A DNA stretch of 64,000 nt from Hyphomicrobiales bacterium. Its GTDB lineage: Bacteria > Pseudomonadota > Alphaproteobacteria > Rhizobiales > Xanthobacteraceae. The translations under genes were made by a program, and so were the position numbers. The notes beneath the pieces are model-generated. The model was given only the letters and a program-made list of their open reading frames with translations. It made no database searches and was not told the DNA's origin. Positions 1-64,000 of the stretch are shown here, in pieces (positions within the stretch are counted from its first letter, which is position 1; each line of letters begins with the position of its first letter). The stretch lies in NCBI GenBank assembly GCA_017305715.1, contig JAFKKG010000011.1, positions 248,001 to 312,000 of the forward strand. Direction: 5' to 3'.

Positions 1-665
<665 letters not shown>

Positions 666-970
666 AGCGTTTTTCGGGCGAAGCGGAATCCGGTTTGCGT
701 TGAGAAATCGCGTCGGAAAAATAGCCCGTTTTTGTAACCAGGCCTGTCCCGCGTGCAGCGGGACGGGTTCCGGTTTGTGTCCAAAAATTTCCGTCACGCA
801 AAACGCGCGAACAAAACGCGTCAGAAAAAAGGCGTGTCAAATCACATCACGCGCGAGCTGTTTGATGTTTTGAAGTCTTCTTTTGGAAGCGCCTTGTTTT
901 GGACACGGCGCTTCCTTCCTGTCCTCCGCACATCCAGTACATCCATCAGTACATCAAGTGGGGACAGCAT
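666..970. other. Intergenic stretch with palindromic elements and leader of the DUF992 gene
   Basis: This 305-base gap contains no convincing gene. It begins with a short repeat-like segment (about 666-708, resembling a dispersed rhizobial element), then a GC hairpin at 743-767 (arms GTCCCGC / GCGGGAC, 5-nt loop), then AT-richer sequence. The last 90 bases form the leader of the DUF992 gene and hold a 9-bp inverted repeat at 885-915 and a short direct repeat CAGTACATC at 935 and 947. Confidence 0.5.
885..915 (+). promoter_or_regulatory. Hairpin in the leader of the first DUF992 gene
   Basis: Perfect 9-bp arms GGAAGCGCC (885-893) and GGCGCTTCC (907-915) enclose a 13-nt loop, 55 bases before the ATG at 971. 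No T-run follows, so it is not a standard terminator. It may be an mRNA-stabilising or regulatory hairpin; no known riboswitch was recognised. Confidence 0.4.
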
Positions 971-1498
971 ATGCTTTTCGTTAGACGCCTTACGACACTC
1001 GGCATCGCCATCGCGGCGCTGATCGCGCCGATCGCGAGCGCCGATGCGATGCCGCCGACGCGCGCCGGCATCCTGCAATGCCAGGGCGGCCAGAATGTCG
1101 GCTTTGTCGTCGGCTCCGTGACCAGCCTCGAATGCGTGTTCAAGAGCGAGGGCCGCCGGCCAGAACCCTATATCGCCACCGTGCGCCGCTTCGGCCTCGA
1201 TCTCGGCATCACCGCGCAGACGCAACTGGCCTGGGCGGTGAACGCACCGAACAGCCGGGTCAGCCGGGGCGACCTCGCCGGCAGCTATGGTGGCGTCGGC
1301 GCCAACGCGTCGGTCGGCATCGGCGGCGGCGGCAATTTCCTGGTCGGTGGTCCGGCCAATTCCTACGCCCTGCAACCGCTCAGCGTGCAGGGCCAGACCG
1401 GGCTGAACGTCGCCGCCGGGATTGCCGATCTCCAGCTCGAGCCGTTCCGCGGCTACGGCGCGCCGCGCCGGCACGGGCGCCGGCATCATCGCCGCTGA
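971..1498 (+). CDS. DUF992 family secreted protein (first of two)
   Basis: A 175-residue exported protein of the DUF992 family, whose function is unknown. The start is the ATG at 971 because GGGGA lies about 7 bases upstream and a signal peptide follows at once (basic MLFVRR, hydrophobic stretch, cleavage near ASADA). The mature part shows the family pattern: ILQCQGGQNVGFVVGS with a conserved cysteine, a second cysteine in LECVF, then glycine-rich FLVGGPANSYALQPLS and LNVAAGIADL. The C-terminus ends in an arginine/histidine-rich tail (RRHGRRHHRR) that its neighbour lacks. The two cysteines about 20 residues apart could form a periplasmic disulfide. A paralogue follows at 1767, so this is a local duplication separated by a terminator and a repeat. 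Confidence 0.8.
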   Translation: MLFVRRLTTLGIAIAALIAPIASADAMPPTRAGILQCQGGQNVGFVVGSVTSLECVFKSEGRRPEPYIATVRRFGLDLGITAQTQLAWAVNAPNSRVSRGDLAGSYGGVGANASVGIGGGGNFLVGGPANSYALQPLSVQGQTGLNVAAGIADLQLEPFRGYGAPRRHGRRHHRR

Positions 1499-1512
1499 AG
1501 ACAATTTTAAGG

Positions 1513-1541
1513 AAAAAGGTCCGCGAGAGCGGGCCTTTTTT
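1513..1541 (+). terminator. Rho-independent terminator of the first DUF992 gene
   Basis: A 10-bp stem (1515-1524 with 1529-1538, one T-G pair) with a GAGA tetraloop runs straight into six T residues, 15 bases after the stop codon. This is a textbook intrinsic terminator. Confidence 0.85.
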
Positions 1542-1546
1542 ATTGC

Positions 1547-1644
1547 CGTCATTCCGAGGCGCGAAGCGAACCCGGAATCTCGAGATTCCCCAACGCGCAA
1601 TTGTGCATCTGAGGTTCGATGCCGCGCATCGCCCCAGAATGACG
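1547..1644. repeat. Dispersed palindromic intergenic repeat (CGTCATTCCG family)
   Basis: The element starts with CGTCATTC and ends with the reverse complement GAATGACG, with further inverted sequence inside. The shape (CGTCATTCCGAGGCGCGAAGCGAACCCGGAATC...) is that of rhizobial REP-like intergenic palindromes. A shortened relative lies near 6898-6934. Confidence 0.65.
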
Positions 1645-1766
1645 GGAAGACCAAAATCTGGCACGGCGAACGATGTTGTGCCATAGAAAGGCGTACGCGC
1701 CCTTGGCTCGCGCTTTTGTTTTCTGTCCGCCTGCCGCATCACATCTTTTCAGCCGGAGATTTCTTC

Positions 1767-2249
1767 ATGCGCCGCTTCCTCCTCCTTGCCGCTACCGCCG
1801 CCACCCTGCTGGCCAGCTCGATCGCCGGCGCCCAGGCACAGCAGGTGCAAAGGGTGCAGGTCGGCGTGCTGGAATGCCGCGGCGGCGCCAGCATCGGCTT
1901 CGTCGTCGGCTCCGTGACCAATCTTGGCTGTGTCTTGCGCGCGGACGGCAGGCCAGAGGACCGCTATATCGCGACCATCCGCAAGGTGGGCCTGGATCTC
2001 GGCATCACCCAGGAATCCGCCTTGGCCTGGGGCGTGTTTGCACCGACGGCTCAGCTCGGGCCGGGCGATCTCTCCGGCAATTATGCGGGCGCGCAGGGCA
2101 GCGCGACGCTCGGCGTCGGCGTCGGCGGCAACGTGCTGGTCGGCGGTTCGGCGAATTCAATCGCCTTGCAGCCACTGAGCGTGCAGGGCCAGGTCGGCGT
2201 CAGCATTGCCGCCGGGCTGGAAAGCCTGGAGCTTCGCCCGGGGCGGTAA
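1767..2249 (+). CDS. DUF992 family secreted protein (second of two)
   Basis: A 160-residue paralogue of the protein encoded at 971. The ATG at 1767 is preceded by GGAG at 1754-1757 and opens a clear signal peptide (MRRFLLLAATAATLLASS, cleavage near AQA). The mature part repeats the DUF992 pattern: VGVLECRGGASIGFVVGS, a second cysteine in LGCVL, RYIATIRKVGLDLGIT, and the glycine-rich VLVGGSANSIALQPLS. It is close to its neighbour over the whole domain but lacks the basic C-terminal tail. Probably periplasmic or surface-associated; function unknown. Upstream lie the terminator and repeat, so it is transcribed separately from the first copy. Confidence 0.8.
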   Translation: MRRFLLLAATAATLLASSIAGAQAQQVQRVQVGVLECRGGASIGFVVGSVTNLGCVLRADGRPEDRYIATIRKVGLDLGITQESALAWGVFAPTAQLGPGDLSGNYAGAQGSATLGVGVGGNVLVGGSANSIALQPLSVQGQVGVSIAAGLESLELRPGR

Positions 2250-2402
2250 CGTCTCTCTATGGGGGACGGTTAGGTTCGGCGGCCCGCGCCTGCGTCACGA
2301 TGCAGCGCAGCAACTTTTTCTGACTTGCCAAATCGCACGCGCGGGCGGAGCATCTGAGCCGCCGACCCAATCATGGGCCGAGCTCCAACCAAGGAGGCGG
2401 CA

Positions 2403-4451
2403 ATGGGACAAGACGTTAGAAGTCCCCGAGGTCCACGGTGCATTGCGCTGGTGGGCCCTTTCCAGAGCGGTAAAACCACACTTCTAGAAGCCATATTGGC
2501 GCGAACGGGCGCCATCAAGAATGCCGGCAGCGTCGAGGCCGGAACTTCGGTCGGCGATTCCAGCCCCGAGGCGCGCCACCACAAGATGGGCGTGGCCTTG
2601 AGCGCCGCCACCACGACCTTCATGGGCGACAGCTACACCTTCATCGATTGTCCCGGCTCGATCGAGTTCGCGCACGACATGCGCGCCGCGCTGCCGGCGG
2701 TCGATGCCGCGATCGTGGTCTGCGAGGCGGATGAAAGGAAGTTGCCGCAACTGCAGATCATCCTGCGCGAGCTCGAGGAATTGGGCATTCCGCGCTTTTT
2801 GTTCCTGAACAAGATCGACAAGGCCAACAAGCGCATCCGCGAAACCCTGGCGACGCTGCAGCCGGCCTCGCGCGTGCCGTTGGTGTTGCGCCAGATTCCG
2901 ATCTGGAACGGCGAATTGATCGAGGGCTTCGTCGATCTCGCGCTGGAGCGCGCCTTCGTCTACCGCGAACACAAGCCTTCGGAAGTCGTCGCGCTGGATG
3001 GCGGCAATCTCGACCGCGAGAAGGAAGCCCGCTTTTCGATGCTGGAAAAGCTCGCCGACCACGACGACGTGCTGATGGAGCAGTTGCTGGAAGACATCCA
3101 GCCGCCGCGCGATGCGGTGTTCGACGATCTGGCGCGCGAACTGCGCGAAGGCCTGATCTGCCCGGTGCTGCTCGGAGCCGCCAGCCGCGAAAACGGCGTG
3201 CTGCGGCTGATGAAGGCGCTTCGGCATGAGGCGCCTGGCGTCGCCGACACCGTCAAGCGTCTCGGCGCATCGGCGGGGAAGGATGCGCTGGCTTATGTGT
3301 TCAAGACCATGCATCTGCAGCATGGCGGCAAGCTGTCGCTGGTGCGGCTGCTCGCCGGGCACCTGGACGACGGTGCGACGCTGCAATCCTCGTCCGGCGA
3401 AACCGGGAGGGTTTCGGGCATCCTCGCGGTCAGCGGCGGGCACGAGAGCAAGCGGGCGGCGGCGGAAGCCGGCGAAACCGTAGCGCTCGGCAAGCTCGAT
3501 GCGATCAAGACCGGCGACACGCTCTCGGGCGGCAAGACCGCGCCGGCCTCGCTCGCGCGGGTCGAACCGACGCCGCCGGTGCTGGCGATGTCGCTGGCGG
3601 CGAACGATCGCAAGGACGACGTCAAGCTGGGCCAGGCGCTGCTGCGGTTGAACGAGGAGGACCCGTCCCTTTCGATGATCCACAATACCCAGACCCACGA
3701 CATCGTGCTGTGGGGGCAGGGCGAGATGCATCTGCGCGTCGCGCTCGAGCGCCTCAAGGACCGCTTCGGCGTTAACGTCAAATCGCACGCGCCGGCGATC
3801 GGCTATCAGGAGACGATCCGCAAATCGATCACGCAACGCGGACGCCACAAGAAGCAGTCCGGCGGCCATGGCCAGTTCGGCGACGTGGTGCTGGAAATCC
3901 AGCCGATGCCGCGCGGCTCCGGTTTTGAATTCCACGAAAAGGTGGTCGGCGGTGCGGTACCGCGCAACTATATCGGCGCGGTGGAGGAGGGCGTGATCGA
4001 CAGCCTGGCGCGCGGGCCGCTCGGCTTCCCCGTCATCGACATCCACGTCACCCTGACCGACGGCTCCTATCACAGCGTCGATTCGTCCGATCTTGCGTTC
4101 CGCACCGCGGCGCGGATCGGCATGAGCGAGGCGCTGCCGCAGTGCCAGCCGGTGCTGCTGGAGCCGATCCATATGGTGGAGATCGTTTGTCCGACGGAAG
4201 CCACGGCAAAGATCAACGCCATCCTGTCGGCGCGGCGCGGCCAGATCCTCGGCTTCGACACCCGCGAGGGCTGGGCCGGGTGGGATTGCGTCCGCGCCAC
4301 CATGCCGGAAGCCGAGATCGGCGATCTCATCGTCGAGCTGAGATCGGCCACCGCCGGCGCCGGCGGTTTTACCCGGCAGTTCGACCGCATGGCCGAAGTC
4401 ACCGGCCGCGCCGCCGACCAGATCATCGCCGCGCATCGCGTCGCGGCGTGA
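2403..4451 (+). CDS. Elongation factor G-like translational GTPase
   Basis: A 682-residue GTPase of the EF-G superfamily, from the divergent branch usually annotated as 'elongation factor G-like protein'. The start is the ATG at 2403, since AGGAGG (2392-2397) sits 5 bases upstream; an ATG at 2373 lacks such a site. The G domain shows the P-loop GPFQSGKT (residues 18-25), the DxxG equivalent DCPGSIEF and the guanine-binding NKID. Later domains contain the EF-G-like GHGQFGDVVLEI and a C-terminal RGQILGFDTREGW segment. The true fusA normally lies in the str operon with rpsL, rpsG and tuf, none of which is here, so this is a paralogue. Whether it moves ribosomes or plays an accessory role such as recycling cannot be told. 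It stands alone on its strand. Confidence 0.88.
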   Translation: MGQDVRSPRGPRCIALVGPFQSGKTTLLEAILARTGAIKNAGSVEAGTSVGDSSPEARHHKMGVALSAATTTFMGDSYTFIDCPGSIEFAHDMRAALPAVDAAIVVCEADERKLPQLQIILRELEELGIPRFLFLNKIDKANKRIRETLATLQPASRVPLVLRQIPIWNGELIEGFVDLALERAFVYREHKPSEVVALDGGNLDREKEARFSMLEKLADHDDVLMEQLLEDIQPPRDAVFDDLARELREGLICPVLLGAASRENGVLRLMKALRHEAPGVADTVKRLGASAGKDALAYVFKTMHLQHGGKLSLVRLLAGHLDDGATLQSSSGETGRVSGILAVSGGHESKRAAAEAGETVALGKLDAIKTGDTLSGGKTAPASLARVEPTPPVLAMSLAANDRKDDVKLGQALLRLNEEDPSLSMIHNTQTHDIVLWGQGEMHLRVALERLKDRFGVNVKSHAPAIGYQETIRKSITQRGRHKKQSGGHGQFGDVVLEIQPMPRGSGFEFHEKVVGGAVPRNYIGAVEEGVIDSLARGPLGFPVIDIHVTLTDGSYHSVDSSDLAFRTAARIGMSEALPQCQPVLLEPIHMVEIVCPTEATAKINAILSARRGQILGFDTREGWAGWDCVRATMPEAEIGDLIVELRSATAGAGGFTRQFDRMAEVTGRAADQIIAAHRVAA

Positions 4452-4463
4452 TGTTTAAGGTTC

Positions 4464-4550
4464 GTCATGGCCGGGCTTGTCCCGGCCATCCACGTCTTTC
4501 TTGGCTATCGAAACCAAGACGTGGATGCCCGGCACAGGGCCGGGCATGAC
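4464..4550. repeat. Dispersed inverted repeat (GTCATGGCCGGG family)
   Basis: Two 35-base arms (4464-4498 and 4516-4550) are reverse complements with only a few mismatches, around a 17-base centre. The arms start GTCATGGCCGGGCTTGTCCC and end CCACGTCTT. This is a common intergenic palindrome type in Bradyrhizobiaceae. Its place after the EF-G-like gene means it may also end or stabilise that transcript. A fragment of the same motif (CCCGGC...GCCGGG) occurs at 19851. Confidence 0.7.
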
Positions 4551-4663
4551 TCGTGAATCTCTATTTCTCGGGGCGCATTCCAATCCCAGCCGCGTCGTGC
4601 TGCTTCCCAATCAGCCGCTTTCATGAACACTGTTGCCTGTGAAACGGGACTGATTTCCAGCCG

Positions 4664-5296
4664 ATGCTTGATTCACGCCGCAACGTTGCCCTGGCCTGTG
4701 CGCTGAGCGCGCTGGCCGGCTATGTCGACGGCATCGGCTATTTGCATCTCGGCGGCCTGTTCGTCTCGTTCATGAGCGGCAACTCGACACGGATGGGGGT
4801 CAGCCTGGCGCATGGGCATTGGCAAACCGCGGCCGAAGCGTTCGGATTGATCGCGCTGTTCGTGGCCGGGGCCGCCGCCGGCAGCCTGATCGTGCTCGGC
4901 CGCGGCCCGCATCGCCAGCCGCTTGTGCTGCTGGCGGAAGCGCTGCTGCTGGCCGCTGCCGCGCTCGCATATTCCACGGGCCAATCCAATGTGGCGATCG
5001 GCGCCATCGTGCTGGCGATGGGGCTGGAGAACGCCGTGTTCCAGATCGACGGTGGCGCCGGGCTCGGCCTCACCTATGTCACCGGTGCGCTGGTCAAGGT
5101 CGGCCAGCTCATCGCGGCGGCGCTGAGCGGCGGGGCGCGCTGGGCGTGGGCGCCCAATTTGCTGCTATGGGCGGCGCTGGTCGCGGGGTCGGTGGGCGGC
5201 GCGCTCGCCTATGCCTGGGTCAATCTCGGCGCGATCTGGCTGGCGGCTGCGGCCGCGTTGGCCCTGAGCGGGATGGTTGCCGTCACCGCGAGATAG
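4664..5296 (+). CDS. DUF1275 (YoaK-type) integral membrane protein
   Basis: A 210-residue protein made almost wholly of hydrophobic helices (about six membrane segments). The N-terminus has the DUF1275 signature: ALAGYVDGIGYLHLGGLFVSFMSGNSTRMG, with the conserved AGYVD and MSGN-T motifs. Proteins of this family are inner-membrane proteins of unknown transport role. The ATG at 4664 is the natural start because the signature begins 15-20 residues later. The aroE-like gene follows 50 bases downstream on the same strand, so the two may be co-transcribed, but no functional link is known. Confidence 0.8.
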   Translation: MLDSRRNVALACALSALAGYVDGIGYLHLGGLFVSFMSGNSTRMGVSLAHGHWQTAAEAFGLIALFVAGAAAGSLIVLGRGPHRQPLVLLAEALLLAAAALAYSTGQSNVAIGAIVLAMGLENAVFQIDGGAGLGLTYVTGALVKVGQLIAAALSGGARWAWAPNLLLWAALVAGSVGGALAYAWVNLGAIWLAAAAALALSGMVAVTAR

Positions 5297-5346
5297 CATT
5301 GACTTGCCGCATTGACTTGGACGCCGGCTTGGCCGAATTGACTGCC

Positions 5347-6189
5347 ATGACAAGTACAACCAGACCCCCCGCCGCGTGCCTGATCGGATGGCCGGCCGCG
5401 CATTCGCGCTCGCCGCTGATCCATCATTACTGGTTGCGGACGCTCGGCATCGAAGGCGGCTACGTCATCGAAGCCGTGCCGCCCGACGAGTTCGGGGATT
5501 TCGTGTTCCGGCTGTCGCTGCGCGGCTTCGTCGGCGCCAACGTCACCATTCCGCACAAGGAGCGCGCGCTCGCCTTGTCGAAGCCGGACGCGCGCGCCCG
5601 CGCGGTCGGCGCCGCCAACACGCTGTGGTTTGCCGACGGCGAACTCCGCTCGACCAACACCGACGTCGAAGGTTTCATCAACAATCTCGACGCCTGCGCG
5701 CCCGGATGGGACAAGGCCGAGGATGCACTGGTGCTCGGCGCAGGCGGTGCGGCGCGTGCGGTGCTGTTCGGATTGATCGAACGCGGCATCAAGCGCATCC
5801 ATCTGGCCAACCGGACCGCGGCGCGCGCGCGCGCGCTGGCGGATCAATTCGGCGCCAGCGTGTTGCCGGCGCAATGGGATGCGGTGGATGCATTGCTGCC
5901 ACGCGCGGGACTTTTGGTGAACACGACTTCGCTCGGCATGCACGGCCAGCCCGCGCTGGAACTCGATGCCGCGCGCCTGCCGCAGAATGCGGTGGTCAAT
6001 GATCTGGTTTATGTGCCGCTGCAAACGCCGTTGCTGGCGGCCGCGGGTGCGCGTGGATTGCAGACCGCCGATGGGCTCGGCATGCTGCTGCACCAGGCGG
6101 TGCGCGGCTTTGAATTGTGGTTCGGCAAGCGGCCGCAAGTCACATCAGAACTTCGTGCGCTCGTCGAAGCCGATCTCAAAAAAGCTTGA
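5347..6189 (+). CDS. aroE: Shikimate dehydrogenase (AroE family)
   Basis: A 280-residue enzyme that reduces 3-dehydroshikimate to shikimate with NADPH in aromatic amino-acid synthesis. The substrate-binding half shows HSRSPLIHHYW and NVTIPHKE, whose lysine is the catalytic residue, then the partner aspartate in NTDVEG. The nucleotide-binding half has GAGGAARAV and the NRT motif that reads the NADPH phosphate. The end carries DGLGMLLHQA as in AroE. The start is the ATG at 5347; the frame is open far upstream but overlaps the DUF1275 gene and is not coding there. The usual alphaproteobacterial maf-aroE-coaE-dnaQ neighbours are absent, so this may be a second, paralogous AroE with an altered substrate range. 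Confidence 0.88.
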   Translation: MTSTTRPPAACLIGWPAAHSRSPLIHHYWLRTLGIEGGYVIEAVPPDEFGDFVFRLSLRGFVGANVTIPHKERALALSKPDARARAVGAANTLWFADGELRSTNTDVEGFINNLDACAPGWDKAEDALVLGAGGAARAVLFGLIERGIKRIHLANRTAARARALADQFGASVLPAQWDAVDALLPRAGLLVNTTSLGMHGQPALELDAARLPQNAVVNDLVYVPLQTPLLAAAGARGLQTADGLGMLLHQAVRGFELWFGKRPQVTSELRALVEADLKKA

Positions 6190-6251
6190 GCGGAATAACG
6201 TAGCCGGATTGGGGTCCCAATGGTCAGGTAGCGCCTACCGGAGACTCCCTC

Positions 6252-6890
6252 ATGCCGAAGAATCTGTCCAAGCCCCCGTCCAGCCTCATTCGCCCGCTGT
6301 TCGCCGTCGCGATGGTGGCAGCCTCCACGATCTATGCCATCGCCCAGCAGCCGCCTTCGCCGACGCGGGTTCGCGGCACCATCGAAGCCGTTGACGGCGA
6401 CATGCTCGCGGTGAAGTCACGCAGCGGCGAGGATTTCAAGCTGCACATGGCCAAGGATGTGAACCTGCTCGGCATCACCAGGATTTCACTGTCCGACATC
6501 AAGGTCGGCTCCTTCATCGGCACCACGACGGTTCCGGGACCTGACGGCGCCAACAACGCGGTCGAGGTGCATGTGTTCCCGGAGAACATGCGCGGCACCG
6601 GCGAAGGCTCGCGGCCGTTCGACCTGCGCCCCAACAGCTCCATGACCAACGCGACCGTGGATCAGTCCGTCGTCGGCAATGACGGTCACACGCTGTTGGT
6701 CAAGTACAAGGACGGCGAGAAAAAGGTTCTGGTCTCGCCGGAAACGCCGGTCGTCACCTATGTCCCGGCAGACAAATCCGAGCTGAAGGCCGGCGCCAAG
6801 GTGATCGCCTTCTTCAAGAAGCTGCCGGACGGCTCTTTCGAGGCCAACCGGATCAATGTCGGCCTCAACGGGCTGACGCCGCCGATGTGA
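6252..6890 (+). CDS. Periplasmic protein of unknown function, first of a tandem pair
   Basis: A 212-residue exported protein. An N-terminal signal sequence (hydrophobic stretch around residues 12-27, cleavage near AIA/QQPP) is followed by an all-beta-looking domain: TRVRGTIEAVDGDMLAVKSRSGEDFKLHM resembles the DUF5666-type fold often seen in secreted proteins. A middle segment, RPNSSMTNATVDQSV, and the closing VGLNGLTPPM are shared nearly word for word with the next gene. No catalytic motif is recognised. The two copies, 115 bases apart, are clearly a tandem duplication. Confidence 0.7.
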   Translation: MPKNLSKPPSSLIRPLFAVAMVAASTIYAIAQQPPSPTRVRGTIEAVDGDMLAVKSRSGEDFKLHMAKDVNLLGITRISLSDIKVGSFIGTTTVPGPDGANNAVEVHVFPENMRGTGEGSRPFDLRPNSSMTNATVDQSVVGNDGHTLLVKYKDGEKKVLVSPETPVVTYVPADKSELKAGAKVIAFFKKLPDGSFEANRINVGLNGLTPPM

Positions 6891-6897
6891 CGCGAAG

Positions 6898-6934
6898 CGT
6901 CGTTTCCGGGTTCGCTTCGCGCCCCGGAATGACG
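6898..6934. repeat. Short palindromic element between the tandem paralogues
   Basis: TCCGGG (6905-6910) and CCCGGA (6923-6928) form a hairpin within a sequence that ends GGAATGACG, as in the repeat at 1547-1644. It lies just after the stop codon at 6890 and could act as a transcript end, though no T-run follows. Confidence 0.5.
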
Positions 6935-7005
6935 AAGCTGGAATAGCTACCCCCCTCCGGTGTTGGCGTTGTGGGACGCTGGAACACATTGGAAGGGATA
7001 TCCCC

Positions 7006-7629
7006 ATGCGGACGACGTCACGCCTGCTCGCTGCTTCACTGACATTGGTCTCCTTGCTCGGCGCCGTCGCCTGGGCGCAACAGCCGCCGGCACCGACGGT
7101 GCGTATCCGTGGTGCGATCGAGGCCGTTGACGGCAATGTTCTCTCGATCAAGACGCGCGAGGGCGCCGACGTGAAAGTGAAAATGACCGATAACGTCGCG
7201 GTGTTTGCGGTCGTGAAGACCGAACTGTCCGAGATCAAGGAAGGGTCGTACATCGGCGTCACGGCAATGCCGGAGCCGGATGGCACCCAGAAGGCCGTCG
7301 CGGTGCATATTTTCCCTGAAAGCCAGCGCGGCGCTGCCGAAGGTTTCCGGCCCTGGGATGCGCGCCCGAACTCGACCATGACCAACGCCACCGTCGCCCA
7401 GACCGTGAAGGGCACCGACGGCCAGAACATTCTGGTCAAGTACAAGGACGGCGAAAAGAAAGTCGTCGTTCCGCCGGAGACCCCGATCGTCACCTTCGTC
7501 GCGAGCGACAAGTCGGAGGTCAAGCCGGGCGCCAAGCTCATCATCTTCGGCGCGGCGAAGAAGGACGACGGCACGCTGGAAGCCAACCGCGTCAATGTCG
7601 GCCGCGACGGGATCACGCCGCCGATGTGA
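7006..7629 (+). CDS. Periplasmic protein of unknown function, second of a tandem pair
   Basis: A 207-residue paralogue of the protein encoded at 6252. It starts with a signal peptide (MRTTSRLLAASLTLVSLLGAVAWA, cut before QQPPAP) and repeats the same plan: VRIRGAIEAVDGNVLSIKTREG, a hydrophobic-charged middle, RPNSTMTNATVAQTV, KYKDGEKKVVVPPETPIVTFV and a final VGRDGITPPM. The shared motifs are spaced identically in both copies. Likely periplasmic; no enzyme motif or metal-binding cluster is evident. Both copies may bind the same ligand, or one may be specialised. Confidence 0.7.
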   Translation: MRTTSRLLAASLTLVSLLGAVAWAQQPPAPTVRIRGAIEAVDGNVLSIKTREGADVKVKMTDNVAVFAVVKTELSEIKEGSYIGVTAMPEPDGTQKAVAVHIFPESQRGAAEGFRPWDARPNSTMTNATVAQTVKGTDGQNILVKYKDGEKKVVVPPETPIVTFVASDKSEVKPGAKLIIFGAAKKDDGTLEANRVNVGRDGITPPM

Positions 7630-7953
7630 CGGCGCAACTGTCGTCCGCGCCCACCGCCCATTCGTTGCGGATGCCGGTTGGCTTCACTGCCGGTCATCGG
7701 CGACATATCTCCAGCATTTCCAAAGAGAAAAACCAGCCTTTCCAAAAGACGCGCGGCCAACGATGGCGCAAGGTTTCCTGGCTTCGGCGCGGGTCGGTTG
7801 CGCTCGGCTGTGACCGGTTTTCGGAAGGCGTCAAAGCCGACGCACGGAGTCGTTGGCTTCGATCGAACGATGTCGAAAAGCCGACGGCTACGCGGTCGCG
7901 GCGGATTCGTCGTCACGGGCAGCTCGCGTCATCGCTGTAACAAGGAGGTCAGG
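7630..7953. other. Intergenic stretch before the OsmC-like gene
   Basis: A gap of 324 bases. The OsmC-like frame is open back to about 7678, but the perfect ribosome-binding site at 7942 places the start at 7954, and the upstream translation is rich in arginine and lysine with no recognisable domain. No RNA gene, terminator or clear promoter was recognised here. Confidence 0.4.
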
Positions 7954-8466
7954 ATGTCCAATCTGAGGGCACGCGGGGCGCTGGACCGGGCCCGTCACTT
8001 GTTTTTGGAGCGTCCGACTGTCGCCCGCAAACCGAACGCATCCGCCACGGCGGTTTGGCAGGACGGGCTGCGATGCCAAATTGCAGGATCTGGAGGAGAA
8101 ACAGCGGTCACCGACATGCCGGCTTCAATGGGTGGCGATGGCACTGGCCCCAATCCCGGCTGGTTGCTGCGGGCTTCGATGGCTGCCTGCGCTGCAACGG
8201 CGATCGCGATGCGGGCCGCCACGCTTGGCATCGAGCTGAGGTCTCTGTCGGTAGCCGTTCACAGCGAGTCGGATGCCCGCGGCCTGGTTGGTATCGATGG
8301 CGTTTCGACGGCGCTGTCCGCGATGAGGATGTCCGTCGAGATCGGTGCCGACAGCACGTCTCGGGAACAGCTCTGCGAGCTTGCCCGATGGGGCGAGGCG
8401 CAATCGCCCGTCGGCAGTACCTTGCGCGACCGGCCGCCAGTGTCGCTTGAAATTTTTGTGGTCTAG
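7954..8466 (+). CDS. OsmC-like protein with an altered second active-site position
   Basis: A 170-residue protein resembling the OsmC/Ohr superfamily, small cytoplasmic proteins that reduce organic hydroperoxides with two cysteines. The start is fixed by AAGGAGGT (7942-7949), a full match to the anti-Shine-Dalgarno sequence, 4 bases before ATG. The central helix PGWLLRASMAACAATAIAMRA carries the first conserved cysteine. Where most relatives have a second cysteine before PV (CPV), this protein reads SPVGSTL, with serine. It therefore may not work as a classical two-cysteine peroxidase; some OsmC-like proteins have other, unknown roles. It is followed by the convergent FMN oxidase gene. Confidence 0.72.
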   Translation: MSNLRARGALDRARHLFLERPTVARKPNASATAVWQDGLRCQIAGSGGETAVTDMPASMGGDGTGPNPGWLLRASMAACAATAIAMRAATLGIELRSLSVAVHSESDARGLVGIDGVSTALSAMRMSVEIGADSTSREQLCELARWGEAQSPVGSTLRDRPPVSLEIFVV

Positions 8467-8583
8467 CGCCCGCGATATCCGCGGAGACAGACCGGCGCGT
8501 CTTGCGCGCCACTTTCCCCCACCTCCGCCGAAAGGCTTCGGCGAACAGAGGGGAGAAGGGAAGCGGGAACGCCGCGACGCGAC

Positions 8584-9720
8584 TTAAATCGCCAGCACGT
8601 GATCGTCGATCTCGGCGATGGTGTTGACGCCGCACAGGCCCATCGTGACCGTCAGTTCGTTTCGGATCAGGTCGAGCGCTTTGGCGACGCCCTCCTGGCC
8701 ACCGGCGCCGAGGCCGTGGACGAAGGCGCGGCCGATCATGCAGGATTTTGCGCCGAGTGCCAGCGCGCGCATCACGTCCTGGCCGGAGCGGATGCCGCCG
8801 TCGAACATGATTTCCATCTTGTCGCCGACCTCATCGACGATCTCCGGCAGCACTTCGATCGAGGACGGCGCCCCGTCGAGCTGGCGGCCGCCATGGTTGG
8901 AGACCACCATCGCATGCGCTCCGGTCTTGACGGCTTCCTCGGCGTCCTCGACGTCGAGAATGCCTTTCAGGACCAGCTTGCCCGGCCAGATCGAGCGGAT
9001 CCATTCGACATCCTTCCAGTTCAGCGTGGTGTCGAACTGCGAGGACGTCCATTGCGAGAGCTGGGTGATGTCGTCGGCGCCCTTGATGTGACCGACGATG
9101 TTGCCGAAGGTGCGCCGCTTGCCGCGCATCACGCCGGCGACCCATGCCGGCTTGGTGGCGAAATCGATCAGCTTCGACAGCGACCATTCCGGCGGAATCG
9201 TCATGCCGTTCTTGATGTCCTGATGGCGCTGACCGATCACCTGCAGGTCGACGGTCAGGACCAGCGCGCTGCATTTGGCGGCGATCGCGCGCTCGATCAG
9301 CGATTTGATGAAGCCGCGGTCCTTCATCACGTAAAGCTGGAACCAGAACGGCTTGTCGACATTGGCGGCGACGTCCTCGATCGAACAGATCGACATCGTG
9401 CTCAGCGTGAACGGAATGCCGGCGGCCTGGGCGGCGCGGCAGGCGTGGATTTCACCGTCGCCGTGCTGCATGCCGAGCAGCCCGACCGGCGCGAGACTGA
9501 TCGGCAGCGCGGCCGGCTCGCCCAAAATCGTCGTCGACGTATCGCGTTTGGAGACATCGACCAGGATGCGCTGGCGGAACTTGATGGCTTCGAGATCGGC
9601 GCGATTGGCGCGCAGCGTATCCTCCGAATAGGAGCCGCGGTCCGCATAGTCGAAAAACGCCTTCGGCACCCGGCGCTTGTGCAACTGGCGCAGATCTTCG
9701 ATGCAGGTAATGTGCTTCAT
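8584..9720 (-). CDS. lldD: FMN-dependent alpha-hydroxy-acid dehydrogenase (L-lactate dehydrogenase-like)
   Basis: A 378-residue TIM-barrel flavoenzyme of the LldD / glycolate oxidase family, which oxidises L-lactate or a related 2-hydroxy acid to the 2-oxo acid. The N-terminus (CIEDLRQLHKRRVPKAFFDYADRGSYSE) has the family's FDYxDxG motif. SNHGGRQLDGAPS holds the catalytic histidine and substrate-binding arginine, and DGGIRSGQDVMRALALGAKSCMIGR binds FMN phosphate. Length and motifs are complete. The ATG is at 9720-9718. It is transcribed away from the 63-aa gene at 9825. A second, more distant family member lies at 52475. The natural substrate cannot be assigned from sequence; lactate is the default. 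Confidence 0.88.
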   Translation of the reverse strand: MKHITCIEDLRQLHKRRVPKAFFDYADRGSYSEDTLRANRADLEAIKFRQRILVDVSKRDTSTTILGEPAALPISLAPVGLLGMQHGDGEIHACRAAQAAGIPFTLSTMSICSIEDVAANVDKPFWFQLYVMKDRGFIKSLIERAIAAKCSALVLTVDLQVIGQRHQDIKNGMTIPPEWSLSKLIDFATKPAWVAGVMRGKRRTFGNIVGHIKGADDITQLSQWTSSQFDTTLNWKDVEWIRSIWPGKLVLKGILDVEDAEEAVKTGAHAMVVSNHGGRQLDGAPSSIEVLPEIVDEVGDKMEIMFDGGIRSGQDVMRALALGAKSCMIGRAFVHGLGAGGQEGVAKALDLIRNELTVTMGLCGVNTIAEIDDHVLAI

Positions 9721-9815
9721 GGACGTTCCGGCCCCTTCTTGAATTCCTTGTCTGTGTCGTCATCTAGCACGGTTGGTACCCCAGCCAAATCAGGCTTGCG
9801 GAACCATTTAGGTGA

Positions 9816-10016
<201 letters not shown>

Positions 10017-10042
10017 CGCCCGCGACGCGGCCGCGTCGGATT

Positions 10043-10063
10043 TGTAAAATATCAAATTTTACA
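10043..10063. promoter_or_regulatory. AT-rich inverted repeat upstream of glmM
   Basis: Perfect 8-bp arms TGTAAAAT and ATTTTACA with a 5-base spacer stand out in GC-rich surroundings, 27 bases after the 63-aa gene and 164 bases before glmM. The form suits a dimeric repressor operator; it has no GC stem or T-run and is a poor terminator. Confidence 0.45.
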
Positions 10064-10226
10064 GTGGGTTATGCGCCGATTGCGGGTGCGGGCGCCGGTA
10101 ATGATTCATCATATTTTTTGAAGCCATTTTAGCCCCTGAGGGATTATAAGGCCTTGCACGCCATGATGGTGTGCGTTCGCCGCTTCTTGCCGGATGATGG
10201 GAAGCGCCGGGGTTGCTGGGGGTCAC

Positions 10227-11573
10227 ATGAGCCGCAAATATTTCGGTACCGACGGGATTCGGGGCCGTGCCAATGGTCTGATCACGCCGGAGCTGGCGCT
10301 CAAGGTGGGGCAGGCCGCCGGCCTGGTGTTTCAGCGCGGCGACCATCGCCATCGCGTCGTCATCGGCAAGGACACGCGGCTGTCCGGCTACATGATCGAA
10401 TACGCCATGGTGGCGGGCTTTACCTCGGTCGGCATGGACGTGCTGCTGCTCGGCCCGATGCCGACGCCGGCGGTGGCGATGCTGACCAAATCGATGCGCG
10501 CCGATCTCGGCGTCATGATCTCTGCTTCGCATAATCTGTTCGAGGACAACGGCATCAAGCTGTTCGGCCCGCAGGGCTTCAAATTGTCCGACGACGTCGA
10601 AAAGCAGATCGAGCAACTGCTCGACGAGCCGATCGACCGGCGTCTGGCGCAAAGCGCCAGCCTCGGCCGCGCCCGCCGCATCGACGGCGTGCACGACCGC
10701 TACATCGAATTCGCCAAGCGTACGCTGCCGCGCGAGCTGTCGCTCGACGGACTGCGCGTCGTGATCGATTGCGCCAATGGCGCGGCCTACAAGGTGGTGC
10801 CGGAAGCGCTGTGGGAGCTCGGCGCCGACGTCGTCGCCATGGGCGTCGAGCCCGACGGCTTCAACATCAACAAGGAATGCGGCTCGACCTCTCCGGAGGC
10901 ATTGAGTCGGAAAGTGCGGGAAATGCGCGCCGACATCGGCATCGCGCTCGACGGCGACGCCGATCGCGTCATCCTGGTCGACGAACGCGGCCATGTCGTC
11001 GACGGCGACCAGCTGCTCGCGGTGATCGCGCAAAGCTGGAAGGAAGATGGCCGCCTCGCCAAGCCCGGCATCGTCGCTACCGTAATGTCCAATCTCGGGC
11101 TGGAACGTTTCCTGGAGGGCCAGGGACTGGAGATGGTGCGTACGCCGGTCGGCGACCGCTATGTGCTCGAGCAGATGCTCAAGCAGGGTTACAACCTCGG
11201 CGGCGAGCCGTCGGGCCACATCATCCTGTCCGACTACGCGACGACCGGCGATGGCTTCGTCGCGGCGCTGCAGGTGCTGGCCGTGGTGCAAAAGCTTCGC
11301 CGCCCGGTGTCGGAAGTCTGCCACAAGTTCGATCCGCTGCCGCAGATCCTCAAGAACGTGCGCTATCGCAGCGGCAAGCCGCTCGACGATGCCGAGGTGA
11401 AGTCGGCGATCGTCGACGGCGAAAAACGCCTCAACGGCCACGGCCGGCTGCTGGTCCGCTCGTCCGGCACCGAACCGGTGATCCGCGTGATGGGCGAGGG
11501 CGACGACCGCATCCTGGTCGAGGAAGTGGTCGATCACATCGTCACCGCCCTCGGCCACGCCGCGGCGGCGTAA
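10227..11573 (+). CDS. glmM: Phosphoglucosamine mutase
   Basis: A 448-residue cytoplasmic enzyme that converts glucosamine-6-phosphate to glucosamine-1-phosphate on the way to UDP-GlcNAc, for peptidoglycan and lipopolysaccharide. The start is the ATG at 10227 ([16 protein letters not shown]), with GGGGG 5 bases upstream. The active-site serine lies in [24 protein letters not shown] binds magnesium, GEPSGH reads the sugar and [12 protein letters not shown] binds phosphate. All four family landmarks are present in order and the length is normal. The usual upstream genes (folP, ftsH) are not adjacent here. An AT-rich palindrome upstream may regulate it. Confidence 0.95.
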
Positions 11574-11582
11574 AGAAAGAAT

Positions 11583-11730
11583 CCTCCTTCTTCCCCTGTA
11601 GGAGAAGGTTGCGCGAAGCGCCGGATAAGGGGTCTGTCTCCGTAGCGAGCGCTCTATCCGTGGAGACAGATCCCTCACGCGTCTTCGCTTCGCGAATCCA
11701 CCCTCTCCCACAAGGGCAGAGGGGAAGGGC
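11583..11730. repeat. Palindromic intergenic repeat after glmM
   Basis: The segment contains nested inverted sequences, the clearest being TCTGTCTCC (11633-11641) and GGAGACAGA (11662-11670). It is flanked by CCTGTAGGAGAAGG and CCCTCTCCCACAAGGGCAGAGG, which are typical ends of a common Bradyrhizobium intergenic repeat. A degenerate piece of similar sequence lies at about 8480-8560. Confidence 0.55.
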
Positions 11731-11843
11731 TACGTTCGAGTATCCTGACGCATCGCAGCCATTAGCTATTGATGCTGGTCGGAGCCGCGCGCGGGGCGTA
11801 GGAACGGCATTATTGCCTGCTGATCTTTTCGGGAATCGCCCTC

Positions 11844-13103
11844 TTGAACAAGCCCGTCACCGTCTCCGAGGAAGCATTGGTCGCGCCTGTCGTGGTGGCT
11901 GATGCGGCGCCGTCGCTCGCCGCCAAGGCGGCCGCGGCAGGGCCGGCCTATATCGTGCTGGCCGGAATCAGCTTCTCGCATTTCCTCAACGACACCATGC
12001 AGTCCCTGATCGCGTCGGTCTATCCGATCCTGAAGGATAATTACGCGCTGGATTACGCGCAGATCGGGCTGATCACGCTGGCGTTCCAGTTTACGGCGTC
12101 GCTGCTGCAGCCGCTGGTCGGACACTTCACCGACAAAAAGGCGCAGCCGTTCTCGCTCGCCATCGGCATGGGTTTCACGTTCTTCGGCCTGCTGCTGCTC
12201 AGCGTCGCGGATCAATACGCGATCATTCTGATCGCGGCCTCGCTGGTCGGATTGGGATCGGCGGTGTTCCATCCGGAATCGGCGCGGATCGCGCGGTTGG
12301 CCTCGGGCGGGCGTTATGGTTTCGCGCAATCGGTGTTTCAGCTCGGCGGCAGTGTCGGCACCTCGATGGGCCCGGTGCTGGCGGCGCTGATCGTGGTGCC
12401 GTTCGGCCAGCCCTCGATCGCCTGGTTTTCCTCGATCGCGTTTCTGGCGATCGTGATCCTGTGGCGGATCGGGGTCTGGTACAAACCGCAGATCACGGCG
12501 AAGAAAGCGGCCGTCGTCGAACGCCATCCCGATGCGCCGGATGCGCGGCGCGTGAAGATCGCCCTGGCGGTGCTGGTGGCGCTGCTGTTATCAAAACAGC
12601 TCTACGTGTCGAGCCTGTCGAGCTATTACATCTTCTATCTGATCGAGAAGTTCAACGTCTCGACCCAGGCGGCGCAGTTCTATCTCTTCATCTTCCTCGC
12701 CGCCAATGCCGCGGGCGCCTATTTCGGCGGATCGCTGGGTGACAGATTCGGCCGCAAATACGTCATCTGGTTCTCGATCCTCGGCGCGCTGCCCTTCACG
12801 CTGGCGCTGCCCTATGCCGGCCTGTTCGGCAGTGCGGTGCTGTCGGTCATCATCGGGTTGGTCCTGTCGTCGGCGACGTCGTCGATCATCGTGTTCGCGC
12901 AGGAATTGATGCCGCACCGCTTCGGAATGATTTCGGGCGTGTTCTTTGGCGTCGCCTTCGGCATCGGCGGGCTCGGCGCTGCGGTGCTCGGCAGGGTCGC
13001 CGACCACACCGGCATCGGCTTCGTCTATCATGTCTGCGCCTTCCTGCCGGCGCTCGGGCTGCTCGCGGTGTTCCTGCCGAAGATGCCGAAGCCCGCGCGT
13101 TAA
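11844..13103 (+). CDS. MFS efflux transporter of the fosmidomycin-resistance (Fsr) type
   Basis: A 419-residue inner-membrane protein with about 12 helices. The first helix region, ISFSHFLNDTMQSLIASVYPILK, matches the Fsr branch of the major facilitator superfamily, and VGHFTDKKAQPF is the loop 2-3 motif. A second loop motif, GGSLGDRFGRKYV, occurs in the C-terminal half. Fsr proteins export fosmidomycin and similar small molecules by proton antiport; the physiological substrate is unknown. The probable start is TTG at 11844, with GGGAA upstream and no in-frame ATG before the first membrane helix. About 40 hydrophilic residues precede helix 1. The gene stands alone between repeat-rich gaps. 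Confidence 0.82.
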   Translation: MNKPVTVSEEALVAPVVVADAAPSLAAKAAAAGPAYIVLAGISFSHFLNDTMQSLIASVYPILKDNYALDYAQIGLITLAFQFTASLLQPLVGHFTDKKAQPFSLAIGMGFTFFGLLLLSVADQYAIILIAASLVGLGSAVFHPESARIARLASGGRYGFAQSVFQLGGSVGTSMGPVLAALIVVPFGQPSIAWFSSIAFLAIVILWRIGVWYKPQITAKKAAVVERHPDAPDARRVKIALAVLVALLLSKQLYVSSLSSYYIFYLIEKFNVSTQAAQFYLFIFLAANAAGAYFGGSLGDRFGRKYVIWFSILGALPFTLALPYAGLFGSAVLSVIIGLVLSSATSSIIVFAQELMPHRFGMISGVFFGVAFGIGGLGAAVLGRVADHTGIGFVYHVCAFLPALGLLAVFLPKMPKPAR

Positions 13104-13243
13104 CGAAGCGTTTGCAAATGGCAGGGACCGTCAGGTCAGGCTCCGTGCCATCTTCATCAATACATAGTTAGGATGTATGGCGGTTTCGCCATCTTCTGTG
13201 CCGCAGTTGCATCACCCTGCAGGTGGCATAAGCGCCGGCGCGA

Positions 13244-13261
13244 ATAATCTTCGGAGATTAT
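13244..13261. promoter_or_regulatory. Short palindrome in the omp upstream region
   Basis: ATAATCT, a TCGG tetraloop and AGATTAT form a perfect 7-bp stem, 113 bases before the first beta-barrel gene. It could be an operator or a small hairpin in the leader; no T-run follows. Confidence 0.35.
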
Positions 13262-13273
13262 CAACCTTAAAAA

Positions 13274-13294
13274 TTAGGGTTAAGCGCCGCTTAA
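13274..13294 (+). promoter_or_regulatory. CtrA-like box upstream of the first beta-barrel gene
   Basis: The stretch begins TTAGGGTTAA and continues as TTAA-N7-TTAA (13280-13294). TTAA-N7-TTAA is the consensus spacing of binding sites for the alphaproteobacterial cell-cycle regulator CtrA. The same TTAGGGTTAA decamer occurs before the second beta-barrel gene at 14376. Binding is inferred, not shown. Confidence 0.45.
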
Positions 13295-13373
13295 GCATTT
13301 GGTGCCATCGTCCGCCCGTGAGTTTTTGATGTGGGGCCTCCGCAACGCCTCAACGGACAAAAGGACGAAGCCA

Positions 13374-14219
13374 ATGCGTAGCGTTAAGTCTCTCGTTGCC
13401 GCCGGAGCGGCATCCCTGTTGTCGTCGGTGGCGTTCGCTGCCGATATGGCCATCGCGCCGCCCCCTCCGATGGCCTATGCGCCGCCCCCGGTCCAGGACT
13501 TCGGTGGCTGGTATCTGCGCGGCGACATCGGTATGACCAATACCGAGAGCAAGCTGCACACCGACCTCTATGATACCCTGCCGGCCAACACGGCTTGGAA
13601 CCAGTACGGCCACGGCTTCGACAGCGGCATGCTGTTCGGTGTCGGCGTCGGCTACCAGTTCAACAACTGGTTCCGGGCCGATATCACCGGTGAATATCGC
13701 TCGAAGGTCAGCTTCAAGGGCACCGACTTCTTCGTGTTCAACCCCGGCGGCGGGCTCGGTGACTCCTATACTGGCGGCTACCGGAGCTGGGTCGGAATGG
13801 TCAACGGCTACGTCGATCTCGGCACCTGGTGGTGCATCACGCCATTCATCGGTGCCGGCGTCGGCGCCGCCAATATCCGGACCACCGGCTTCAGCGATGT
13901 CGCAACGTTCCCGACCGGCGACGGCCGCACCAGCGCGTACTTCGCCGATGGCGCGAGCAAGACCAACTTTGCCTGGGCCGCGCATGCCGGTCTCGCCTAC
14001 AAGGTCACCAACAACTTCACGGTTGAATTGGCATACCGCTACCTCGACATGGGTACCGGCATCCACGGCCAGGGCCACTTCTTCGACGGCTCGCCCGCCG
14101 GCGTCTCGACCTTCCAGTACCGCGACATGACTTCGCATGACCTCAAGCTCGGCGTGCGCTGGAATCTGGAAGGCCCGCAGACCTACGCGCCGCCGCCGCC
14201 GCTGATTCGCAAAGGTTAA
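13374..14219 (+). CDS. Outer-membrane beta-barrel protein (Omp25/31-like)
   Basis: A 281-residue outer-membrane protein. The ATG at 13374 opens a signal peptide (MRSVKSLVAAGAASLLSSVAFA), cut before ADMAIAPPPP. A proline-rich linker (PPPPMAYAPPPVQ) leads into GGWYLRGDIGMTNTE, the usual first strand of the rhizobial Omp25/RopB-like barrels. Alternating polar and aromatic strands continue to LKLGVRWNLE, followed by an unusual C-terminal proline-rich tail ending PPPPLIRKG. Such proteins are abundant surface proteins that contact peptidoglycan and affect envelope stability. AAGGA upstream is the ribosome-binding site. A strong terminator follows. Confidence 0.8.
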   Translation: MRSVKSLVAAGAASLLSSVAFAADMAIAPPPPMAYAPPPVQDFGGWYLRGDIGMTNTESKLHTDLYDTLPANTAWNQYGHGFDSGMLFGVGVGYQFNNWFRADITGEYRSKVSFKGTDFFVFNPGGGLGDSYTGGYRSWVGMVNGYVDLGTWWCITPFIGAGVGAANIRTTGFSDVATFPTGDGRTSAYFADGASKTNFAWAAHAGLAYKVTNNFTVELAYRYLDMGTGIHGQGHFFDGSPAGVSTFQYRDMTSHDLKLGVRWNLEGPQTYAPPPPLIRKG

Positions 14220-14248
14220 TGGCGACTTCCATCCGTTAAGGATTGCCG

Positions 14249-14280
14249 ACGGCGCGGGATTTTCCCGCGCCGTTTGCTTT
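14249..14280 (+). terminator. Rho-independent terminator after the first beta-barrel gene
   Basis: An 11-bp perfect GC-rich stem (14249-14259 with 14263-14273) and a TTT loop are followed by TTGCTTTT, 30 bases after the stop codon. Confidence 0.8.
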
Positions 14281-14375
14281 TGGCGCGTGTGTTGCCGCGT
14301 GCCGGCTGCGAGCGCGAAATGAGTCTTGCATTTTCCAACAAGATCATTGTCGGCAGATGCCGCGATAACGATTGG

Positions 14376-14385
14376 TTAGGGTTAA
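14376..14385 (+). promoter_or_regulatory. TTAGGGTTAA element upstream of the second beta-barrel gene
   Basis: This decamer, 46 bases before the ATG at 14431, is identical to one 91 bases before the other beta-barrel gene. GGTTAA resembles a CtrA half-site. The shared element suggests common control of the two surface proteins. Confidence 0.4.
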
Positions 14386-14430
14386 CGAGCGATGATCGGC
14401 ATCAGGTAGAGTGTCCCATGGGGTGTTGCG

Positions 14431-15255
14431 ATGCGTCGTTTCTTGCTGGCGATGATGATATGCGGAATTGCGGCGGGTGCGCAGGCAGCCGATATGCCCG
14501 ATCTTCCGATCCTCCGCGGCGGCCTCACCGAGGGGTTTAGCAGAAGCAGCGTCAACTGGCAGGGCGTTTATGTCGGCGGCCAGGCTGCCTACGGCACGTC
14601 CAACATGAATTTCACCGGCTCGACCAAGACCGTTGCCGCGCGCCTTCTGAGCGGGCTCGAGATGGAGCAGCAACAGAATATTTCGTCATGGCCGATCATG
14701 GGCAAGGTCTCCACCCACGGCGAAGGGTTCGGCGGCTTCGTCGGCTACAACAGCCAATGGACCGACGTCGTCCTCGGCGTTGAAGCCAATTACATGCACG
14801 GCAAGTTTGGCGGTTCGCAGACCGACAGCATGAGCCGGTTCTTCACGCTCCCGTCGGGTTACACCGATTCCGTCACGTACGAAGGCACGGCGAAGATGCA
14901 GATCTCAGACGTGGGAACGCTGCGCGCCCGTGCCGGCTATGCCTATGGTTCGTTCCTGCCCTATGCCTTTGCCGGCGTCGCGCTGGGGCAGGCCAACATC
15001 ATTCGAACGGCCCACGTTTTCGGCCTCCAGGTCAATCCGGCCGCCGCGCCCGGATTCCAGAGCGTGCCGTTCGATGTGAGCGCCACCGAGGCGCAGTACA
15101 GCAAATTGATCTACGGCTATTCGTTTGGCATCGGCACCGACATCATGCTGATGTCCTGCCTGTTTCTGCGGGCGGAATGGGAATATGTCCGCTTCGCCAC
15201 CACCATCGATACCAGCGTCAACACCGTGCGCGTCGGCCTCGGTTACAAATTCTGA
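14431..15255 (+). CDS. Outer-membrane beta-barrel protein (porin-like, Omp25 superfamily)
   Basis: A 274-residue protein with a signal peptide (MRRFLLAMMICGIAAGAQA, cut before ADMPDLP). NWQGVYVGGQAAYGTSNMNF is the first-strand motif of the rhizobial beta-barrel family. Later strands such as EGFGGFVGYNSQWTDVVLGVEANYMHG and LRARAGYAYGSFLPYAFAGVALGQ are typical, and the last strand VRVGLGYKF ends in phenylalanine as outer-membrane barrels do for assembly by BamA. It differs from the upstream barrel by lacking proline-rich tails. The ATG at 14431 has only a weak upstream ribosome-binding site. Confidence 0.8.
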   Translation: MRRFLLAMMICGIAAGAQAADMPDLPILRGGLTEGFSRSSVNWQGVYVGGQAAYGTSNMNFTGSTKTVAARLLSGLEMEQQQNISSWPIMGKVSTHGEGFGGFVGYNSQWTDVVLGVEANYMHGKFGGSQTDSMSRFFTLPSGYTDSVTYEGTAKMQISDVGTLRARAGYAYGSFLPYAFAGVALGQANIIRTAHVFGLQVNPAAAPGFQSVPFDVSATEAQYSKLIYGYSFGIGTDIMLMSCLFLRAEWEYVRFATTIDTSVNTVRVGLGYKF

Positions 15256-15281
15256 TCGCGCGACGTCCGGCGGAAGATAGC

Positions 15282-15752
15282 ATGGCACCCGTTTCGCCCG
15301 TCACCATTCGTCGCGCCCGCCGCGACGATGTCGGCTCCATCATTGCCATGCTGGCGGACGATCGGCTCGGCGCGGCACGGGAGCGGCTCGAAGATCCGTT
15401 GCCGCAAATCTATTTCGATGCGTTCGAACGCGTCGCGCGCGATCCGAACATCCGGCTCGTGGTCGCCGCGGACGGCGAGGGCGCGGTGGTCGGTTGCCTG
15501 CAGCTCTGCATCCTTCCTGGATTGAGCTCGCAGGGCGCCTCGCGCGGTTTGCTCGAGGATGTTCGCGTCGCCAGCCATTTGCGCAGCCGCGGCATCGGCG
15601 AGCAATTGGTGCAATGGGCGGTTGCAGAAGCGCGTGCACACGGTTGCAAGCTGGTGGAACTGCTGACGCACCACACGCGCGTCGATGCGCAACGATTCTA
15701 TGAGCGATTGGGATTCGCGCGCAGCCATGTCGGCATGACCTTGAGATTCTGA
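15282..15752 (+). CDS. GNAT family N-acetyltransferase
   Basis: A 156-residue acetyl-CoA-dependent acetyltransferase. After the start at 15282 (GGAAG just upstream) the protein opens VTIRRARRDDVGSIIAML, the usual first strand and helix of GNAT enzymes. The acetyl-CoA pyrophosphate loop is RSRGIGEQLVQWA, and the C-terminal DAQRFYERLGFARSHVGM is the motif B region. The substrate is unknown; the closest architecture is that of small-molecule or amino-acid acetylating GNATs. It lies 26 bases after the porin-like gene, but without a known link. Confidence 0.82.
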   Translation: MAPVSPVTIRRARRDDVGSIIAMLADDRLGAARERLEDPLPQIYFDAFERVARDPNIRLVVAADGEGAVVGCLQLCILPGLSSQGASRGLLEDVRVASHLRSRGIGEQLVQWAVAEARAHGCKLVELLTHHTRVDAQRFYERLGFARSHVGMTLRF

Positions 15753-15926
15753 CGCTTTATTTTTGCGCAGGGTTGAGTCGTGGCGCAGGCAATGGCTCAG
15801 GTAGTTCTGACTCTGCGATCCCATTAACAGGCGATAAACTACCTCGACCTCAGTGATTTTACGGAGAGGAACGTCTCCGCTATGTCAGCGTCTCCCATGG
15901 GGCCGTGGGCAACTCGGGGGATTTCA

Positions 15927-16139
15927 ATGAAAAATTATTCGATCGTACGGATCGGCAAGGAGTATGTCGTGCAGGCCGGCGAAAAGAGCGTTTTGAAGAC
16001 CGCGAGCCGGCGCATGGCCGCGAGGCTGATCAGCGATGCGGCCGGCCTGCTGGAACAGCAGCCGGTCCCGTCCACAGAAGCCGATGCTTCAATCACCTGT
16101 GATGTCAGCGACATGCCGGATGCCCCCGAAGTTCCTTGA
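15927..16139 (+). CDS. Small conserved hypothetical protein, about 70 aa
   Basis: A 70-residue protein from the ATG at 15927, which has CGGGGGA upstream; an ATG at 15882 in the same frame would add 15 residues. The sequence MKNYSIVRIGKEYVVQAGEKSVLK reads like a small beta-sheet, and a helix (ASRRMAARLISDAAGLLEQQ) and an acidic tail with one cysteine follow. Such small proteins with an IVR-G-EYVV start are found scattered in Bradyrhizobium genomes. No function is known. It sits directly before the serine operon leader. Confidence 0.55.
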   Translation: MKNYSIVRIGKEYVVQAGEKSVLKTASRRMAARLISDAAGLLEQQPVPSTEADASITCDVSDMPDAPEVP

Positions 16140-16164
16140 CGATCGGGCGCGATTCCCTTAATCA

Positions 16165-16218
16165 CCGCCGCGGGACACCTCCCCCCAACGGGAGGCTTGC
16201 TATCTGGAAGGATAGAAT
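16165..16218 (+). promoter_or_regulatory. serC leader RNA motif
   Basis: Two hairpins stand immediately before serC: CCTCCC (16178-16183) with GGGAGG (16190-16195), then CTATC (16200-16204) with GATAG (16211-16215). The second loop and stem hold GGAAGGA, the serC ribosome-binding site, 3 bases before the ATG. The form fits the serC RNA motif described upstream of serC in Alphaproteobacteria (from recall: Rfam RF00517), a presumed translational control element whose ligand is not established. Confidence 0.75.
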
Positions 16219-17391
16219 ATGACCGTAGCGAAGCCCGCTTCGCGGCCCAATGTGCCGCATTTCTCCTCCGGCCCCTGCGCCAAGCGCCCCGGCTGGAATC
16301 CCCAAAATCTCAAGGACGCCGCCCTCGGCCGCTCGCATCGCGCGAAGGTCGGCAAGGCCAAGCTCAAGCTCGCGATCGATTTGACGCGCGAAGTACTTGA
16401 AGTGCCGGCCGGTTACCGGATCGGCATCGTGCCGGCGTCCGATACCGGCGCGGTCGAAATGGCGCTGTGGTCGCTGCTCGGCACGCGTCCCGTCACCACC
16501 ATCGCCTGGGAATCCTTCGGCGAGGGCTGGGTCAGCGATATCGTCAAGGAATTGAAGCTCAAGGACGTCACCAAGCTGCACGCCGGCTATGGTGAAATCC
16601 CCGATTTGTCCAAGGCTGATCCGGCCTCCGACATCGTCTTCACCTGGAACGGCACCACCTCGGGTGTGCGCGTGCCCAATGCCGACTGGATCAAGGCCGA
16701 CCGCCAGGGCCTCACCATCTGCGATGCGACGTCGGCGGCGTTTGCGCAGCCGCTCGACTGGCCCAAGCTCGATGTCGTCACCTTCTCCTGGCAGAAGGCG
16801 CTCGGCGGCGAGGCCGCGCATGGCATGCTGGTGCTGTCGCCGCGCGCGGTGGAGCGGCTGGAGACCTACAAGCCGGCCTGGCCGCTGCCGAAGATTTTCC
16901 GCATGACCAAGGGCGGCAAGCTCAATGAGGGCATCTTCGAGGGCGAGACGATCAACACGCCCTCGATGCTGTGCGTCGAGGATTATCTCGATGCGCTCAA
17001 CTGGGCAAATTCGATCGGCGGCCTCAAGGCTCTGATCGCGCGTGCCGACGCCAACACCAAGGCGATTGCCGACTGGAAGGCCAGGACGCCCTGGATCGAT
17101 TTCCTGGCGAAGGATGCGGCGATCCGCTCCAACACCTCGGTGTGCCTGAAGTTCGTCGATCCCGCGATCACTTCGCTGACCGCGGACGCGCAGGCGGATT
17201 TTTCCAAGAAGCTGGTCGCGCTGGTCGAGAAGGAAGGCGCCGGCTACGACTTCGCCTATTACCGCGATGCGCCGGCGGGCCTGCGGATCTGGTGCGGCGC
17301 CACCGTGGAAGCCTCCGACGTCGCGCTGCTGACGCAGTGGATCGACTGGGCGTTCGCCGAAACCAAGGCCGCGCTTCCCAAGGCGGCGTAA
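16219..17391 (+). CDS. serC: Phosphoserine aminotransferase
   Basis: A 390-residue pyridoxal-phosphate enzyme that turns 3-phosphohydroxypyruvate and glutamate into phosphoserine, the second step of serine synthesis; it also serves pyridoxine synthesis. The N-terminus [18 protein letters not shown] is the alphaproteobacterial SerC signature. [13 protein letters not shown] contacts the cofactor phosphate, and the lysine in [15 protein letters not shown] binds pyridoxal phosphate. It belongs to the archaeal/alphaproteobacterial-type SerC branch rather than the E. coli type. It lies under the serC leader RNA and heads the operon serC, sseB-like, serA. Confidence 0.95.
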
Positions 17392-17404
17392 GGCTGAAAG
17401 TTAG

Positions 17405-17429
17405 GCCGTGCGGATTGGTTCCGCACGGC
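17405..17429 (+). promoter_or_regulatory. Hairpin between serC and the SseB-family gene
   Basis: A perfect 10-bp GC-rich stem (GCCGTGCGGA with TCCGCACGGC, 5-nt loop) lies 13 bases after the serC stop and 24 before the next ATG. No T-run follows, so it is more likely an mRNA processing or stability element than a full terminator. Confidence 0.5.
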
Positions 17430-17452
17430 AACACCTTTCACAGGCCATTTTC

Positions 17453-18217
17453 ATGTTCGAACCTGAGAACGACATCGAGCGCTTGCTGATGCGTGCATCG
17501 GCAGAGCCGGCTGAGCGTCCGGCCTTCGCCCGGGCCTTGATCGATGCGCGGATATTCGTGGTGCTGGTTTCCGACCGTCCGGTCGTGCCCGGGCCGGACG
17601 GCAATGTCGTCATTCCCGAAGGGACCAAATTGACCTTGCCGAGCGCTGTGCGCGGCGAGGAGAAGCTGATCCCGTTCTTTACGGCGCCGTCGCGGGCGCA
17701 GGCGTGGTTCAAGGACGAGCACATCATCGGACCGGATGTGACCCGCGATTTGTTCGCCCGCTATCCTGCCGTGCCATTCGTGCTCAATCCGGGCTCCGAC
17801 TACGGCAAGGATTTCACGCCAGGCGAGGTGGCGCGGATGCTGGCGGGGGACTTCGATATGCGGGCCCCGCAGACCGTCACGACGCAAGCATCCGAGCAGA
17901 TATTGCTGGCGCACCCCAGGGAAATCCCGGCCGCCTTGATTGAGGCGCTCGGCCGTGAACTCGGCGCCGTCAAATCCGTGGGCGGCGCCTGGCTGATGCT
18001 GGCGATGCGCGGCGGCCAGAGCGAGCAGAGCTGGATGCTCGGTATCGATCACCAGGGGCCATGGCAGGACGTGCGCGACGCGATCGGCCGCGCCGTCGTC
18101 GGCGATATCCTGCAAGGACGTGTGCTCGACGCCAAGCCTCTCGATGCCGGCGAAATCTCCGTCACCTTGCGCACCGGAATTCCCATCATCGCCGCCAAGG
18201 GCGGCTTCCTCCATTAA
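17453..18217 (+). CDS. sseB: SseB family protein (enhanced serine sensitivity)
   Basis: A 254-residue cytoplasmic protein with the SseB plan. The N-terminal domain (about residues 1-120) holds ENDIERLLMRASAEPAERPAFARALIDARIFVV and LIPFFTAPSRAQAWF, and VPFVLNPGSDYGKDFTPGEVARML is the hallmark of the family. A C-terminal domain (about 130-254) follows. In E. coli, sseB was named from a serine-sensitivity phenotype, and its biochemical role is unknown. Its place between serC and serA, with a 19-base gap to serA, gives independent support for a link to serine metabolism. The start is the ATG at 17453. Confidence 0.8.
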   Translation: MFEPENDIERLLMRASAEPAERPAFARALIDARIFVVLVSDRPVVPGPDGNVVIPEGTKLTLPSAVRGEEKLIPFFTAPSRAQAWFKDEHIIGPDVTRDLFARYPAVPFVLNPGSDYGKDFTPGEVARMLAGDFDMRAPQTVTTQASEQILLAHPREIPAALIEALGRELGAVKSVGGAWLMLAMRGGQSEQSWMLGIDHQGPWQDVRDAIGRAVVGDILQGRVLDAKPLDAGEISVTLRTGIPIIAAKGGFLH

Positions 18218-18236
18218 CTCCTCAGGTAGACCCCAG

Positions 18237-19826
18237 ATGTCCAAACCCAAAGTCCTCATCTCCGACGCTCTCTCTCCCGCCGCCGTGCAGATCTTCAGGG
18301 ATCGCGGTGTCGATGTCGATTTCCAGCCCAATCTCGGCAAGGACAAGGACAAGCTCGCCGAGATCATCGGCGACTATGACGGGCTTGCGATCCGCTCGGC
18401 GACCAAGGCGACCGCGAAGATCATCGAGAAGGCGAAGAAGCTGAAAGTGATCGGCCGCGCCGGCATCGGCGTCGACAATGTCGAGATTCCCGCCGCGACC
18501 GCGAAGGGCATCATCGTGATGAACACGCCGTTCGGCAATTCGATCACGACCGCCGAGCACGCGATCACGCTGATGCTGGCGCTGGCGCGCGAGATTCCGC
18601 AGGCCGACGCTTCGACGCAGGCCGGCAAATGGGAAAAGAACCGCTTCATGGGCGTCGAGATCACCGCCAAGACGCTCGGGGTGATCGGTTGCGGCAATAT
18701 CGGCGCCATCGTCGCCGACCGCGCGCTCGGCCTGCGCATGAAGGTGATCGCGTTCGATCCGTTCCTGTCGCCGGAGCGCGCCAAGGATATCGGCGTCGAG
18801 AAGGTCGAACTCGACGATCTCTTGAAGCGCGCCGATTTCATCACCCTGCATACGCCGCTGACCGACAAGACCAGGAACATCATCGACGCCGGCGCCCTCG
18901 CCCGGATGAAGAAGGGCGTGCGCATCATCAATTGCGCCCGTGGCGGCCTGGTCGACGAGCAGGCGCTGGTCGATGCGCTGAACGCAAAGCATGTTGCGGG
19001 CGCCGCCTTCGACGTCTTCGTCGAGGAGCCGGCCACTTCGAACGTGCTGTTCGGCCATCCCAACGTGATCTGTACGCCGCATCTCGGCGCCGCCACCACG
19101 GAAGCGCAGGAGAACGTCGCATTGCAGGTCGCCGAGCAGATGTCGGACTACCTGTTGACCGGCGCGATCTCGAACGCGGTCAATTTCCCCTCGATCACGG
19201 CCGAAGAGGCGCCGAAGCTGAAACCGTTCATCGAACTGGCCGAGAAGCTCGGCTCGTTCGCCGGCCAGCTTACCGAGAGCGGCATCCTCAAGGTTCAGAT
19301 CACCTATGAGGGAAATGTGGCCGCCATGAAGATCAAGGCGATCACCTCGGCGGTATTGTCCGGCCTGCTGCGGCCGATGCTGGGCGACGTCAACGTGGTG
19401 TCGGCGCCGGTCGTCGCCAAGGAGCGCGGCATGGTGGTCGACGAGATCGTTCGCGCGGCGCAGAGCGATTATGAAAGCCTGATCACCGTCACCGTCACCA
19501 CCGAACGGCAGGAACGCTCGGTGTCGGGTACCGTCTATCACGACGGCAAGCCGCGCTTGGTCGACATCAAGGGCATCCGGGTCGACGCCGAATTCGGCAA
19601 GTCGATGATCTACATCACCAATGAAGACAAGCCCGGCTTCATCGGCCACTTCGCCGGCATTCTCGGCGATGCCCAGATCAACATCGCGACCTTCCATCTC
19701 GGCCGCAACAAGCAGGGCGGCGACGCCATTGCGCTGGTCGAGGTCGACGGCGCGATTCCGGCTGAGGTGATCGCCAAGGTGCAGGCATTGCCGCAGGTCA
19801 AGCAGGCCAAAGCGTTGGTGTTTTAG
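18237..19826 (+). CDS. serA: D-3-phosphoglycerate dehydrogenase, long type with ACT domain
   Basis: A 529-residue enzyme that oxidises 3-phosphoglycerate to phosphohydroxypyruvate with NAD+, the first step of serine synthesis. The catalytic half shows GRAGIGVDNVEIPAAT, the Rossmann motif GVIGCGNIGAIVADRA, NCARGGLVDEQAL (active-site arginine), the glutamate in FVEEPA and the histidine in CTPHLGAATTEAQ. An intervening domain (about 320-450) and a C-terminal ACT domain (EDKPGFIGHFAGILGDAQINIATFHLGR) follow; in many SerA proteins ACT mediates serine feedback. The start is the ATG at 18237, 19 bases after the SseB-family stop codon. Confidence 0.96.
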   Translation: MSKPKVLISDALSPAAVQIFRDRGVDVDFQPNLGKDKDKLAEIIGDYDGLAIRSATKATAKIIEKAKKLKVIGRAGIGVDNVEIPAATAKGIIVMNTPFGNSITTAEHAITLMLALAREIPQADASTQAGKWEKNRFMGVEITAKTLGVIGCGNIGAIVADRALGLRMKVIAFDPFLSPERAKDIGVEKVELDDLLKRADFITLHTPLTDKTRNIIDAGALARMKKGVRIINCARGGLVDEQALVDALNAKHVAGAAFDVFVEEPATSNVLFGHPNVICTPHLGAATTEAQENVALQVAEQMSDYLLTGAISNAVNFPSITAEEAPKLKPFIELAEKLGSFAGQLTESGILKVQITYEGNVAAMKIKAITSAVLSGLLRPMLGDVNVVSAPVVAKERGMVVDEIVRAAQSDYESLITVTVTTERQERSVSGTVYHDGKPRLVDIKGIRVDAEFGKSMIYITNEDKPGFIGHFAGILGDAQINIATFHLGRNKQGGDAIALVEVDGAIPAEVIAKVQALPQVKQAKALVF

Positions 19827-19850
19827 AAGGCGTTGCTCCCTCTTGTCGTC

Positions 19851-19873
19851 GTCCCGGCTCAAGGCCGGGACGG
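19851..19873 (+). repeat. Hairpin fragment of a dispersed repeat after serA
   Basis: CGTCCCGGC and GCCGGGACG form a perfect 9-bp stem with a TCAAG loop, 24 bases after the serA stop. The sequence matches the inner part of the GTCATGGCCGGG repeat family at 4464. It may end the serine operon transcript, but no T-run follows. Confidence 0.5.
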
Positions 19874-20039
19874 CGCTGTACCTCCATTGCCGGCGCCCGC
19901 TACCTCCGCCGCGCTGCCGTCCGGGCTCCGCCTTACCGAAACCCCAATCGAACCAGTTGCTCTGTCGCGGCGTCTCATCACCAGGGGTGATGGGATTTTT
20001 TCGCGTCGCCGTCCAGCCAACGGCCCTGGGAGTAAGCCT

Positions 20040-21725
20040 ATGCAATTGATTACCAAGTATCTTTTGACCACCAGCCTCGGCGTGGTCGCGGCGCTTGCCG
20101 TGGCTCCAGCGCGGGCCGCCGATGTGCCGGCCAGTTCCACCGTCGACGCCGTTACCGTCTATCCCGACGGCGCCAGCGTCACGCGCGTCATCACGCTCGA
20201 TGTGCCGGCCGGCGACCATTCGGCCGTCCTGAAGGATTTTCCGCTGTTGCTGGATCCGTCCTCGCTGCGGGTCGAGGGGGAGGCGGGCGTCAAGCTCACC
20301 ATCGGCGCGATCGACGCCAAGCCGCCGCGCGCGGCGCCGCCGGTCAACCTGCCTGAGCTCGACAAGCGTATCGAGGCGCTGAAAGACCAACGCGCCGACC
20401 TGCAGGGCGCGATCAATTCGGCCGTGGCGCGCCGCAAATTCGCCGAGCGTTTTGCGGAAGCTTCCCCGGCCGGAATCGGCGACAAGGGCGAGGCGCGGCC
20501 GATCGCCGAATGGCGCGCGGCCTTTGCCGCGGTGGCCGAGGAAGTCGCCACCGCCGACAGCGCGATCCGCGACGCCGAACGCAAGCAGCGCGAACTCGAC
20601 CGCGAGATTGCGCGGCTCGCATCCGACCGGACGCTGAAGCCGCCGAGCAAGCTCGAGGTCCGGATCGAACTCGCCGCCGCCGCTGCGACCAGGGCGACGC
20701 TGCGGGTGACCTATGCGGTGCGCGACGCGCGCTGGGCGCCGCTGTATGACGCCCGTCTCGACACCGGCGCCAGGGACCGCAAGCCCGCGCTCGAACTGGT
20801 GCGCCGCGCCGAGATCACCCAGAACACCGGCGAGGATTGGTCGAATGTCGCGCTCGCCGTGTCCACGGTGCGCACCGCGCGCGGCGGCAAGGCGCCGGAC
20901 CTGAATTCGCTGATCGTGCAATACCCGTTGCCGCCGCGCCCGCTGCCTCAGGCATCGGCGAGCGGTGCCATGGACCAAGTGAGGGTGCAGCGTTCGGTGT
21001 CGAGCCTCGCGCCCGCTGCGCCAGCGCCCAAGATGGCTGAGGCAGCTTTGGAGCGAGTCGACGAGCAGCAGGCTGCGGCGGAGGTCAGCGGCTATCAGGT
21101 GGTGTTCAAGATTCCCGGCCGCGTCAGCCTCGGCGCCGGCGAGGGCGCAAAAAGCCTGCGTGTTGCCTCTGCGGCGATCACGCCCGATCTTGCGGTGCGT
21201 GCGGTACCCGTGCTGGATCCGACCGCGTTCCTCGAAGCCAGCTTCAAACAGGCCGAGGACGCGCCGCTATTGCCGGGCCGGGTCGCGATCTATCGCGACG
21301 GCGTGTTCGTCGGCCGCGGCCAGATGACCGCGGCGGCCAAGGACGAGACCGTCCGTCTCGGCTTCGGCGCCGACGACAAGATCAAGATCGAGCGCACGAC
21401 CCTCAAACGCAATGAGGGTTCGGCCGGCCTGCTGGTGGCGACCTCCAAGACCGACGAGCGATCGTTCAAGACCACCATCCGCAACGGTCACGACTTCCCG
21501 ATCAAGGTCGCGATCGAGGATCACTTGCCGGTCAGCGAGAACGAAGAGATCCAGGTCGAAATGCTGTCGTCCTCGACCACGCCGACCACGACCAATCTGC
21601 GCGACAAGCGCGGCGTGCTGGAATGGGCGTTCGAGGCCAAGGCCGGTGAGGTCAGGGATATCGGCTTTGCCTGGCGGGTACGCTGGCCCAAGGACAAGGG
21701 CATCGTGATGAACCCGGCGGGGTAA
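20040..21725 (+). CDS. DUF4139 domain protein (MuiA family), exported
   Basis: A 561-residue exported protein. The ATG at 20040 follows GGGAG and opens a signal peptide (LLTTSLGVVAALAVAPARA). The N-terminal domain begins VDAVTVYPDGASVTRVITLDVPAG, the typical DUF4140 start. A coiled-coil region (about 115-210; LDKRIEALKDQRADLQGAIN, IRDAERKQRELDREIARLAS) leads to the DUF4139 domain with VRDARWAPLYDARLD and ITQNTGEDWSNVALAVSTV. The end, GVLEWAFEAKAGEVRDIGFAWRVRWPKDKGI, is the family signature. Relatives are described as mucoidy-inhibitor A family proteins; their role is poorly known. It is the only gene between serA and the convergent phytase-like gene. Confidence 0.8.
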   Translation: MQLITKYLLTTSLGVVAALAVAPARAADVPASSTVDAVTVYPDGASVTRVITLDVPAGDHSAVLKDFPLLLDPSSLRVEGEAGVKLTIGAIDAKPPRAAPPVNLPELDKRIEALKDQRADLQGAINSAVARRKFAERFAEASPAGIGDKGEARPIAEWRAAFAAVAEEVATADSAIRDAERKQRELDREIARLASDRTLKPPSKLEVRIELAAAAATRATLRVTYAVRDARWAPLYDARLDTGARDRKPALELVRRAEITQNTGEDWSNVALAVSTVRTARGGKAPDLNSLIVQYPLPPRPLPQASASGAMDQVRVQRSVSSLAPAAPAPKMAEAALERVDEQQAAAEVSGYQVVFKIPGRVSLGAGEGAKSLRVASAAITPDLAVRAVPVLDPTAFLEASFKQAEDAPLLPGRVAIYRDGVFVGRGQMTAAAKDETVRLGFGADDKIKIERTTLKRNEGSAGLLVATSKTDERSFKTTIRNGHDFPIKVAIEDHLPVSENEEIQVEMLSSSTTPTTTNLRDKRGVLEWAFEAKAGEVRDIGFAWRVRWPKDKGIVMNPAG

Positions 21726-21727
21726 GC

Positions 21728-21807
21728 CGTCATTGCGAGCGTAGCGAAGCAATCCATCCCTCCGTGGAAGGAATGGAATGCTTCGCCGCTTCGCTCCTCG
21801 TAATGAC
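21728..21807. repeat. Dispersed inverted repeat (CGTCATTGCGAG family), copy 1
   Basis: It starts CGTCATTGCGAGCGTAGCGA and ends CTCGTAATGAC, with AAGCAATCCAT in one half and a complementary GGAATGCTTCG in the other. The same family occurs at 42841-42922. It lies between two convergent genes, a usual site for such elements. Confidence 0.7.
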
Positions 21808-21827
21808 AACAGATGGAATGGGCGCCC

Positions 21828-23183
21828 TTACTTCGCCTTCAGGAACTCGCCCACTTCCAGCAGCACGAACTCATTGTCATCGGCCTTGTTGGGGTCGCGG
21901 CTCGACGAGAACGGCAGATTGTTGTCGTTGCCGACGATGATGTGCGTGTCGTCGACGCGGTCGACGTTCTCGATGGTGAAGAACGGGAAGGTCAGCACGC
22001 CGTCATTGAGCGGCTTCTTCGCCTTCTTGTCGGGATCGCGGATCTTCATCAGGTCGATATAGGCGATCTTGCGCACCGGCTTGCCGGCGTTGGCGTCAGA
22101 CAGCTCGACTTTGTAGACGCGTTTGAACTTTGCGAGGTCCGGGAAGCAGTTTTCGCCGCGATTGCCCTGCGGGCAGGCCTTGTCGGCGGTGCCTTCGCCA
22201 TTGTCGCGTTCGATGATCAGGCCGCTATTGGCGTCGATCATGTTGAAGTCGCCGATCGCATTGCCGTTCTGCTCGAACACGTAGTGCCAGAAGCGGCCGG
22301 TGAATTTTTCCGCCGCGACGTCGAATTCGAGGATGCGCGCGGCTTCCTTGCCGTCGACCTTTTCCCAATCCTTCTTCTCGGCATCCCACAGCGGGCCTTC
22401 CAGCAGGCCGTACAGGAACTTGCCGTCCTTCGACGCGGCAAAGCCCTCATAGCCCTTGGAGCGGCGCAGATTGACATTGGTGTAGCTGGCGCCCGGCGCG
22501 CCCGGCGACTGCACCGACCAGTGATCCGGCGAGCGCACCGGCTTGCCGTCGGCGATGGTCTCGAACACCGCCAGCACCTTGCCGGTCTTGTCGGCCTTGA
22601 TCACGTAGGGGCCGAACTCGTCGCCGATCCAGAAGGTGTCGCCGATGATCTGGAACCCTTCGGTGTCGAAATCGGCGCCGGTGAGATAGCGCTTGGTCGT
22701 CGCCTCGTGGACGATGCGGAACGGCACCTTCTTGTCGGGGTCGTGCAGGAAGACGGTTTCCTGACGGTCGATCGTGCCGGTCGCCCAATTGATCTTGTGC
22801 CGGTTCAGATACAGCATGGAGTCAGGCGAATTGTAGCGCGAGCCCATGCCGTTGTCGGTGAGCACCCAGAACGAGCCGTCGGGCATTGTCTTGATTCCGG
22901 AATGGCCCTGCAGCGGCTGGCCCTTGAACGGCAGCGACACGCCGGTCGGGCGTTCATAGGATTTCCCCATCACGGTGCCCAGCGCATCGACCCGGCGGCC
23001 GGTGGTGTATTTGCCCGAGGTCTTGAGATCATCCGGTGCGTCGGCGGGCGCGTCGACGAAGGATTGCGCAGGGAGCAGCGCGTGGCCTTTCAGCGTGGCG
23101 GGAAATTCGCCTTCGCCTTGCGCAAACGCGGCACCTGTAGCCAGAAAGACGGCGGCGGCGGAACAGAGCAGTGATAGGCGCAT
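21828..23183 (-). CDS. Secreted esterase-like phytase-family protein
   Basis: A 451-residue exported protein whose sequence fits the 'esterase-like activity of phytase' family, beta-propeller-type proteins found in many Proteobacteria. The start is the ATG at 23183, which gives a signal peptide (MRLSLLCSAAAVFLATGAAFA) cut before QGEGEF. SGIKTMPDGSFWVLTDNGMGSRYNSPDSM and ADFDTEGFQIIGDTFWIGDEFGPYVIKAD are the strongest family-like segments; acidic and aspartate residues in these could bind calcium. GFAASKDGKFLYGLLEGP repeats the propeller pattern. The substrate is unknown; phytate is unproven. The gene is not part of the haem operon upstream, which ends about 120 bases away. Confidence 0.75.
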   Translation of the reverse strand: MRLSLLCSAAAVFLATGAAFAQGEGEFPATLKGHALLPAQSFVDAPADAPDDLKTSGKYTTGRRVDALGTVMGKSYERPTGVSLPFKGQPLQGHSGIKTMPDGSFWVLTDNGMGSRYNSPDSMLYLNRHKINWATGTIDRQETVFLHDPDKKVPFRIVHEATTKRYLTGADFDTEGFQIIGDTFWIGDEFGPYVIKADKTGKVLAVFETIADGKPVRSPDHWSVQSPGAPGASYTNVNLRRSKGYEGFAASKDGKFLYGLLEGPLWDAEKKDWEKVDGKEAARILEFDVAAEKFTGRFWHYVFEQNGNAIGDFNMIDANSGLIIERDNGEGTADKACPQGNRGENCFPDLAKFKRVYKVELSDANAGKPVRKIAYIDLMKIRDPDKKAKKPLNDGVLTFPFFTIENVDRVDDTHIIVGNDNNLPFSSSRDPNKADDNEFVLLEVGEFLKAK

Positions 23184-23302
23184 GGCAAGATCTCCCGTGA
23201 GAAACGATGCCGTGTTCTCCCGGGCGCGTGTAACAGCCGCCTGACGGTTTTGTGAAATGCCGGTAACGACGTGGGATAAGGGTTGCGGCCTTACGCCGCC
23301 CG

Positions 23303-24103
23303 TCATCGCGTCGCGACCGGCCGCATGGTTTGCGGCAGCAGGAACGGCACGCCGTGGTCGGTGTACTCGATCGTGACGTCCACCTCGAAAATGCGCCGGA
23401 TGGTTTCGGCCGTGATGGCGTCGCTGCGGCCGCCATCGATTGCCAGTTTGCCGCGATGCAGCAGCACGATCCGGTCGGCGAACCGCATCGCCAGATTAAG
23501 GTCGTGCAGCACCGCAATCACCGCGGTGCCGTTTTTCGCGCGCCGCCTGGCGGTCTCCACCAGGTCGATCTGGTGGCGCATGTCGAGACTCGAGGTCGGC
23601 TCATCCAGCAACAGCAAGCCGGGCCCGTGCAGCGCCTCGCCGCAGCCGAGCTGCACCAGCACGCGGGCGAAATGCGCGCGCTGCTGTTCGCCGCCGGATA
23701 ATGTCGGCAATTGCCGCTGGCCGAAGCGCTCCAGCCCGACCTCGTGCAGCGCCGCATCGACCAGCCGGTGCGCGCTGGCGCGGCTGTTGTCGCCCGCGCC
23801 CATGGCGACGATTTCCGCGACCGTGAACGGGAAGGTGACGTTGACGTGCTGCGACAGCATGGCGCGATGCTGCGCGAGCTGGCGCGGCTTGTAGGTGTCG
23901 ATGTCGCGGCCCTTGAGTTCGACATGGCCGCGGCTCGGCTGGAGGTCGCCGGACAACATCCGCAGCAGCGTCGATTTGCCGGCGCCGTTGGGCCCGACGA
24001 TCGCGATCATCTCGCCGGCCGAGACGCGCAGGTCGATGGCGTCGACCAACGTGCTGTCGCCGAGGATCAGCGACACCGATCGCGCTTGAAGGATCGCCTT
24101 CAT
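23303..24103 (-). CDS. hmuV: Haemin ABC transporter ATP-binding protein HmuV
   Basis: A 266-residue ATPase that powers haemin import through HmuU. GPNGAGKST is the Walker A motif, LSGGEQQRAHFARVL the ABC signature and LLLLDEPTSSLD the Walker B motif, with the switch histidine in AVLHDLN. The DTYKPRQLAQHRAMLSQ segment is typical of HmuV/BtuD-like proteins. The start is the ATG at 24103; its first bases overlap the hmuU stop (ATGA). It is the last gene of the hemP-hmuT-hmuU-hmuV transcript. Confidence 0.95.
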   Translation of the reverse strand: MKAILQARSVSLILGDSTLVDAIDLRVSAGEMIAIVGPNGAGKSTLLRMLSGDLQPSRGHVELKGRDIDTYKPRQLAQHRAMLSQHVNVTFPFTVAEIVAMGAGDNSRASAHRLVDAALHEVGLERFGQRQLPTLSGGEQQRAHFARVLVQLGCGEALHGPGLLLLDEPTSSLDMRHQIDLVETARRRAKNGTAVIAVLHDLNLAMRFADRIVLLHRGKLAIDGGRSDAITAETIRRIFEVDVTIEYTDHGVPFLLPQTMRPVATR

Positions 24104-25200
24104 AATCCGACCAGCCCGCGCTGGCGCAGCAGCATCCCCAGGAAGAACGGCGCGCCGACCGCCGCGGTCAAAATGCCGATCGGCATTTCCGCCGGCGCCA
24201 CGATGGTGCGCGCCAGCGTGTCGGCGCCGACCAGCAGGATGGCGCCGAGCAACACGGAGGCCGGCAGCAGCAGCCGGTGCGCCGGCCCGATCACCAGCCG
24301 CAGCAGATGCGGCACCACGATGCCGACGAATCCGACCACGCCGCAGATCGATACCGCAACCCCGGTCATGGCCGACACCAGCACGATCGATATCCGCTTC
24401 AGCCGTTCGACATCGACGCCGCTGTGGAATGCCTCGGCCTCGCCGAGCACCAGCACGTCGAGCCCGCGCGAAATCCACAGGCACGCGATCAACGCAAATC
24501 CCAGCACGGGGGCAAGCGTGGCGGTCTTAGGCCAGGTCGCTCCGCTCAGCGATCCCAACAGCCAGAAGGTGATGTCGCGCAACTGGCGATCATCGGCGAT
24601 AAAGACCAGCATCCCGATGCCGGCGTTGGCGATGGCGGCGATCGCCAGCCCCGCCAGCAGGAAGATCGCGATCGACGTCCGACCCGAGCGGCTGGCGATG
24701 CTGTAGAGGATCATGGTGGTCAGCAGCGAACCGAAGAATGCCGCGAGCGGCAGCAACTGGTTCTGCATCAAGCGCAGGCTCTCGCCGAGATGGCTGTCGG
24801 TGAAGACGATCGCGGCGGCCGCCGCAAACGCGCCGCCGCTGGAAACGCCGACCAGCGCCGGATCGGCCAGCGGATTGCGAAACAGCCCCTGCATGATGGC
24901 GCCGGAAGCCGCGAGCAGGCCGCCGACCATCGCCGCCGCCACGATCCTGGGAATCCGGATCGACCACAGCACGAGCTGGTCGCGCGCCGCCAACGGATGC
25001 AGCGATGCATCGCTCCAGAGGCCGAGGGCGGCCGGTAGCCGCGACAATGGAATTCCCGCCGCCCCCACGGTGAGCGCGACCAGCGCCGCACCGGCCAGCG
25101 CCAGCAGCAGGCCGATCAGCGTCAGCGCGGCGGCGGGCCGCAGCGCCGTGCCGCTGCGACGCGTGGCGCTGTCCGTATCGGCCGGGGTCACGGCCGTCAT
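24100..25200 (-). CDS. hmuU: Haemin ABC transporter permease HmuU
   Basis: A 366-residue inner-membrane permease of the FecCD type (about ten helices), which forms the channel for haemin. RIPRIVAAAMVGGLLAASGAIMQGLFRNPLADPALVGVSSG is the diagnostic first cytoplasmic region of the family. VGFVGIVVPHLLRLVIGPAHR is the coupling-helix region that contacts HmuV. The start is the ATG at 25200, which overlaps the hmuT stop codon (ATGA); an upstream TTG at 25209 is less likely. Translational coupling on both sides marks a tight operon. Confidence 0.95.
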   Translation of the reverse strand: MTAVTPADTDSATRRSGTALRPAAALTLIGLLLALAGAALVALTVGAAGIPLSRLPAALGLWSDASLHPLAARDQLVLWSIRIPRIVAAAMVGGLLAASGAIMQGLFRNPLADPALVGVSSGGAFAAAAAIVFTDSHLGESLRLMQNQLLPLAAFFGSLLTTMILYSIASRSGRTSIAIFLLAGLAIAAIANAGIGMLVFIADDRQLRDITFWLLGSLSGATWPKTATLAPVLGFALIACLWISRGLDVLVLGEAEAFHSGVDVERLKRISIVLVSAMTGVAVSICGVVGFVGIVVPHLLRLVIGPAHRLLLPASVLLGAILLVGADTLARTIVAPAEMPIGILTAAVGAPFFLGMLLRQRGLVGL

Positions 25201-26165
25201 TGCCGGCAATTGGCCGTCAGCGCGGCTGGCGAGAACGTTTCCGCCTGCGGCGCCAGCGCAGGATAAAGCTTGACCGAGAGGTCGCGCGCGGCGGCGGCGG
25301 TACGCGGGCCGAAACCGAGCAGATAGAGGCCTTCCATCGAGATGAACGCCTTGTTCGCCACCACAGGCGTCAGCGCGAAGCCGGGATGGACGTAGATGGC
25401 CTCGGCCTCCAGTGAATCCTTGCTGCGCTCGATCGAGAGCACGACGTCGGGTTTGGCGGCGACGATCGCCTCGTCACTGATGATCTTGTAGCCGTCATAA
25501 CCGTCGATGGCGTTGACGCCGCCGGCGAGCGCAATGATTTCATTCGCCGCGGTCTTCTGGCCGGCCGCCATGGCGCGGCCGTTCAGCAACGACATCACGA
25601 ACATCACGCGCACCGGCTTTGTCACCTTGGCGCGCAGCGCGCGCAATTGCGCGAGATCGCCCGTCACTGCTTTAGTCAGGCATTCGGCGCGGGCGGCCGC
25701 ACCCATGGCGTCGCCGACCAGCTTGATCTTGTCGAGCAGGCCCTGTTCGGAAAACGTCTCGGGTACCAGCACCAGCGGCACCTTTGCCGCTTCCAGCACG
25801 TCCATCGTCTCTTTCGGTCCCGAGCCCTGCACGGCGAGCACGAGGGAAGGGTTGAGCCCAAGCACGCCCTCGGCGGAGAGCTGGCGCATATAGCCGACAT
25901 TGGGCTTGTCGCGCAGCGCGGATGCCGGATAGAGGCTGGTCGCGTCGACGCCGGCCAGCCGGTCCTCGAAGCCGAGCGCATAGAGGATTTCGGTGATGGC
26001 GCCGCCGATCGAAACGATCCGCGCCGGATCCGAGATCGTGACGTCGCGGTTGCGCGCGTCATGCACCGTGATGCCAGCCGCAAGCGCTGCGCCGTCACCG
26101 GCGAACGCGCAGGCGGTAGCCGGAAGAATCCCGGCGAGAAAAGCGAGCGTGCGACAAATTGTCAT
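25197..26165 (-). CDS. hmuT: Periplasmic haemin-binding protein HmuT
   Basis: A 322-residue periplasmic binding protein of the cluster A-II type. The signal peptide runs to about residue 29 (ILPATACAFAGDGAALAAG). RIVSIGGAITEILYALGFEDRLAGVDATSLYPASA is the HmuT signature; the tyrosine here (Y in TSLYPA) is a likely haem-iron ligand, as in ShuT and PhuT. EAIVAAKPDVVLSIERS and MEGLYLLGFGPRTAAAARDL complete the fold. It delivers haemin to HmuUV. The gene begins 6 bases after hemP. Confidence 0.93.
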   Translation of the reverse strand: MTICRTLAFLAGILPATACAFAGDGAALAAGITVHDARNRDVTISDPARIVSIGGAITEILYALGFEDRLAGVDATSLYPASALRDKPNVGYMRQLSAEGVLGLNPSLVLAVQGSGPKETMDVLEAAKVPLVLVPETFSEQGLLDKIKLVGDAMGAAARAECLTKAVTGDLAQLRALRAKVTKPVRVMFVMSLLNGRAMAAGQKTAANEIIALAGGVNAIDGYDGYKIISDEAIVAAKPDVVLSIERSKDSLEAEAIYVHPGFALTPVVANKAFISMEGLYLLGFGPRTAAAARDLSVKLYPALAPQAETFSPAALTANCRQ

Positions 26166-26171
26166 CAGGGA

Positions 26172-26378
26172 TTACTTGGTCAGGATCAGCTTGTTTTGCG
26201 ACGTCAGCCGCAGGCGGTAATGCTCTTCGCCATGCGCGATGATGATCTCGCGTTCGGCCGCAAACAGTTCACGGCTGTCGAGCCGGTTGCCGCTCATCAC
26301 GACGGAGCGCGCTATCGCAGGCGGATTCCCTGCGTTTTTCGCAGCGTCCCCGAGTTTGTCTCCGGAAGGTGCGGCCAT
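26172..26378 (-). CDS. hemP: Haemin uptake protein HemP
   Basis: A 68-residue protein of the HemP family. The C-terminal half, NRLDSRELFAAEREIIIAHGEEHYRLRLTSQNKLILTK, has the conserved SxxLF...I.H....YRLR.T...KLILTK pattern. HemP proteins are encoded in many haem-uptake loci and in some rhizobia and Burkholderia affect expression of the haem receptor; their mechanism is not settled. It is the first gene of the hmuTUV transcript and divergent from hmuR. Confidence 0.9.
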   Translation of the reverse strand: MAAPSGDKLGDAAKNAGNPPAIARSVVMSGNRLDSRELFAAEREIIIAHGEEHYRLRLTSQNKLILTK

Positions 26379-26426
26379 CTATTCCGTCTGCCCCGTTTGC
26401 GTCGAAAAGTTCTTGCGGTCCGATCT

Positions 26427-26454
26427 TGTATAGTTGGGCGGGCGCGCAATCCAA
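26427..26454 (-). promoter_or_regulatory. Predicted hemP promoter
   Basis: On the minus strand TTGGAT, a 16-base spacer and TATACA resemble -35 and -10 boxes, about 50 bases before the hemP ATG. A small GAA-NNN-TTC dyad lies just downstream at 26404-26412. No clear match to the longer iron-control element known from Bradyrhizobium haem genes was seen. Confidence 0.4.
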
Positions 26455-26535
26455 CCGCTGCAATTTACAATCGATATAAAGTGCGGCCTGCGGTTATTGA
26501 CCGTGCCGACCTCACCACGTAACCAATTGCGACGA

Positions 26536-26557
26536 GACGCGGGCGGGGACCCGCGTC
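26536..26557 (+). promoter_or_regulatory. GC hairpin in the hmuR leader
   Basis: Perfect 8-bp arms GACGCGGG and CCCGCGTC enclose a 6-base loop, 93 bases before the hmuR ATG. It could stabilise the leader or take part in control; no known RNA class was recognised. Confidence 0.4.
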
Positions 26558-26650
26558 AAGAATAGTGGCAGCCAGCAAGCAGCTCGCGCATCGCGCAGCG
26601 CCCGCCAGCCAGACCCAAGAACAGATACGAAATATCAGGTTGGGGTTGTT

Positions 26651-29026
26651 ATGGCTGACGGGGCTATGGTTCCGCGCGCCCTCTTGTTGGGTGCGTCGGT
26701 GGTGTCATTCGCGTTGCTGACGGGCGACGCCGTATTTGCGCAGAGCGCGGATATGCAGGAGAGCGTTCGTCCGTCGGAGCGGAAAAAACAGGCCAAGCGC
26801 AAACCCGCCAAGCCGCAACCCGAACAGCAGGCATCGGCGCCGGTGTTGAACGCCTACGCTCAGATCGGCCGCGCGCCGGTACAGTCGCTCGATACCATTA
26901 CCGTTGCCGCCTCGAAGACCGAAGAGCGCGCGATCGACGCGCTGGCGCCGGTCAGCGTCGTGACGCTGGAACAGATCCAGGGCCGTCAGGCCTCCACGGT
27001 CGGCGACCTCCTCTACAATATTCCCGGCGTCTGGGTGCAGAACCGCGGCGACGAGCCGTCGACCGCGATCAATATCCGCGGCCTGCAGGATTTCGGCCGC
27101 GTCGCGGTGGTGGTGGACGGTGCGAGGCAGAACTACCAGCGCACTGGTCACTTTGCGAACGGCTCGTTCTTCCTCAATCCCGAATTGATCTCCGGAATCG
27201 ACGTCGTGCGCGGCCCGACCGCGAACATCTACGGCTCCGGCGCGATCGGCGGCGTGGCTTCGTTCCGCACCAAGGATATCGAAGACGTCGTGCGCCCGGG
27301 CGAGCGCTGGGGCGTGGACGCAAAGACCATTCTCGGAACCAATTACGGCCGTGCGCTCGGTTCGGTCTTTGGCGGCGTTCACGTCAACCCGAACGTCGAC
27401 GTGTTTGCCGGCGGCACCTACAGCACGCAGGAAAACTACAAGGACGGCACCGGCTATGAGGTCGCCAATACCGGAAACCGTCTCAACAGCGGCATCGGCA
27501 AGCTGACGGTGCGGCCGGCCGACGGACACGAGGTCAAGCTCGGCGCGATCTTCCAGGAAGATATCTATAGTGTCGGCCAGCCGCCCCGGCTCGCCGGAGC
27601 CCCCAATTCGACCAATCCGAACGGCACCAACAACCTTGCGGGAACGTCGATCTACGCTACCAATGTGAAGAACTACACGACGACGCTCGGCTGGAAATAT
27701 TCGAACCCGGAAGACAAATGGTTCGACTGGGACGCCAAGGTCTATTGGAACCGCACCGACAACGATCAGATCAAGACGGGGCACACCAGCACGACACCAT
27801 CGGCCTATTGCGGCGGCGTGCCGGGAAACGCGGTCTCGGGCTGTATCGGCAGCAACCGTGGATATCAGCTCGACACGGTTGGTGTCGACATTCACAACAC
27901 GACCCGGTTTGACACCTATGACTGGCGTCATGCGGTGACCTATGGACTGGACGCGTTCCAGGACAAGGTGGCGACGGAGGATCTTCGCGGGACCTCCGAA
28001 GTTACGACACCGGGTGGCAAGCGCACGGTGGCCGGTGGTTTCGTGCAGTGGAAAGCCAATTATACCTCGATGCTGGAGGTGGTCGGCGCGCTGCGTTATG
28101 ACAATTACAAGCTGGAATCGGCGACGACGTCTTCCGGTGGCGATCGCCTGTCGCCGAAGATCACGGTCGGCCTGATGCCGCTGGCCGTGCTGACGCCTTA
28201 TGTCAGCTATGCCGAGGGTTACCGTGCGCCGTCGATCACCGAGACGCTCGTGAGCGGTCCGCATGCCGGCGCCACGATCAACGACTCCTTCTTCCGCTGT
28301 CCGTCGGGTACGCCCGGTCCCGGGGCGGATTCGACCTTCTGCTTCGTGCCCAATCCGAACCTGCGGCCGGAGATCGGCAAGACCAAGGAGATCGGCTTTA
28401 ACCTGAAGAAGAACGATCTATGGACGTCGGGCGACAGTCTTCGCGGCAAGTTCAACTTCTTCCGCAACGACATCACTGATTTCATCGATCAGGTTGCGTT
28501 CGGAACGCCGCTCGTCGTTCCCGGCTTTGGTAGTTTCTTCCCGTTCCTGCAGTACCAGAACGTCGCCTCGGCGAGAATCCAGGGTTTCGAGGCCGAGACG
28601 ACGTACGACGCCGGTCTCTGGTTCGTGGGAGTCGCCGGGACCTACCAGCAAGGCAAGAACCTGCAGACCGGCTTTGGGCTGTACAGCGTTCCGCCGCAGA
28701 AGATCACGACGACGGCCGGTCTGCGGTTCCTCGAGAACAAGCTCGTCGTGTCCGCGATGTGGACTTCGGCGCAGGCGAACCGGAATATTCCCGCGACCTA
28801 CACGCCTGCAACGTCATATGATCTCGTCAACCTGTACCTGCAGTACAAGCCGACGCCCGACCTGACCCTCAATCTCTCGGCCGAGAATATCCTGAACCAG
28901 TATTACCGGCCTTACGCCATCCCGGTCGGCAGCGCCGGCGACACGCAGAACGACGTGAAATGGGCGAGCGCGGGTCCGGGCTTGGTCGTCAAGGGCGGTC
29001 TCAAATATCACTTCGGAGGAACTTGA
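26651..29026 (+). CDS. hmuR: TonB-dependent haem/haemoglobin outer-membrane receptor HmuR
   Basis: A 791-residue receptor that brings haem across the outer membrane. A signal peptide (about 1-30) precedes a basic, lysine-proline-rich linker (about 36-60), which is unusual. The TonB box DTITVAA begins at residue 81, the plug domain spans about 90-210, and the 22-strand barrel follows, ending with phenylalanine near the C-terminus (KYHFGGT). In the barrel, YRAP (524-527) and NPNL (568-571) match the FRAP/NPDL boxes of haem receptors, with H538 between as a candidate haem ligand. Two cysteine pairs (387/398, 550/564) probably form loop disulfides. It heads the operon hmuR-hmuQ-hutX-exbB-exbD-tonB. 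Confidence 0.93.
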   Translation: MADGAMVPRALLLGASVVSFALLTGDAVFAQSADMQESVRPSERKKQAKRKPAKPQPEQQASAPVLNAYAQIGRAPVQSLDTITVAASKTEERAIDALAPVSVVTLEQIQGRQASTVGDLLYNIPGVWVQNRGDEPSTAINIRGLQDFGRVAVVVDGARQNYQRTGHFANGSFFLNPELISGIDVVRGPTANIYGSGAIGGVASFRTKDIEDVVRPGERWGVDAKTILGTNYGRALGSVFGGVHVNPNVDVFAGGTYSTQENYKDGTGYEVANTGNRLNSGIGKLTVRPADGHEVKLGAIFQEDIYSVGQPPRLAGAPNSTNPNGTNNLAGTSIYATNVKNYTTTLGWKYSNPEDKWFDWDAKVYWNRTDNDQIKTGHTSTTPSAYCGGVPGNAVSGCIGSNRGYQLDTVGVDIHNTTRFDTYDWRHAVTYGLDAFQDKVATEDLRGTSEVTTPGGKRTVAGGFVQWKANYTSMLEVVGALRYDNYKLESATTSSGGDRLSPKITVGLMPLAVLTPYVSYAEGYRAPSITETLVSGPHAGATINDSFFRCPSGTPGPGADSTFCFVPNPNLRPEIGKTKEIGFNLKKNDLWTSGDSLRGKFNFFRNDITDFIDQVAFGTPLVVPGFGSFFPFLQYQNVASARIQGFEAETTYDAGLWFVGVAGTYQQGKNLQTGFGLYSVPPQKITTTAGLRFLENKLVVSAMWTSAQANRNIPATYTPATSYDLVNLYLQYKPTPDLTLNLSAENILNQYYRPYAIPVGSAGDTQNDVKWASAGPGLVVKGGLKYHFGGT

Positions 29027-29181
29027 TTGCAGTAGAACCATCGGCGGTCTTGCTTGATGGCCGCCATCAAATCTCCACCGGGCCGCGTTGATGCTCCAGC
29101 GCGGCTTAGGTGCGTTCGTGTTATCGTCAACTTCAACTGGTTCGCTTGCAATGGAAGCCGACCGCAACGAGGAGAATTCAA

Positions 29182-29517
29182 ATGTTTATCGCGATGAACA
29201 GGTTTCAGGTGAAGCTGGGCCAGGAGCAGGCCTTCGAGACCGTGTGGGCGACGCGCGAATCCTATCTGGGCAACATGGCCGGATTCGTCGAATTCCATCT
29301 GCTCAAGGGCCCGGTCGCCGACGACCACACGCTGTATTCGTCGCACACCACCTGGGTCGACAAGGCAGCCTTCGAGGCCTGGACCCGTTCGGAAGAATTC
29401 CGCCGTGCCCATGCCCGCGCCGACAACAAGACCGGCGAAAGCCTCTATCTCGGCCATCCCAAGTTCGAGGGCTTCGAGGTGATCCAGAGCGAGCGCAAAA
29501 CCAGCGCCGCCGCCTGA
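29182..29517 (+). CDS. hmuQ: IsdG-family haem-degrading monooxygenase HmuQ
   Basis: A 111-residue protein that opens haem and frees its iron. The start is the ATG at 29182 with GAGGAG upstream. It has the ABM (antibiotic biosynthesis monooxygenase) fold, and N6, W67 and H77 fall at the spacing of the Asn-Trp-His triad of IsdG/IsdI. B. japonicum has two such enzymes, HmuQ and HmuD; the position beside hmuR matches HmuQ. It lies within the hmuR operon, 13 bases before hutX. Confidence 0.88.
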   Translation: MFIAMNRFQVKLGQEQAFETVWATRESYLGNMAGFVEFHLLKGPVADDHTLYSSHTTWVDKAAFEAWTRSEEFRRAHARADNKTGESLYLGHPKFEGFEVIQSERKTSAAA

Positions 29518-29530
29518 CCGGGAGGCCAGC

Positions 29531-30040
29531 ATGTCGAGCACGTCAGATCTCAAGGCGTATATGGCGGAGAATCCCGGCGCTGTTATCGAGGACGTTGCGC
29601 GCGAGCGCAACGTCACGCCGCGTGCCGTGATCGAGGCGATGCCGGAGGCGATGGTCCGCATCGGTCCCGGCAGCCAGTTCACCGCCGCGATGCAGGACAT
29701 CGCGCAATGGGGCGAGGTGACGATGATCGTGCACACCGATGACGCGATCTTCGAGTTCACCGGCGCGATTCCTGCGGGCGAGGTCGGCCGCGGCTATTTC
29801 AACCTGATGCAGCCCAAGGGACTGCACGGCCATCTCAGGCACGAACGCTGCGCGGCGGTCGCCTTCGTCGAACGTCCTTTCATGGGCAAGTCATCGGCCT
29901 TCATCGCCTTCATCAATGTCGATGGCGGCATCATGTTCAAGGTGTTCGTCGGCCGCGACGAGACGCGGGCGTTGCGCGGCGACCAGCTGAAGCGGTTTCA
30001 GCTCCTCGCGGGCAGCCTTGCTTCGGCAAAAGCGGCCTGA
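29531..30040 (+). CDS. hutX: Cytosolic haem carrier of the HutX/HuvX family
   Basis: A 169-residue cytoplasmic protein. LKAYMAENPGAVIEDVARERNVTPRAVIEAMPEAMV begins the HutX/HuvX fold, and IAQWGEVTMIVHTDDAIFEFTGAIP with RGYFNLMQPKGLHGHLR is the conserved core. Relatives bind haem in the cytoplasm and hand it to degradation enzymes, here most plausibly HmuQ. The gene has GGGAGG before its ATG and follows hmuQ by 13 bases. It takes the place of the larger HmuS protein, which is absent. Confidence 0.88.
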   Translation: MSSTSDLKAYMAENPGAVIEDVARERNVTPRAVIEAMPEAMVRIGPGSQFTAAMQDIAQWGEVTMIVHTDDAIFEFTGAIPAGEVGRGYFNLMQPKGLHGHLRHERCAAVAFVERPFMGKSSAFIAFINVDGGIMFKVFVGRDETRALRGDQLKRFQLLAGSLASAKAA

Positions 30041-30066
30041 CCATCGGCGTCAGCCGGGAGGTGACC

Positions 30067-30840
30067 ATGCAGCGGAATGTGCTCAAGATCGGGTTCGGCG
30101 CAGCGGTCGCAGCGCTTCCGGGTGCGGCTTTCGCCGCTAGCGATGCCGTGCTGCTGCCGCGCAATCTCTCGCCGTGGAACATGTTCGTGAATGCCGACAT
30201 CGTGGTGCAGGCCGTGATGGTCGGGCTGGCGTTTGCCTCCCTGATGACCTGGACGATCTGGCTTGCGAAAACCGTCGAAATCAGGCGCAAGACCGCGACC
30301 GCCAAGCGGCGGCTCGGCCTGCTCGAGACCGATACCGTGCTGGCCGACGTGGAAAAAAACTGCCGCGGCGGTGACGACGCGGTGGCGCAGATCGTGCAGT
30401 CCGCCGCGCGCGAGGCCAGCCTCTCCGGCGGCATCGCCGATGACGGCTTCAAGGAGCGGATCGCGCTGCGGCTGGAGCGGGTCGAGGCGGCGATGTCGCG
30501 GCAGATCGCGCGCGGCACCGGCGTTCTGGCGACCATCGGCGCGACCGCGCCGTTTGTCGGCCTGTTCGGCACGGTGTGGGGCATCATGAACGCCTTCATC
30601 GGCATTTCCGAGGCCCACACCACCAATCTCGCGGTGGTCGCCCCCGGCATCGCCGAGGCGCTGCTGGCGACCGCGCTGGGGCTGGTGGCGGCGATCCCAG
30701 CGGTCGTGATCTACAACCATCTGACGCGCACCATTTCAGCCCACCGCGCGCTGCTCGGCGACGCCTCCGCGATGGTGATGTTGCTGATCAGCCGCGAGGG
30801 CGATCGCGGCACATTCCAGTTGGCGCGCGCCGCGGAGTAA
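30067..30840 (+). CDS. exbB: Biopolymer transport protein ExbB
   Basis: A 257-residue inner-membrane protein that, with ExbD, uses proton flow to energise TonB. A cleavable-type N-terminus (GAAVAALPGAAFA) precedes a first helix (VVQAVMVGLAFASLMTWTIWLAK). Two further helices lie in the TonB-system signature LATIGATAPFVGLFGTVWGIMNAFIGI and EALLATALGLVAAIPAVVIYNHL. The start is taken as the ATG at 30067 (GGGAGG upstream); a GTG lies 6 bases before. exbD follows after only 3 bases. Confidence 0.94.
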   Translation: MQRNVLKIGFGAAVAALPGAAFAASDAVLLPRNLSPWNMFVNADIVVQAVMVGLAFASLMTWTIWLAKTVEIRRKTATAKRRLGLLETDTVLADVEKNCRGGDDAVAQIVQSAAREASLSGGIADDGFKERIALRLERVEAAMSRQIARGTGVLATIGATAPFVGLFGTVWGIMNAFIGISEAHTTNLAVVAPGIAEALLATALGLVAAIPAVVIYNHLTRTISAHRALLGDASAMVMLLISREGDRGTFQLARAAE

Positions 30841-30843
30841 ATC

Positions 30844-31287
30844 ATGGGCGCAAGACTCGGCACACGCGCTTCCTTCGGCCGCCCGCGCGGCGGCGACGAC
30901 CTTGCCGAAAACCACGAGATCAACGTCACGCCGTTCATCGACGTGATGCTGGTGCTGTTGATCATCTTCATGGTGGCCGCACCGCTTGCCACCGTCGATC
31001 TCGGCGTCGACCTGCCCGCCAGCGCCGTCGAGCCGCAGCCGCGTCCGGACAAGCCGGTGTTCGTCACCGTCAAGCCGGACCTGTCGGTCGCGGTCGGCGA
31101 GGACGTCATCGCGCGCGATACGCTGACCATGACGCTCGATAGTGCCACCAAGGGCCGCAAGGACGAGCGGATCTATCTGCGCGCCGACAAGGCGGTCAGC
31201 TATGGCGAGCTGATGGAGGTGATGAATCTGTTGCGCAACGCCGGCTATCTCAAGATCGCGTTGGTCGGTCTCGACGGACGAAGCTAG
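30844..31287 (+). CDS. exbD: Biopolymer transport protein ExbD
   Basis: A 147-residue protein with one membrane helix. INVTPFIDVMLVLLIIFMVAAP contains the conserved aspartate that carries the proton, and the periplasmic part holds DLPASAVEPQP and the usual IYLRADKAVSYGELMEVMNLLRNAGYLKIALVG. It acts with ExbB and TonB. It starts 3 bases after exbB. Confidence 0.94.
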   Translation: MGARLGTRASFGRPRGGDDLAENHEINVTPFIDVMLVLLIIFMVAAPLATVDLGVDLPASAVEPQPRPDKPVFVTVKPDLSVAVGEDVIARDTLTMTLDSATKGRKDERIYLRADKAVSYGELMEVMNLLRNAGYLKIALVGLDGRS

Positions 31288-31288
31288 C

Positions 31289-31333
31289 GCATGATCCGGA
31301 AAAGTGGGCACCGGTTTTCCGGCAAGATCATGC
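31289..31333. repeat. Dispersed palindrome (GCATGATC family), copy 1
   Basis: GCATGATC (31289-31296) pairs with GATCATGC (31326-31333), and inside CCGGAAAA pairs with TTTTCCGG. It fills the gap between exbD and tonB. A second copy lies at 53740-53785 and a half copy at 63591-63604. Confidence 0.75.
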
Positions 31334-31346
31334 GCAAACAAGATAG

Positions 31347-32186
31347 ATGGCCATGAACGCGTTCGCGCTGCACGATGTCAGCGATCACGCCGGGGCAAGG
31401 CGCTGGGGTACGTCGGGACTTGCGATCCTCGCCGCGCATGCCGCTGTCATTGCGCTGTTCATGAGCTGGCACACGCAGCGGCCGACGCCCGGCATCCATC
31501 TGCCGGCGATCATGGTCGACATGGCCCCGGTGTCGTCCTCGCCGCAGCCGACCCCGGCGGAACTCGCGCCAGGGCCGACCATGCAGCAGGCCGATGCTTC
31601 GCCGCCGGAAGAAGTCGCGCCGCAGAAGACGGTGATGGAGGAGATCACGCCGACGCCGCCACAGGACAAGCCGGAGGTTGCCGCGCCTCCGGAGCAGAAG
31701 CCGCAACCGACTCCGCCAAGGCCCGAGCCCGCGAAAATCATCCCGGAGCGGAAGCCGACACCGGCAAAACCAAAAGTGGTGCGCGCCGAAGCCAAAAAGC
31801 CGTCGGAAGCGCCGCCCGCGCCGCGCACGTCAGCCGCGCCCCGGGCCGAGCGCCGGGCGTCGGCGGCTTCCGCCGTCAGCGCAGGTGCTTCGGCATCGGC
31901 GATCGCATCCTACCGGCAGCTCGTCGCCGCGCATCTGCAGCGCTTCAAGCAGTATCCGGCGGGCGCCAAGGCCGCGGGCCAGCAGGGCGTTGCGCGCGTG
32001 AGCTTCACGCTCGGCCGCGGCGGGCAGGTGATGTCGAGCGGACTTGCCGGCTCGTCCGGCCATGCCGCGCTGGATGCCGAGACGGTGGCGATGGTGCGCC
32101 GCGCGCAACCATTCCCGGCATTTCCACCGGAGCTCCAACAGGCCTCGATGAGTTTCAGCGCGCCGGTGGCATTCCATATTCGCTAG
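31347..32186 (+). CDS. tonB: TonB energy-transducing protein
   Basis: A 279-residue protein that links the ExbBD motor to HmuR. A single N-terminal helix (about 22-40) anchors it, a long proline-, glutamate- and lysine-rich spacer (about 45-165) crosses the periplasm, and the C-terminal domain contacts the TonB box. That domain has YRQLVAAHLQRFKQYP, GVARVSFTLGRGGQV and AQPFPAFPPELQQ, the usual landmarks. ATGs at 31347 and 31353 are both possible starts. It ends the haem operon; the RiPP genes follow 336 bases later. Confidence 0.9.
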   Translation: MAMNAFALHDVSDHAGARRWGTSGLAILAAHAAVIALFMSWHTQRPTPGIHLPAIMVDMAPVSSSPQPTPAELAPGPTMQQADASPPEEVAPQKTVMEEITPTPPQDKPEVAAPPEQKPQPTPPRPEPAKIIPERKPTPAKPKVVRAEAKKPSEAPPAPRTSAAPRAERRASAASAVSAGASASAIASYRQLVAAHLQRFKQYPAGAKAAGQQGVARVSFTLGRGGQVMSSGLAGSSGHAALDAETVAMVRRAQPFPAFPPELQQASMSFSAPVAFHIR

Positions 32187-32377
32187 AAGCGTTCGCGGAG
32201 AGCATGCTTGACCTGCCAAAAAGCGCTGCTGCTTCGATTGGACGCATATCATCGCCGCCAACATCCGATCGGCGATGCCGCCTCATTAGTCACATCGATC
32301 CGCTTGCGAAGTACTTCTCGTCCCCGATCGAATGAAAATCTCGCCATCGCTCCTGCTTGAAGCAGGCGGCAGAAGTT

Positions 32378-32393
32378 TGTGTTGTAGATCACA
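32378..32393. promoter_or_regulatory. CRP/FNR-superfamily-like site upstream of the RiPP promoter
   Basis: TGTGT-N6-TCACA differs by one base from the TGTGA-N6-TCACA consensus of CRP-type activators. Its centre is about 70 bases before the predicted transcription start, a common activating distance. Two more TCACAC copies follow at 32403 and 32413. Confidence 0.5.
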
Positions 32394-32419
32394 CTAAGCA
32401 AGTCACACTAGGTCACACA

Positions 32420-32448
32420 TTGACGGCGAAGCTTAGCCGTCGCACAAT
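32420..32448 (+). promoter_or_regulatory. Predicted promoter of the RiPP operon
   Basis: TTGACG (5 of 6 matches to -35) and CACAAT (4 of 6 to -10) are 17 bases apart, the ideal spacing. Transcription would start near 32455, about 68 bases before the precursor ATG. Confidence 0.5.
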
Positions 32449-32459
32449 CGCCCAGTCGC

Positions 32460-32473
32460 GGCCAAGCTTGGCC
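32460..32473. promoter_or_regulatory. 14-bp perfect palindrome at the RiPP transcription start
   Basis: GGCCAAGCTTGGCC lies about 5-18 bases after the predicted start site. It could be an operator for a repressor or a small leader hairpin. Confidence 0.4.
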
Positions 32474-32522
32474 ACGCCTATTTCGAAACACGTTTTCTTT
32501 TTCTCCAAATTGGGAGTGACTC

Positions 32523-32879
32523 ATGGCACAGACCGACGCGGGCGATTGGATGCAGCAATGGAGCAAGATCGTTGAAAAAGCGTGGCACGACGACAAGTAC
32601 AAGAACCGCCTTGTGAGCGACACGCGAGCCGTCCTCAAGGAAGAAGGTCTGGAGCCCCCGCAAGGCGTCGAGGTCAAATTGGTAGAGGATACGCCGTCGG
32701 TGGTTCACCTGACATTGCCGGCCAAGATCGCCAGCGATATTTCCGAGAAGGATCTCGAGACGGTGGCGGGCGGCGGCAAGATCGGCGGCATCTGGTGGGG
32801 CGGATCGAATGTGCGCTTTAGCAGTCCGCTGACCGTCAACCAATTGCTCATCAGTTCGCTGCTCCGCTTTAATCGGTAG
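32523..32879 (+). CDS. RiPP precursor peptide with nitrile-hydratase-like leader (NHLP family)
   Basis: A 118-residue peptide precursor. Residues 9-66 resemble the alpha subunit of nitrile hydratase: a WSKIVEKAWHDDKYKNRLV helix, GLEPPQGVEVKLVEDT, then a hydrophobic VVHLTLP strand. This is the hallmark of NHLP-type leaders. DLETVAGGG (77-85) is the expected leader-core junction, with cleavage probably after G84. The core (85-118) has GKIGGIWWGG, then SNVRFSSPLTV and a hydrophobic NQLLISSLLRFNR tail. It has six Ser/Thr, two Trp and no Cys. The ATG at 32523 has GGGAGTG upstream. Maturation enzymes follow on the same strand. Confident as a precursor; the product is unknown. Confidence 0.88.
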   Translation: MAQTDAGDWMQQWSKIVEKAWHDDKYKNRLVSDTRAVLKEEGLEPPQGVEVKLVEDTPSVVHLTLPAKIASDISEKDLETVAGGGKIGGIWWGGSNVRFSSPLTVNQLLISSLLRFNR

Positions 32880-32930
32880 ATTTTACGCACGTCTTCCGCA
32901 GCGGAAGCAGATTGATTGCAACCGGCATGC

Positions 32931-32954
32931 GCGGCCGCGCTGGATCGCGGCCGC
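32931..32954 (+). promoter_or_regulatory. Strong hairpin between precursor and modification genes
   Basis: Perfect 9-bp arms GCGGCCGCG and CGCGGCCGC enclose 6 bases, in the 159-base gap after the precursor. No T-run follows. Such hairpins often protect the precursor mRNA and limit read-through, so that more precursor than enzyme is made. A smaller hairpin (CTTCC/GGAAG) lies at 32893-32907. Confidence 0.5.
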
Positions 32955-33038
32955 AGCCGGCCGCCTCCCACCATGCGTGGTCGGGCCGCTTCGTGGTTGC
33001 TGCTCGGCTGACGGCTCACTCGACGAGGTGGATCGGAT

Positions 33039-34292
33039 ATGTCCGATTTCGATTTTGCAGATTTGATCTGGCCGAACGATCCGGCTTCCTTTTTTCGTGA
33101 CACTTGGGAAAAGAAGCCGCTGGTCGTGTCGCGCAACCAGCCGAATTACTACGCCCGGCTTTTCTCGATGCGTGATGTCGACTCCATGGTCTATTTCACG
33201 CGGCCGAGGTTTTCCGGCATCCGGACCGAAACCACGCCGACCGATGCGCTGAGAGGAAATTTTCCTCACGACGAGCATCTCTTCTTCGAAGGACAAAACA
33301 ACGTCGCGGCGGTGTCCGGCCAATTCTCTCAAGGCAAGACCATCTTTGTACACAAGCTCGAACAGCGCTGGAAATCCGTCGCCACGTTGTGCCGGGACCT
33401 TGAGGCGACGTTTCATCACCCGGTCAATGCGAGCATGTTCCTGACGCCCAGGAATTCGCAGGGCGTGCCGGCCCATTTCGATGCAGTCGAAGTCTTCGTG
33501 CTGCAGCTCGAAGGCTCCAAGCACTGGCGGATCTACAAGCCCACCATCGATCTACCGCTGAAAGAAGCCTATGAGCCGATTGCCGGCGAGCAGGTCGGCG
33601 CGCCGATACACGAGGTCCATATCAAGGCCGGAGACCTGATGTACCTTCCGCGCGGCTTCATCCACGAGGCGTATGCGGCGGAAGAAACGTCGCTGCACAT
33701 CACGGTCGCGGTCTCGGTTTTCCGATGGGCGGACCTGATGCGGCTTGCGCTGGCCCGCGTGGCTGCCAATGACGTGCGTTTTCGGCAGGCGGTGCCGGTC
33801 GGGGTTCTCGGCAGCGGAGAAATATCCGACGCCGTGAGGGCGCAGTTCGAGGAATTGCTTCAGGCATTTTCCCAAGGCGGGCGCATCGAGGATGCGATGG
33901 CGGCGCTGAGCGATCAGTTCCTCAGCGACATGCCGGTGCTGCCGGGTGCGCATTTCCTTCCGCCGGAGGAGATCGACCGCATCGATATCGACACCGTCCT
34001 GGAAAAGCCCCGGGCGATGATCTGTCGGGTCATTCAGGAGGCGGCGACGGTCAGCATTCAGTTCCCCGGCAACCGTATGAGAGCCCCGAAGCAATTGGGG
34101 CCGGCGCTGGAATTTATCGCGAAAGCGTCGCGCTTTCCGGTGAGCGCCTTGCCCGGCGGTCTCAGCGACAATTCGAAGCTGACGCTCGCGAGGCGCCTGG
34201 TCCGCGATGGCCTGTTGAAGATCGCGGACCAACCAGGTGCCCGGCCGCGCCCTGCAACGGAAGAGTCCCCGGAAATTGTCCCGGTCAAGTGA
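33039..34292 (+). CDS. JmjC/cupin-type iron(II) oxygenase, probable RiPP-tailoring enzyme
   Basis: A 417-residue protein of the cupin-4 / ribosomal-oxygenase-like JmjC family. FFRDTWEKKPLVVSRNQPNYY (18-38) is the usual entry motif. PAHFDAVEVFVLQLEGSKHWRIY contains the metal-binding HxD (H146, D148) and a lysine/tryptophan patch for 2-oxoglutarate; LPRGFIHEAY gives the second histidine (H209). A helical C-terminal part follows. Relatives hydroxylate histidine or arginine side chains of ribosomal proteins or tRNA bases. Its position between the precursor and TfuA argues that here the substrate is the core peptide (inference). The ATG at 33039 follows GAGGTGG. Confidence 0.82.
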   Translation: MSDFDFADLIWPNDPASFFRDTWEKKPLVVSRNQPNYYARLFSMRDVDSMVYFTRPRFSGIRTETTPTDALRGNFPHDEHLFFEGQNNVAAVSGQFSQGKTIFVHKLEQRWKSVATLCRDLEATFHHPVNASMFLTPRNSQGVPAHFDAVEVFVLQLEGSKHWRIYKPTIDLPLKEAYEPIAGEQVGAPIHEVHIKAGDLMYLPRGFIHEAYAAEETSLHITVAVSVFRWADLMRLALARVAANDVRFRQAVPVGVLGSGEISDAVRAQFEELLQAFSQGGRIEDAMAALSDQFLSDMPVLPGAHFLPPEEIDRIDIDTVLEKPRAMICRVIQEAATVSIQFPGNRMRAPKQLGPALEFIAKASRFPVSALPGGLSDNSKLTLARRLVRDGLLKIADQPGARPRPATEESPEIVPVK

Positions 34293-34336
34293 CAGCCTTG
34301 TTTCATCCTCGCTCCTCGTCACCTACGGAGTAGCGT

Positions 34337-35704
34337 TTGCCGCCGCGATCGAAGCTGGCTCACTCCACGGCCGTGTTTCTCGGCCCGTCATTGCCATTCG
34401 CCGCAGCGGAAAAGATTCTACCGGCCGATTATTTTCCGCCCGCCGCGAGAGGCGACATCTACCGCATCATCGCGTCCGGCGTGAGAACCATCGTGCTCAT
34501 CGACGGCGTTTTTCACGGCACCCGCTCGGTCTGGCAACGCGAAATCCTGGATGCCCTCGGCGAGGGAATCGAAGTGCTTGGCGCATCCAGCATGGGAGCG
34601 CTTCGCGCCGCGGAGTTGAACGCTTTTGGAATGGTCGGCCACGGGACGATATTTGAATGGTACAGAGGCGGCCTGATCGACGGGGACGATGAGGTCGCGC
34701 TTCTCCACGGACCGCAGGAGCTCGATTTCTGTGCGCTGTCCGAGCCGCTGGTCAATATCCGCCGGACGCTGCAAAATGCGGTGCACGACTGGTGCATGAC
34801 CGAGGATCAGGCCCGGCAGCTTTTGGACTACGCCAAGCGAACCTACTACCCCGACAGATCCTATCGCCACCTTCTCTCATGCCCGGCGCTCGAGAAATGG
34901 CCTGACCGCAGGGACATCGAGCAGTACATCCTGACCCGGGCGATCGACCAGAAGCGGCTCGATGCCATTGGCGTCCTTTGCCGTTGCGCGGAAGGGCAAG
35001 CGGCGAGAAGGCCTGTCGTGGTAAAGTCCGGGGAATCCTGCTCGGATGTCTGGCGCCTGGAGCGACTGCGTCTCACTGGCTTCTTCAGCGGTTCGGAGAT
35101 TGTTTCGGGAAACGACGTCCTGTCGGAGGCCGCAAAGGAACCGGTTCTTGTTGCGCAAATGCAGGCCGTGCTGGCCGGGCGGGCCTTTGTCTTGGATCTG
35201 GCCAGGCGAAAACAACGATCCGTTCCGGATCATTTGCTGGAATTCTACACAAGGCGGTGGGAAACAACCCTCGATATTGTCCCTGGTCCGGACTGGCTGC
35301 ATGCCAATGGCCTTACATATCCCTCGTACCGGCGGCTGCTGGCGCAGCACTTTCTCGTCGACTGGCTGCTCGATCAGGAGACGTCAGATCCCACGACGAG
35401 ATCGCCATCCACGAACGGTGAAGCGGATGATGCCGATCTTGTCGTCCGAATGCCGCAACGGCGCCTGCTTGCCGACTGGGCGCGAGAGAACGGCATTGCC
35501 TGCCCATCCGATGCTTTGGACAAATACACCGGTGAGATCGACGCCGCCGGCGACTCGCCGGGGGACTGCGCGCTGACCGCCTGGATGATGGAAAAAGGGC
35601 CGCACTATTTCGGCCTGGATTGGTGTTTTGAAAGCACGCTTCTGGAAGAGCTGCAGATCACCGGACTTGCTGCCAGGCTCATTGCGAAAGCGCGCAGCAC
35701 ATGA
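34337..35704 (+). CDS. TfuA-like protein, YcaO partner in RiPP maturation
   Basis: A 455-residue protein with an N-terminal TfuA domain (about 10-215). The start AVFLGPSLPFAAAEKILPADYFPPAARGDIYRII and IVLIDGVFHGTRSVWQREILDALGEGIEVLGASSMGALRAAEL are the family signatures. TfuA proteins partner YcaO enzymes, notably in thioamide formation, where they are thought to supply sulfur or assist the chemistry. The C-terminal 230 residues are not recognised and make it longer than simple TfuA proteins; that part may bind the leader peptide. It starts with TTG at 34337, with GGAG at 34327-34330 upstream, and its end overlaps ycaO by 4 bases. Confidence 0.85.
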   Translation: MPPRSKLAHSTAVFLGPSLPFAAAEKILPADYFPPAARGDIYRIIASGVRTIVLIDGVFHGTRSVWQREILDALGEGIEVLGASSMGALRAAELNAFGMVGHGTIFEWYRGGLIDGDDEVALLHGPQELDFCALSEPLVNIRRTLQNAVHDWCMTEDQARQLLDYAKRTYYPDRSYRHLLSCPALEKWPDRRDIEQYILTRAIDQKRLDAIGVLCRCAEGQAARRPVVVKSGESCSDVWRLERLRLTGFFSGSEIVSGNDVLSEAAKEPVLVAQMQAVLAGRAFVLDLARRKQRSVPDHLLEFYTRRWETTLDIVPGPDWLHANGLTYPSYRRLLAQHFLVDWLLDQETSDPTTRSPSTNGEADDADLVVRMPQRRLLADWARENGIACPSDALDKYTGEIDAAGDSPGDCALTAWMMEKGPHYFGLDWCFESTLLEELQITGLAARLIAKARST

Positions 35705-36861
35705 TCGTACGCAAGGCCCATTACGGGGGAACGCATCGCGTATTGTCGCCCAGCGACACGCTCGCCAGAATAGAACCCCATCTGTCCGCCATCGGCGTCA
35801 CGCGCTGCGCGGATGTTACCGGCCTCGATCGTATCGGCATTCCCGTGTTCTGCGCGATCAGGCCCCGGGGCAAGATGATTCAGGTTACCAACGGCAAGGG
35901 GCTTGGTCACATCGACGCCCGGGTTTCCGCCTTGATGGAGGCGCTCGAAATATTTCATGCCGAGAACCTCCCGAAGGCCGCGATAAGAAGAGCCAGCCTG
36001 CAGTCGATGCGCGCGGAGGGCAGGGTTGTCGTTGATCCCGAATTGCTGCCGCATTACCGGCATGAAACCTACTTCGCCCCGGAATTCTTGATCGACTGGA
36101 CGGTCGCCGAAGAACTGGTGACGGCGCAGCAGGTCTGGCTGCCGGCAAGTTCGGTATTCTTCTTCAGTTCACCCAGGCTTCACGATGCGTCCTCCAACGG
36201 GCTGGCAAGCGGCAATGAATTGACCGAGGCCACGCTGCATGCGCTCTATGAGTTGATCGAGCGTGATGCCATATCGCGTCTTGGCGCTGACGGCCGCATT
36301 CGCCTCGATCCGCAACGCTGCGAATGCGTCGATCTCGATACGCTGGCCGAGGGGCCGGTGAGGGAACTGGTCTCAGCCCTCGTCAAGGCCGACATCACGC
36401 TGAAGCTGATGAGGGTAAAAGGCAGCACGCCGGTCCATACGTTCTGGGCTGTCCTGCTCGACAGGGCGCCGCTCGCCCACGCCTCGACCGTCAACACCGG
36501 TTATGGCGCGCACCTCAGTCCGGAGGTTGCGGCCACCCGGGCGATCACGGAAGCCGCGCAGTCGAGGTTGACCTATATTCATGGCGCCCGTGAAGACCTG
36601 CACGAAGAATCGTATAATTCGGATCGCGCGCAAGCGAAGCTTTTTGCCGTTTTCGATCGGCTCGAAGGCACGGCCGATTGGAGATATCTCGAGGACAGGT
36701 CCTCGGACGATTTGAGCAGGGACTACCGCTATGTCGTCGATTCCCTGGCCGAGGCCGGATACCGCAAAATATATCGCGTGGATTTGACGCGGCCGCCATT
36801 CCAGCTTCCGGTGGTGAAAGTCCTGGTCCCGGGTCTGAAATTCAAGGAGCGGCTGTTTTGA
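35701..36861 (+). CDS. ycaO: YcaO-domain enzyme, RiPP backbone-modifying
   Basis: A 386-residue YcaO enzyme, which uses ATP to activate peptide backbone amides. NGKGLGHIDARVSALMEALEIFHAE (64-88) and NELTEATLHALYELIERDA (172-190) supply the ATP- and magnesium-binding glutamates (E80, E83, E184, E187), and RAITEAAQSR (280-289) is the third conserved motif. The C-terminus ends FKERLF and lacks the proline-rich PxPxP tail of azoline-forming cyclodehydratases. No C-protein or ocin-ThiF partner is encoded nearby. Together with the adjacent TfuA this favours thioamidation of the core peptide. It is coupled to tfuA by an ATGA overlap and ends the RiPP operon. Confidence 0.9.
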   Translation: MIVRKAHYGGTHRVLSPSDTLARIEPHLSAIGVTRCADVTGLDRIGIPVFCAIRPRGKMIQVTNGKGLGHIDARVSALMEALEIFHAENLPKAAIRRASLQSMRAEGRVVVDPELLPHYRHETYFAPEFLIDWTVAEELVTAQQVWLPASSVFFFSSPRLHDASSNGLASGNELTEATLHALYELIERDAISRLGADGRIRLDPQRCECVDLDTLAEGPVRELVSALVKADITLKLMRVKGSTPVHTFWAVLLDRAPLAHASTVNTGYGAHLSPEVAATRAITEAAQSRLTYIHGAREDLHEESYNSDRAQAKLFAVFDRLEGTADWRYLEDRSSDDLSRDYRYVVDSLAEAGYRKIYRVDLTRPPFQLPVVKVLVPGLKFKERLF

Positions 36862-36902
36862 CCCGGTGGCGATCCGCTTCATGTGGCGTCGCCGTCGCGC
36901 CC

Positions 36903-38144
36903 TCAGACCTTCTTCGCGGTACGGCCAAGCAGCAGGCACAGAAAAACCGACAACATGGCGGCCGACAGGCCGAGCGACCAGTGGATGCCGATCCCGGCGC
37001 CGATGACGCCGACAGTGATGCCGCTGAAGGCGCGCATGCCGAGCCCGGCCATGTTGAACAGCCCGACGACGCGGCCGCGGATGTCGGAAGGCGCATTCAG
37101 CTGCACCAGGGTCTGCGCCATCGTGTTGAACGACAATTCGAAGAAGCCGGCGGCAAACAGCAACGCGATCGCGAGCGGGTAAATGCCGACCGATGCGAAG
37201 GCGAGCAGCGACAGCGACCACAGGATGGCCAGAACGATGGCGGTCTGCGGCGTCGCCCGGAGCCGTCCCCAGGCTTCCAGCGCGATGCCCGCGAGCAGCG
37301 CACCGGCGGCGTCGGCGGCCAGCAGCACGCTATACGCCACACCGGGATCGCCGTGGCCGAGATCGATGGCAAAGCCCGGCATCTGGGCGTGATAGGCGTT
37401 GCCGATCATGAAGGAGGTCAGTCCGGCGAGCAGCGTCATCGATGTCAGCAGCCGATGCGTGCCGATGGCGCGGATGGTCTGCACGATGTCGGCCAGTCCC
37501 CGGACGGCGAGGCGTTTTGCCACCGCGCCCTTGGCGCTGATCGGCGCCCAGAACAGCCAGAGCAGCATCGGCAGATAAAACACCGTGTTGAGGATGATGC
37601 CGTGCGACGGGCCAAGAGACAGCATGATGACGCCGCCGACGGCAGGCCCGACCAGGATTCCCAGATAGCGCGCCATCGCGTTCAGCCGCACCGCGCTCGG
37701 CAGGTCGGCCGGGCCGACGATGTCGTAGAGCAGCAGCTGGTTCGGCGTCTGCCACAGCACGCCGGCGCAGCCGTGGATCACCAGCAGCAGCATCGCGTGC
37801 CACATTTGCAGCGTGTCGGTGATGAAGAAGACGCCCCATCCCGCCGATACCGCGATGAACAACAGCATGCCGCACTGGATGATGCGCCGCGGGTCGAAGC
37901 GGTCGGCGAGCCCTCCCACGGCCACGGAGAAAAACAGGAATGGCAGCCAGTGCGACAGCACCGCAAAGCCCGCCAGCGCGGGTGAATGGAATTTCTGGAA
38001 CACCACCCAATAGCTGATCACATGCTCGATATTGTCGGCCATCATGGCCAGCACGTAGGCGAAAAACTGCGCCCGATAGGGACGCGACTTCATGGCCGCG
38101 AACGAACTGGATGCCGCGGGTTTCGTCGAAGGCTCGGAGTTCAA
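36903..38144 (-). CDS. MFS transporter (EntS-like MFS_3), possible RiPP exporter
   Basis: A protein of about 413 residues with 12 predicted helices, from the MFS_3 branch that contains the enterobactin exporter EntS. SHWLPFLFFSVAVGGLADRFDPRRIIQ is the loop 2-3 motif, and APSDIRGRVVGLFNMAGLGMRAFSG the conserved C-terminal loop. The start is taken as TTG at 38144 because GGGTGA lies upstream; TTG at 38174 and ATG at 38093 are alternatives. It is convergent with ycaO, only 41 bases apart. Export of the RiPP is an attractive guess, but as a gene on the opposite strand it may be unrelated. Confidence 0.72.
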   Translation of the reverse strand: MNSEPSTKPAASSSFAAMKSRPYRAQFFAYVLAMMADNIEHVISYWVVFQKFHSPALAGFAVLSHWLPFLFFSVAVGGLADRFDPRRIIQCGMLLFIAVSAGWGVFFITDTLQMWHAMLLLVIHGCAGVLWQTPNQLLLYDIVGPADLPSAVRLNAMARYLGILVGPAVGGVIMLSLGPSHGIILNTVFYLPMLLWLFWAPISAKGAVAKRLAVRGLADIVQTIRAIGTHRLLTSMTLLAGLTSFMIGNAYHAQMPGFAIDLGHGDPGVAYSVLLAADAAGALLAGIALEAWGRLRATPQTAIVLAILWSLSLLAFASVGIYPLAIALLFAAGFFELSFNTMAQTLVQLNAPSDIRGRVVGLFNMAGLGMRAFSGITVGVIGAGIGIHWSLGLSAAMLSVFLCLLLGRTAKKV

Positions 38145-38248
38145 GTGGTCACCCAGGTAAGGCCGGTTCGGCAATTGCGATGCTGCCGAACCGGTATCTG
38201 GATTCCGTTCGCGCCGATAGACGGGCGCTTAGCGCATTTCGGACTGGC

Positions 38249-39133
38249 TCAGGCGCTGAAATAATGGGGCTGATCGAGATCGGCGAGCAGTCCCGGCTGT
38301 TCCGGTTTCCATCCCAGCGCCGACCTCGTCCGCACGCTCGAACTCGGAATGTCCATGCCGGCAAATCTCGCGAACCAGCCAAAATGCCCAGCCGCTTCTT
38401 CCGGCGTCTTGGAGACGACCGGCACGCCGAGCCGGCGGCCGATCACTTCGGTGATCGCCCTGAACGGGACGCCCTCGTCGTCGACGGCGTGATAGGGGCC
38501 GCTTTTGACACCCTGTTCAAGCGCAAGCCGATAGAGGCGGGCGGCATCGAGCCGATGCACCCCGGGCCAGCGGTTGCTGCCGTCGCCGATATAGGCCGCG
38601 ACGCCCTTCTCGCGCGCCAGATGGATCAGATGCGGGACGAAACCATGATCGCCCGCGCCATGGGTCGAGGGAGCGAGGCGCACGGCGGATGCGCGCACCC
38701 CGCGCGCTGCGACAGCCGAGGCCGCGATCTCGGACAGGCGAGGAAAATCCGGCGATGCCTTGTCCGCTTCGGTCGCGATCCGGCCCGGCGCAATCAACGC
38801 AAGGCCCGACGTTACCAGCATGGGGCGCTCGGAGCCTTCGAGCACGGCACCCATCGCTTTGATCGCGTCCCGATCGTCGGCGCAATTCTGCGCGAATTTG
38901 GAAAAGTCATGGTTGAAGGCGGTGTGGATCACCGCGTCCGCCTGGCGCGCGCCGTCGCGCAGGCTTTGCAGATATTCGAGCGCGCCGCGATGGACTTCCG
39001 CCCCCATCGCCTTGAGTGTTTCGGCGCCGGTGTCGGAGCGGGCGAGGCCCAGCACCCGGTGGCCCGATGTGACGAGTTCGCGGACGATAGCGGAGCCGAC
39101 GAATCCGGTCGCGCCGGTGAGGAATACACGCAT
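38249..39133 (-). CDS. NAD-dependent epimerase/dehydratase (SDR family)
   Basis: A 294-residue extended short-chain dehydrogenase. MRVFLTGATGFVGSAIVRELVTSG is the Rossmann motif TGxxGxxG. The usual YxxxK pair is not evident, and LVTSGLALIAPG occupies the catalytic-serine region. Such proteins (YwnB/Atu-type) act as reductases or epimerases on unknown small substrates. The ATG at 39133 follows GGAG closely. It is divergent from an XRE-family regulator at 39242, a common pairing in which the regulator controls the enzyme. Confidence 0.8.
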   Translation of the reverse strand: MRVFLTGATGFVGSAIVRELVTSGHRVLGLARSDTGAETLKAMGAEVHRGALEYLQSLRDGARQADAVIHTAFNHDFSKFAQNCADDRDAIKAMGAVLEGSERPMLVTSGLALIAPGRIATEADKASPDFPRLSEIAASAVAARGVRASAVRLAPSTHGAGDHGFVPHLIHLAREKGVAAYIGDGSNRWPGVHRLDAARLYRLALEQGVKSGPYHAVDDEGVPFRAITEVIGRRLGVPVVSKTPEEAAGHFGWFARFAGMDIPSSSVRTRSALGWKPEQPGLLADLDQPHYFSA

Positions 39134-39196
39134 GTGAGTCTCCAAGGCTGATTGGAAGGTTGCCCGGAGACGGATATCGGGTAGACTTTCATTCTA

Positions 39197-39225
39197 TTAA
39201 AGTAGTGATGTTATCGTGGTATAAT
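39197..39225 (+). promoter_or_regulatory. Predicted promoter of the XRE regulator
   Basis: TTAAAG, 17 bases and the extended -10 TGGTATAAT lie 16 bases before the ATG at 39242. The -10 is a perfect TATAAT in an otherwise GC-rich genome. Confidence 0.5.
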
Positions 39226-39241
39226 AATCAACAGGATCAGG

Positions 39242-40063
39242 ATGTCGGTTGAGGCTGATAATCTGCTGGGGACTTACCTCAGGGATCGCCGCGTCCGGCT
39301 CGATCCCGCCGCGCTCGGATTCGCCGTGGGGCGAAGGCGAACGCCGGGGTTGCGCCGGGAAGAGGTCGCCCAGCGCGCCAACATCAGTCCGACCTGGTAC
39401 ACATGGCTGGAGCAGGGGCGGGGCGGCGCGCCCTCGGCCGATGTGTTGGACCGGATCGCGGCAGCGCTGATGCTGACCGACGTCGAACGCGAACACGTCT
39501 TCCTGCTCGGCCTCGGTCGTCCACCCGAAGTCCGTTACAAGGCCGCCGGGAACGTCACCCCCCGTTTGCAACGCCTGCTCGATGCGTTCGAGGTCAGCCC
39601 CGCTCTGATCAAGACCGCCACCTGGGAGGTTGTTGCCTGGAATCGCGCGGCGGCGGCGGTGCTGACCGACTATGGCGCCCTGCCGCCGGACCAGCGCAAC
39701 ATCCTGCGTTTGATCTTCTGCGACCCCAGAGTCCGCGCTGCGCAAACCGATTGGGAAAGCGTGGCCCGTTTCGTGGTCGGTGCGTTCCGAGCGGATGCGG
39801 CGCGCGCGGGCGCGGTTTCCGAAGTCGGCCAACTCGTCGACGAGCTTTGCAGGCGCAGCCCCGAATTCGAGGCGTTATGGCGCGACAACAACGTTCAGGT
39901 CCACGGCGAGGGCGTCAAACGCCTGCGGCATCCGATCCTCGGCCCGATCGGGCTGGAATATTCCGCGTTCGGCGTCGATGGCCGGTCCGACCTCAGCATG
40001 GTCGTCTACAATCCAGCCACCCCCGCGGATGCCGACCTGATCCGGTCACTGATCGCGTCCTAA
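39242..40063 (+). CDS. XRE-family regulator with MmyB-like ligand-binding domain
   Basis: A 273-residue regulator. The N-terminus has a helix-turn-helix: LGTYLRDRRVRLDP...RTPGLRREEVAQRANISPTWYTWLEQGRGGAPSADVLDRIAAAL, with the RRxPGLRREEVA motif of the MmyB type. The rest (about 105-273) is the PAS-like domain of that family (LLDAFEVSPALIKTATWEVVAWNRAA), which may bind fatty acids or other small molecules. It is divergent from the SDR epimerase at 38249 and probably regulates it. AGGA precedes the ATG. Confidence 0.88.
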   Translation: MSVEADNLLGTYLRDRRVRLDPAALGFAVGRRRTPGLRREEVAQRANISPTWYTWLEQGRGGAPSADVLDRIAAALMLTDVEREHVFLLGLGRPPEVRYKAAGNVTPRLQRLLDAFEVSPALIKTATWEVVAWNRAAAAVLTDYGALPPDQRNILRLIFCDPRVRAAQTDWESVARFVVGAFRADAARAGAVSEVGQLVDELCRRSPEFEALWRDNNVQVHGEGVKRLRHPILGPIGLEYSAFGVDGRSDLSMVVYNPATPADADLIRSLIAS

Positions 40064-40086
40064 TGGTGGATGGCAGGTCGATTTGG

Positions 40087-40440
40087 TTAGAGGATCGCCT
40101 CGATCCCTTTGCGCCGGATGACGTTGAGAAGTACCAAAGCGGGGCCGGTTGGATGTTTGTCGCCGCGTTCTAGCTGCGACACGTAGCCAGCCGTTACGTT
40201 GAGGTAACGAGCGAAAACCGCTTGACTTAGTTTCGCTTCCTCGCGGATCGCCTTGATGTCGGCACCCGAAATTTCAGCCGTGACGGCAGCAGGGATGTTT
40301 GAGACGCCGAGATGCCGCATGGTGATTTTGTCGCGAGCCGCCTTTGTCAACACACCGCTCTTGTGCATGTCATGCGCCGTTTCAAGCAGTTCCCTTGTGA
40401 GTCGGCTGGTCTTTGTTTTCTTTTTTGCTTTCGTTGCCAT
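40087..40440 (-). CDS. higA: HigA-type antitoxin with XRE helix-turn-helix
   Basis: A 117-residue DNA-binding protein. ADIKAIREEAKLSQAVFARYLNVTAGYVSQLERGDKHPTGPALVLLNVI is a typical helix-turn-helix of antitoxins of the HigA/RelB-like type. The N-terminal part (KAKKKTKTSRLTRELLETAHDMHKSG) is lysine-rich. The ATG is at 40440. It follows the toxin gene and overlaps it by 59 bases, the toxin-first order seen in HigBA systems. It should neutralise the toxin and bind the palindrome at 40820. Confidence 0.85.
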   Translation of the reverse strand: MATKAKKKTKTSRLTRELLETAHDMHKSGVLTKAARDKITMRHLGVSNIPAAVTAEISGADIKAIREEAKLSQAVFARYLNVTAGYVSQLERGDKHPTGPALVLLNVIRRKGIEAIL

Positions 40441-40810
40441 AGTGCACCTCAATCAAAGTTCCATCGCGTATCGCCTGGTCGATCTTCTGTTTGCTCGCGT
40501 CCAGAAATGAAGCTGCGATTTCACGCAAACTAAGCAGTTCGCCACTACTTATGTTCTCACGCTCGTTTTTGGCAAAGGCAAAGAGATAGACGGCACGATC
40601 GGAGCCGAAACCGATCAGCATCCGAAATCCCCCTCTCTTGCCCTGCCCCGGACGAGCGACCCGCTGCTTGATAACCTTGCCGCCGAGATCGGCGTCGATC
40701 AGGCCACGTTTGGCACGGTCAACCGCCTCAACAAGGGCCGCATCGCCGATGCCATGCTGGCGAGTAAACTTCGCCAGTGTTTTCGTCTTGAAAATACGCA
40801 CAGGCGTCAC
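40382..40810 (-). CDS. higB: RelE/HigB-like toxin
   Basis: A 142-residue protein of the RelE/ParE-superfamily toxins. The fold appears in FKTKTLAKFTRQHGIGDAALVEAVDRAKRGLIDADLGGKVIKQRVARPGQGKRGGFRMLIGF, with the basic surface and the late AVYLFAFAKNERENIS segment that matches HigB-type mRNA interferases. It starts with GTG at 40810 and its end overlaps the antitoxin gene. The antitoxin is co-transcribed. It is larger than typical RelE toxins (90-110 aa) because of a C-terminal helical extension. Confidence 0.82.
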   Translation of the reverse strand: MTPVRIFKTKTLAKFTRQHGIGDAALVEAVDRAKRGLIDADLGGKVIKQRVARPGQGKRGGFRMLIGFGSDRAVYLFAFAKNERENISSGELLSLREIAASFLDASKQKIDQAIRDGTLIEVHYGNESKKENKDQPTHKGTA

Positions 40811-40819
40811 TCTAGTTCC

Positions 40820-40839
40820 ATAAACTATAGTTTATAGTT
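40820..40839. promoter_or_regulatory. Palindromic operator of the toxin-antitoxin pair
   Basis: ATAAACTATAGTTTAT (40820-40835) is a 16-bp perfect palindrome, overlapped by a second dyad (AACTATA 40823-40829 / TATAGTT 40833-40839). It is only 10 bases before the toxin start and spans a likely -10 box. This is the classic position for antitoxin autorepression. Confidence 0.7.
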
Positions 40840-40968
40840 CTATAATTCAAGGTAATTATGCGCAAGAATCGTGCGTTGGAGGGCGATAGGGCTGTTAGCG
40901 TGAGATACCTATTCTACCCTTGCACCGGGTTTTCGCGATTTTGAAGGCCTGCCACGCTGACGCAGGCG

Positions 40969-41871
40969 CTATTCCTTCACCGCGCCGGTCAGCGACGACA
41001 CGTAATAGTCGACGAACAGCGAGTAGAACAAAGCGACCGGCAGCGAGCCGAGCAGCGAGCCTGCCATCAGCGCGCCCCACTGGTAGACGTCGCCGGTGAC
41101 GAGTTCGGTCAGGATCGCGACCGGCACGGTCTTGTTGGCGCCGCTCTGGATGAAGGCGAGCGCGTAGATGAACTCGTTCCACGACAGCGTGAACGAGAAG
41201 ATGCCGGCCGAGATCAGGCCGGGCACCGCCAGCGGCAGCGTGATGCGGCGCAGGATTTGCAGCCGCGTCGCGCCATCGACCAGCGCGCATTCCTCCAGCT
41301 CATAGGGGATCGACTTGAAATAGCCGATCAGGAGCCAGGTGCAGAACGGCACCAGGAAGGTCGGGTACACCAGGATCAGCGCCATCGGCGAGTCGAACAG
41401 GCCGAATTGCACGATCACGGTGGCGAGCGGAATGAACAGGATCGAGGGCGGCACGAGATAAGCAAGATAGATGCCGAGGCCGACATAGGGGCTGCCCTTG
41501 AAGCGCAGCCGCTCGATCGCGTAGGCGGCCAGCGTCGAGGCAAACAGCGACAGGGTGGTCGAACCGATCGCCACGAACATGGTGGTCTTCAGCCAGGTCG
41601 GATAGGCCGTGTTGAACAGCAGATGCTTGATGTGCGCGATCGTCGGCGAGGTGATCCAGAACGGGTTGTGCTCCTTATAGTTCAGAAGCTCCGCGTTCGG
41701 TTTGAACGAGGTGATCCCCATCCAGTAGAACGGGAACAGCAGGATCAGCACGAAGCACGACAGCGGCAAGTAGATCATCATCACCCGCCGCGCGCGGGAA
41801 TCCCACGACATCGTATCCGGCGTGGCGCTGGCGACATTGCTGTTGCCCGGTGAGGCGGCTACGTCAGTCAT
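40969..41871 (-). CDS. Carbohydrate ABC transporter permease (MalG type)
   Basis: A 300-residue inner-membrane permease with six helices. The EAA loop ALVDGATRLQILRRITLPLAVPGLISAGIFSF is the motif that docks the ATPase. It pairs with the upstream MalF-type permease; the genes overlap by 8 bases. Together they would import a sugar or polyol delivered by the binding protein encoded at 42962. The ATPase subunit is not encoded nearby. Confidence 0.88.
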   Translation of the reverse strand: MTDVAASPGNSNVASATPDTMSWDSRARRVMMIYLPLSCFVLILLFPFYWMGITSFKPNAELLNYKEHNPFWITSPTIAHIKHLLFNTAYPTWLKTTMFVAIGSTTLSLFASTLAAYAIERLRFKGSPYVGLGIYLAYLVPPSILFIPLATVIVQFGLFDSPMALILVYPTFLVPFCTWLLIGYFKSIPYELEECALVDGATRLQILRRITLPLAVPGLISAGIFSFTLSWNEFIYALAFIQSGANKTVPVAILTELVTGDVYQWGALMAGSLLGSLPVALFYSLFVDYYVSSLTGAVKE

Positions 41872-42823
41872 TGGCTTCTCCCTGCTGCCATTTGCGGCGC
41901 GCGAGGCCGAAGTAGCTGAACAACGTCGCGAACACCAGGAACGGGATCATCGACACCGCGATCGCGGCGCCTTCGCCAAGCTCGCCGCCGGCGATGCCGC
42001 GCTGGAACGCCAGCGTCGCGAGCAGGTGCGTGGAGTTGACCGGGCCGCCGCGGGTAATGGCGTAGACCAGCTGGAAATCCGTAAAGGTGAAGATGATCGA
42101 GAACGTCATCACGATCGCCAGGATCGGCATCATCATCGGCAGCGTGATGAATCGGAAGCGCTGCCAGGCGGTGGCGCCATCCAGCATCGCCGCCTCATAG
42201 AGCGACGGCGAGATGGTTTGCAGGCCCGCCAGCAGCGAGATCGCCACGAACGGAATGCCGCGCCAGATATTGGCGGCGATCAGCGAGAATCGCGCCGGCC
42301 ACGGCGTGCCGAGGAAGTCGACATTGCTGGTGCGGATATGCAGCACATCGACCAGCAGATAGGAGATGATCGAAAACTGCGGATCGTAGATCCACCAGAA
42401 CGCCAGCGCCGACAGCACGGTCGGTACGATCCACGGCAGCAGGATGATGGCACGCAGGATACTCTTGAACCGGAAATGGTTGTTGAGCAGCAGCGCCAGA
42501 TAGAAGCCGAGCGCGAATTTCCCGAAGGTCGCGACCGCGGTGTAGAACACGCTGTAGAACACCGCGTTCCACCACAGCGGATCCTTCAGCAAATACTGGA
42601 AATTCTCCAGACCAATGAAGATGCCGCGCTTGCCGATCGTGGTGTCGGTGAAGGCCAGCCAGACGCCGAGGCCGAGCGGATAGGTGAGGAATATCGCCAG
42701 CAGGCTGATCGCAGGCGCCAGGCACATCACGATCAGGAACGGCTTGTAGTCGAACAGGCGCACGATCCAGCCCGGTTGCCGGTGCTCGATGACGCGTCGC
42801 GAAGCTAGGGTCGTTACAGACAT
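41864..42823 (-). CDS. Carbohydrate ABC transporter permease (MalF type)
   Basis: A 319-residue inner-membrane permease. YEAAMLDGATAWQRFRFITLPMMMPILAIVMTFS contains the EAA motif for contact with the ATPase. Six or more helices fit the MalF/UgpA class. It ends overlapping the MalG-type gene by 8 bases. Substrate unknown. The binding protein gene is separated from it by a repeat of about 80 bases. Confidence 0.88.
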   Translation of the reverse strand: MSVTTLASRRVIEHRQPGWIVRLFDYKPFLIVMCLAPAISLLAIFLTYPLGLGVWLAFTDTTIGKRGIFIGLENFQYLLKDPLWWNAVFYSVFYTAVATFGKFALGFYLALLLNNHFRFKSILRAIILLPWIVPTVLSALAFWWIYDPQFSIISYLLVDVLHIRTSNVDFLGTPWPARFSLIAANIWRGIPFVAISLLAGLQTISPSLYEAAMLDGATAWQRFRFITLPMMMPILAIVMTFSIIFTFTDFQLVYAITRGGPVNSTHLLATLAFQRGIAGGELGEGAAIAVSMIPFLVFATLFSYFGLARRKWQQGEAND

Positions 42824-42840
42824 TCAATGTGGTCCGCTCT

Positions 42841-42922
42841 CGTCATTGCGAGGAGCGAAGCGACGAAGCAATCCATGCTTGTTGGTGGTGCTATGGATTG
42901 CTTCGCTGCGCTCGCAATGACG
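42841..42922. repeat. Dispersed inverted repeat (CGTCATTGCGAG family), copy 2
   Basis: It begins CGTCATTGCGAGGAGCGAAG and ends CTCGCAATGACG, with AAGCAATCCAT and its complement ATGGATTGCTT inside. It sits within the sugar-transporter operon between the binding protein and permease genes. Its arms could fold in the mRNA and tune relative expression. Confidence 0.75.
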
Positions 42923-42961
42923 GTTGATCCAGATGTGCGTTTGACGGTCGCTCGTTCGGCC

Positions 42962-44308
42962 TTACCGGTCCTGACGCCGGAAGTACCGCTTCGCGCGCTG
43001 CTCGGCCTCCGCGGCGGCAGCCTCCGGCGTCGAGGCGCCGGTCGCAACCGCAGCGCACATCTGCACCAGCACGTAGTCGGCACTGACGGCCCCGGTTGCG
43101 GTCGAGATCGGACCCTTGTAGCCGTCGTAGTAAGTGCTGTTCATGGTGTCCTTGAAGATCTTGACCTTGGGATCTTCGCTCCAGACCTTGGCCTCCGCGT
43201 AGGCCGCGAGCGGCTGGGCCCAATAGCCCGAGTTGGCGTTGAGCCAGGGCTCGTACTGGTCTTTTTCGAGCAGGTAGGTCAGCAATGCCTTGGAGGCATT
43301 GGGATACTGGCTGTGCTTGAACAGCATCGCGTTCAGCGTCAGTCCCGCCATCGGCGAGATCTTCGCGGAGCCCTTGGGCAGCAGCTGATGTTCGCTGTCC
43401 TCGGCGATCGCCTTGGTCTTCTCATCGTTCTTGAGTGAGAAGTACAGCGAGACGCCATTGGCGGTCAGCGAGATTTCCTGCGCGGAGTAGGCGCGGTTGT
43501 TGCTGACGTCGTTCCACGACGGTGTACCGGCGATGAAGGTCGGGTACAGATCCTTGACCCATTTCAACGCCGCGATGGTCTCCTTGCTGTTGATGGTGAT
43601 ATTGCCGGCTTCATCGAGCAGGGACGCGTTGTGGGACCACAGCGCCCAGTTGGCAAAACCGTTGCCGTCGCCCTTGGCGTTGCCGAGCGCGAAGCCGGCC
43701 GGCTTGCCCGCCTTGTGAAGCTTCTGGCACAGGTCCAGGAATCCGGCGCTGTCGTCCGGCACGGTGTCGAAACCGACCGATTTCAGGATCGATTTGCGAT
43801 AGATCAAGGGGCCGGCGGTCGCGCCGAACGGCAACCCGATCCAGGTGTTGCTCTTGCTCTTTTTGCCGTAGGTCTGCGCCAGCGGCAGCCACCCGCCGTA
43901 CTTCTTGCCGACGTAATCGGCGACGTCGGTCAGTTCGACCAGCTTGTCGACGTAGATGTGCGGCGCGTCCGAGAAGCCGATGATGATGTCGGGACCGGCG
44001 CCGGAATTCGAGGTCACCGCGGTCTGCTGGTTGATGTCCTCCCAGCCGACGAAGTCGACCTTGACCTCGACCCCGGTATCCTTGGTGAATTTGGCGCAAT
44101 TGGCGCGGAACACGTCCTCGTCGGCCTGCACGAAGCGCACCGGGCGCAGCATGCGCAAGGATGCGCCCTTCTCGATCGCGAATTTCGGCGTCGGGACATC
44201 GGCGGCCTTGATGGCGGATTGCGCCGAAGCGGTGCCGCCGGTGGCAGCGAGCGCAGCGGCAGAGACGCCCAGAGCCAGCGCGTCGCGACGGGTGATGTCG
44301 TTCTTCAT
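42962..44308 (-). CDS. Extracellular sugar-binding protein of an ABC transporter, Tat-type signal
   Basis: A 448-residue periplasmic protein of the family 1 solute-binding type. The N-terminus ITRRDALALGVSAAALAATGG has a twin-arginine motif, so it is probably exported folded. GAGPDIIIGFSDAPHIYVDKLVELTDV and WIGLPFGATAGPLIYRKSILKS are the typical regions of this fold. It begins the operon with the two permease genes downstream, which would import the ligand. The substrate cannot be named from sequence. Confidence 0.87.
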   Translation of the reverse strand: MKNDITRRDALALGVSAAALAATGGTASAQSAIKAADVPTPKFAIEKGASLRMLRPVRFVQADEDVFRANCAKFTKDTGVEVKVDFVGWEDINQQTAVTSNSGAGPDIIIGFSDAPHIYVDKLVELTDVADYVGKKYGGWLPLAQTYGKKSKSNTWIGLPFGATAGPLIYRKSILKSVGFDTVPDDSAGFLDLCQKLHKAGKPAGFALGNAKGDGNGFANWALWSHNASLLDEAGNITINSKETIAALKWVKDLYPTFIAGTPSWNDVSNNRAYSAQEISLTANGVSLYFSLKNDEKTKAIAEDSEHQLLPKGSAKISPMAGLTLNAMLFKHSQYPNASKALLTYLLEKDQYEPWLNANSGYWAQPLAAYAEAKVWSEDPKVKIFKDTMNSTYYDGYKGPISTATGAVSADYVLVQMCAAVATGASTPEAAAAEAEQRAKRYFRRQDR

Positions 44309-44463
44309 TGTCTTCTCCCTTTTTTCTGTTCCCGGCGTTGACCCGCCCGGTGAACGTACGCCTTCGGTTCCGGCCGGAATCGAAGGCTTTCGCCTTTAGT
44401 CGTAGTACGCTGTTGCGGGCGCGGACCGTTCTCCGCTTCGCCCGAAAGCGCTTTTTCGCCGTC

Positions 44464-45507
44464 CTAGCTGTTGGGGCCGCGATCCATGCTGACGGGTTGC
44501 CAGCGACGAAGCGAGGTGTTTTGCAGCACCGACGGATTGACGCAGCTTACCGGCCACATTCCCGAGAGCACCAGTGACAATTCGTAGCCCACACGGCGCT
44601 TGCGCGCTTCGTCGAAACGTGCCGATGCCGAGGCGACATGGGCCGTCAGTGTGACGTTTTCCATCGAAAGCATCGGGTTGTTGTGCGACGGCGGTTCGGT
44701 CTCCAGCACGTCGAGGGCGGCGTGCGCGATCCAGCCCTCCTGCAGCGCCTTGATCAGCGCTTCCTCGTCGACGGTGGCGCCCCGGCCGGTATTGATGAAG
44801 ATCGCGCTCTTCTTCATCTGCCTGAAATGCTTCTCGCCGAGCATATGGTGCACCTCGGGCCGCGCCGGGGCGTGCATCGACAGGAAGTCCGACTGCGACA
44901 GCACCTCCGACAGCGTCGCCGGCAGTACGCCATGGTCGGAAATCAGGGTTTCCTGGATGAAGGGATCATAGGCCATCATCCGCAAGCCGAACGGCGCGGC
45001 GCGTTTGGCGACCGCGCGCGCGACCCGGCCGAACGAGATGAAGCCGAGCGTCTGCCCCATCAGCCGCGGAATTTTCAACAGTTGTGGGCGGCCCTCGGAC
45101 CAGCGGCCGGTGCGCACCATCTTGTCCTGCTCGACCAGCCGCCGGAAGCCCGAGAGCAGCAGCATCATGGCGTGGTCGGCGACCTCCTCGATGAACGTAT
45201 CGGGGATGTTGGTGACGGGGATGCCGCGGGCGGTGGCGGCCTTGACGTCGACGCTGTCGACCCCAACGCTGCCGAGGGTGATGACCTTGCAGTTTTGCAG
45301 GCTGTCGATGACGGTTTTGGAGATCCGCATGCCCTTGGCGTAGATGGCGTCGGCATTCTTGGCGGCGGCGATAAATTCGGCCTCATTGGCCGGCGCCTCG
45401 ATGATCTCGGCGCCGATCGGGTCCAGCGCCTCCATTTCATAATCGTAACCGCCGCCGGCGACGGTGAAACTCGCGCCCTTCGGCGTCAGAATCCTGAATT
45501 TCGACAT
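44464..45507 (-). CDS. D-isomer-specific 2-hydroxyacid dehydrogenase
   Basis: A 347-residue NAD(P)-dependent dehydrogenase of the phosphoglycerate/hydroxypyruvate-reductase superfamily. The start is the ATG at 45507. SVGVDSVDVKAATARGIPVTN is the family entry motif, and LGFISFGRVARAVAKRA carries the Rossmann loop, with S for the second conserved glycine region. NTGRGATVDEEAL provides the catalytic arginine, the glutamate is in LETEPPSHNN, and TAHVAS gives the active-site histidine. The length suits a substrate such as glyoxylate, hydroxypyruvate or a sugar acid. It is upstream of the sugar-transporter operon on the same strand and could act on its substrate (inference). Confidence 0.82.
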   Translation of the reverse strand: MSKFRILTPKGASFTVAGGGYDYEMEALDPIGAEIIEAPANEAEFIAAAKNADAIYAKGMRISKTVIDSLQNCKVITLGSVGVDSVDVKAATARGIPVTNIPDTFIEEVADHAMMLLLSGFRRLVEQDKMVRTGRWSEGRPQLLKIPRLMGQTLGFISFGRVARAVAKRAAPFGLRMMAYDPFIQETLISDHGVLPATLSEVLSQSDFLSMHAPARPEVHHMLGEKHFRQMKKSAIFINTGRGATVDEEALIKALQEGWIAHAALDVLETEPPSHNNPMLSMENVTLTAHVASASARFDEARKRRVGYELSLVLSGMWPVSCVNPSVLQNTSLRRWQPVSMDRGPNS

Positions 45508-45731
45508 TTGCTGTTTCCTGCTCCGATTTGCTTCTTCGGTCTTGTTTGGACCGCGCGCATGCGCAGTCATGTGTTGTTTGATGTGTCCCCAAAGATCCCC
45601 GCCGCCTGGTCCGGGCCCGCCGCCGTCCGGTTTTCTACGGGGGAACGCCGTAACCAAGCGCTAAAGGTCTCACACTATCGTGATGCGAATCAATCCCGCC
45701 AATTGCATCGCTCGCGCCCGGAGATCCCCCC

Positions 45732-47417
45732 GTGAAGCTGACCAACCTCAAGATTACCCCCAAACTCGGCATTTTGGTGGGGGTGACGCTCCTCGGACTG
45801 TGTGCCGCCGGCGTGCTCGCCGGTTATCTGATGCAGCGCGAGATGCTCAATGCGCGGATCGACCAGACCAGGTCGATCGTGGAGATGGGCCTCAATCTGG
45901 CCGCCGGCCTGAAGAAGCAGGTCGACGCCGGCGAGATGACCAAGGAAGCGGCTCTCAAGGAATTCGGCAAGCGCGCCAATTCGATGACCTACGACAAGGG
46001 CGCCGGCTATTTGTTCGGCACCGGCTATAACGGCATCACCATTCTGGCGCCCGACCCGAAACAGGTCGGCACCAACCGCATGGACGTGGTGACCAACGGC
46101 CGCAAGCTCTCGCAGGAATTGATGGATGGCGTCAAAGCCAACGGCTCGATCCTGCTGACTTATGAATACGTCAAGCCCGGCGAGGAGAAGCCGATCCGCA
46201 AGATCGGCTATGCCGTGGCGGTCCCCGGCTTCGACATGTATGTCGGCACCGGCGCCTATCTCGACGATCTCGACGCCAGGCTGAAGCCGATCGCGTGGCT
46301 GCTGGCGCTCGCCATTCTCGGCATCGCCGTGATTTCGGGCAGCATCGCCTGGCTGATCGGCCGCAGCATCGCCAGGCCGCTCAATCAGCTCGGTGCCAGC
46401 ATGCAGTCGCTGGCCGACGGCAAGCTCGACGCTGATATTCCCGGCCTTGGCCGCGGCGACGAGATCGGCGCGATGGCGGCGACCGTCCAGATCTTCAAGG
46501 ACAATGCGATACGCATCCGCGGCCTCGAACAGGCTGAAGCGGCGAGCCAGGCCCGTGCGTCGGCCGAACGCCGCTCGGCGATGGAGAGCATCGCCAGCGA
46601 CTTCGAGCGCAGCGTCAACGGTATCGTCCGCACGGTGTCGACGGCTGCCGCCGGCATGCAGACCACGGCGCAATCGATGACGGCGACCGCCAGCGACGCC
46701 AGCGCCCGTGCCGCCACGGTCGGAGCTGCCTCGGAAAGCTCGTCGAACAATGTCGGCACGGTCGCGGCCGCCGCCGAAGAGCTGTCGAGCTCGGTGGCCG
46801 AGATTTCCCGCCAGGTGGCGCGCTCCAGCGAGATCGCCAGCAAGGCGGTCGGCGATGCCGAACGCACCAATTCGACTGTTCAGGCGCTCTCCACCGGCGC
46901 CGAGAAGATCGGCGAGGTCGTCAAGCTGATCCACTCGATCGCGGCCCAGACCAATCTTCTGGCGCTCAACGCCACCATCGAAGCGGCGCGCGCCGGCGAA
47001 TCCGGCCGCGGCTTTGCGGTGGTCGCCTCTGAGGTGAAGGCGCTGGCCAACCAGACCGCGAAGGCGACCGAGGAAATCTCGGCCCAGGTCGCGGCGATGC
47101 AGGCCTCCACCAGCGAGGCGGTCTCCTCGATCGGCGGCATCACCGAGACCATCACGCAGATGAGCGAGATCACGGTCTCGATCTCCACCGCGATCGACCA
47201 GCAGGGCGACGCCACGCGCGAGATCGCGCGCAACATCCAGTCGGTGGCGGCGGGATCGAGCGAGATCAGCGCCCATATCGGCGGCGTCACGTCGGCGGCG
47301 TCGGCGACCGGCAAGGCGGCCTCCGATGTGCTGTCGAATGCCCGCGAGCTCGACAATCAATCCGGCATGCTGCGCAGCGCGGTCGACGAATTCCTGGCAA
47401 AAGTCCGCGCGGCGTAA
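45732..47417 (+). CDS. Methyl-accepting chemotaxis protein with periplasmic Cache domain
   Basis: A 561-residue chemoreceptor. It starts with GTG at 45732. The first helix spans about 13-33, a small periplasmic single-Cache domain (about 37-185; [27 protein letters not shown]) senses a ligand, and the second helix spans about 188-210. HAMP (about 211-264) and a long cytoplasmic coiled coil follow. The tip [41 protein letters not shown] is the conserved signalling hairpin. The C-terminus lacks the CheR/CheB docking pentapeptide. The single-Cache form often binds small organic acids. It is divergent from the dehydrogenase. Confidence 0.92.
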
Positions 47418-47470
47418 TTGGCGGGAGCGGTGGCCTCCTGGTTCGCCGGGGCGATGTGCAATATCGTCCG

Positions 47471-47565
47471 GAGACGCGCGCAAGAGCGCGCTCCTCACCA
47501 TGAGGGTTTGAGGCCTCTGCCGCTCCAAGACCTCATCCTGAGGAGCGCGCTCTTGCGCGCGTCTC
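47471..47565. repeat. Long perfect inverted repeat after the chemoreceptor gene
   Basis: The arms 47471-47497 and 47539-47565 are 27-base perfect reverse complements with a 41-base centre. They begin GAGACGCGCGCAAGAGCGCG. A related, less perfect copy lies at 50131-50224. It lies between the chemoreceptor and the convergent TctC gene, so it could terminate both. Confidence 0.8.
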
Positions 47566-47609
47566 GAAGGATGAAGCCACCGAAAGCCCGGCCATGATCG
47601 AGAGCGTGC

Positions 47610-48587
47610 CTACTGCTTCTCGATCCCGGCGTCCGCGATCAGCTTTTCCCACAGCACGAGCTGCTCCTTCAGGAACGCGTCGAATTCTTCCGGCGTGCCT
47701 GAAAATGCCTCCATGCCGCGCTCGGCGAGCTGGCTCTTGATATCCGGCCGCTCGACGATCTTGCGGATCTCCGTGTTCAGCCGGGCGACGATGTCCTTCG
47801 GCATGTTGGCCGGGCCGAGATAGCCCTGCCAGGAGGTGATATCAAAACCCTTCACGGTGGCGTCCATGGTCGGAAGGTGCGGCAGCAGCGCCGAGGGCCG
47901 TTTGGTCGTGACGGCGAGCGCCTTCAGCGCCTTCGCATTGACGTGGGGCAGGCCGGTGGGGACGTCGATGAACATCATGGTGATGCGGCCGGCGATCACG
48001 TCGGTCAAGGCGGGCGGTGAGCTCTTGTAGGGAACGTGCAGCAGGTCGATGCCGGCGAGCCGGGCGAAGGTGGCGCCCGAAACGCTCGCCGACGAGCTGC
48101 CGCTGGCGTAGGTGTATTTGCCCGGCTCCTTCTTGGCCAGCGCGATCAGTTCGGCGACCGAATTGGCGGGAACGTCCGGATGGATCACCAGCATGAACGG
48201 CAGGTCGCCGGTCCGTGCGATCGGCGTGAAATCCTTCACCGGATCGTAGCTCATGGTCTTCAGCAGATAGGGATTGGCCGAATGCGTCGTGTTGGTGGTC
48301 ACGAACAGCGTGTAACCGTCCGGCGCCGAGCGGGCGACGTAGCTTGCGGCGATCGAGCCGTTGGCGCCCGCCTTGTTGTCGATGACCGTGCTCACGCCGA
48401 GCGCGACGCCGAGCTCCTTGCCGATCAGGCGCGTCGTGGTGTCGGTGCCGCTGCCGGCCGCGAACGGCAGCACCAGCGTGATGTTGCGGTTCGGATAGGG
48501 GGCCTGCGCGGACGCCGCTGATGCCAGCGCCAGCAGCAGGGATGTCGCCGCTGCCAGGCACCGGTATCGTCTTGCGAATGCGATCAT
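47610..48587 (-). CDS. Tripartite tricarboxylate transporter substrate-binding protein (TctC/Bug family)
   Basis: A 325-residue periplasmic binding protein. The ATG at 48587 gives a clean signal peptide (ATSLLLALASAASA, cut before QAPYP). The mature part starts NRNITLVLPFAAGSGTDTTTRLIGKELG, the Bug-family motif, and DNKAGANGSIAASYVA is also typical. Bug proteins bind carboxylates or small organic molecules. The membrane partners TctA and TctB are not encoded here, so it is an orphan receptor. It is convergent with the chemoreceptor gene. Confidence 0.85.
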   Translation of the reverse strand: MIAFARRYRCLAAATSLLLALASAASAQAPYPNRNITLVLPFAAGSGTDTTTRLIGKELGVALGVSTVIDNKAGANGSIAASYVARSAPDGYTLFVTTNTTHSANPYLLKTMSYDPVKDFTPIARTGDLPFMLVIHPDVPANSVAELIALAKKEPGKYTYASGSSSASVSGATFARLAGIDLLHVPYKSSPPALTDVIAGRITMMFIDVPTGLPHVNAKALKALAVTTKRPSALLPHLPTMDATVKGFDITSWQGYLGPANMPKDIVARLNTEIRKIVERPDIKSQLAERGMEAFSGTPEEFDAFLKEQLVLWEKLIADAGIEKQ

Positions 48588-48690
48588 GGGGGTCGTTTCC
48601 TCGATGGGGTTTGTTGGCGGATTGGCCGGCAAGCTAGCCTGCCCGGAATGAAAGCGGAAGCCGCCAAAAGGCTACATCCCGCCGCATCGA

Positions 48691-49626
48691 TTACGCCCGC
48701 GCCGAACCCCGCCGCGACGCGATGATGACGCCGGCCAGCACCAGCGCATAGCCGACGAGGTGAAATCGCCGCAACTGCTCGCCGAGCAGCAGTATCGCCA
48801 TCGCCGAGCCGAACACCGGCACCAGATGGAAGAACGGCGCGGCGCGGTTCGGTCCGATCAGCGCCAGACCGCGGTTGAAGAACAGATAGGCCAGCGTCGA
48901 CGGGAAGATGATCGAATAGCCGAGCGTCGCCATCGTCAGAAAATCGAATTTCAGCGTTGCGCCGCCGGAAAATTCCCAGACCGAGAACGGCACCAGCATC
49001 AAGGCGCCGCAGCAGGTGGTGAATGAGATCAGCGACAATTGGTGCGTCACCGGCCGGCGCAGCAGCAGCGCCGAATAGAGCGCGAATGCCAGCAACGAAC
49101 TGCCGAACATCAGGTCGCCCCGGTTAAGGCTGATGCCGGCCAGCGCGCTGAAATCACCGCGCAGGATGATGATGAGCACGCCCGCCAGCGAGAGCGCAAT
49201 GCCGGCGAGCTGGGCGCCGGTCAGCCGTACGCCGAACAGCACCAGCGACCACACCGCCACGAACAGCGGGCCGGCGGACTGGATCAACAGCGCGTTCAGC
49301 GCCTCGGTATACTGCATGGCCCAGTAGGAAATCGCGTTGTTGTACGCAAATCCGAGCACCGACAGCAGCGCCATCAGCGGTAAATGCGCCCGCAGCACCG
49401 GCCAGTCCCGCTTCAGATGCGGCCAGGCAAAGGGCAGCAGGATGAGAAACGTCGCAAACCAGCGGATGCAGGACAGCGTGATCGGCGGCACATGGTTGCC
49501 AACATGGCGCGCCAGCACGATATTGCCGGCCCAGAACAGCGAGGTCAGGGTCAGCAAAACATAAGGCTGGTTGTTGAGCCACCCGACGGGATCGGGGGCA
49601 GGCGGCGGAGCAGCGGGATCAGTCAT
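48691..49626 (-). CDS. EamA-family permease (DMT superfamily), first paralogue
   Basis: A 311-residue inner-membrane protein with about ten helices in two repeated EamA halves. After a proline-rich start (PAAPPPAPDPVGWLNNQPYVLL), SLFWAGNIVLARHVGNHVPPITLSCIRW is the EamA signature, and LAYLFFNRGLALIGPNRAAPFFHLVPVFGSAMAILLLGE ends the second half. Such proteins export metabolites such as amino acids. A close paralogue is encoded at 56985. The start is ATG at 49626. Confidence 0.85.
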   Translation of the reverse strand: MTDPAAPPPAPDPVGWLNNQPYVLLTLTSLFWAGNIVLARHVGNHVPPITLSCIRWFATFLILLPFAWPHLKRDWPVLRAHLPLMALLSVLGFAYNNAISYWAMQYTEALNALLIQSAGPLFVAVWSLVLFGVRLTGAQLAGIALSLAGVLIIILRGDFSALAGISLNRGDLMFGSSLLAFALYSALLLRRPVTHQLSLISFTTCCGALMLVPFSVWEFSGGATLKFDFLTMATLGYSIIFPSTLAYLFFNRGLALIGPNRAAPFFHLVPVFGSAMAILLLGEQLRRFHLVGYALVLAGVIIASRRGSARA

Positions 49627-49725
49627 GGTATTTGACGATCTGTGCCGGATTTGCGCCGCGCGACAAGTCCCATCGCTGCAATGCTACAATGTGCCGAATT
49701 CGTCTGGTCAGGTCAGGAGCAGGGT

Positions 49726-50127
49726 ATGGGCGTCGATCTGTTGAATGTCAGGGGTCTCCGGGAGATCGCGCATCAGGGGCCGATCGTGATGGTCAATCTG
49801 ATGCGGTTCCGCGAACGCTCGCTCGATGGCGATGGATCGGGGTGGGATGCTTATCTGCGCTACAGCGCGTTGACCGTGCCGATGATCAAGGCGCGCGGCG
49901 GCACGCTGTTATGGACCGGCGACGCCAAGGCGGTCGCGCTTGGGGCGCAGGAGGGCAATCAGTGGGACTATCTGGCGCTGGTGTATTACCCGGATGTCGC
50001 CGCCTTCATCGACATGATGACGTCGCCCGATTACGAAGCGAACTGCGACCCGCACCGTACCAATGGCTGCGAAGAGCATGTGATCATTTGCACCAGCGAG
50101 GCGTACAGCAAGTTCAAGATCGGGTAG
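49726..50127 (+). CDS. DUF1330-like small protein
   Basis: A 133-residue cytoplasmic protein of the dimeric alpha-beta barrel type, with IVMVNLMRFRERSL, RYSALTVPMIKARGGTLLWTG and the DYLALVYYPDVAAFIDMMTSPDYEA segment typical of DUF1330 proteins. The ATG at 49726 has AGGAGCAGGG upstream. The function of this family is not known. It is divergent from the EamA gene. Confidence 0.72.
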   Translation: MGVDLLNVRGLREIAHQGPIVMVNLMRFRERSLDGDGSGWDAYLRYSALTVPMIKARGGTLLWTGDAKAVALGAQEGNQWDYLALVYYPDVAAFIDMMTSPDYEANCDPHRTNGCEEHVIICTSEAYSKFKIG

Positions 50128-50130
50128 GGC

Positions 50131-50224
50131 TTGGCCTCATGGTTCGCGACGGCGCAAGCGCGCCTCCTCACCATGCGGATTTTAGGCCTCGTCCTGCGAA
50201 GCGATGCGTCTCGAAGGATGAAGG
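50131..50224. repeat. Imperfect copy of the 27-bp inverted-repeat family
   Basis: It shares GGCCTCATGGTTCG, CGCAAGCGCGCCTCCTCACCATG and GCGTCTCGAAGGATGAAG with the element at 47471, but its arms are degenerate. It separates the DUF1330-like gene from the convergent tetR gene. Confidence 0.65.
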
Positions 50225-50236
50225 CCGCCGACCGCT

Positions 50237-50845
50237 CTACCCCGTCAGCCCCTCCAGCGCCGCGCGGCTGGCCGACCGGATCAGACGGCAGACCTCTTCC
50301 GCCGAGCGTCCCTGATGCAGCATCGCGAACACCGGGTAGCTGGTGAGCGCGAAGATGGTATCGACCGCATCCTGCCGCTGCTGCCGTGACGCGCTGTTGA
50401 CGGCGATGCGATCGACCAGCGCGGAGAGGCCCTTTCGCCGCCGCTCGTTGCGCTCGATCAGCGCTTCGGCGAATTCGGGATCGGTCGCCATCGCGTCGTG
50501 CAGCCGGCCGATCGCGGGATCCCTGTTCCAGAAGGTGCAGAAAATCTCCACCAGGCGATCCAGCGCGTCGCGCGGGTCCGCCATCGCCATCGCGTCGGCG
50601 ATTCCGTGCAGCCCGCCCTGGCGTGCGATGCCGTCGAACACCGCCTCCAGCAGGCCGCGCCGCGATCCGAACTGGTTGTAGACGGTCAATCGCGTCACCC
50701 CGGCTGCCTTCGCCACGGTGTCCAGCGAGAAGCGCGCGATGCTGGCGTCCTCGCGCAGCAATGTCGCCGCGGCTTCGAGCACGCGCTCGCGCTTCTCCGC
50801 CGCGGCGGCGGTGCGAACGGAACTCACATACGTGCGCGGCGGCAT
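50237..50845 (-). CDS. TetR-family transcriptional regulator
   Basis: A 202-residue regulator. The N-terminal helix-turn-helix appears in EKRERVLEAAATLLREDASIARFSLDTVAKAAGVTRLTVYNQFGSRRGLLEAVF. The C-terminal half is a ligand-binding helical bundle (DAMAMADPRDALDRLVEIFCTFW). It is divergent from a membrane protein gene at 50921, and a TATACA-TAT-TGTATA palindrome lies between them, which suggests direct control of that gene. Confidence 0.88.
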   Translation of the reverse strand: MPPRTYVSSVRTAAAAEKRERVLEAAATLLREDASIARFSLDTVAKAAGVTRLTVYNQFGSRRGLLEAVFDGIARQGGLHGIADAMAMADPRDALDRLVEIFCTFWNRDPAIGRLHDAMATDPEFAEALIERNERRRKGLSALVDRIAVNSASRQQRQDAVDTIFALTSYPVFAMLHQGRSAEEVCRLIRSASRAALEGLTG

Positions 50846-50873
50846 CCGCAGGCCTTCCTGTTGACTAATTTAC

Positions 50874-50888
50874 TATACATATTGTATA
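50874..50888. promoter_or_regulatory. Likely TetR operator
   Basis: TATACATATTGTATA has perfect 6-bp arms around TAT and is placed midway between the divergent tetR and membrane-protein genes, 29 and 33 bases from the two ATGs. A TTGACT box lies just upstream of it on the plus strand. Confidence 0.55.
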
Positions 50889-50920
50889 TCTAATTATCCA
50901 TCCGCTTTGGAGCCGTTTTC

Positions 50921-51325
50921 ATGCAGATTCCGCTCATCATAGTCTTGTCGCTTCATGTCCTGTCATCGGTGTTTTGGGCAGGGTCGAGTTTCACGCTGGC
51001 GCGTACCGGCGGTCTCGGCGGCGAAAAGCTGTTTCGCCCGCAAATGGGCGCCGCTGTCGTCGCGATCCTGACCGGCGCCTATCTCGGACATCTGGTCCAC
51101 TCCGGCTCATTCGGTATCTCCGAAACGATCCTGGCCATTGGCGCTTTCGCCGCGCTGGTCGCCGCCGGCGTGCAGGGCGCTGTCGGCGGCCGTGCGGTCC
51201 GAAGCCTCGGCGGCGGAACCGCCGACGAGGCCGGCGCGCGCTCGCGCATCGCCATGGCGCAGCGCGTCGCGGCCGGGCTGCTCGCGGTGACGGCGTTGTG
51301 CATGGGCGCGGCGCGCTATGCGTGA
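50921..51325 (+). CDS. Small integral membrane protein, 134 aa
   Basis: A protein with about four hydrophobic helices: IPLIIVLSLHVLSSVFWAGSSFTLA, AAVVAILTGAYLG, LAIGAFAALVAAGVQ and VAAGLLAVTALCMGA. The first helix holds a histidine (H12) and W18 in the arrangement HxxxxxxW, a pattern seen in small haem- or metal-related membrane proteins, but no function can be given. The ATG at 50921 lies after a purine-rich stretch. It is probably controlled by the divergent TetR regulator, and its 3' end overlaps the convergent acyltransferase gene by 10 bases. Confidence 0.7.
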   Translation: MQIPLIIVLSLHVLSSVFWAGSSFTLARTGGLGGEKLFRPQMGAAVVAILTGAYLGHLVHSGSFGISETILAIGAFAALVAAGVQGAVGGRAVRSLGGGTADEAGARSRIAMAQRVAAGLLAVTALCMGAARYA

Positions 51326-52344
51326 GCGACGTTGCGTCGAGGCGGGCCGCCAAGGCGCCGACAGAGCCCGAGTAACGGCCGCTCGACGACGATGTTGAGC
51401 GCGAGGCCGAGCGCCACGACGATGCTGCTTGTGACGACGATCAGCAGCACGGGCGAAATGCCTGGTACCAGGCCCGCGATGAAGCGGCTCGCCAACGACA
51501 CCGTCTCCACCTGCGCGAGATAGATCGAATAGGACGCATCCCCCAGCCGCCCCATTGCCCGCTCCAGCCATGACGGATCAATGCGCCGGCGGCTGACAAA
51601 GGCGGCCGCGGCAACCAGGCCGGCCGAAGGGAGCCCGAATACGATGACGCGGTTGGCGGGGTCCGTTGCCAGCAACGCCGCGATCGCACAGACCACGGCA
51701 ACCGCCATCGGCCGGCTGACCCTGCCGTTAACGAACACCCCGCCCATGATGACCCCGAGCACGAATTCGAGAATCATCGGATCGGTAAAGAATGCGTAAT
51801 TTCCGAGCGCCGCCTCAACGCCGGGAATTCGTCCGGCTATCGCGAGCGCGCAAAAGACCACGACGGTGTTGCGCCACACATCGCGCGTCAGCGCCATGAG
51901 CAACGCCACGACGAGATAGAAATACATCTCATATTCGAGCGACCAGCCGACATAGACGACCGGCATTTCGCCGTCCGTGAAGGCGATGAACGCCAGCGAT
52001 TTGAGGATATGGCGGGGCGTGAACCAGTCCGGCGCGCCGAATGTGGCGGGAAGCGTCAAGGCCAGGATCGTGGCCGTGGCGATCACAAAAAAATACAGCG
52101 GCACGATGCGCTCGACGCGGCGGCGCAGGAACTCCGCCGGCGTCAAGCTCGAGGAGTGGGTTGCATAAAAAATGATGAAACCCGAAATCACGAAAAAGAG
52201 GTCGACGCCGTGGCCGCCGTGGGACAGGGCAAACGCGATGGCGCTCTCGGGAACCTTGAAACCGTCAGGCGCGACGCCCCAGACATGAAAGGCAACGACC
52301 GCAAGCGCCGCGAAAAACCGCAAAACCTGGATATGGACAAGCAT
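51316..52344 (-). CDS. Acyltransferase 3 family membrane protein
   Basis: A 342-residue inner-membrane acyltransferase (OafA/YrhL type) with about ten helices. VLRFFAALAVVAFHVWG has the conserved R and H, and LFFVISGFIIFYATHSSSLTPAEFLRRRVERIVPLYFF the family motif FxxSGF and RRxxRIxPxY. Such enzymes add acetyl or similar groups to surface sugars or Nod factors. The acceptor here is unknown. It overlaps the convergent gene at 50921-51325 by 10 bases. Confidence 0.85.
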   Translation of the reverse strand: MLVHIQVLRFFAALAVVAFHVWGVAPDGFKVPESAIAFALSHGGHGVDLFFVISGFIIFYATHSSSLTPAEFLRRRVERIVPLYFFVIATATILALTLPATFGAPDWFTPRHILKSLAFIAFTDGEMPVVYVGWSLEYEMYFYLVVALLMALTRDVWRNTVVVFCALAIAGRIPGVEAALGNYAFFTDPMILEFVLGVIMGGVFVNGRVSRPMAVAVVCAIAALLATDPANRVIVFGLPSAGLVAAAAFVSRRRIDPSWLERAMGRLGDASYSIYLAQVETVSLASRFIAGLVPGISPVLLIVVTSSIVVALGLALNIVVERPLLGLCRRLGGPPRRNVAHA

Positions 52345-52474
52345 CCCGCCTCATAAACTGCGACGACGGCGGTTCAAACAAGAATCGCTCCATCGCTAAC
52401 AAGGCGCACGAATTCCTGTTCCACGGCGTGGCAGCGCCGGGCCGCCGCCGGTTCCGATTCGGACAGGGCGGGCC

Positions 52475-53692
52475 CTAGAACTTCCGCACCAGATCCGGCG
52501 TGATCTCGCCGATGGAGCGAATGCCGAGCAGCGCCAGGTCGCGGTCGATCTCGGCATGGAGCAGGCTGATGGCGCGCGCGACGCCGGCTTCGCCGCCGGC
52601 AATCGCCGCATAGAGGAACGGCCGCCCGATCCAGACGAAATGCGCGCCGAGCGCCAGGGCCTTGATCACGTCGGTGCCGCGGCGGATGCCGCCATCGACC
52701 ATGATGGTCATGCCCTTTGCCTCGGCTGCGATCTCCGGCAGCGTGCGCAGGCCCGACATCGTGTAATCGAGCTGGCGGCCGCCATGGTTGGAGAGCATCA
52801 CGCCGTCGACGCCGCTCTCGCGCGCGATGCGGGCGTCCGCGGGCGAGACCAGTCCCTTGACGACGAGCTTGCCCTTCCAGCGCTTGCGGATCAGCTCGAC
52901 ATGCTTCCAGGCGAGCTGGTCGCGGGCGCCGATATTGCGCATCAGATTCTTGGCCAGCACCGGCGGGCCGCGCTGCGCATCCATGTTCTCGAAATGCGGC
53001 ATGCCGTGATTCTTCACGGTGCGCAGCCAGGTGCCGAACAGCCAGTGCGGATGGGTCAGCGTATCCCAGGCGACCTGCGGCGTGATGGCGAGCGGCACCT
53101 GAAAGCCGTTGCGGATGTTGTTCTCGCGGTTCGGCGGCACCGGCACGTCGGCGGTGACGACGAACGTGTCGTAGCCGGCGGCGGCCACCCGGTCCACCAG
53201 CGGCTCGATGCGCGCCGGCAGGCCGGCCAGATAGGCCTGGTACCAGGCCGCCTGATTCTCGCGGCGCACGTCTTCCAGCGTGATTAGCGAGGAAGCGCTG
53301 AGGATCATCGGCACGTTGGCGGCCGCCGCCGCCCGCGTCAGCACGATGTCTCCGCGATAGGCGCACAGTGCCGACGAGCCCATCGGCGGAATGCCGAACG
53401 GCGAGGCGTAGGTCTTGCCGAACAGCGTCGTGGTCTGGTCGCGGCCGGAGACGTCGTTGAGCACGCGCGGCACGAAACCATATTCGTCGAAGGCCTTGCG
53501 GTTGTCGCGGACCGCAGCATCGCTCTCGGCGCCTCCAGAGATATAGCCATAGAGGAATTTCGGAATCCGCCGCTGCGCCGTCGCCTCGAAATCGTCGAGT
53601 GCCAGATAGCGCTTCATCGCGCGCGGAACCGCGTTGGCGGCGCGGGTCACGGTCGCGGGCGGGGCGGTCAGGCCTATCGACTTATCGAGCAC
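52475..53692 (-). CDS. FMN-dependent alpha-hydroxy-acid oxidase, second paralogue
   Basis: A 405-residue TIM-barrel flavoenzyme. DDFEATAQRRIPKFLYGYISGGAESDAA is the family entry with a YxSGGxE motif. LSNHGGRQLDYTMSG holds the catalytic histidine and arginine, and DGGIRRGTDVIKALALGAHFVWIGRPFLY binds FMN. It is distantly related to the lldD-like gene at 8584 and has a longer N-terminus. The start is probably GTG at 53692; an ATG at 53617 is an alternative. Substrate unknown (lactate, mandelate or glycolate-type acids). Confidence 0.86.
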   Translation of the reverse strand: MLDKSIGLTAPPATVTRAANAVPRAMKRYLALDDFEATAQRRIPKFLYGYISGGAESDAAVRDNRKAFDEYGFVPRVLNDVSGRDQTTTLFGKTYASPFGIPPMGSSALCAYRGDIVLTRAAAAANVPMILSASSLITLEDVRRENQAAWYQAYLAGLPARIEPLVDRVAAAGYDTFVVTADVPVPPNRENNIRNGFQVPLAITPQVAWDTLTHPHWLFGTWLRTVKNHGMPHFENMDAQRGPPVLAKNLMRNIGARDQLAWKHVELIRKRWKGKLVVKGLVSPADARIARESGVDGVMLSNHGGRQLDYTMSGLRTLPEIAAEAKGMTIMVDGGIRRGTDVIKALALGAHFVWIGRPFLYAAIAGGEAGVARAISLLHAEIDRDLALLGIRSIGEITPDLVRKF

Positions 53693-53739
53693 GGCGGAGC
53701 ATTCCCTGTTGTTGTTATTATCGGGGGCAACAAGCTACA

Positions 53740-53785
53740 GCATGATCCGGAAAAGTGTGAAGCGGTTTTCCGAAAAAGATCATGC
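53740..53785. repeat. Dispersed palindrome (GCATGATC family), copy 2
   Basis: GCATGATC and GATCATGC arms flank CCGGAAAA...TTTTCCG, as in the copy at 31289-31333. It separates the FMN oxidase gene from the MlaD-type gene, both on the minus strand. Confidence 0.7.
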
Positions 53786-53801
53786 TCAGACAAAGAGCGC
53801 T

Positions 53802-54605
53802 TCAGCGCCGGGCGGGGCGTGCGCCAAACTTGCTCGTGTTGATGGACTGGCTGAGATCGCCCAGCATTTTCCGTGCTTCGTTCAACGCCGTGTCGGACTT
53901 CTTGTCGAAACTCTGGATCAGTTCGCGCAGCGAGATCACGGTCGGCAACAGGTCGCCGCCATATTTGTCGCTGGCGAGGCCGCCGAGGAAATCCCTGGTC
54001 TTGTCCAGCGCGCCGTCGACGGAGCTGATGCCGGCGTCCGCGGTGCTGATGATGCTGCTGATCCGTTCCCCATTGCCCGATAGCGAGGCGGTGAACGTCT
54101 CGAAGTTGCGCAGCGTGTCCTTTACCGCGACCTCATTGTCTGAAATCACCTTGTCGACATTGCGCAGCGCGACGCGGATTCGCTCCTGCATGTCCAGCAG
54201 TCCCTCGGGATCGGCGGTCAGCTCGGGAATGCCGTCGGCCCCCAGCGGCGGCGGGTCGACCGTGCCGCCGGTAAAGGAGATCGCGGCGATGCCGGTGAGG
54301 CCCTGGAATTCGAGGCCGACCTGGGTGTCCCTGCGCACCGGGGTGTTGCCGTCGATCATGGTGAGCACGACGACGCGGCGCGGATTGTCCAGCTTCAGCG
54401 ACACCACCTCGCCGACCCGCACGCCCGCGAAATTCACGCTGCCGCCCTGGCGCAGGCCGGAGGCGCCGCCTTCGAAAATCACCCGGAACGGCGTCTTCTG
54501 CTTATTGCTGGCGAATTTCTGATAGCCGAGGAACGCGCCGAGCGACCCGGCGATCAATGCCAGGGTCAAGGTCCCGATCATCAGATTGCTGGCGCGCGCC
54601 ATCAT
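53802..54605 (-). CDS. MCE-domain protein (MlaD family)
   Basis: A 267-residue protein with an N-terminal anchor helix (LMIGTLTLALIAGSLGAFLGY) and an MCE domain (about 36-115; FRVIFEGGASGLRQGGSVNFAGVRVGEVVSLKLD). A helical C-terminal tail follows. In MlaFEDB-type systems such proteins ferry lipids between membranes. The MlaE permease and MlaF ATPase genes are not adjacent, so this copy is an orphan, or its partners lie elsewhere. Starts at 54605 or 54602 (two ATGs in a row). Confidence 0.85.
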   Translation of the reverse strand: MMARASNLMIGTLTLALIAGSLGAFLGYQKFASNKQKTPFRVIFEGGASGLRQGGSVNFAGVRVGEVVSLKLDNPRRVVVLTMIDGNTPVRRDTQVGLEFQGLTGIAAISFTGGTVDPPPLGADGIPELTADPEGLLDMQERIRVALRNVDKVISDNEVAVKDTLRNFETFTASLSGNGERISSIISTADAGISSVDGALDKTRDFLGGLASDKYGGDLLPTVISLRELIQSFDKKSDTALNEARKMLGDLSQSINTSKFGARPARR

Positions 54606-54807
54606 CGAAATCCTGCGAAGCAGGCCCAGAGATAGCGGATTTGCCGGGTCAAGTCACCGCGGCGATCCCGCCCAAAACCAGCGGGGGTACTCATAAGTAC
54701 GATTGATCCCCACCAGGGCTTGTCACGTCCGCTTTGTCCCCGAAGCAGGCGCGTCCAAGCGCGTCGACCCCGTGCCAACCCGGAGGCGGGCGGATTGGCC
54801 ACCTAAG

Positions 54808-54830
54808 GAAAAGCCGCCCGAAGGCGGCTT
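54808..54830 (-). terminator. Rho-independent terminator of the PEP-CTERM gene
   Basis: Perfect 8-bp arms AAGCCGCC and GGCGGCTT (54811-54818 and 54823-54830) enclose CGAA. Reading on the minus strand the stem is followed by TTTTCC. It ends 26 bases past the gene's stop codon. Confidence 0.75.
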
Positions 54831-54856
54831 CAGAATTCATACCTGACGTTTGCGGA

Positions 54857-55519
54857 TCAGGCACGGATCATCGAAACGCTCTTCGACTTCCGACGATAGG
54901 CCATGAAGCCGACGCCCACGAAGCCAAGAATCATCATTGCCCACGTCGAGGGCTCGGGGACGGCGGCGACCCGGAACTCAATTTCTGGAATATTGAAAGT
55001 CGATATTGCGTTCTGGGACGTGAACGTAGCTGAACTAAATGGCGTGGCTGAGGTTATGCCAAAAAAGCCGAATGTGCTTGTGTCATAAGCGTTGATCGTC
55101 TGCGCCAGCGAACCGGCCGTCGTGCTCAACACGAAAGATGTGCCGAGATTGACGTTAGCGAAAAGTCCAAACGCCGTTACCGCAGAAGCGAAAGTAACGG
55201 TGAAGCCCTCATTGCCGAAGAAGAATTGAGCTCCGTTCTGGCTGGCGCCGAGGCTGGTTCCAGTAAAGGAGTTAAACTGGTTAGTGATGATGCCACCCAG
55301 ACCGGAGGCGGTATTAAATGAATAGGTGAGCCCACCCAATGTTGATCCCGAGGGCACGAGTGTTCCGGCCGAATAGGAGCCGTAGTTCTCGACGGTCAGT
55401 CCTGACGTGGCCGATGCGAATGCTGAGGAACTGGTGTAAGTGGCGGCATGCGTTTGGTTGCCGACCGATAGAATTCCAAACAGTGTTGCCGCCAAAAAGA
55501 GACGCCAATTTCCGTTCAT
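54857..55519 (-). CDS. PEP-CTERM-type exported protein (PEPxxWA form)
   Basis: A 220-residue secreted protein. The ATG at 55519 has CAGGAGCG upstream and begins a signal peptide ([18 protein letters not shown], cut before ATYTSS). The mature part is rich in serine, threonine, glycine and asparagine. The C-terminus [25 protein letters not shown] is the PEPxxWA-CTERM sorting signal: PEP motif, membrane helix, basic tail. Exosortase would cut it for attachment to the surface or export to exopolysaccharide. No exosortase gene is in the window. The AT-richer, less codon-biased sequence suggests possible acquisition by transfer. Confidence 0.85.
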
Positions 55520-55858
55520 TCGACGCTCCTGCCAGTTGGTAAAAACCTCGAACAAGCTGACTAAAGTCTGGATATGGTGTCAACCCCGGCACTACCGGAC
55601 GGTGCGTGCATTTTCCATTGCCGGCGTTGCAATTCGTTTGACTTCCTGAAAGTGCTGGACGCACAGGCCAATTCAGGGCCGTTTCTTGTCGATCGTGGTT
55701 TTCCTCCCCGATTGGCCCATGTGCCGTCGCCGCCAGCCGCTCAAATCCCGCTTCTCCAACGCGCGGCGTTTGTTATGCTGTCTGACGGGAAGGCTGCCGG
55801 CATCAGTCAAAAACAAGAAACGCTGGCTCGTAGCCGCCCGCAGGTCAGGGAGGGCCGC
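55520..55858. other. Intergenic region between divergent PEP-CTERM and TRAP genes
   Basis: A 339-base gap. It contains the PEP-CTERM ribosome-binding site at its left edge and GGGAGGG for the TRAP gene at its right edge. The TRAP frame is open through the region but its translation has no domain before the Tat signal at 55859. No RNA gene or terminator was recognised. Confidence 0.4.
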
Positions 55859-56947
55859 ATGACGATCTCGCGCCGGAACTTCGCTCGTCTCGCCGTAACG
55901 AGCGGGGCTGTTGCTGCAATTGCCTCGCCCGCGATTGCGCAAGGTGTAATCAAGTGGCGGCTCGCGTCGAGCTTTCCGAAGAGTCTCGAAGGTCTGTGGG
56001 GAGCGAGTCCGACGCTCGCCAGATACGTGAACGAGATGAGCGACGGCAAGTTCACCATCGATCCCTTTGCGGCGGGAGAGATCGTGCCCGGGCTGCAGGT
56101 GCTCGATGCCGTCGCGAACGGCACGGTCGAGTGTGGGCACTCCTATGGCGGATACTACATCGGCAAGAATTCCGCCTTGATCTTCGACGGCTCGCTCCCC
56201 TTTGGGCTGACCCCGCGCCAGCAGAATGCCTGGTACCTTTACGGCGACGGCAAGAAGCTGATGGACGAGGTCTATGACGGCATGGGCGTGGTCAGCATTC
56301 CGATGGGAAATACCGGCGGGCAGACCTTCGGCTGGTTTCGGAAGGAGATAAAGTCACCGGCCGATTTCAACGGCCTCAAGATGCGGGTTGCGGGCTTCGG
56401 CGGCAAGGTCCTGTCGAAGCTCGGCGTGGTCCCGCAGCAGATCGCGGCCGGTGACATCTATCCGGCGCTCGAGAAAGGCACGATCGACGCCGCCGAGTGG
56501 GTCGGACCTTATGACGACGAGAAGCTCGGCTTCCACAAGGTCGCGAAGTATATGCACCTTCCGGGCGTGCTCGAGTTGGAGGCCAATACCGGCCTCTACG
56601 TCAACAAGTCGAAATGGGCCGAATTGCCGGTGGCCTATCAGGCGATGCTGAGGGCGGCTTGCGCCTACACGATGATGGAGATGCTTGCGGGTTATGATGC
56701 GAAGAACCCCAAGGCGCTCAATCGTCTCGTCGCGGCCGGCGCGCAACTCGTCCTGCTCAACCCGGACATCCTGAAGGCGCTACGCACTGCGCTCGAGCAG
56801 GTGCTCGACGAGGAGGGCGCGAAAAGCGAGCAGTTCAAGCGCGTACTCGAGAATTGGCGCGCCTTCCGCGCCGAGCAGCACCGCTGGTTCCTGCTCGCCG
56901 ACGCCCGCACCGAAATGTCGGTGTACGGGCTGACGACCGCGCCGTAG
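55859..56947 (+). CDS. TRAP transporter substrate-binding protein (DctP type), Tat-exported
   Basis: A 362-residue periplasmic binding protein. MTISRRNFARLAVTSGAVAAIASPAIA is a twin-arginine signal. VIKWRLASSFPKSLEGLWGASPTLARYVNEMSDGKFTID and FNGLKMRVAGFGGKVLSKLG are DctP signatures, the arginine in the latter being the usual carboxylate clamp. AGDIYPALEKGTIDAAEWVGPYDD is also typical. It would bind an organic acid. No DctQ or DctM membrane gene follows, so the transporter partners lie elsewhere. The ATG at 55859 has GGGAGGG upstream. Confidence 0.88.
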   Translation: MTISRRNFARLAVTSGAVAAIASPAIAQGVIKWRLASSFPKSLEGLWGASPTLARYVNEMSDGKFTIDPFAAGEIVPGLQVLDAVANGTVECGHSYGGYYIGKNSALIFDGSLPFGLTPRQQNAWYLYGDGKKLMDEVYDGMGVVSIPMGNTGGQTFGWFRKEIKSPADFNGLKMRVAGFGGKVLSKLGVVPQQIAAGDIYPALEKGTIDAAEWVGPYDDEKLGFHKVAKYMHLPGVLELEANTGLYVNKSKWAELPVAYQAMLRAACAYTMMEMLAGYDAKNPKALNRLVAAGAQLVLLNPDILKALRTALEQVLDEEGAKSEQFKRVLENWRAFRAEQHRWFLLADARTEMSVYGLTTAP

Positions 56948-56984
56948 AGGGATCCTGATGGGGATGGCCCGATGATCGGATGGC

Positions 56985-57914
56985 CTAACCTGTCGCCGGC
57001 TTTCGCGACGCCACAAAAACCCCGATCAGGACCAGCGCAAAGCCCAGAAAGTGGAACGATTGCGGGTGCTCGCCGAGGAACACGATCGACATCACGGTTC
57101 CGAATACCGGCACGACGTGAAAGAACGGCGCGGCGCGGTTGGCGCCGATCAGCTGCACGCCGCGATTGAAGCAGAGATAGGCCAGCGTCGAGGGAAACAC
57201 CGCCACATAGAACACGCTCAGCAAATTGGCGCTGTCGATCCGCATCAGGGGTTGCGTTGACAGCTCCCAGATGAACAGCGGGACCAGGCAGGCCGCGCCG
57301 GCGCCGAAGGTAAAGGCGACGAACGACAGGCCGTGAATGGCGGGGCGCTTCAGCGACAGCACCGAATAGAGGCCGAAGATCGCCAGCGCCATCGTGAAGA
57401 TGAGGTCGCCCTTGTTGAACTCGATGCTCTTCAGCGTGGTGAGGTCGCCGTGCAGCAGGATCACCAGCACGCCGGCCAGCGACACCGCAATCCCGCAGGC
57501 CTGGGCCCACGTCAAACGGACGCCGAGCAGGATCAGCGACCAGCTGGCGATGAACAGCGGGCCGGCCGATTGCAACAGCAGCGTGTTCAGCGCCTGGGTG
57601 TGTTCGAGCGCCCAATATTGCATCGTGTTGAAGGCGCTGATGCCGATGACCGAAAGAAAGATCATGATGCCGAGACGGCCGCGGATCGCGGCCCAATCCC
57701 GCACCAGATGTTTCCAGGCAAAGGGGAGGATGATCAGGAATGCGATCGACCAGCGCAGGAACGACAGCGTCACCGGCGCGATATGGCCGGCGGCCAGCCG
57801 TCCGACGATGGCGTTACCGGCCCAGCACAGCGCGGTGATGCTGAGCAGCAAATAAGGCTGGTTGACGATCCAGCCCGCGGGATTCGCAGGCGCATTGGGT
57901 TCGGCGGCAGACAT
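56985..57914 (-). CDS. EamA-family permease (DMT superfamily), second paralogue
   Basis: A 309-residue inner-membrane protein with two EamA halves. GWIVNQPYLLLSITALCWAGNAIVGRLAAGHIAPVTLSFLRW parallels the protein at 48691, and NRGVQLIGANRAAPFFHVVPVFGTVMSIVFLGE is nearly the same as its C-terminal half. The two genes are clear paralogues about 8 kb apart in the same orientation. The start is taken as the ATG at 57914 by comparison with the other copy; an ATG at 57938 is an alternative. Confidence 0.84.
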   Translation of the reverse strand: MSAAEPNAPANPAGWIVNQPYLLLSITALCWAGNAIVGRLAAGHIAPVTLSFLRWSIAFLIILPFAWKHLVRDWAAIRGRLGIMIFLSVIGISAFNTMQYWALEHTQALNTLLLQSAGPLFIASWSLILLGVRLTWAQACGIAVSLAGVLVILLHGDLTTLKSIEFNKGDLIFTMALAIFGLYSVLSLKRPAIHGLSFVAFTFGAGAACLVPLFIWELSTQPLMRIDSANLLSVFYVAVFPSTLAYLCFNRGVQLIGANRAAPFFHVVPVFGTVMSIVFLGEHPQSFHFLGFALVLIGVFVASRKPATG

Positions 57915-58074
57915 TGGTAAGAACAAGGCCCGGTTCATGATGCCGCGGCCCGCCCGGCGAAGCCGGGCCGGAGAGATCGCCCGGCTCGGTCACAGACACC
58001 GATTTGCAGCGTCCATCAATGGGGCAGATGCATCGCGACCATGCGCGGAAAGAACCCGCGGCGGCGACCAGTCG

Positions 58075-58461
58075 TCAGCCGGCGTTGTCGGGCGGCGCCG
58101 CCTGACGCTTGACGATCTGCTCGGCGAGCTGGATCAGCATCCGCTTGGCATTATGGTCCTGCATCTCGCGAAACAGCCGCAGCAGGCGCAACTCGAGCAA
58201 CGCCTGCATCGTTTCGGTTTCGACCGGCGAACAGGCGGTCTTGCGGGTCGCAGGCGCCAGCCCCTGGAACAGATCATGGGAAACGCCGAGCGCGTCCGCC
58301 ACCTGCATCAGGCGGCCGACATCGGCGCGGCCCGACCCGTTGGTTGGTTTCGGCGCCGGCTGGCCGGGCGCGCCGAGCACTTCCGCAAGGTCGTCTTGCG
58401 AAAGTCCGAGCGCAAGCCACCTTGCTTTCACCAGCTGATCGATCTGCCCGTCGGTGCTCAT
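58075..58461 (-). CDS. Small XRE-type regulator coupled to LysR
   Basis: A 128-residue protein with an N-terminal helix-turn-helix (VKARWLALGLSQDDLAEVLG...DVGRLMQVADALGVSHDLFQGL) and a C-terminal helical region (LLELRLLRLFREMQDHNAKRMLIQLAEQIVKRQ). The ATG at 58461 overlaps the LysR stop codon by 4 bases, so the two are translated in tandem. The role is unknown; the coupling suggests a joint regulatory unit for the divergent operon at 59639. Confidence 0.72.
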   Translation of the reverse strand: MSTDGQIDQLVKARWLALGLSQDDLAEVLGAPGQPAPKPTNGSGRADVGRLMQVADALGVSHDLFQGLAPATRKTACSPVETETMQALLELRLLRLFREMQDHNAKRMLIQLAEQIVKRQAAPPDNAG

Positions 58462-59546
58462 CGATCGGTCCCGCTGGTTCGGACGGGCAACATCGGCACG
58501 ACTTTCGCTCGCGACGGCGTCTTGAAGCCGGCGAACAGATTGACCAGCGGCTCGGCGTCCTTGTACGCCTTCTGAAAATCGTTCGGATGCACGAACTCGT
58601 CGCGGAACCACGGGTATTTGCGCCCGTCGAACGACTGCACGATCCAGTCGATCAGATGGCGGACGCGCTGAATTTTCTTGGCGTCCGGATGATAGGCGAG
58701 CCAGATGTCGAGATCGAACTTGACGCCGAGGTCCAGCGCGATCAGCGGATCGCCGAGTGCCGGCACATAGGTTGGGAGCCAGCCGATACCGGCGCCCTTC
58801 GAGACGGCCCAGACATGCGCGCTCGAGACGTTGTTGCGCATGGCGACGAAGCCGACCTGGCCGCGCACGGCGTGCTTGTCATACATCTCCTTGCCGCGGG
58901 TCTGGTCAGCTTCCTGTATCACCATGCGGTGGTTTTGCTGCAAGTCGCTGATGTCCTTTGGCATGCCGTAGACTTCAACATAGGACGGGCTGACGAACGG
59001 CATGACGTGAAGCCGGCCGATCTTGACGCACATGAGGTCGGGGTTGGCGGGCCGCTCGAGCTGCACGGCGACGTCGGCTTCGAGCCGCAGAATGTCGGCC
59101 GAGCGCATCTCGCATTTCAGGTCCACCAGCAGTCCGGAATAGACCCGCTGGAATTCGACCAGCCGCGGCGCCAGCCAGAAGGTGCCGAGACCTTCGGTCA
59201 CCGCGATCTTCACCTCGCCGTTCAGCGCGGGCGTGGCCTCGTTGAGCGTCCGGTCGAGACCGAAGGAGGCTTCCTCCATCCGCATGGCGGCCTCGAACAC
59301 CTTGTGCCCTTCCGGCGTCAACCTGATGCCGTCGACATGGCGGGTCATCAATGTCGTTCGGTAGGCGCTTTCCATCGCCGTAATCCGCTTGCTGAGAAAG
59401 TTGGCCGACATGTTGAGCTGCCCGGCGGCAGCCCGAAAACTGCCGGTTCGGGCCACGGCCAGGAAAATCCGGACCAGATCCCAGTTGGCCATTCGGCCGG
59501 GCGTGTGCGCGCCGCTGTGCGCGCCCCTGCGCTCATCTGAGTGCAT
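58458..59546 (-). CDS. LysR-family transcriptional regulator
   Basis: A 362-residue regulator. WDLVRIFLAVARTGSFRAAAGQLNMSANFLSKRITAMESAYRTTLMTR is the LysR helix-turn-helix. The effector-binding domain (about 105-300) has the usual two-lobed pattern with [23 protein letters not shown]. An extra N-terminal 18 residues precede the HTH; the ATG at 59546 has GAGG upstream, and an ATG at 59492 is the alternative. It is divergent from the GNAT gene, the standard layout for a LysR regulator and its target. Confidence 0.9.
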   Translation of the reverse strand: MHSDERRGAHSGAHTPGRMANWDLVRIFLAVARTGSFRAAAGQLNMSANFLSKRITAMESAYRTTLMTRHVDGIRLTPEGHKVFEAAMRMEEASFGLDRTLNEATPALNGEVKIAVTEGLGTFWLAPRLVEFQRVYSGLLVDLKCEMRSADILRLEADVAVQLERPANPDLMCVKIGRLHVMPFVSPSYVEVYGMPKDISDLQQNHRMVIQEADQTRGKEMYDKHAVRGQVGFVAMRNNVSSAHVWAVSKGAGIGWLPTYVPALGDPLIALDLGVKFDLDIWLAYHPDAKKIQRVRHLIDWIVQSFDGRKYPWFRDEFVHPNDFQKAYKDAEPLVNLFAGFKTPSRAKVVPMLPVRTSGTDR

Positions 59547-59601
59547 ACAAATCGCCTCGTTTATCGCCTTCTAACTTAACGGAACCGATCTTCTATTCTT
59601 G

Positions 59602-59613
59602 GCAGAAATCTGC
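59602..59613. promoter_or_regulatory. Possible LysR-type operator dyad
   Basis: GCAGA-AA-TCTGC lies in the 92-base gap between the divergent LysR and GNAT genes. It is short and could also be chance. Confidence 0.3.
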
Positions 59614-59638
59614 GTCCCGCACAATCAAGAGACGATCC

Positions 59639-60862
59639 ATGAATGCGCTCGACATCGATCTAATCAGGAAATCCGCTCGGGAACGTGCGCCTGCCAGCCG
59701 TTCCACGGCCCATTCCCTGGCCCGTATGACGTCCCTCGAAGTGGCCAGACGCACAGTCATTTTCAATGTCGGGGCGGCCGGCATTTCGGCGCTGGTGGAC
59801 CGGGCCCGCATCGACATCCCGGGATTAACCTCAAACAACATTCTTTATGCGGCCGCCAACCACAACCCCGATATTTTCTGGGCGATCGCCCGGCGCGACC
59901 GGTTCGACATCAGCGATCCGCAGGGCGAGGGGTTTCTGGCGGTGCTGCCATTGACCCATGAGGGCATGCGCCGGCTGATCGACGGCCGGCTCAACACCAA
60001 GGATCCGGAGCTGTGCTATGTGGCGCGGCAATCGGAGCGCCCTGCCGGCATCTATGTCTGGGCGATCCACGCCAAGGGTACGCTGGCGGCCGCGATCCCG
60101 CTGGTGCTGGAGAAAATCTCCTCGCCGCTTTACCGTGGCGTCAACCTGTACTCGCGCCCCATCACCAAGGGCGGCTTGCGGGTGCTGGAGCCGCTCGGCT
60201 TCGAACCGGGCGCGAGCTACGAGGAATTGTTCACGCCGCATCTGCAGATGTTCGACCGCTCCGGCGATCTGCCGCGCGCGAAGCCGGTGCCGCCGGACCC
60301 GGTCACGGTCGAGGTGGTGCGATCGATGGACGAGATGGCGCGCGTGATCGCGATCCGCGGCGCCGTGTATATGGGCGAGCAGCATTGCCCGTTCGAGGAG
60401 GAGTTCGACGGCAATGATTTTTCCGCCACCCATCTGATCTGCCACAAGTACGGCGAGCCGGTCGGTTGCATGCGGATCCGCTATTTTGCGGACTTCGCCA
60501 AGTTCGAGCGGCTGGCGGTCCGCAATGAGAGCCGCAACGCCGGCCTCGCCGGCAAGATCGTCGATACGGCGATCGAGCTGTGCCGGAAAAAGGGCTATCG
60601 AGTCATGTACGCGCATGCGCAGACCCGGCTGCTCTCGTTCTGGGAACAACGCGGCTTCAAGCGCGCGAATGGTACCCGTAATTTCGTGTTCTCCGATTTC
60701 GACTATGTCGAAGTCAGGCTCGATACCGAAAAGCATCCGCAGAGCATCACGCTGAACGACGATCCCTATGTGCTGATTCGTCCCGAGGGCCATTGGGATA
60801 CGCCTGGCATCCTGGAAAAATCCATCGGCAGGGGCGTTTGCGAAACCGGGAACGTGCGATGA
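59639..60862 (+). CDS. GNAT-family acyltransferase, two-domain form
   Basis: A 407-residue protein whose C-terminal half has GNAT features: EPVGCMRIRYFADFAKFERLAVRNESRNAGLAGKIVDTAIELCRKKGYRVMYAHAQTRLLSFWEQRGF, with a LAGKI loop for CoA. The N-terminal half (about 40-200) is not clearly recognised; ILYAAANHNPDIFWAIARRDRFDIS and EGFLAVLPLTHEGMRRLIDG suggest a degenerate acyltransferase-like domain. It is the first gene of the LysR-divergent operon and overlaps the next gene by 4 bases. The substrate is unknown. Confidence 0.72.
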   Translation: MNALDIDLIRKSARERAPASRSTAHSLARMTSLEVARRTVIFNVGAAGISALVDRARIDIPGLTSNNILYAAANHNPDIFWAIARRDRFDISDPQGEGFLAVLPLTHEGMRRLIDGRLNTKDPELCYVARQSERPAGIYVWAIHAKGTLAAAIPLVLEKISSPLYRGVNLYSRPITKGGLRVLEPLGFEPGASYEELFTPHLQMFDRSGDLPRAKPVPPDPVTVEVVRSMDEMARVIAIRGAVYMGEQHCPFEEEFDGNDFSATHLICHKYGEPVGCMRIRYFADFAKFERLAVRNESRNAGLAGKIVDTAIELCRKKGYRVMYAHAQTRLLSFWEQRGFKRANGTRNFVFSDFDYVEVRLDTEKHPQSITLNDDPYVLIRPEGHWDTPGILEKSIGRGVCETGNVR

Positions 60863-61455
60863 GCTCCGTCATCGATTTGCGCACCTATGTCGGTGCATCG
60901 AGCCGCCGCCTGCTGGTCATGGTCGATCTGCAGGAAAAAAACTACGACGAACTGGCCAAGGACAACGCGCCGGATCTGCGGCGCGCGCTGGACAATTGCA
61001 TGGCCGCGATCCGCCATGCCCGTGACTTCGCCATTCCGATCGCATTCACGCGGCATGGCGGCGATGGCCCGGGCGTGCTCGAGAGGTCGAGCCCGTCGGC
61101 ATGGATTTCCGGCCTCGAGCCGCGACGCTCGGACATGGTGTTCGAGCGGCCGCAGCCGTCCTGCTACAGCAACCACCTGTTTGAAAACGTGGTGTCACAG
61201 GCCGGCAGCTTCGCGATTGCCGGCCTCACCGCCGAGGAAACCTGCCTTGCGACCGCGATCGATGCCGCGCGCCGCGGCCATCACGTCACGTTTCTGGGCG
61301 ATGCGTCGGCGAGCCGCGGCCGGCGCAATAGCGATGCCGCCGCGGTGCATCTGCTGGCCACAAGGGCGATCGAACTCTTTGCCGACGTCGCCTCGACCGG
61401 CCAGTGGCAGATCGCGACGTCGCAGCGACCTCTCAAAGGGCATCGCTATGGATGA
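60859..61455 (+). CDS. Isochorismatase-like cysteine hydrolase
   Basis: A 198-residue enzyme of the isochorismatase/nicotinamidase superfamily. LLVMVDLQEKNY contains the catalytic aspartate D23, and GLTAEETCLATAIDAARRG the nucleophile C129. The third residue, usually lysine, is replaced by R97 in VFERPQPSCYS. It may hydrolyse an amide or enol ether; the substrate is unknown. Its start overlaps the GNAT stop (ATGA) and its end overlaps a small gene, so it is translated as part of a coupled chain. Confidence 0.8.
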   Translation: MSSVIDLRTYVGASSRRLLVMVDLQEKNYDELAKDNAPDLRRALDNCMAAIRHARDFAIPIAFTRHGGDGPGVLERSSPSAWISGLEPRRSDMVFERPQPSCYSNHLFENVVSQAGSFAIAGLTAEETCLATAIDAARRGHHVTFLGDASASRGRRNSDAAAVHLLATRAIELFADVASTGQWQIATSQRPLKGHRYG

Positions 61456-61663
61456 GTTGAGTGCGCGCCGTTTGCGTAACGTGGTTCCGGTGCTGGTGGA
61501 GCAGCGCAATATTCTGGTCGCCGGCGGCGTATCCTTTGCAGGCCATTTGCTCGATCTGGCGATCATGCAGTTGCGCCTGACGCTCAACGAGATTTCCGAC
61601 GACGAATTGTCCGAATTCTCCAACGCGCTCAGCGTCGGCGTGAGTAGCGAATCGACGGATTGA
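61448..61663 (+). CDS. Small hypothetical protein, 71 aa, in the LysR-divergent operon
   Basis: A short acidic-ended protein: MDELSARRLRNVVPVLVEQRNILV, then LLDLAIMQLRLTLNEISDDELSEFS. It overlaps the isochorismatase gene by 8 bases. The helical pattern and length suggest a small binding or regulatory protein; nothing more is known. Its open frame extends upstream within the preceding gene, but coupling favours the ATG at 61448. Confidence 0.6.
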   Translation: MDELSARRLRNVVPVLVEQRNILVAGGVSFAGHLLDLAIMQLRLTLNEISDDELSEFSNALSVGVSSESTD

Positions 61664-61691
61664 TCCCGCTCGCCCTTGTAGGAGTCCAGGC

Positions 61692-62891
61692 ATGCCGGAA
61701 CGCAGGTGGATCATCCTCGCGGCGTTATTCGCGTCCCGCGCTGCGATCGGATTCCAGTTCCAGTCGGTCGGATCGGCTGCCAATCTCCTGATGGCCGATC
61801 TCGGCATCGGCTATTCGCAAGTCGGCATGCTGCTCGGCGCCTATATGCTGCCCGGTGTCATCGTCGCCTTCCCGGCCGGACTGCTCGGCAGCCGGGGCCG
61901 CGAAAAGATGCTCGGGATCGCGGGCCTGCTGTTGATGGCTGCATCCGGCCTCGCCTTGAGCTATTCGGGCGATCTCGCCTTCGCGCTGGTTGCGCGCATC
62001 ATCGGCGGCGTCGGGGGGACCATCGTGGGCCTGGTCGCGACCAAAATGGTGGCGGATTGGTTCGAGAGCAGCGAGATGGTGCTGGCGATGTCGCTGCTGC
62101 AGATGAGCTGGCCGTTCGGCGCCATGGTCGCGCTGCCGATCCAGGCCCTGATCGGGCAATCGTTCGGCTGGCATGGCGTGATGGCGTCGGGCGCGATCTG
62201 CTCGGTGGCGGTGCTGCTCGCATTTGCGATGATTCCGCGCGCCGCCCAGCCGATCCAGGCGGTCGCCGTCGGCCGAGGCCGGCTGGCCCGTGCGGCGCGG
62301 CTGCCGGTGATCGTATCGGGCGTCATCTGGGGCGCGATGAATCTCGCCGGCGTGCTGTTCTTCAGCTACGCGCCGCTGTTGATGGTGGCGCAGGGTTCCT
62401 CGCCGACGATCGCGGCGTCGCTCACCAGCCTCGCGATCTGGTGCATCATTCTCGCCATTCCGGCCGGCGGCTACCTGGTCAACCGCTCGGGCCGGCCGAT
62501 CAGCGCGATCGTCGGCTGCAGCCTGATCGGAGCCGCGGCATTGCTGCTGTTCGTGGCGGATTTCCACCCGACGATTTCCTGCCTGATCTTCGGCCTCTCG
62601 ATTGGTCCGATGTCGGGCGCGATCCTGTCGCTGCCGACACGGGTGCTCGAACCGGTCGACCGGTCGGTGGGTTTTGGCCTGTTCTATACCTGCTTCTACG
62701 TGCTGATGGCGGCAGGACCCCTGGCCGCCGGGCGCCTGCAGGACGCCTTCGACTCGCCCTCGGCGGCGCTGGTCGCCGGTGCCGCGCTGCTGGCATCGAT
62801 GGTGCCGCTGCTCGCGCTGTTCTGGTCGGTGTCGAGGCGCCGCGAAGACGCCCAGGCCGGCCACCCGGCAAAGCTACGCGCGGTGTCGTAG
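61692..62891 (+). CDS. MFS transporter (CynX/NimT-like)
   Basis: A 399-residue inner-membrane protein with about 12 helices. FASRAAIGFQFQSVGSAANLLMADLGIGYSQVGMLLGAYMLPGVIVAFPAGLLGSRGREKMLG covers helices 1-2 and the loop motif, and FESSEMVLAMSLLQMSWPFGAM is the central part. The branch includes cyanate/nitroimidazole-type transporters. Being the last gene of the LysR-divergent operon, it probably moves the substrate or product of the GNAT and isochorismatase-like enzymes. Confidence 0.82.
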   Translation: MPERRWIILAALFASRAAIGFQFQSVGSAANLLMADLGIGYSQVGMLLGAYMLPGVIVAFPAGLLGSRGREKMLGIAGLLLMAASGLALSYSGDLAFALVARIIGGVGGTIVGLVATKMVADWFESSEMVLAMSLLQMSWPFGAMVALPIQALIGQSFGWHGVMASGAICSVAVLLAFAMIPRAAQPIQAVAVGRGRLARAARLPVIVSGVIWGAMNLAGVLFFSYAPLLMVAQGSSPTIAASLTSLAIWCIILAIPAGGYLVNRSGRPISAIVGCSLIGAAALLLFVADFHPTISCLIFGLSIGPMSGAILSLPTRVLEPVDRSVGFGLFYTCFYVLMAAGPLAAGRLQDAFDSPSAALVAGAALLASMVPLLALFWSVSRRREDAQAGHPAKLRAVS

Positions 62892-62930
62892 CGCGGCCTC
62901 GGCATCATTGATCTCTGATTGACGCCGGTT

Positions 62931-63404
62931 TCACGCCGTCAGCGCCTGCGCGATCGCGCCCAGCGCTTTCACCGCGGCGCCCGGATCGAGTTCGATCTGC
63001 AATCCGCGCTGCCCGCCATTGAGGAAGACGGTGGCGTGGCCGAGCGCCGACGCCTCGATCGCCACCGGCACGCGCTTCTTCTGCCCGAACGGCGAGATGC
63101 CGCCGACATGATAGCCGGTGAGGCGTTCGGCATCGGCCGGGCGCATCATCTTCGCCGCCTTGCCGCCGAAGGCTGCCGCCAGTTTCTTCATGCTGACTTC
63201 GCCGTCGGACGGCACCACGACGCAGACCGGCTTGCCGTCGATTTCGGCCATCAGCGTCTTGAGCATCCGCGCAGGCTCGACGCCGAGCGCTTCGGCTGCC
63301 TGCAGGCCGATGCTCTCCGCGCCGGAATCATAGACGTAAACATGCAGCGCGAATTTCACGCCGAGCTTTTCCAGCGCCTTGGTCGCAGGGGTGGTTTTCG
63401 ACAT
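62931..63404 (-). CDS. ybaK: Cys-tRNA(Pro)/aminoacyl-tRNA deacylase YbaK family
   Basis: A 157-residue editing enzyme. KTTPATKALEKLGVKFALHVYVYD is the YbaK start, and LGVEPARMLKTLMAEIDGKPVCVVVPSDGEVSMKKLAAAFGGKAAKMM contains the conserved lysine and the PxxGxVSxKKLA segment. YHVGGISPFGQKKRVPV is the GGxSPxG motif of the group. It frees tRNA(Pro) mischarged with cysteine. Convergent with the MFS gene. A dispersed-repeat fragment (GCATGATCCGGAAA) lies between it and purA at 63591. Confidence 0.92.
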   Translation of the reverse strand: MSKTTPATKALEKLGVKFALHVYVYDSGAESIGLQAAEALGVEPARMLKTLMAEIDGKPVCVVVPSDGEVSMKKLAAAFGGKAAKMMRPADAERLTGYHVGGISPFGQKKRVPVAIEASALGHATVFLNGGQRGLQIELDPGAAVKALGAIAQALTA

Positions 63405-63691
63405 CCGAAAAGATTACTCCGAATTCACCCGATCGCCTTGCCGCGGCCACAAATTTTCCGGGGATATCAATGGCTTGGATGCAGTCTAAGATGCCATAAT
63501 ACTCCCTTCTTGCTTGCGTCGGTAGCTCGCATCCTTTATCCGGTGGTATGCCTCGCATCCGAGCGGCCCTGGCCGCGCTTTAGGCTGGGCGCATGATCCG
63601 GAAAGCACGCCCTTGGGTCCATCCAGGGGAGGGTGCGTTATCGAACGGGCCATGCTCGAACCATGAGATTTGCAGAGGGAATACCTTAGAA

Positions 63692-64000
<309 letters not shown>

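What the first reader, a model, noticed from the sequence alone, without database searches (positions are those of the whole stretch)
32378..36861. Compact RiPP locus: NHLP-type precursor, JmjC oxygenase, TfuA and YcaO in one operon
Seen: a 118-aa peptide with a nitrile-hydratase-alpha-like leader and GGG junction, followed on the same strand by a cupin/JmjC protein with HFD...H metal ligands, a TfuA protein and a YcaO protein overlapping it by 4 bases. Known: YcaO with TfuA modifies peptide backbones, and NHLP leaders direct such enzymes. Inference: the product is a thioamidated and perhaps hydroxylated peptide. I do not recall a characterised product with exactly this gene set.
Basis: partly seen in the sequence, partly recalled or inferred. 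Interest (0 to 1): 0.88.

Follow-up and report, generated by a model that had tools for sequence, protein, structure and literature searches.

The report
Four-gene peptide-modifying cassette in Bradyrhizobium
A small, apparently mobile set of four genes in a soil bacterium looks built to make a short peptide and to mark it in two ways, a sulfur-for-oxygen swap in the backbone and an added hydroxyl on a side chain; the peptide itself has not been seen.

Summary
Confirmed: window 32523-36861 encodes an NHLP-leader peptide, a JmjC_2 oxygenase, a long TfuA and a YcaO on one strand, the last two overlapping by 4 bases. The same four genes and promoter recur in Bradyrhizobium sp. JYMT SZCCT0428 at another site; only window 32398-36892 matches that 21-kb locus. 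All four genes are under purifying selection. Two relatives lack the surrounding 8.8-kb stretch. It is rare: 2 of 265 genomes of the genus. On an Azospirillum B510 plasmid the nearest outside YcaO (51%) lies among eight NHLP precursors, a JmjC_2 protein, LanM and an NHLP exporter. The window's genome carries the NHLP export pair on another contig. The JmjC protein resembles ribosomal oxygenases (NO66, MINA53, YcfD/RoxA). Best reading: a RiPP thioamidated by TfuA-YcaO and hydroxylated by JmjC; both chemistries are inferred. NHLP with TfuA and NHLP with cupin-4 are in print, and a thioamide beside a hydroxylated residue is known from StdA (made with an MNIO); no held paper contains both TfuA and JmjC. 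The YcaO plus RoxA-type enzyme pair mirrors the adjacent thioamide and hydroxyarginine of E. coli uL16, a testable idea. New variant of a known kind.

The parts
32398..36892 (+). Conserved cassette (homologous block shared with Bradyrhizobium sp. JYMT SZCCT0428)
   Evidence: blastn pieces of 81-83% identity to L032 9397-13961; nothing else of the 64-kb window matches the 21-kb L032 at E<=1e-3
32402..32418 (+). Two GTCACAC direct repeats 10 bp apart just upstream of the promoter; possible activator site (inferred)
   Evidence: both copies read TCACACTAG[GA]TCACACATTGAC; this string occurs once in the own genome at up to 3 mismatches
32420..32448 (+). sigma-70-like promoter TTGACG-N17-CACAAT
   Evidence: scan: 1 found, mean 1.0 in shuffles, so weak alone; L032 has TTGACT-N17-CAAAAT in the same place
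32523..32879 (+). Precursor peptide, 118 aa: NHLP leader (about 1-84), GG junction, core GKIGGIWWGGSNVRFSSPLTVNQLLISSLLRFNR
   Evidence: TIGR03793 2e-21; 75% identical to the L032 precursor over aligned residues
33039..34292 (+). JmjC_2 (ribosomal-oxygenase type) oxygenase, 417 aa, with a C-terminal winged-helix-like domain in the model
   Evidence: PF08007 5.3e-28; MINA53 2e-38, NO66 4e-30; model and Foldseek
34337..35704 (+). TfuA, long form, 455 aa
   Evidence: PF07812 1.1e-44 over residues 56-175; 6xp8 1.2e-43 over 12-214
35701..36861 (+). YcaO, 386 aa, overlapping TfuA by 4 bases
   Evidence: PF02624 2.5e-71; MJ1094 6pe3 1e-37; tree with B510 and Mycetohabitans
32188..40968 (.). Stretch absent from two relatives: cassette plus MFS transporter, NAD-epimerase-like gene, MmyB-like regulator and an HTH gene with an overlapping small gene
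   Evidence: in G019 the match to tonB (to 32187) is followed about 100 bases on by the homologue of 40969; in G023 about 30 bases on by that of 44453

Best explanation
The cassette makes a ribosomally synthesised, post-translationally modified peptide (RiPP). Its own promoter drives precursor, JmjC, TfuA and YcaO as one transcript. The NHLP leader recruits the enzymes. YcaO activates a backbone amide of the core with ATP, and TfuA helps to supply sulfide, giving a thioamide; conserved Gly (IGGI, WGG) or the residue after a conserved Arg are the likeliest sites. The JmjC enzyme, a ribosomal-oxygenase relative, adds a hydroxyl to a core side chain, most likely a conserved Arg (in V/I-R-F/W or LLRFNR). 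The NHLP-type C39 exporter encoded on another contig then cuts after VAGG and exports the core. Shown here: gene set, families, conservation, two genomic sites, exporter genes. Inferred: transcription as one unit, both chemistries, sites, order of steps, cleavage and export.
For: Family hits over cut-off. The same four genes at another site with dS 0.54, 0.51, 0.45, 0.53 and dN/dS 0.31, 0.13, 0.27, 0.20 in gene order. The ends of the core (KIGGI.WGG and SLLRFNR) are kept. The closest outside YcaO (B510, 51%) sits among 8 NHLP peptides with a JmjC_2 protein. The own genome has TIGR03796 (1060 bits, cut-off 853) and TIGR03794 (293, cut-off 156) side by side on contig C40, and its only NHLP match over the cut-off is the cassette's. 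JmjC ligands and K161 are invariant in 11; the fold matches NO66, MINA53 and YcfD. Precedents, passages seen: YcaO-TfuA thioamidates RiPPs such as StdA (PMC13174530); JmjC BipG hydroxylates a peptidyl Orn (PMC12707348); RoxA hydroxylates uL16 Arg81 and YcaO thioamidates Met82 (PMC13063428).
Against: No product, transcript or modified peptide is known. The classes of characterised TfuA-YcaO RiPPs listed in PMC13174530 do not include an NHLP one. NO66 and MINA53, the closest solved relatives of the JmjC, are His hydroxylases, and the window's core has no His. TfuA and YcaO fall below the McrA-type equivalog cut-offs (218 of 235; 244 of 365). Leader and core have the same dN/dS (0.31, 0.30), so the core's faster change is not relaxed or diversifying selection in particular. 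The exporter is unlinked, and whether it is common in the genus, or present in the second species, was not tested. The cassette is rare.
Confidence: 0.7

Rival explanations
1. The YcaO forms azolines on Ser/Thr of the core (an NHLP azoline peptide, as with MprC), with TfuA only an accessory; JmjC hydroxylates.
For: An azoline-forming YcaO acts on NHLP leaders (PMC12455567, passages); the core holds Ser and Thr.
Against: The core has no Cys; no E1-like or dehydrogenase gene lies in the four-gene cassette; the YcaO C-terminus (..VLVPGLKFKERLF) lacks the PxPxP end that I recall for azoline formers; among whole-length NCBIfam matches the best are the McrA-thioglycine models.
Confidence: 0.1
2. The modified precursor is not cut or exported but stays in the cell as a modified protein, or the enzymes act on another protein such as uL16 and the NHLP protein is an adaptor.
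For: No peptidase or exporter within the cassette; the JmjC is a ribosomal-oxygenase relative.
Against: GG junction and a RiPP leader over its cut-off; an NHLP exporter pair exists in the genome; leader and core are both under purifying selection.
Confidence: 0.12
3. A non-functional passenger on an insert.
For: Rare (2 of 265 genomes); lies in a stretch absent from two relatives; GC3 0.71-0.77 against 0.80-0.89 for three heme-operon genes.
Against: All four genes are intact in both copies with dN/dS 0.13-0.31, and the promoter is conserved.
Confidence: 0.08

Closest known systems
TfuA-YcaO thioamidated RiPPs (thioviridamide-like, thiovarsolins, thioamidated thiopeptides, nocathioamides; list of PMC13174530, passages)
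   Same: TfuA and YcaO beside a small precursor
   Different: No NHLP class in that list; the search for papers holding both TfuA and JmjC gave 0
StdA (PMC13174530, passages)
   Same: YcaO-TfuA thioamide directly before a hydroxylated residue in one RiPP
   Different: Hydroxylation is by an MNIO on homocitrulline made by a carbamoyltransferase; no JmjC or NHLP (those terms have 0 occurrences in the main text)
NHLP precursors with tfuA in Actinobacteria (Network 7 of PMC6511847, passages)
   Same: Nitrile-hydratase-like precursors near tfuA genes, predicted
   Different: Actinobacteria; 'cupin' has 0 occurrences in the main text; product unknown
NHLP plus cupin-4 gene cluster families of sponge symbionts (PMC9426513, passages)
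   Same: NHLP domain with a cupin-4 enzyme; TfuA-like enzymes are listed among those of the NHLP/Nif11 clusters
   Different: The passage does not say that any one of the four cupin-4 families also has TfuA; figures and supplements were not seen, so it is not excluded
Azospirillum sp. B510 pAB510a locus (L064)
   Same: NHLP precursors, JmjC_2, TfuA then YcaO (YcaO 51%; TfuA 50% over window residues 13-210)
   Different: Eight precursors, LanM, zinc dehydrogenase-like gene and linked NHLP exporter; its JmjC is shorter and 24% identical
E. coli uL16 double mark: RoxA (Arg81) and YcaO (Met82), PMC13063428
   Same: A ribosomal-oxygenase JmjC and a YcaO modify one substrate at adjacent residues
   Different: No TfuA; a folded ribosomal protein is the substrate; not a RiPP
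Biphenomycin-type JmjC/cupin hydroxylases BipG and PbsQ (PMC12707348, PMC12257519, passages)
   Same: JmjC/cupin hydroxylase acting on a RiPP core
   Different: Acts on Orn made by an arginase; MNIO and B12-rSAM pathway

Membership tests
NHLP-leader RiPP | NHLP leader over curated cut-off with Gly-Gly junction | tested here: met
   TIGR03793 75.6 bits, cut-off 50.9, residues 14-84; TVAGGG
NHLP-leader RiPP | Leader more conserved than core | tested here: met
   dN 0.133 leader, 0.278 core, over 85 and 28 codons; dN/dS is the same, 0.31 and 0.30
NHLP-leader RiPP | NHLP exporter available | tested here: met
   TIGR03796 and TIGR03794 on contig C40, not linked to the cassette
Classical proteusin (polytheonamide type) | Radical SAM epimerase (recalled as typical) | tested here: not met
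   none among the four cassette genes; not filed as a classical proteusin
TfuA-YcaO thioamidated RiPP | TfuA and YcaO side by side with a precursor | tested here: met
   repeated in L032
TfuA-YcaO thioamidated RiPP | Thioamide in the product | not testable with these tools
   needs mass spectrometry
TfuA-YcaO thioamidated RiPP | ThiS-like sulfur carrier in the genome | not tested
   no search of the own genome was made
McrA-thioglycine TfuA/YcaO pair | Scores over the NCBIfam equivalog cut-offs NF033432 and TIGR03266 | tested here: not met
   218 of 235.2 and 244 of 365 bits
Azoline-forming YcaO peptides | E1-like partner or fused RRE domain | tested here: not met
   no such gene among the four; YcaO (386 aa) matches PF02624 only
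Ribosomal-oxygenase type JmjC hydroxylase | HxD...H ligands and 2OG-site Lys in a JmjC fold | tested here: met
   H146, D148, H209, K161 invariant in 11 (the role of K161 is recalled); Foldseek NO66 1e-23, MINA53 1e-22, YcfD 9e-14 from a model of mean pLDDT 66
Ribosomal-oxygenase type JmjC hydroxylase | Acts on a ribosomal protein | not testable with these tools
   operon context argues for the precursor instead
[quoted passage not shown]
   JmjC 330-389 is modelled as three strands, a helix, a short strand, a three-residue helix and a helix; ribosomal oxygenases have a winged helix there too (recalled); binding not tested

The most novel reading that the evidence does not exclude
The RiPP carries, at one core Arg, the same double mark as the uL16 loop near the peptidyl transferase centre: a hydroxy-Arg made by a RoxA-like JmjC next to a thioamide made by YcaO, here with TfuA. 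The core holds [V/I]-R-[F/W]-[S/G] in both species, against Arg81-Met82-Gly83-Lys84 in uL16. If so, a ribosomal-protein modification pair has been taken over, or independently rebuilt, as a mobile RiPP pathway, and the product might mimic that loop and act on translation.
Probability: 0.15. Interest if true: 0.85.

Novelty: new variant of a known kind. Interest (0 to 1): 0.5.

Why it matters
It is a minimal gene set, one precursor and three enzymes, that would combine TfuA-YcaO thioamidation with JmjC hydroxylation on an NHLP precursor; I found no paper on this enzyme set, although a thioamide next to a hydroxylated residue is known from StdA by other enzymes. The two near-isobaric +16 Da chemistries can be separated by accurate mass. 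It would test whether a ribosomal-oxygenase-type JmjC and a YcaO cooperate at one site, as on uL16. TfuA-YcaO clusters of Proteobacteria are numerous by genome mining, while in 2021 all known products came from Actinobacteria (PMC8120280, passages).

Tried and rejected
Link to heme uptake: the cassette lies directly behind tonB of a heme-uptake operon in the window, but 0 of the 15 other genomes whose tonB neighbourhood I read has any of its genes within 1.5 kb (20 of 41 genomes matched, and I left out the short matches of E>=5e-6). In G012, the second species, tonB and the cassette are on different contigs. Rejected as functional linkage.

MFS gene 36903-38174 as dedicated exporter: it converges on the operon but lies outside the conserved block. 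Not excluded, but weaker than the NHLP exporter on C40.

Rfam families in 32150-37000: none. RNA fold behind YcaO: not significant (z -0.99). PHROGs: matches for the JmjC only, of unknown function. Phage collection: no precursor match.

First AlphaFold job on two sequences failed (pLDDT 30). The second used seven sequences (pLDDT 66); Foldseek rmsd values are about 20 A for NO66, so domain placement is not trustworthy.

His hydroxylation as for NO66/MINA53: there is no conserved His in the core, so I favour Arg; Asn and others are not excluded.

Limits: the genome-contig scan used only two short peptide patterns and can miss divergent copies; genome samples of order, class and phylum were drawn from larger groups; two of the loci read for neighbours were only 4.6 and 5.3 kb (L118, L129).

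Full report
OBSERVATION. Each scores over its curated cut-off. The genome is a Bradyrhizobium by inference: a genome of the same genus, G012, has the cassette on a contig of 126,536 bases with JmjC at 106665, and the named scan returned Bradyrhizobium sp. JYMT SZCCT0428 NODE_24, a contig of the same length, with JmjC at the same place.

A CONSERVED, MOVABLE UNIT. Against the SZCCT0428 locus L032 (21 kb), the 64-kb window matches only within 32398-36892, in three pieces of 81-83% identity. The ends lie 125 bases before the precursor ATG and 31 after the YcaO stop. The four genes share a similar synonymous divergence (dS 0.54, 0.51, 0.45, 0.53) and low dN/dS (0.31, 0.13, 0.27, 0.20), as expected if they travelled and were kept as a set. 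The upstream piece holds TTGAC[GT]-N17-CA[CA]AAT with two TCACAC repeats 10 bp apart just before it, in both copies; the consensus scan by itself is no better than shuffles (1 found, mean 1.0). The repeat-promoter string occurs once in the own genome at up to 3 mismatches.

INSERTION. In G019 the match to the window stops at the end of tonB (32187) and resumes about 100 bases on with the homologue of 40969; in G023 it resumes about 30 bases on with that of 44453. The window stretch 32188-40968 is therefore an insert, or was lost there. It holds the cassette, an MFS transporter, an epimerase-like gene, an MmyB-like regulator and an HTH gene with an overlapping small gene. No exact direct repeat longer than 10 bases was shared by the two ends compared. 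Cassette GC3 is 0.71-0.77, against 0.80-0.89 for TBDR, exbB and tonB; other genes of the insert vary (MFS 0.87, the small gene 0.59). The cassette's JmjC occurs in 2 of 265 genomes of the genus (an earlier draw gave 2 of 242).

THE PRECURSOR. The leader matches TIGR03793 and ends DISEKDLETVAGGG. An I-SEKD-L stretch occupies the place of the L(X)4L motif studied in other NHLP leaders (PMC12455567, passages; the assignment to this peptide is mine). The two cores are GKIGGIWWGGSNVRFSSPLTVNQLLISSLLRFNR and HKIGGIFWGGTHIRWGGGLTVANSLLRFNR. Shared are KIGGI, WGG, an Arg after V/I and before F/W, LTV, and SLLRFNR. Neither has Cys, and the window's core has no His.

TfuA AND YcaO. The TfuA N-terminal part matches the solved TfuA 6xp8 (residues 12-214). 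Long TfuA forms (about 438-495 aa, estimated from the match) occur in 11 of 24 loci measured, the window not counted. YcaO is nearest in solved structures to MJ1094. In a tree of 26 YcaO proteins the window, L032, Azospirillum B510 and Mycetohabitans rhizoxinica fall on one side of a 100/100 branch. Those four have the order TfuA-YcaO; the 21 other loci with both genes have YcaO-TfuA, and one locus (L126) shows no TfuA. The tool warns that long branches (L063 = Mycetohabitans, L126) meet near the window, so this grouping is less sure than its support. A MoaD/ThiS protein and MoeB lie near TfuA-YcaO in Mycetohabitans and in L124, 2 of 25 loci; PMC13063428 (passages) says that TfuA works with thiocarboxylated ThiS-like carriers.

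WHO ELSE HAS THE SET. TfuA at E<=1e-40 occurs in 19 of 297 genomes sampled from the order, own genome included. In those 19 plus G012, NHLP reached its cut-off in 3 of 20 (G000, G012, G856), and in G856 it lies on another contig than TfuA. JmjC_2 matched in 8 of 20 but lay beside TfuA only in G000 and G012 (coordinates compared). I then read 20 loci (the 16 non-own places and 4 of the 19 non-own places; two are under 6 kb) plus L015, L062, L063, L064 and L065. NHLP and JmjC were found in 2 of 25: L015 (the second Bradyrhizobium) and L064. L064, Azospirillum B510 pAB510a, has eight NHLP peptides, TfuA then YcaO (51%), a JmjC_2 protein (5.6e-17; 24% identical to the window's), LanM (TIGR03897) and an NHLP exporter (TIGR03796) within about 20 kb. 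In that genome family 1 of 82 matched at E<=1e-70, and by its coordinates that one is B510 itself. So the association is rare but reaches beyond Bradyrhizobium. JmjC proteins of this kind also sit beside other leader peptides: in L020 beside a small ORF that looks Nif11-like to me, and on Pseudanabaena pPg_03 near Nif11 peptides, LanM and an NHLP exporter. Against generality: of the 11 other JmjC matches in the phylum sample (12 of 398 matched), none had TfuA, YcaO or the precursor within the 10-16 kb fetched.

JmjC. Sequence search finds MINA53 (2e-38), NO66 (4e-30), YxbC (2e-9) and YcfD (5e-6). An AlphaFold model from seven sequences (mean pLDDT 66; most blocks of the JmjC core and the C-terminal domain 69-90, the helices between them near 60) matches NO66, MINA53 and YcfD in Foldseek, with about 20 A global rmsd. 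Residues 330-389 resemble the three-strand, three-helix order that defines an RRE in PMC12710340, but the middle helix has only three residues and a short strand precedes it. That paper reports RREs fused to JmjC PF08007 in fish and algae, with bacterial homologues in RiPP-like contexts (passages). Ribosomal oxygenases have a winged helix in that place as well (recalled), so leader binding is not shown.

EXPORT. The only PF03412 (C39 peptidase) match in the genome is on contig C40. It is an NHLP exporter (TIGR03796, 1060 bits against 853), with its secretion protein TIGR03794 beside it. The genome's only NHLP match over the cut-off is the cassette's precursor; the two others lie in one 219-aa frame and look like a nitrile hydratase alpha subunit. 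Cleavage after VAGG by this exporter is the simplest route. Whether the second Bradyrhizobium has the pair, and how common it is in the genus, was not tested.

HOW IT PROBABLY WORKS. The leader presents the core; YcaO-TfuA makes a thioamide; JmjC hydroxylates a side chain; the exporter trims and secretes. The closest parallel in enzyme kinds: on E. coli uL16, RoxA hydroxylates Arg81 and YcaO thioamidates Met82, and the two genes interact genetically (PMC13063428, passages). The closest in product: StdA, with a YcaO-TfuA thioamide before a bis-hydroxylated residue, hydroxylated by an MNIO (PMC13174530, passages). The core segment V/I-R-F/W-S/G resembles R-M-G-K of uL16 only loosely; this is post hoc and untested.

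LITERATURE. NHLP precursors near tfuA (PMC6511847), 2,326 unique TfuA-type clusters, among them Bradyrhizobium ones with other precursors (PMC8120280), and NHLP with cupin-4 (PMC9426513) are in print (passages seen). Full-text search for TfuA with JmjC: 0 papers. TfuA with cupin: 2 papers, the sponge survey (passages seen) and a Mycobacterium gene-transfer paper that I did not open. TfuA with proteusin: 6 papers, of which I saw passages of two, PMC9426513 and PMC10676384, neither describing this set there. At least four of thioamid, proteusin, TfuA, hydroxylase, Bradyrhizobium: 0 papers. The library is open-access only and no supplement was read, so absence is provisional. Verdict: a new variant of a known kind.

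Noticed in passing
window 26651-32186: Heme-uptake operon: TonB-dependent heme receptor, HmuQ, HutX, ExbB, ExbD, TonB, directly upstream of the cassette.
   Followed up: yes
window 40087-40810: HTH protein and an overlapping small gene that looks RelE/HigB-like to me (no NCBIfam match), a possible toxin-antitoxin pair inside the insert.
   Followed up: partly
window 36903-40063: MFS transporter, NAD-epimerase-like gene and MmyB-like regulator in the same insert, outside the conserved cassette.
   Followed up: partly
L064 (Azospirillum sp. B510 pAB510a 1250000-1275000): Apparent chimeric cluster: eight NHLP peptides, LanM, zinc dehydrogenase-like gene, TfuA-YcaO, JmjC_2 and NHLP exporter; the record has no annotation in the collection.
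   Followed up: partly
L020 3309-8013 (G573): Small ORF that looks Nif11-like beside a JmjC protein and a 1048-aa gene (LanM-like by eye, not scanned).
   Followed up: no
L066 7974-9043 (Tistrella mobilis pTM2): Three tandem NHLP precursors beside a cyclic-peptide exporter and siderophore uptake genes; no RiPP modifying enzyme is named in the annotation of the 16-kb stretch.
   Followed up: no
L145 (G000:C40:280500-289500) 2211-5700: NHLP exporter pair; I saw no leader peptide among the ORFs of the 9 kb around it, so its native cargo is unknown.
   Followed up: partly
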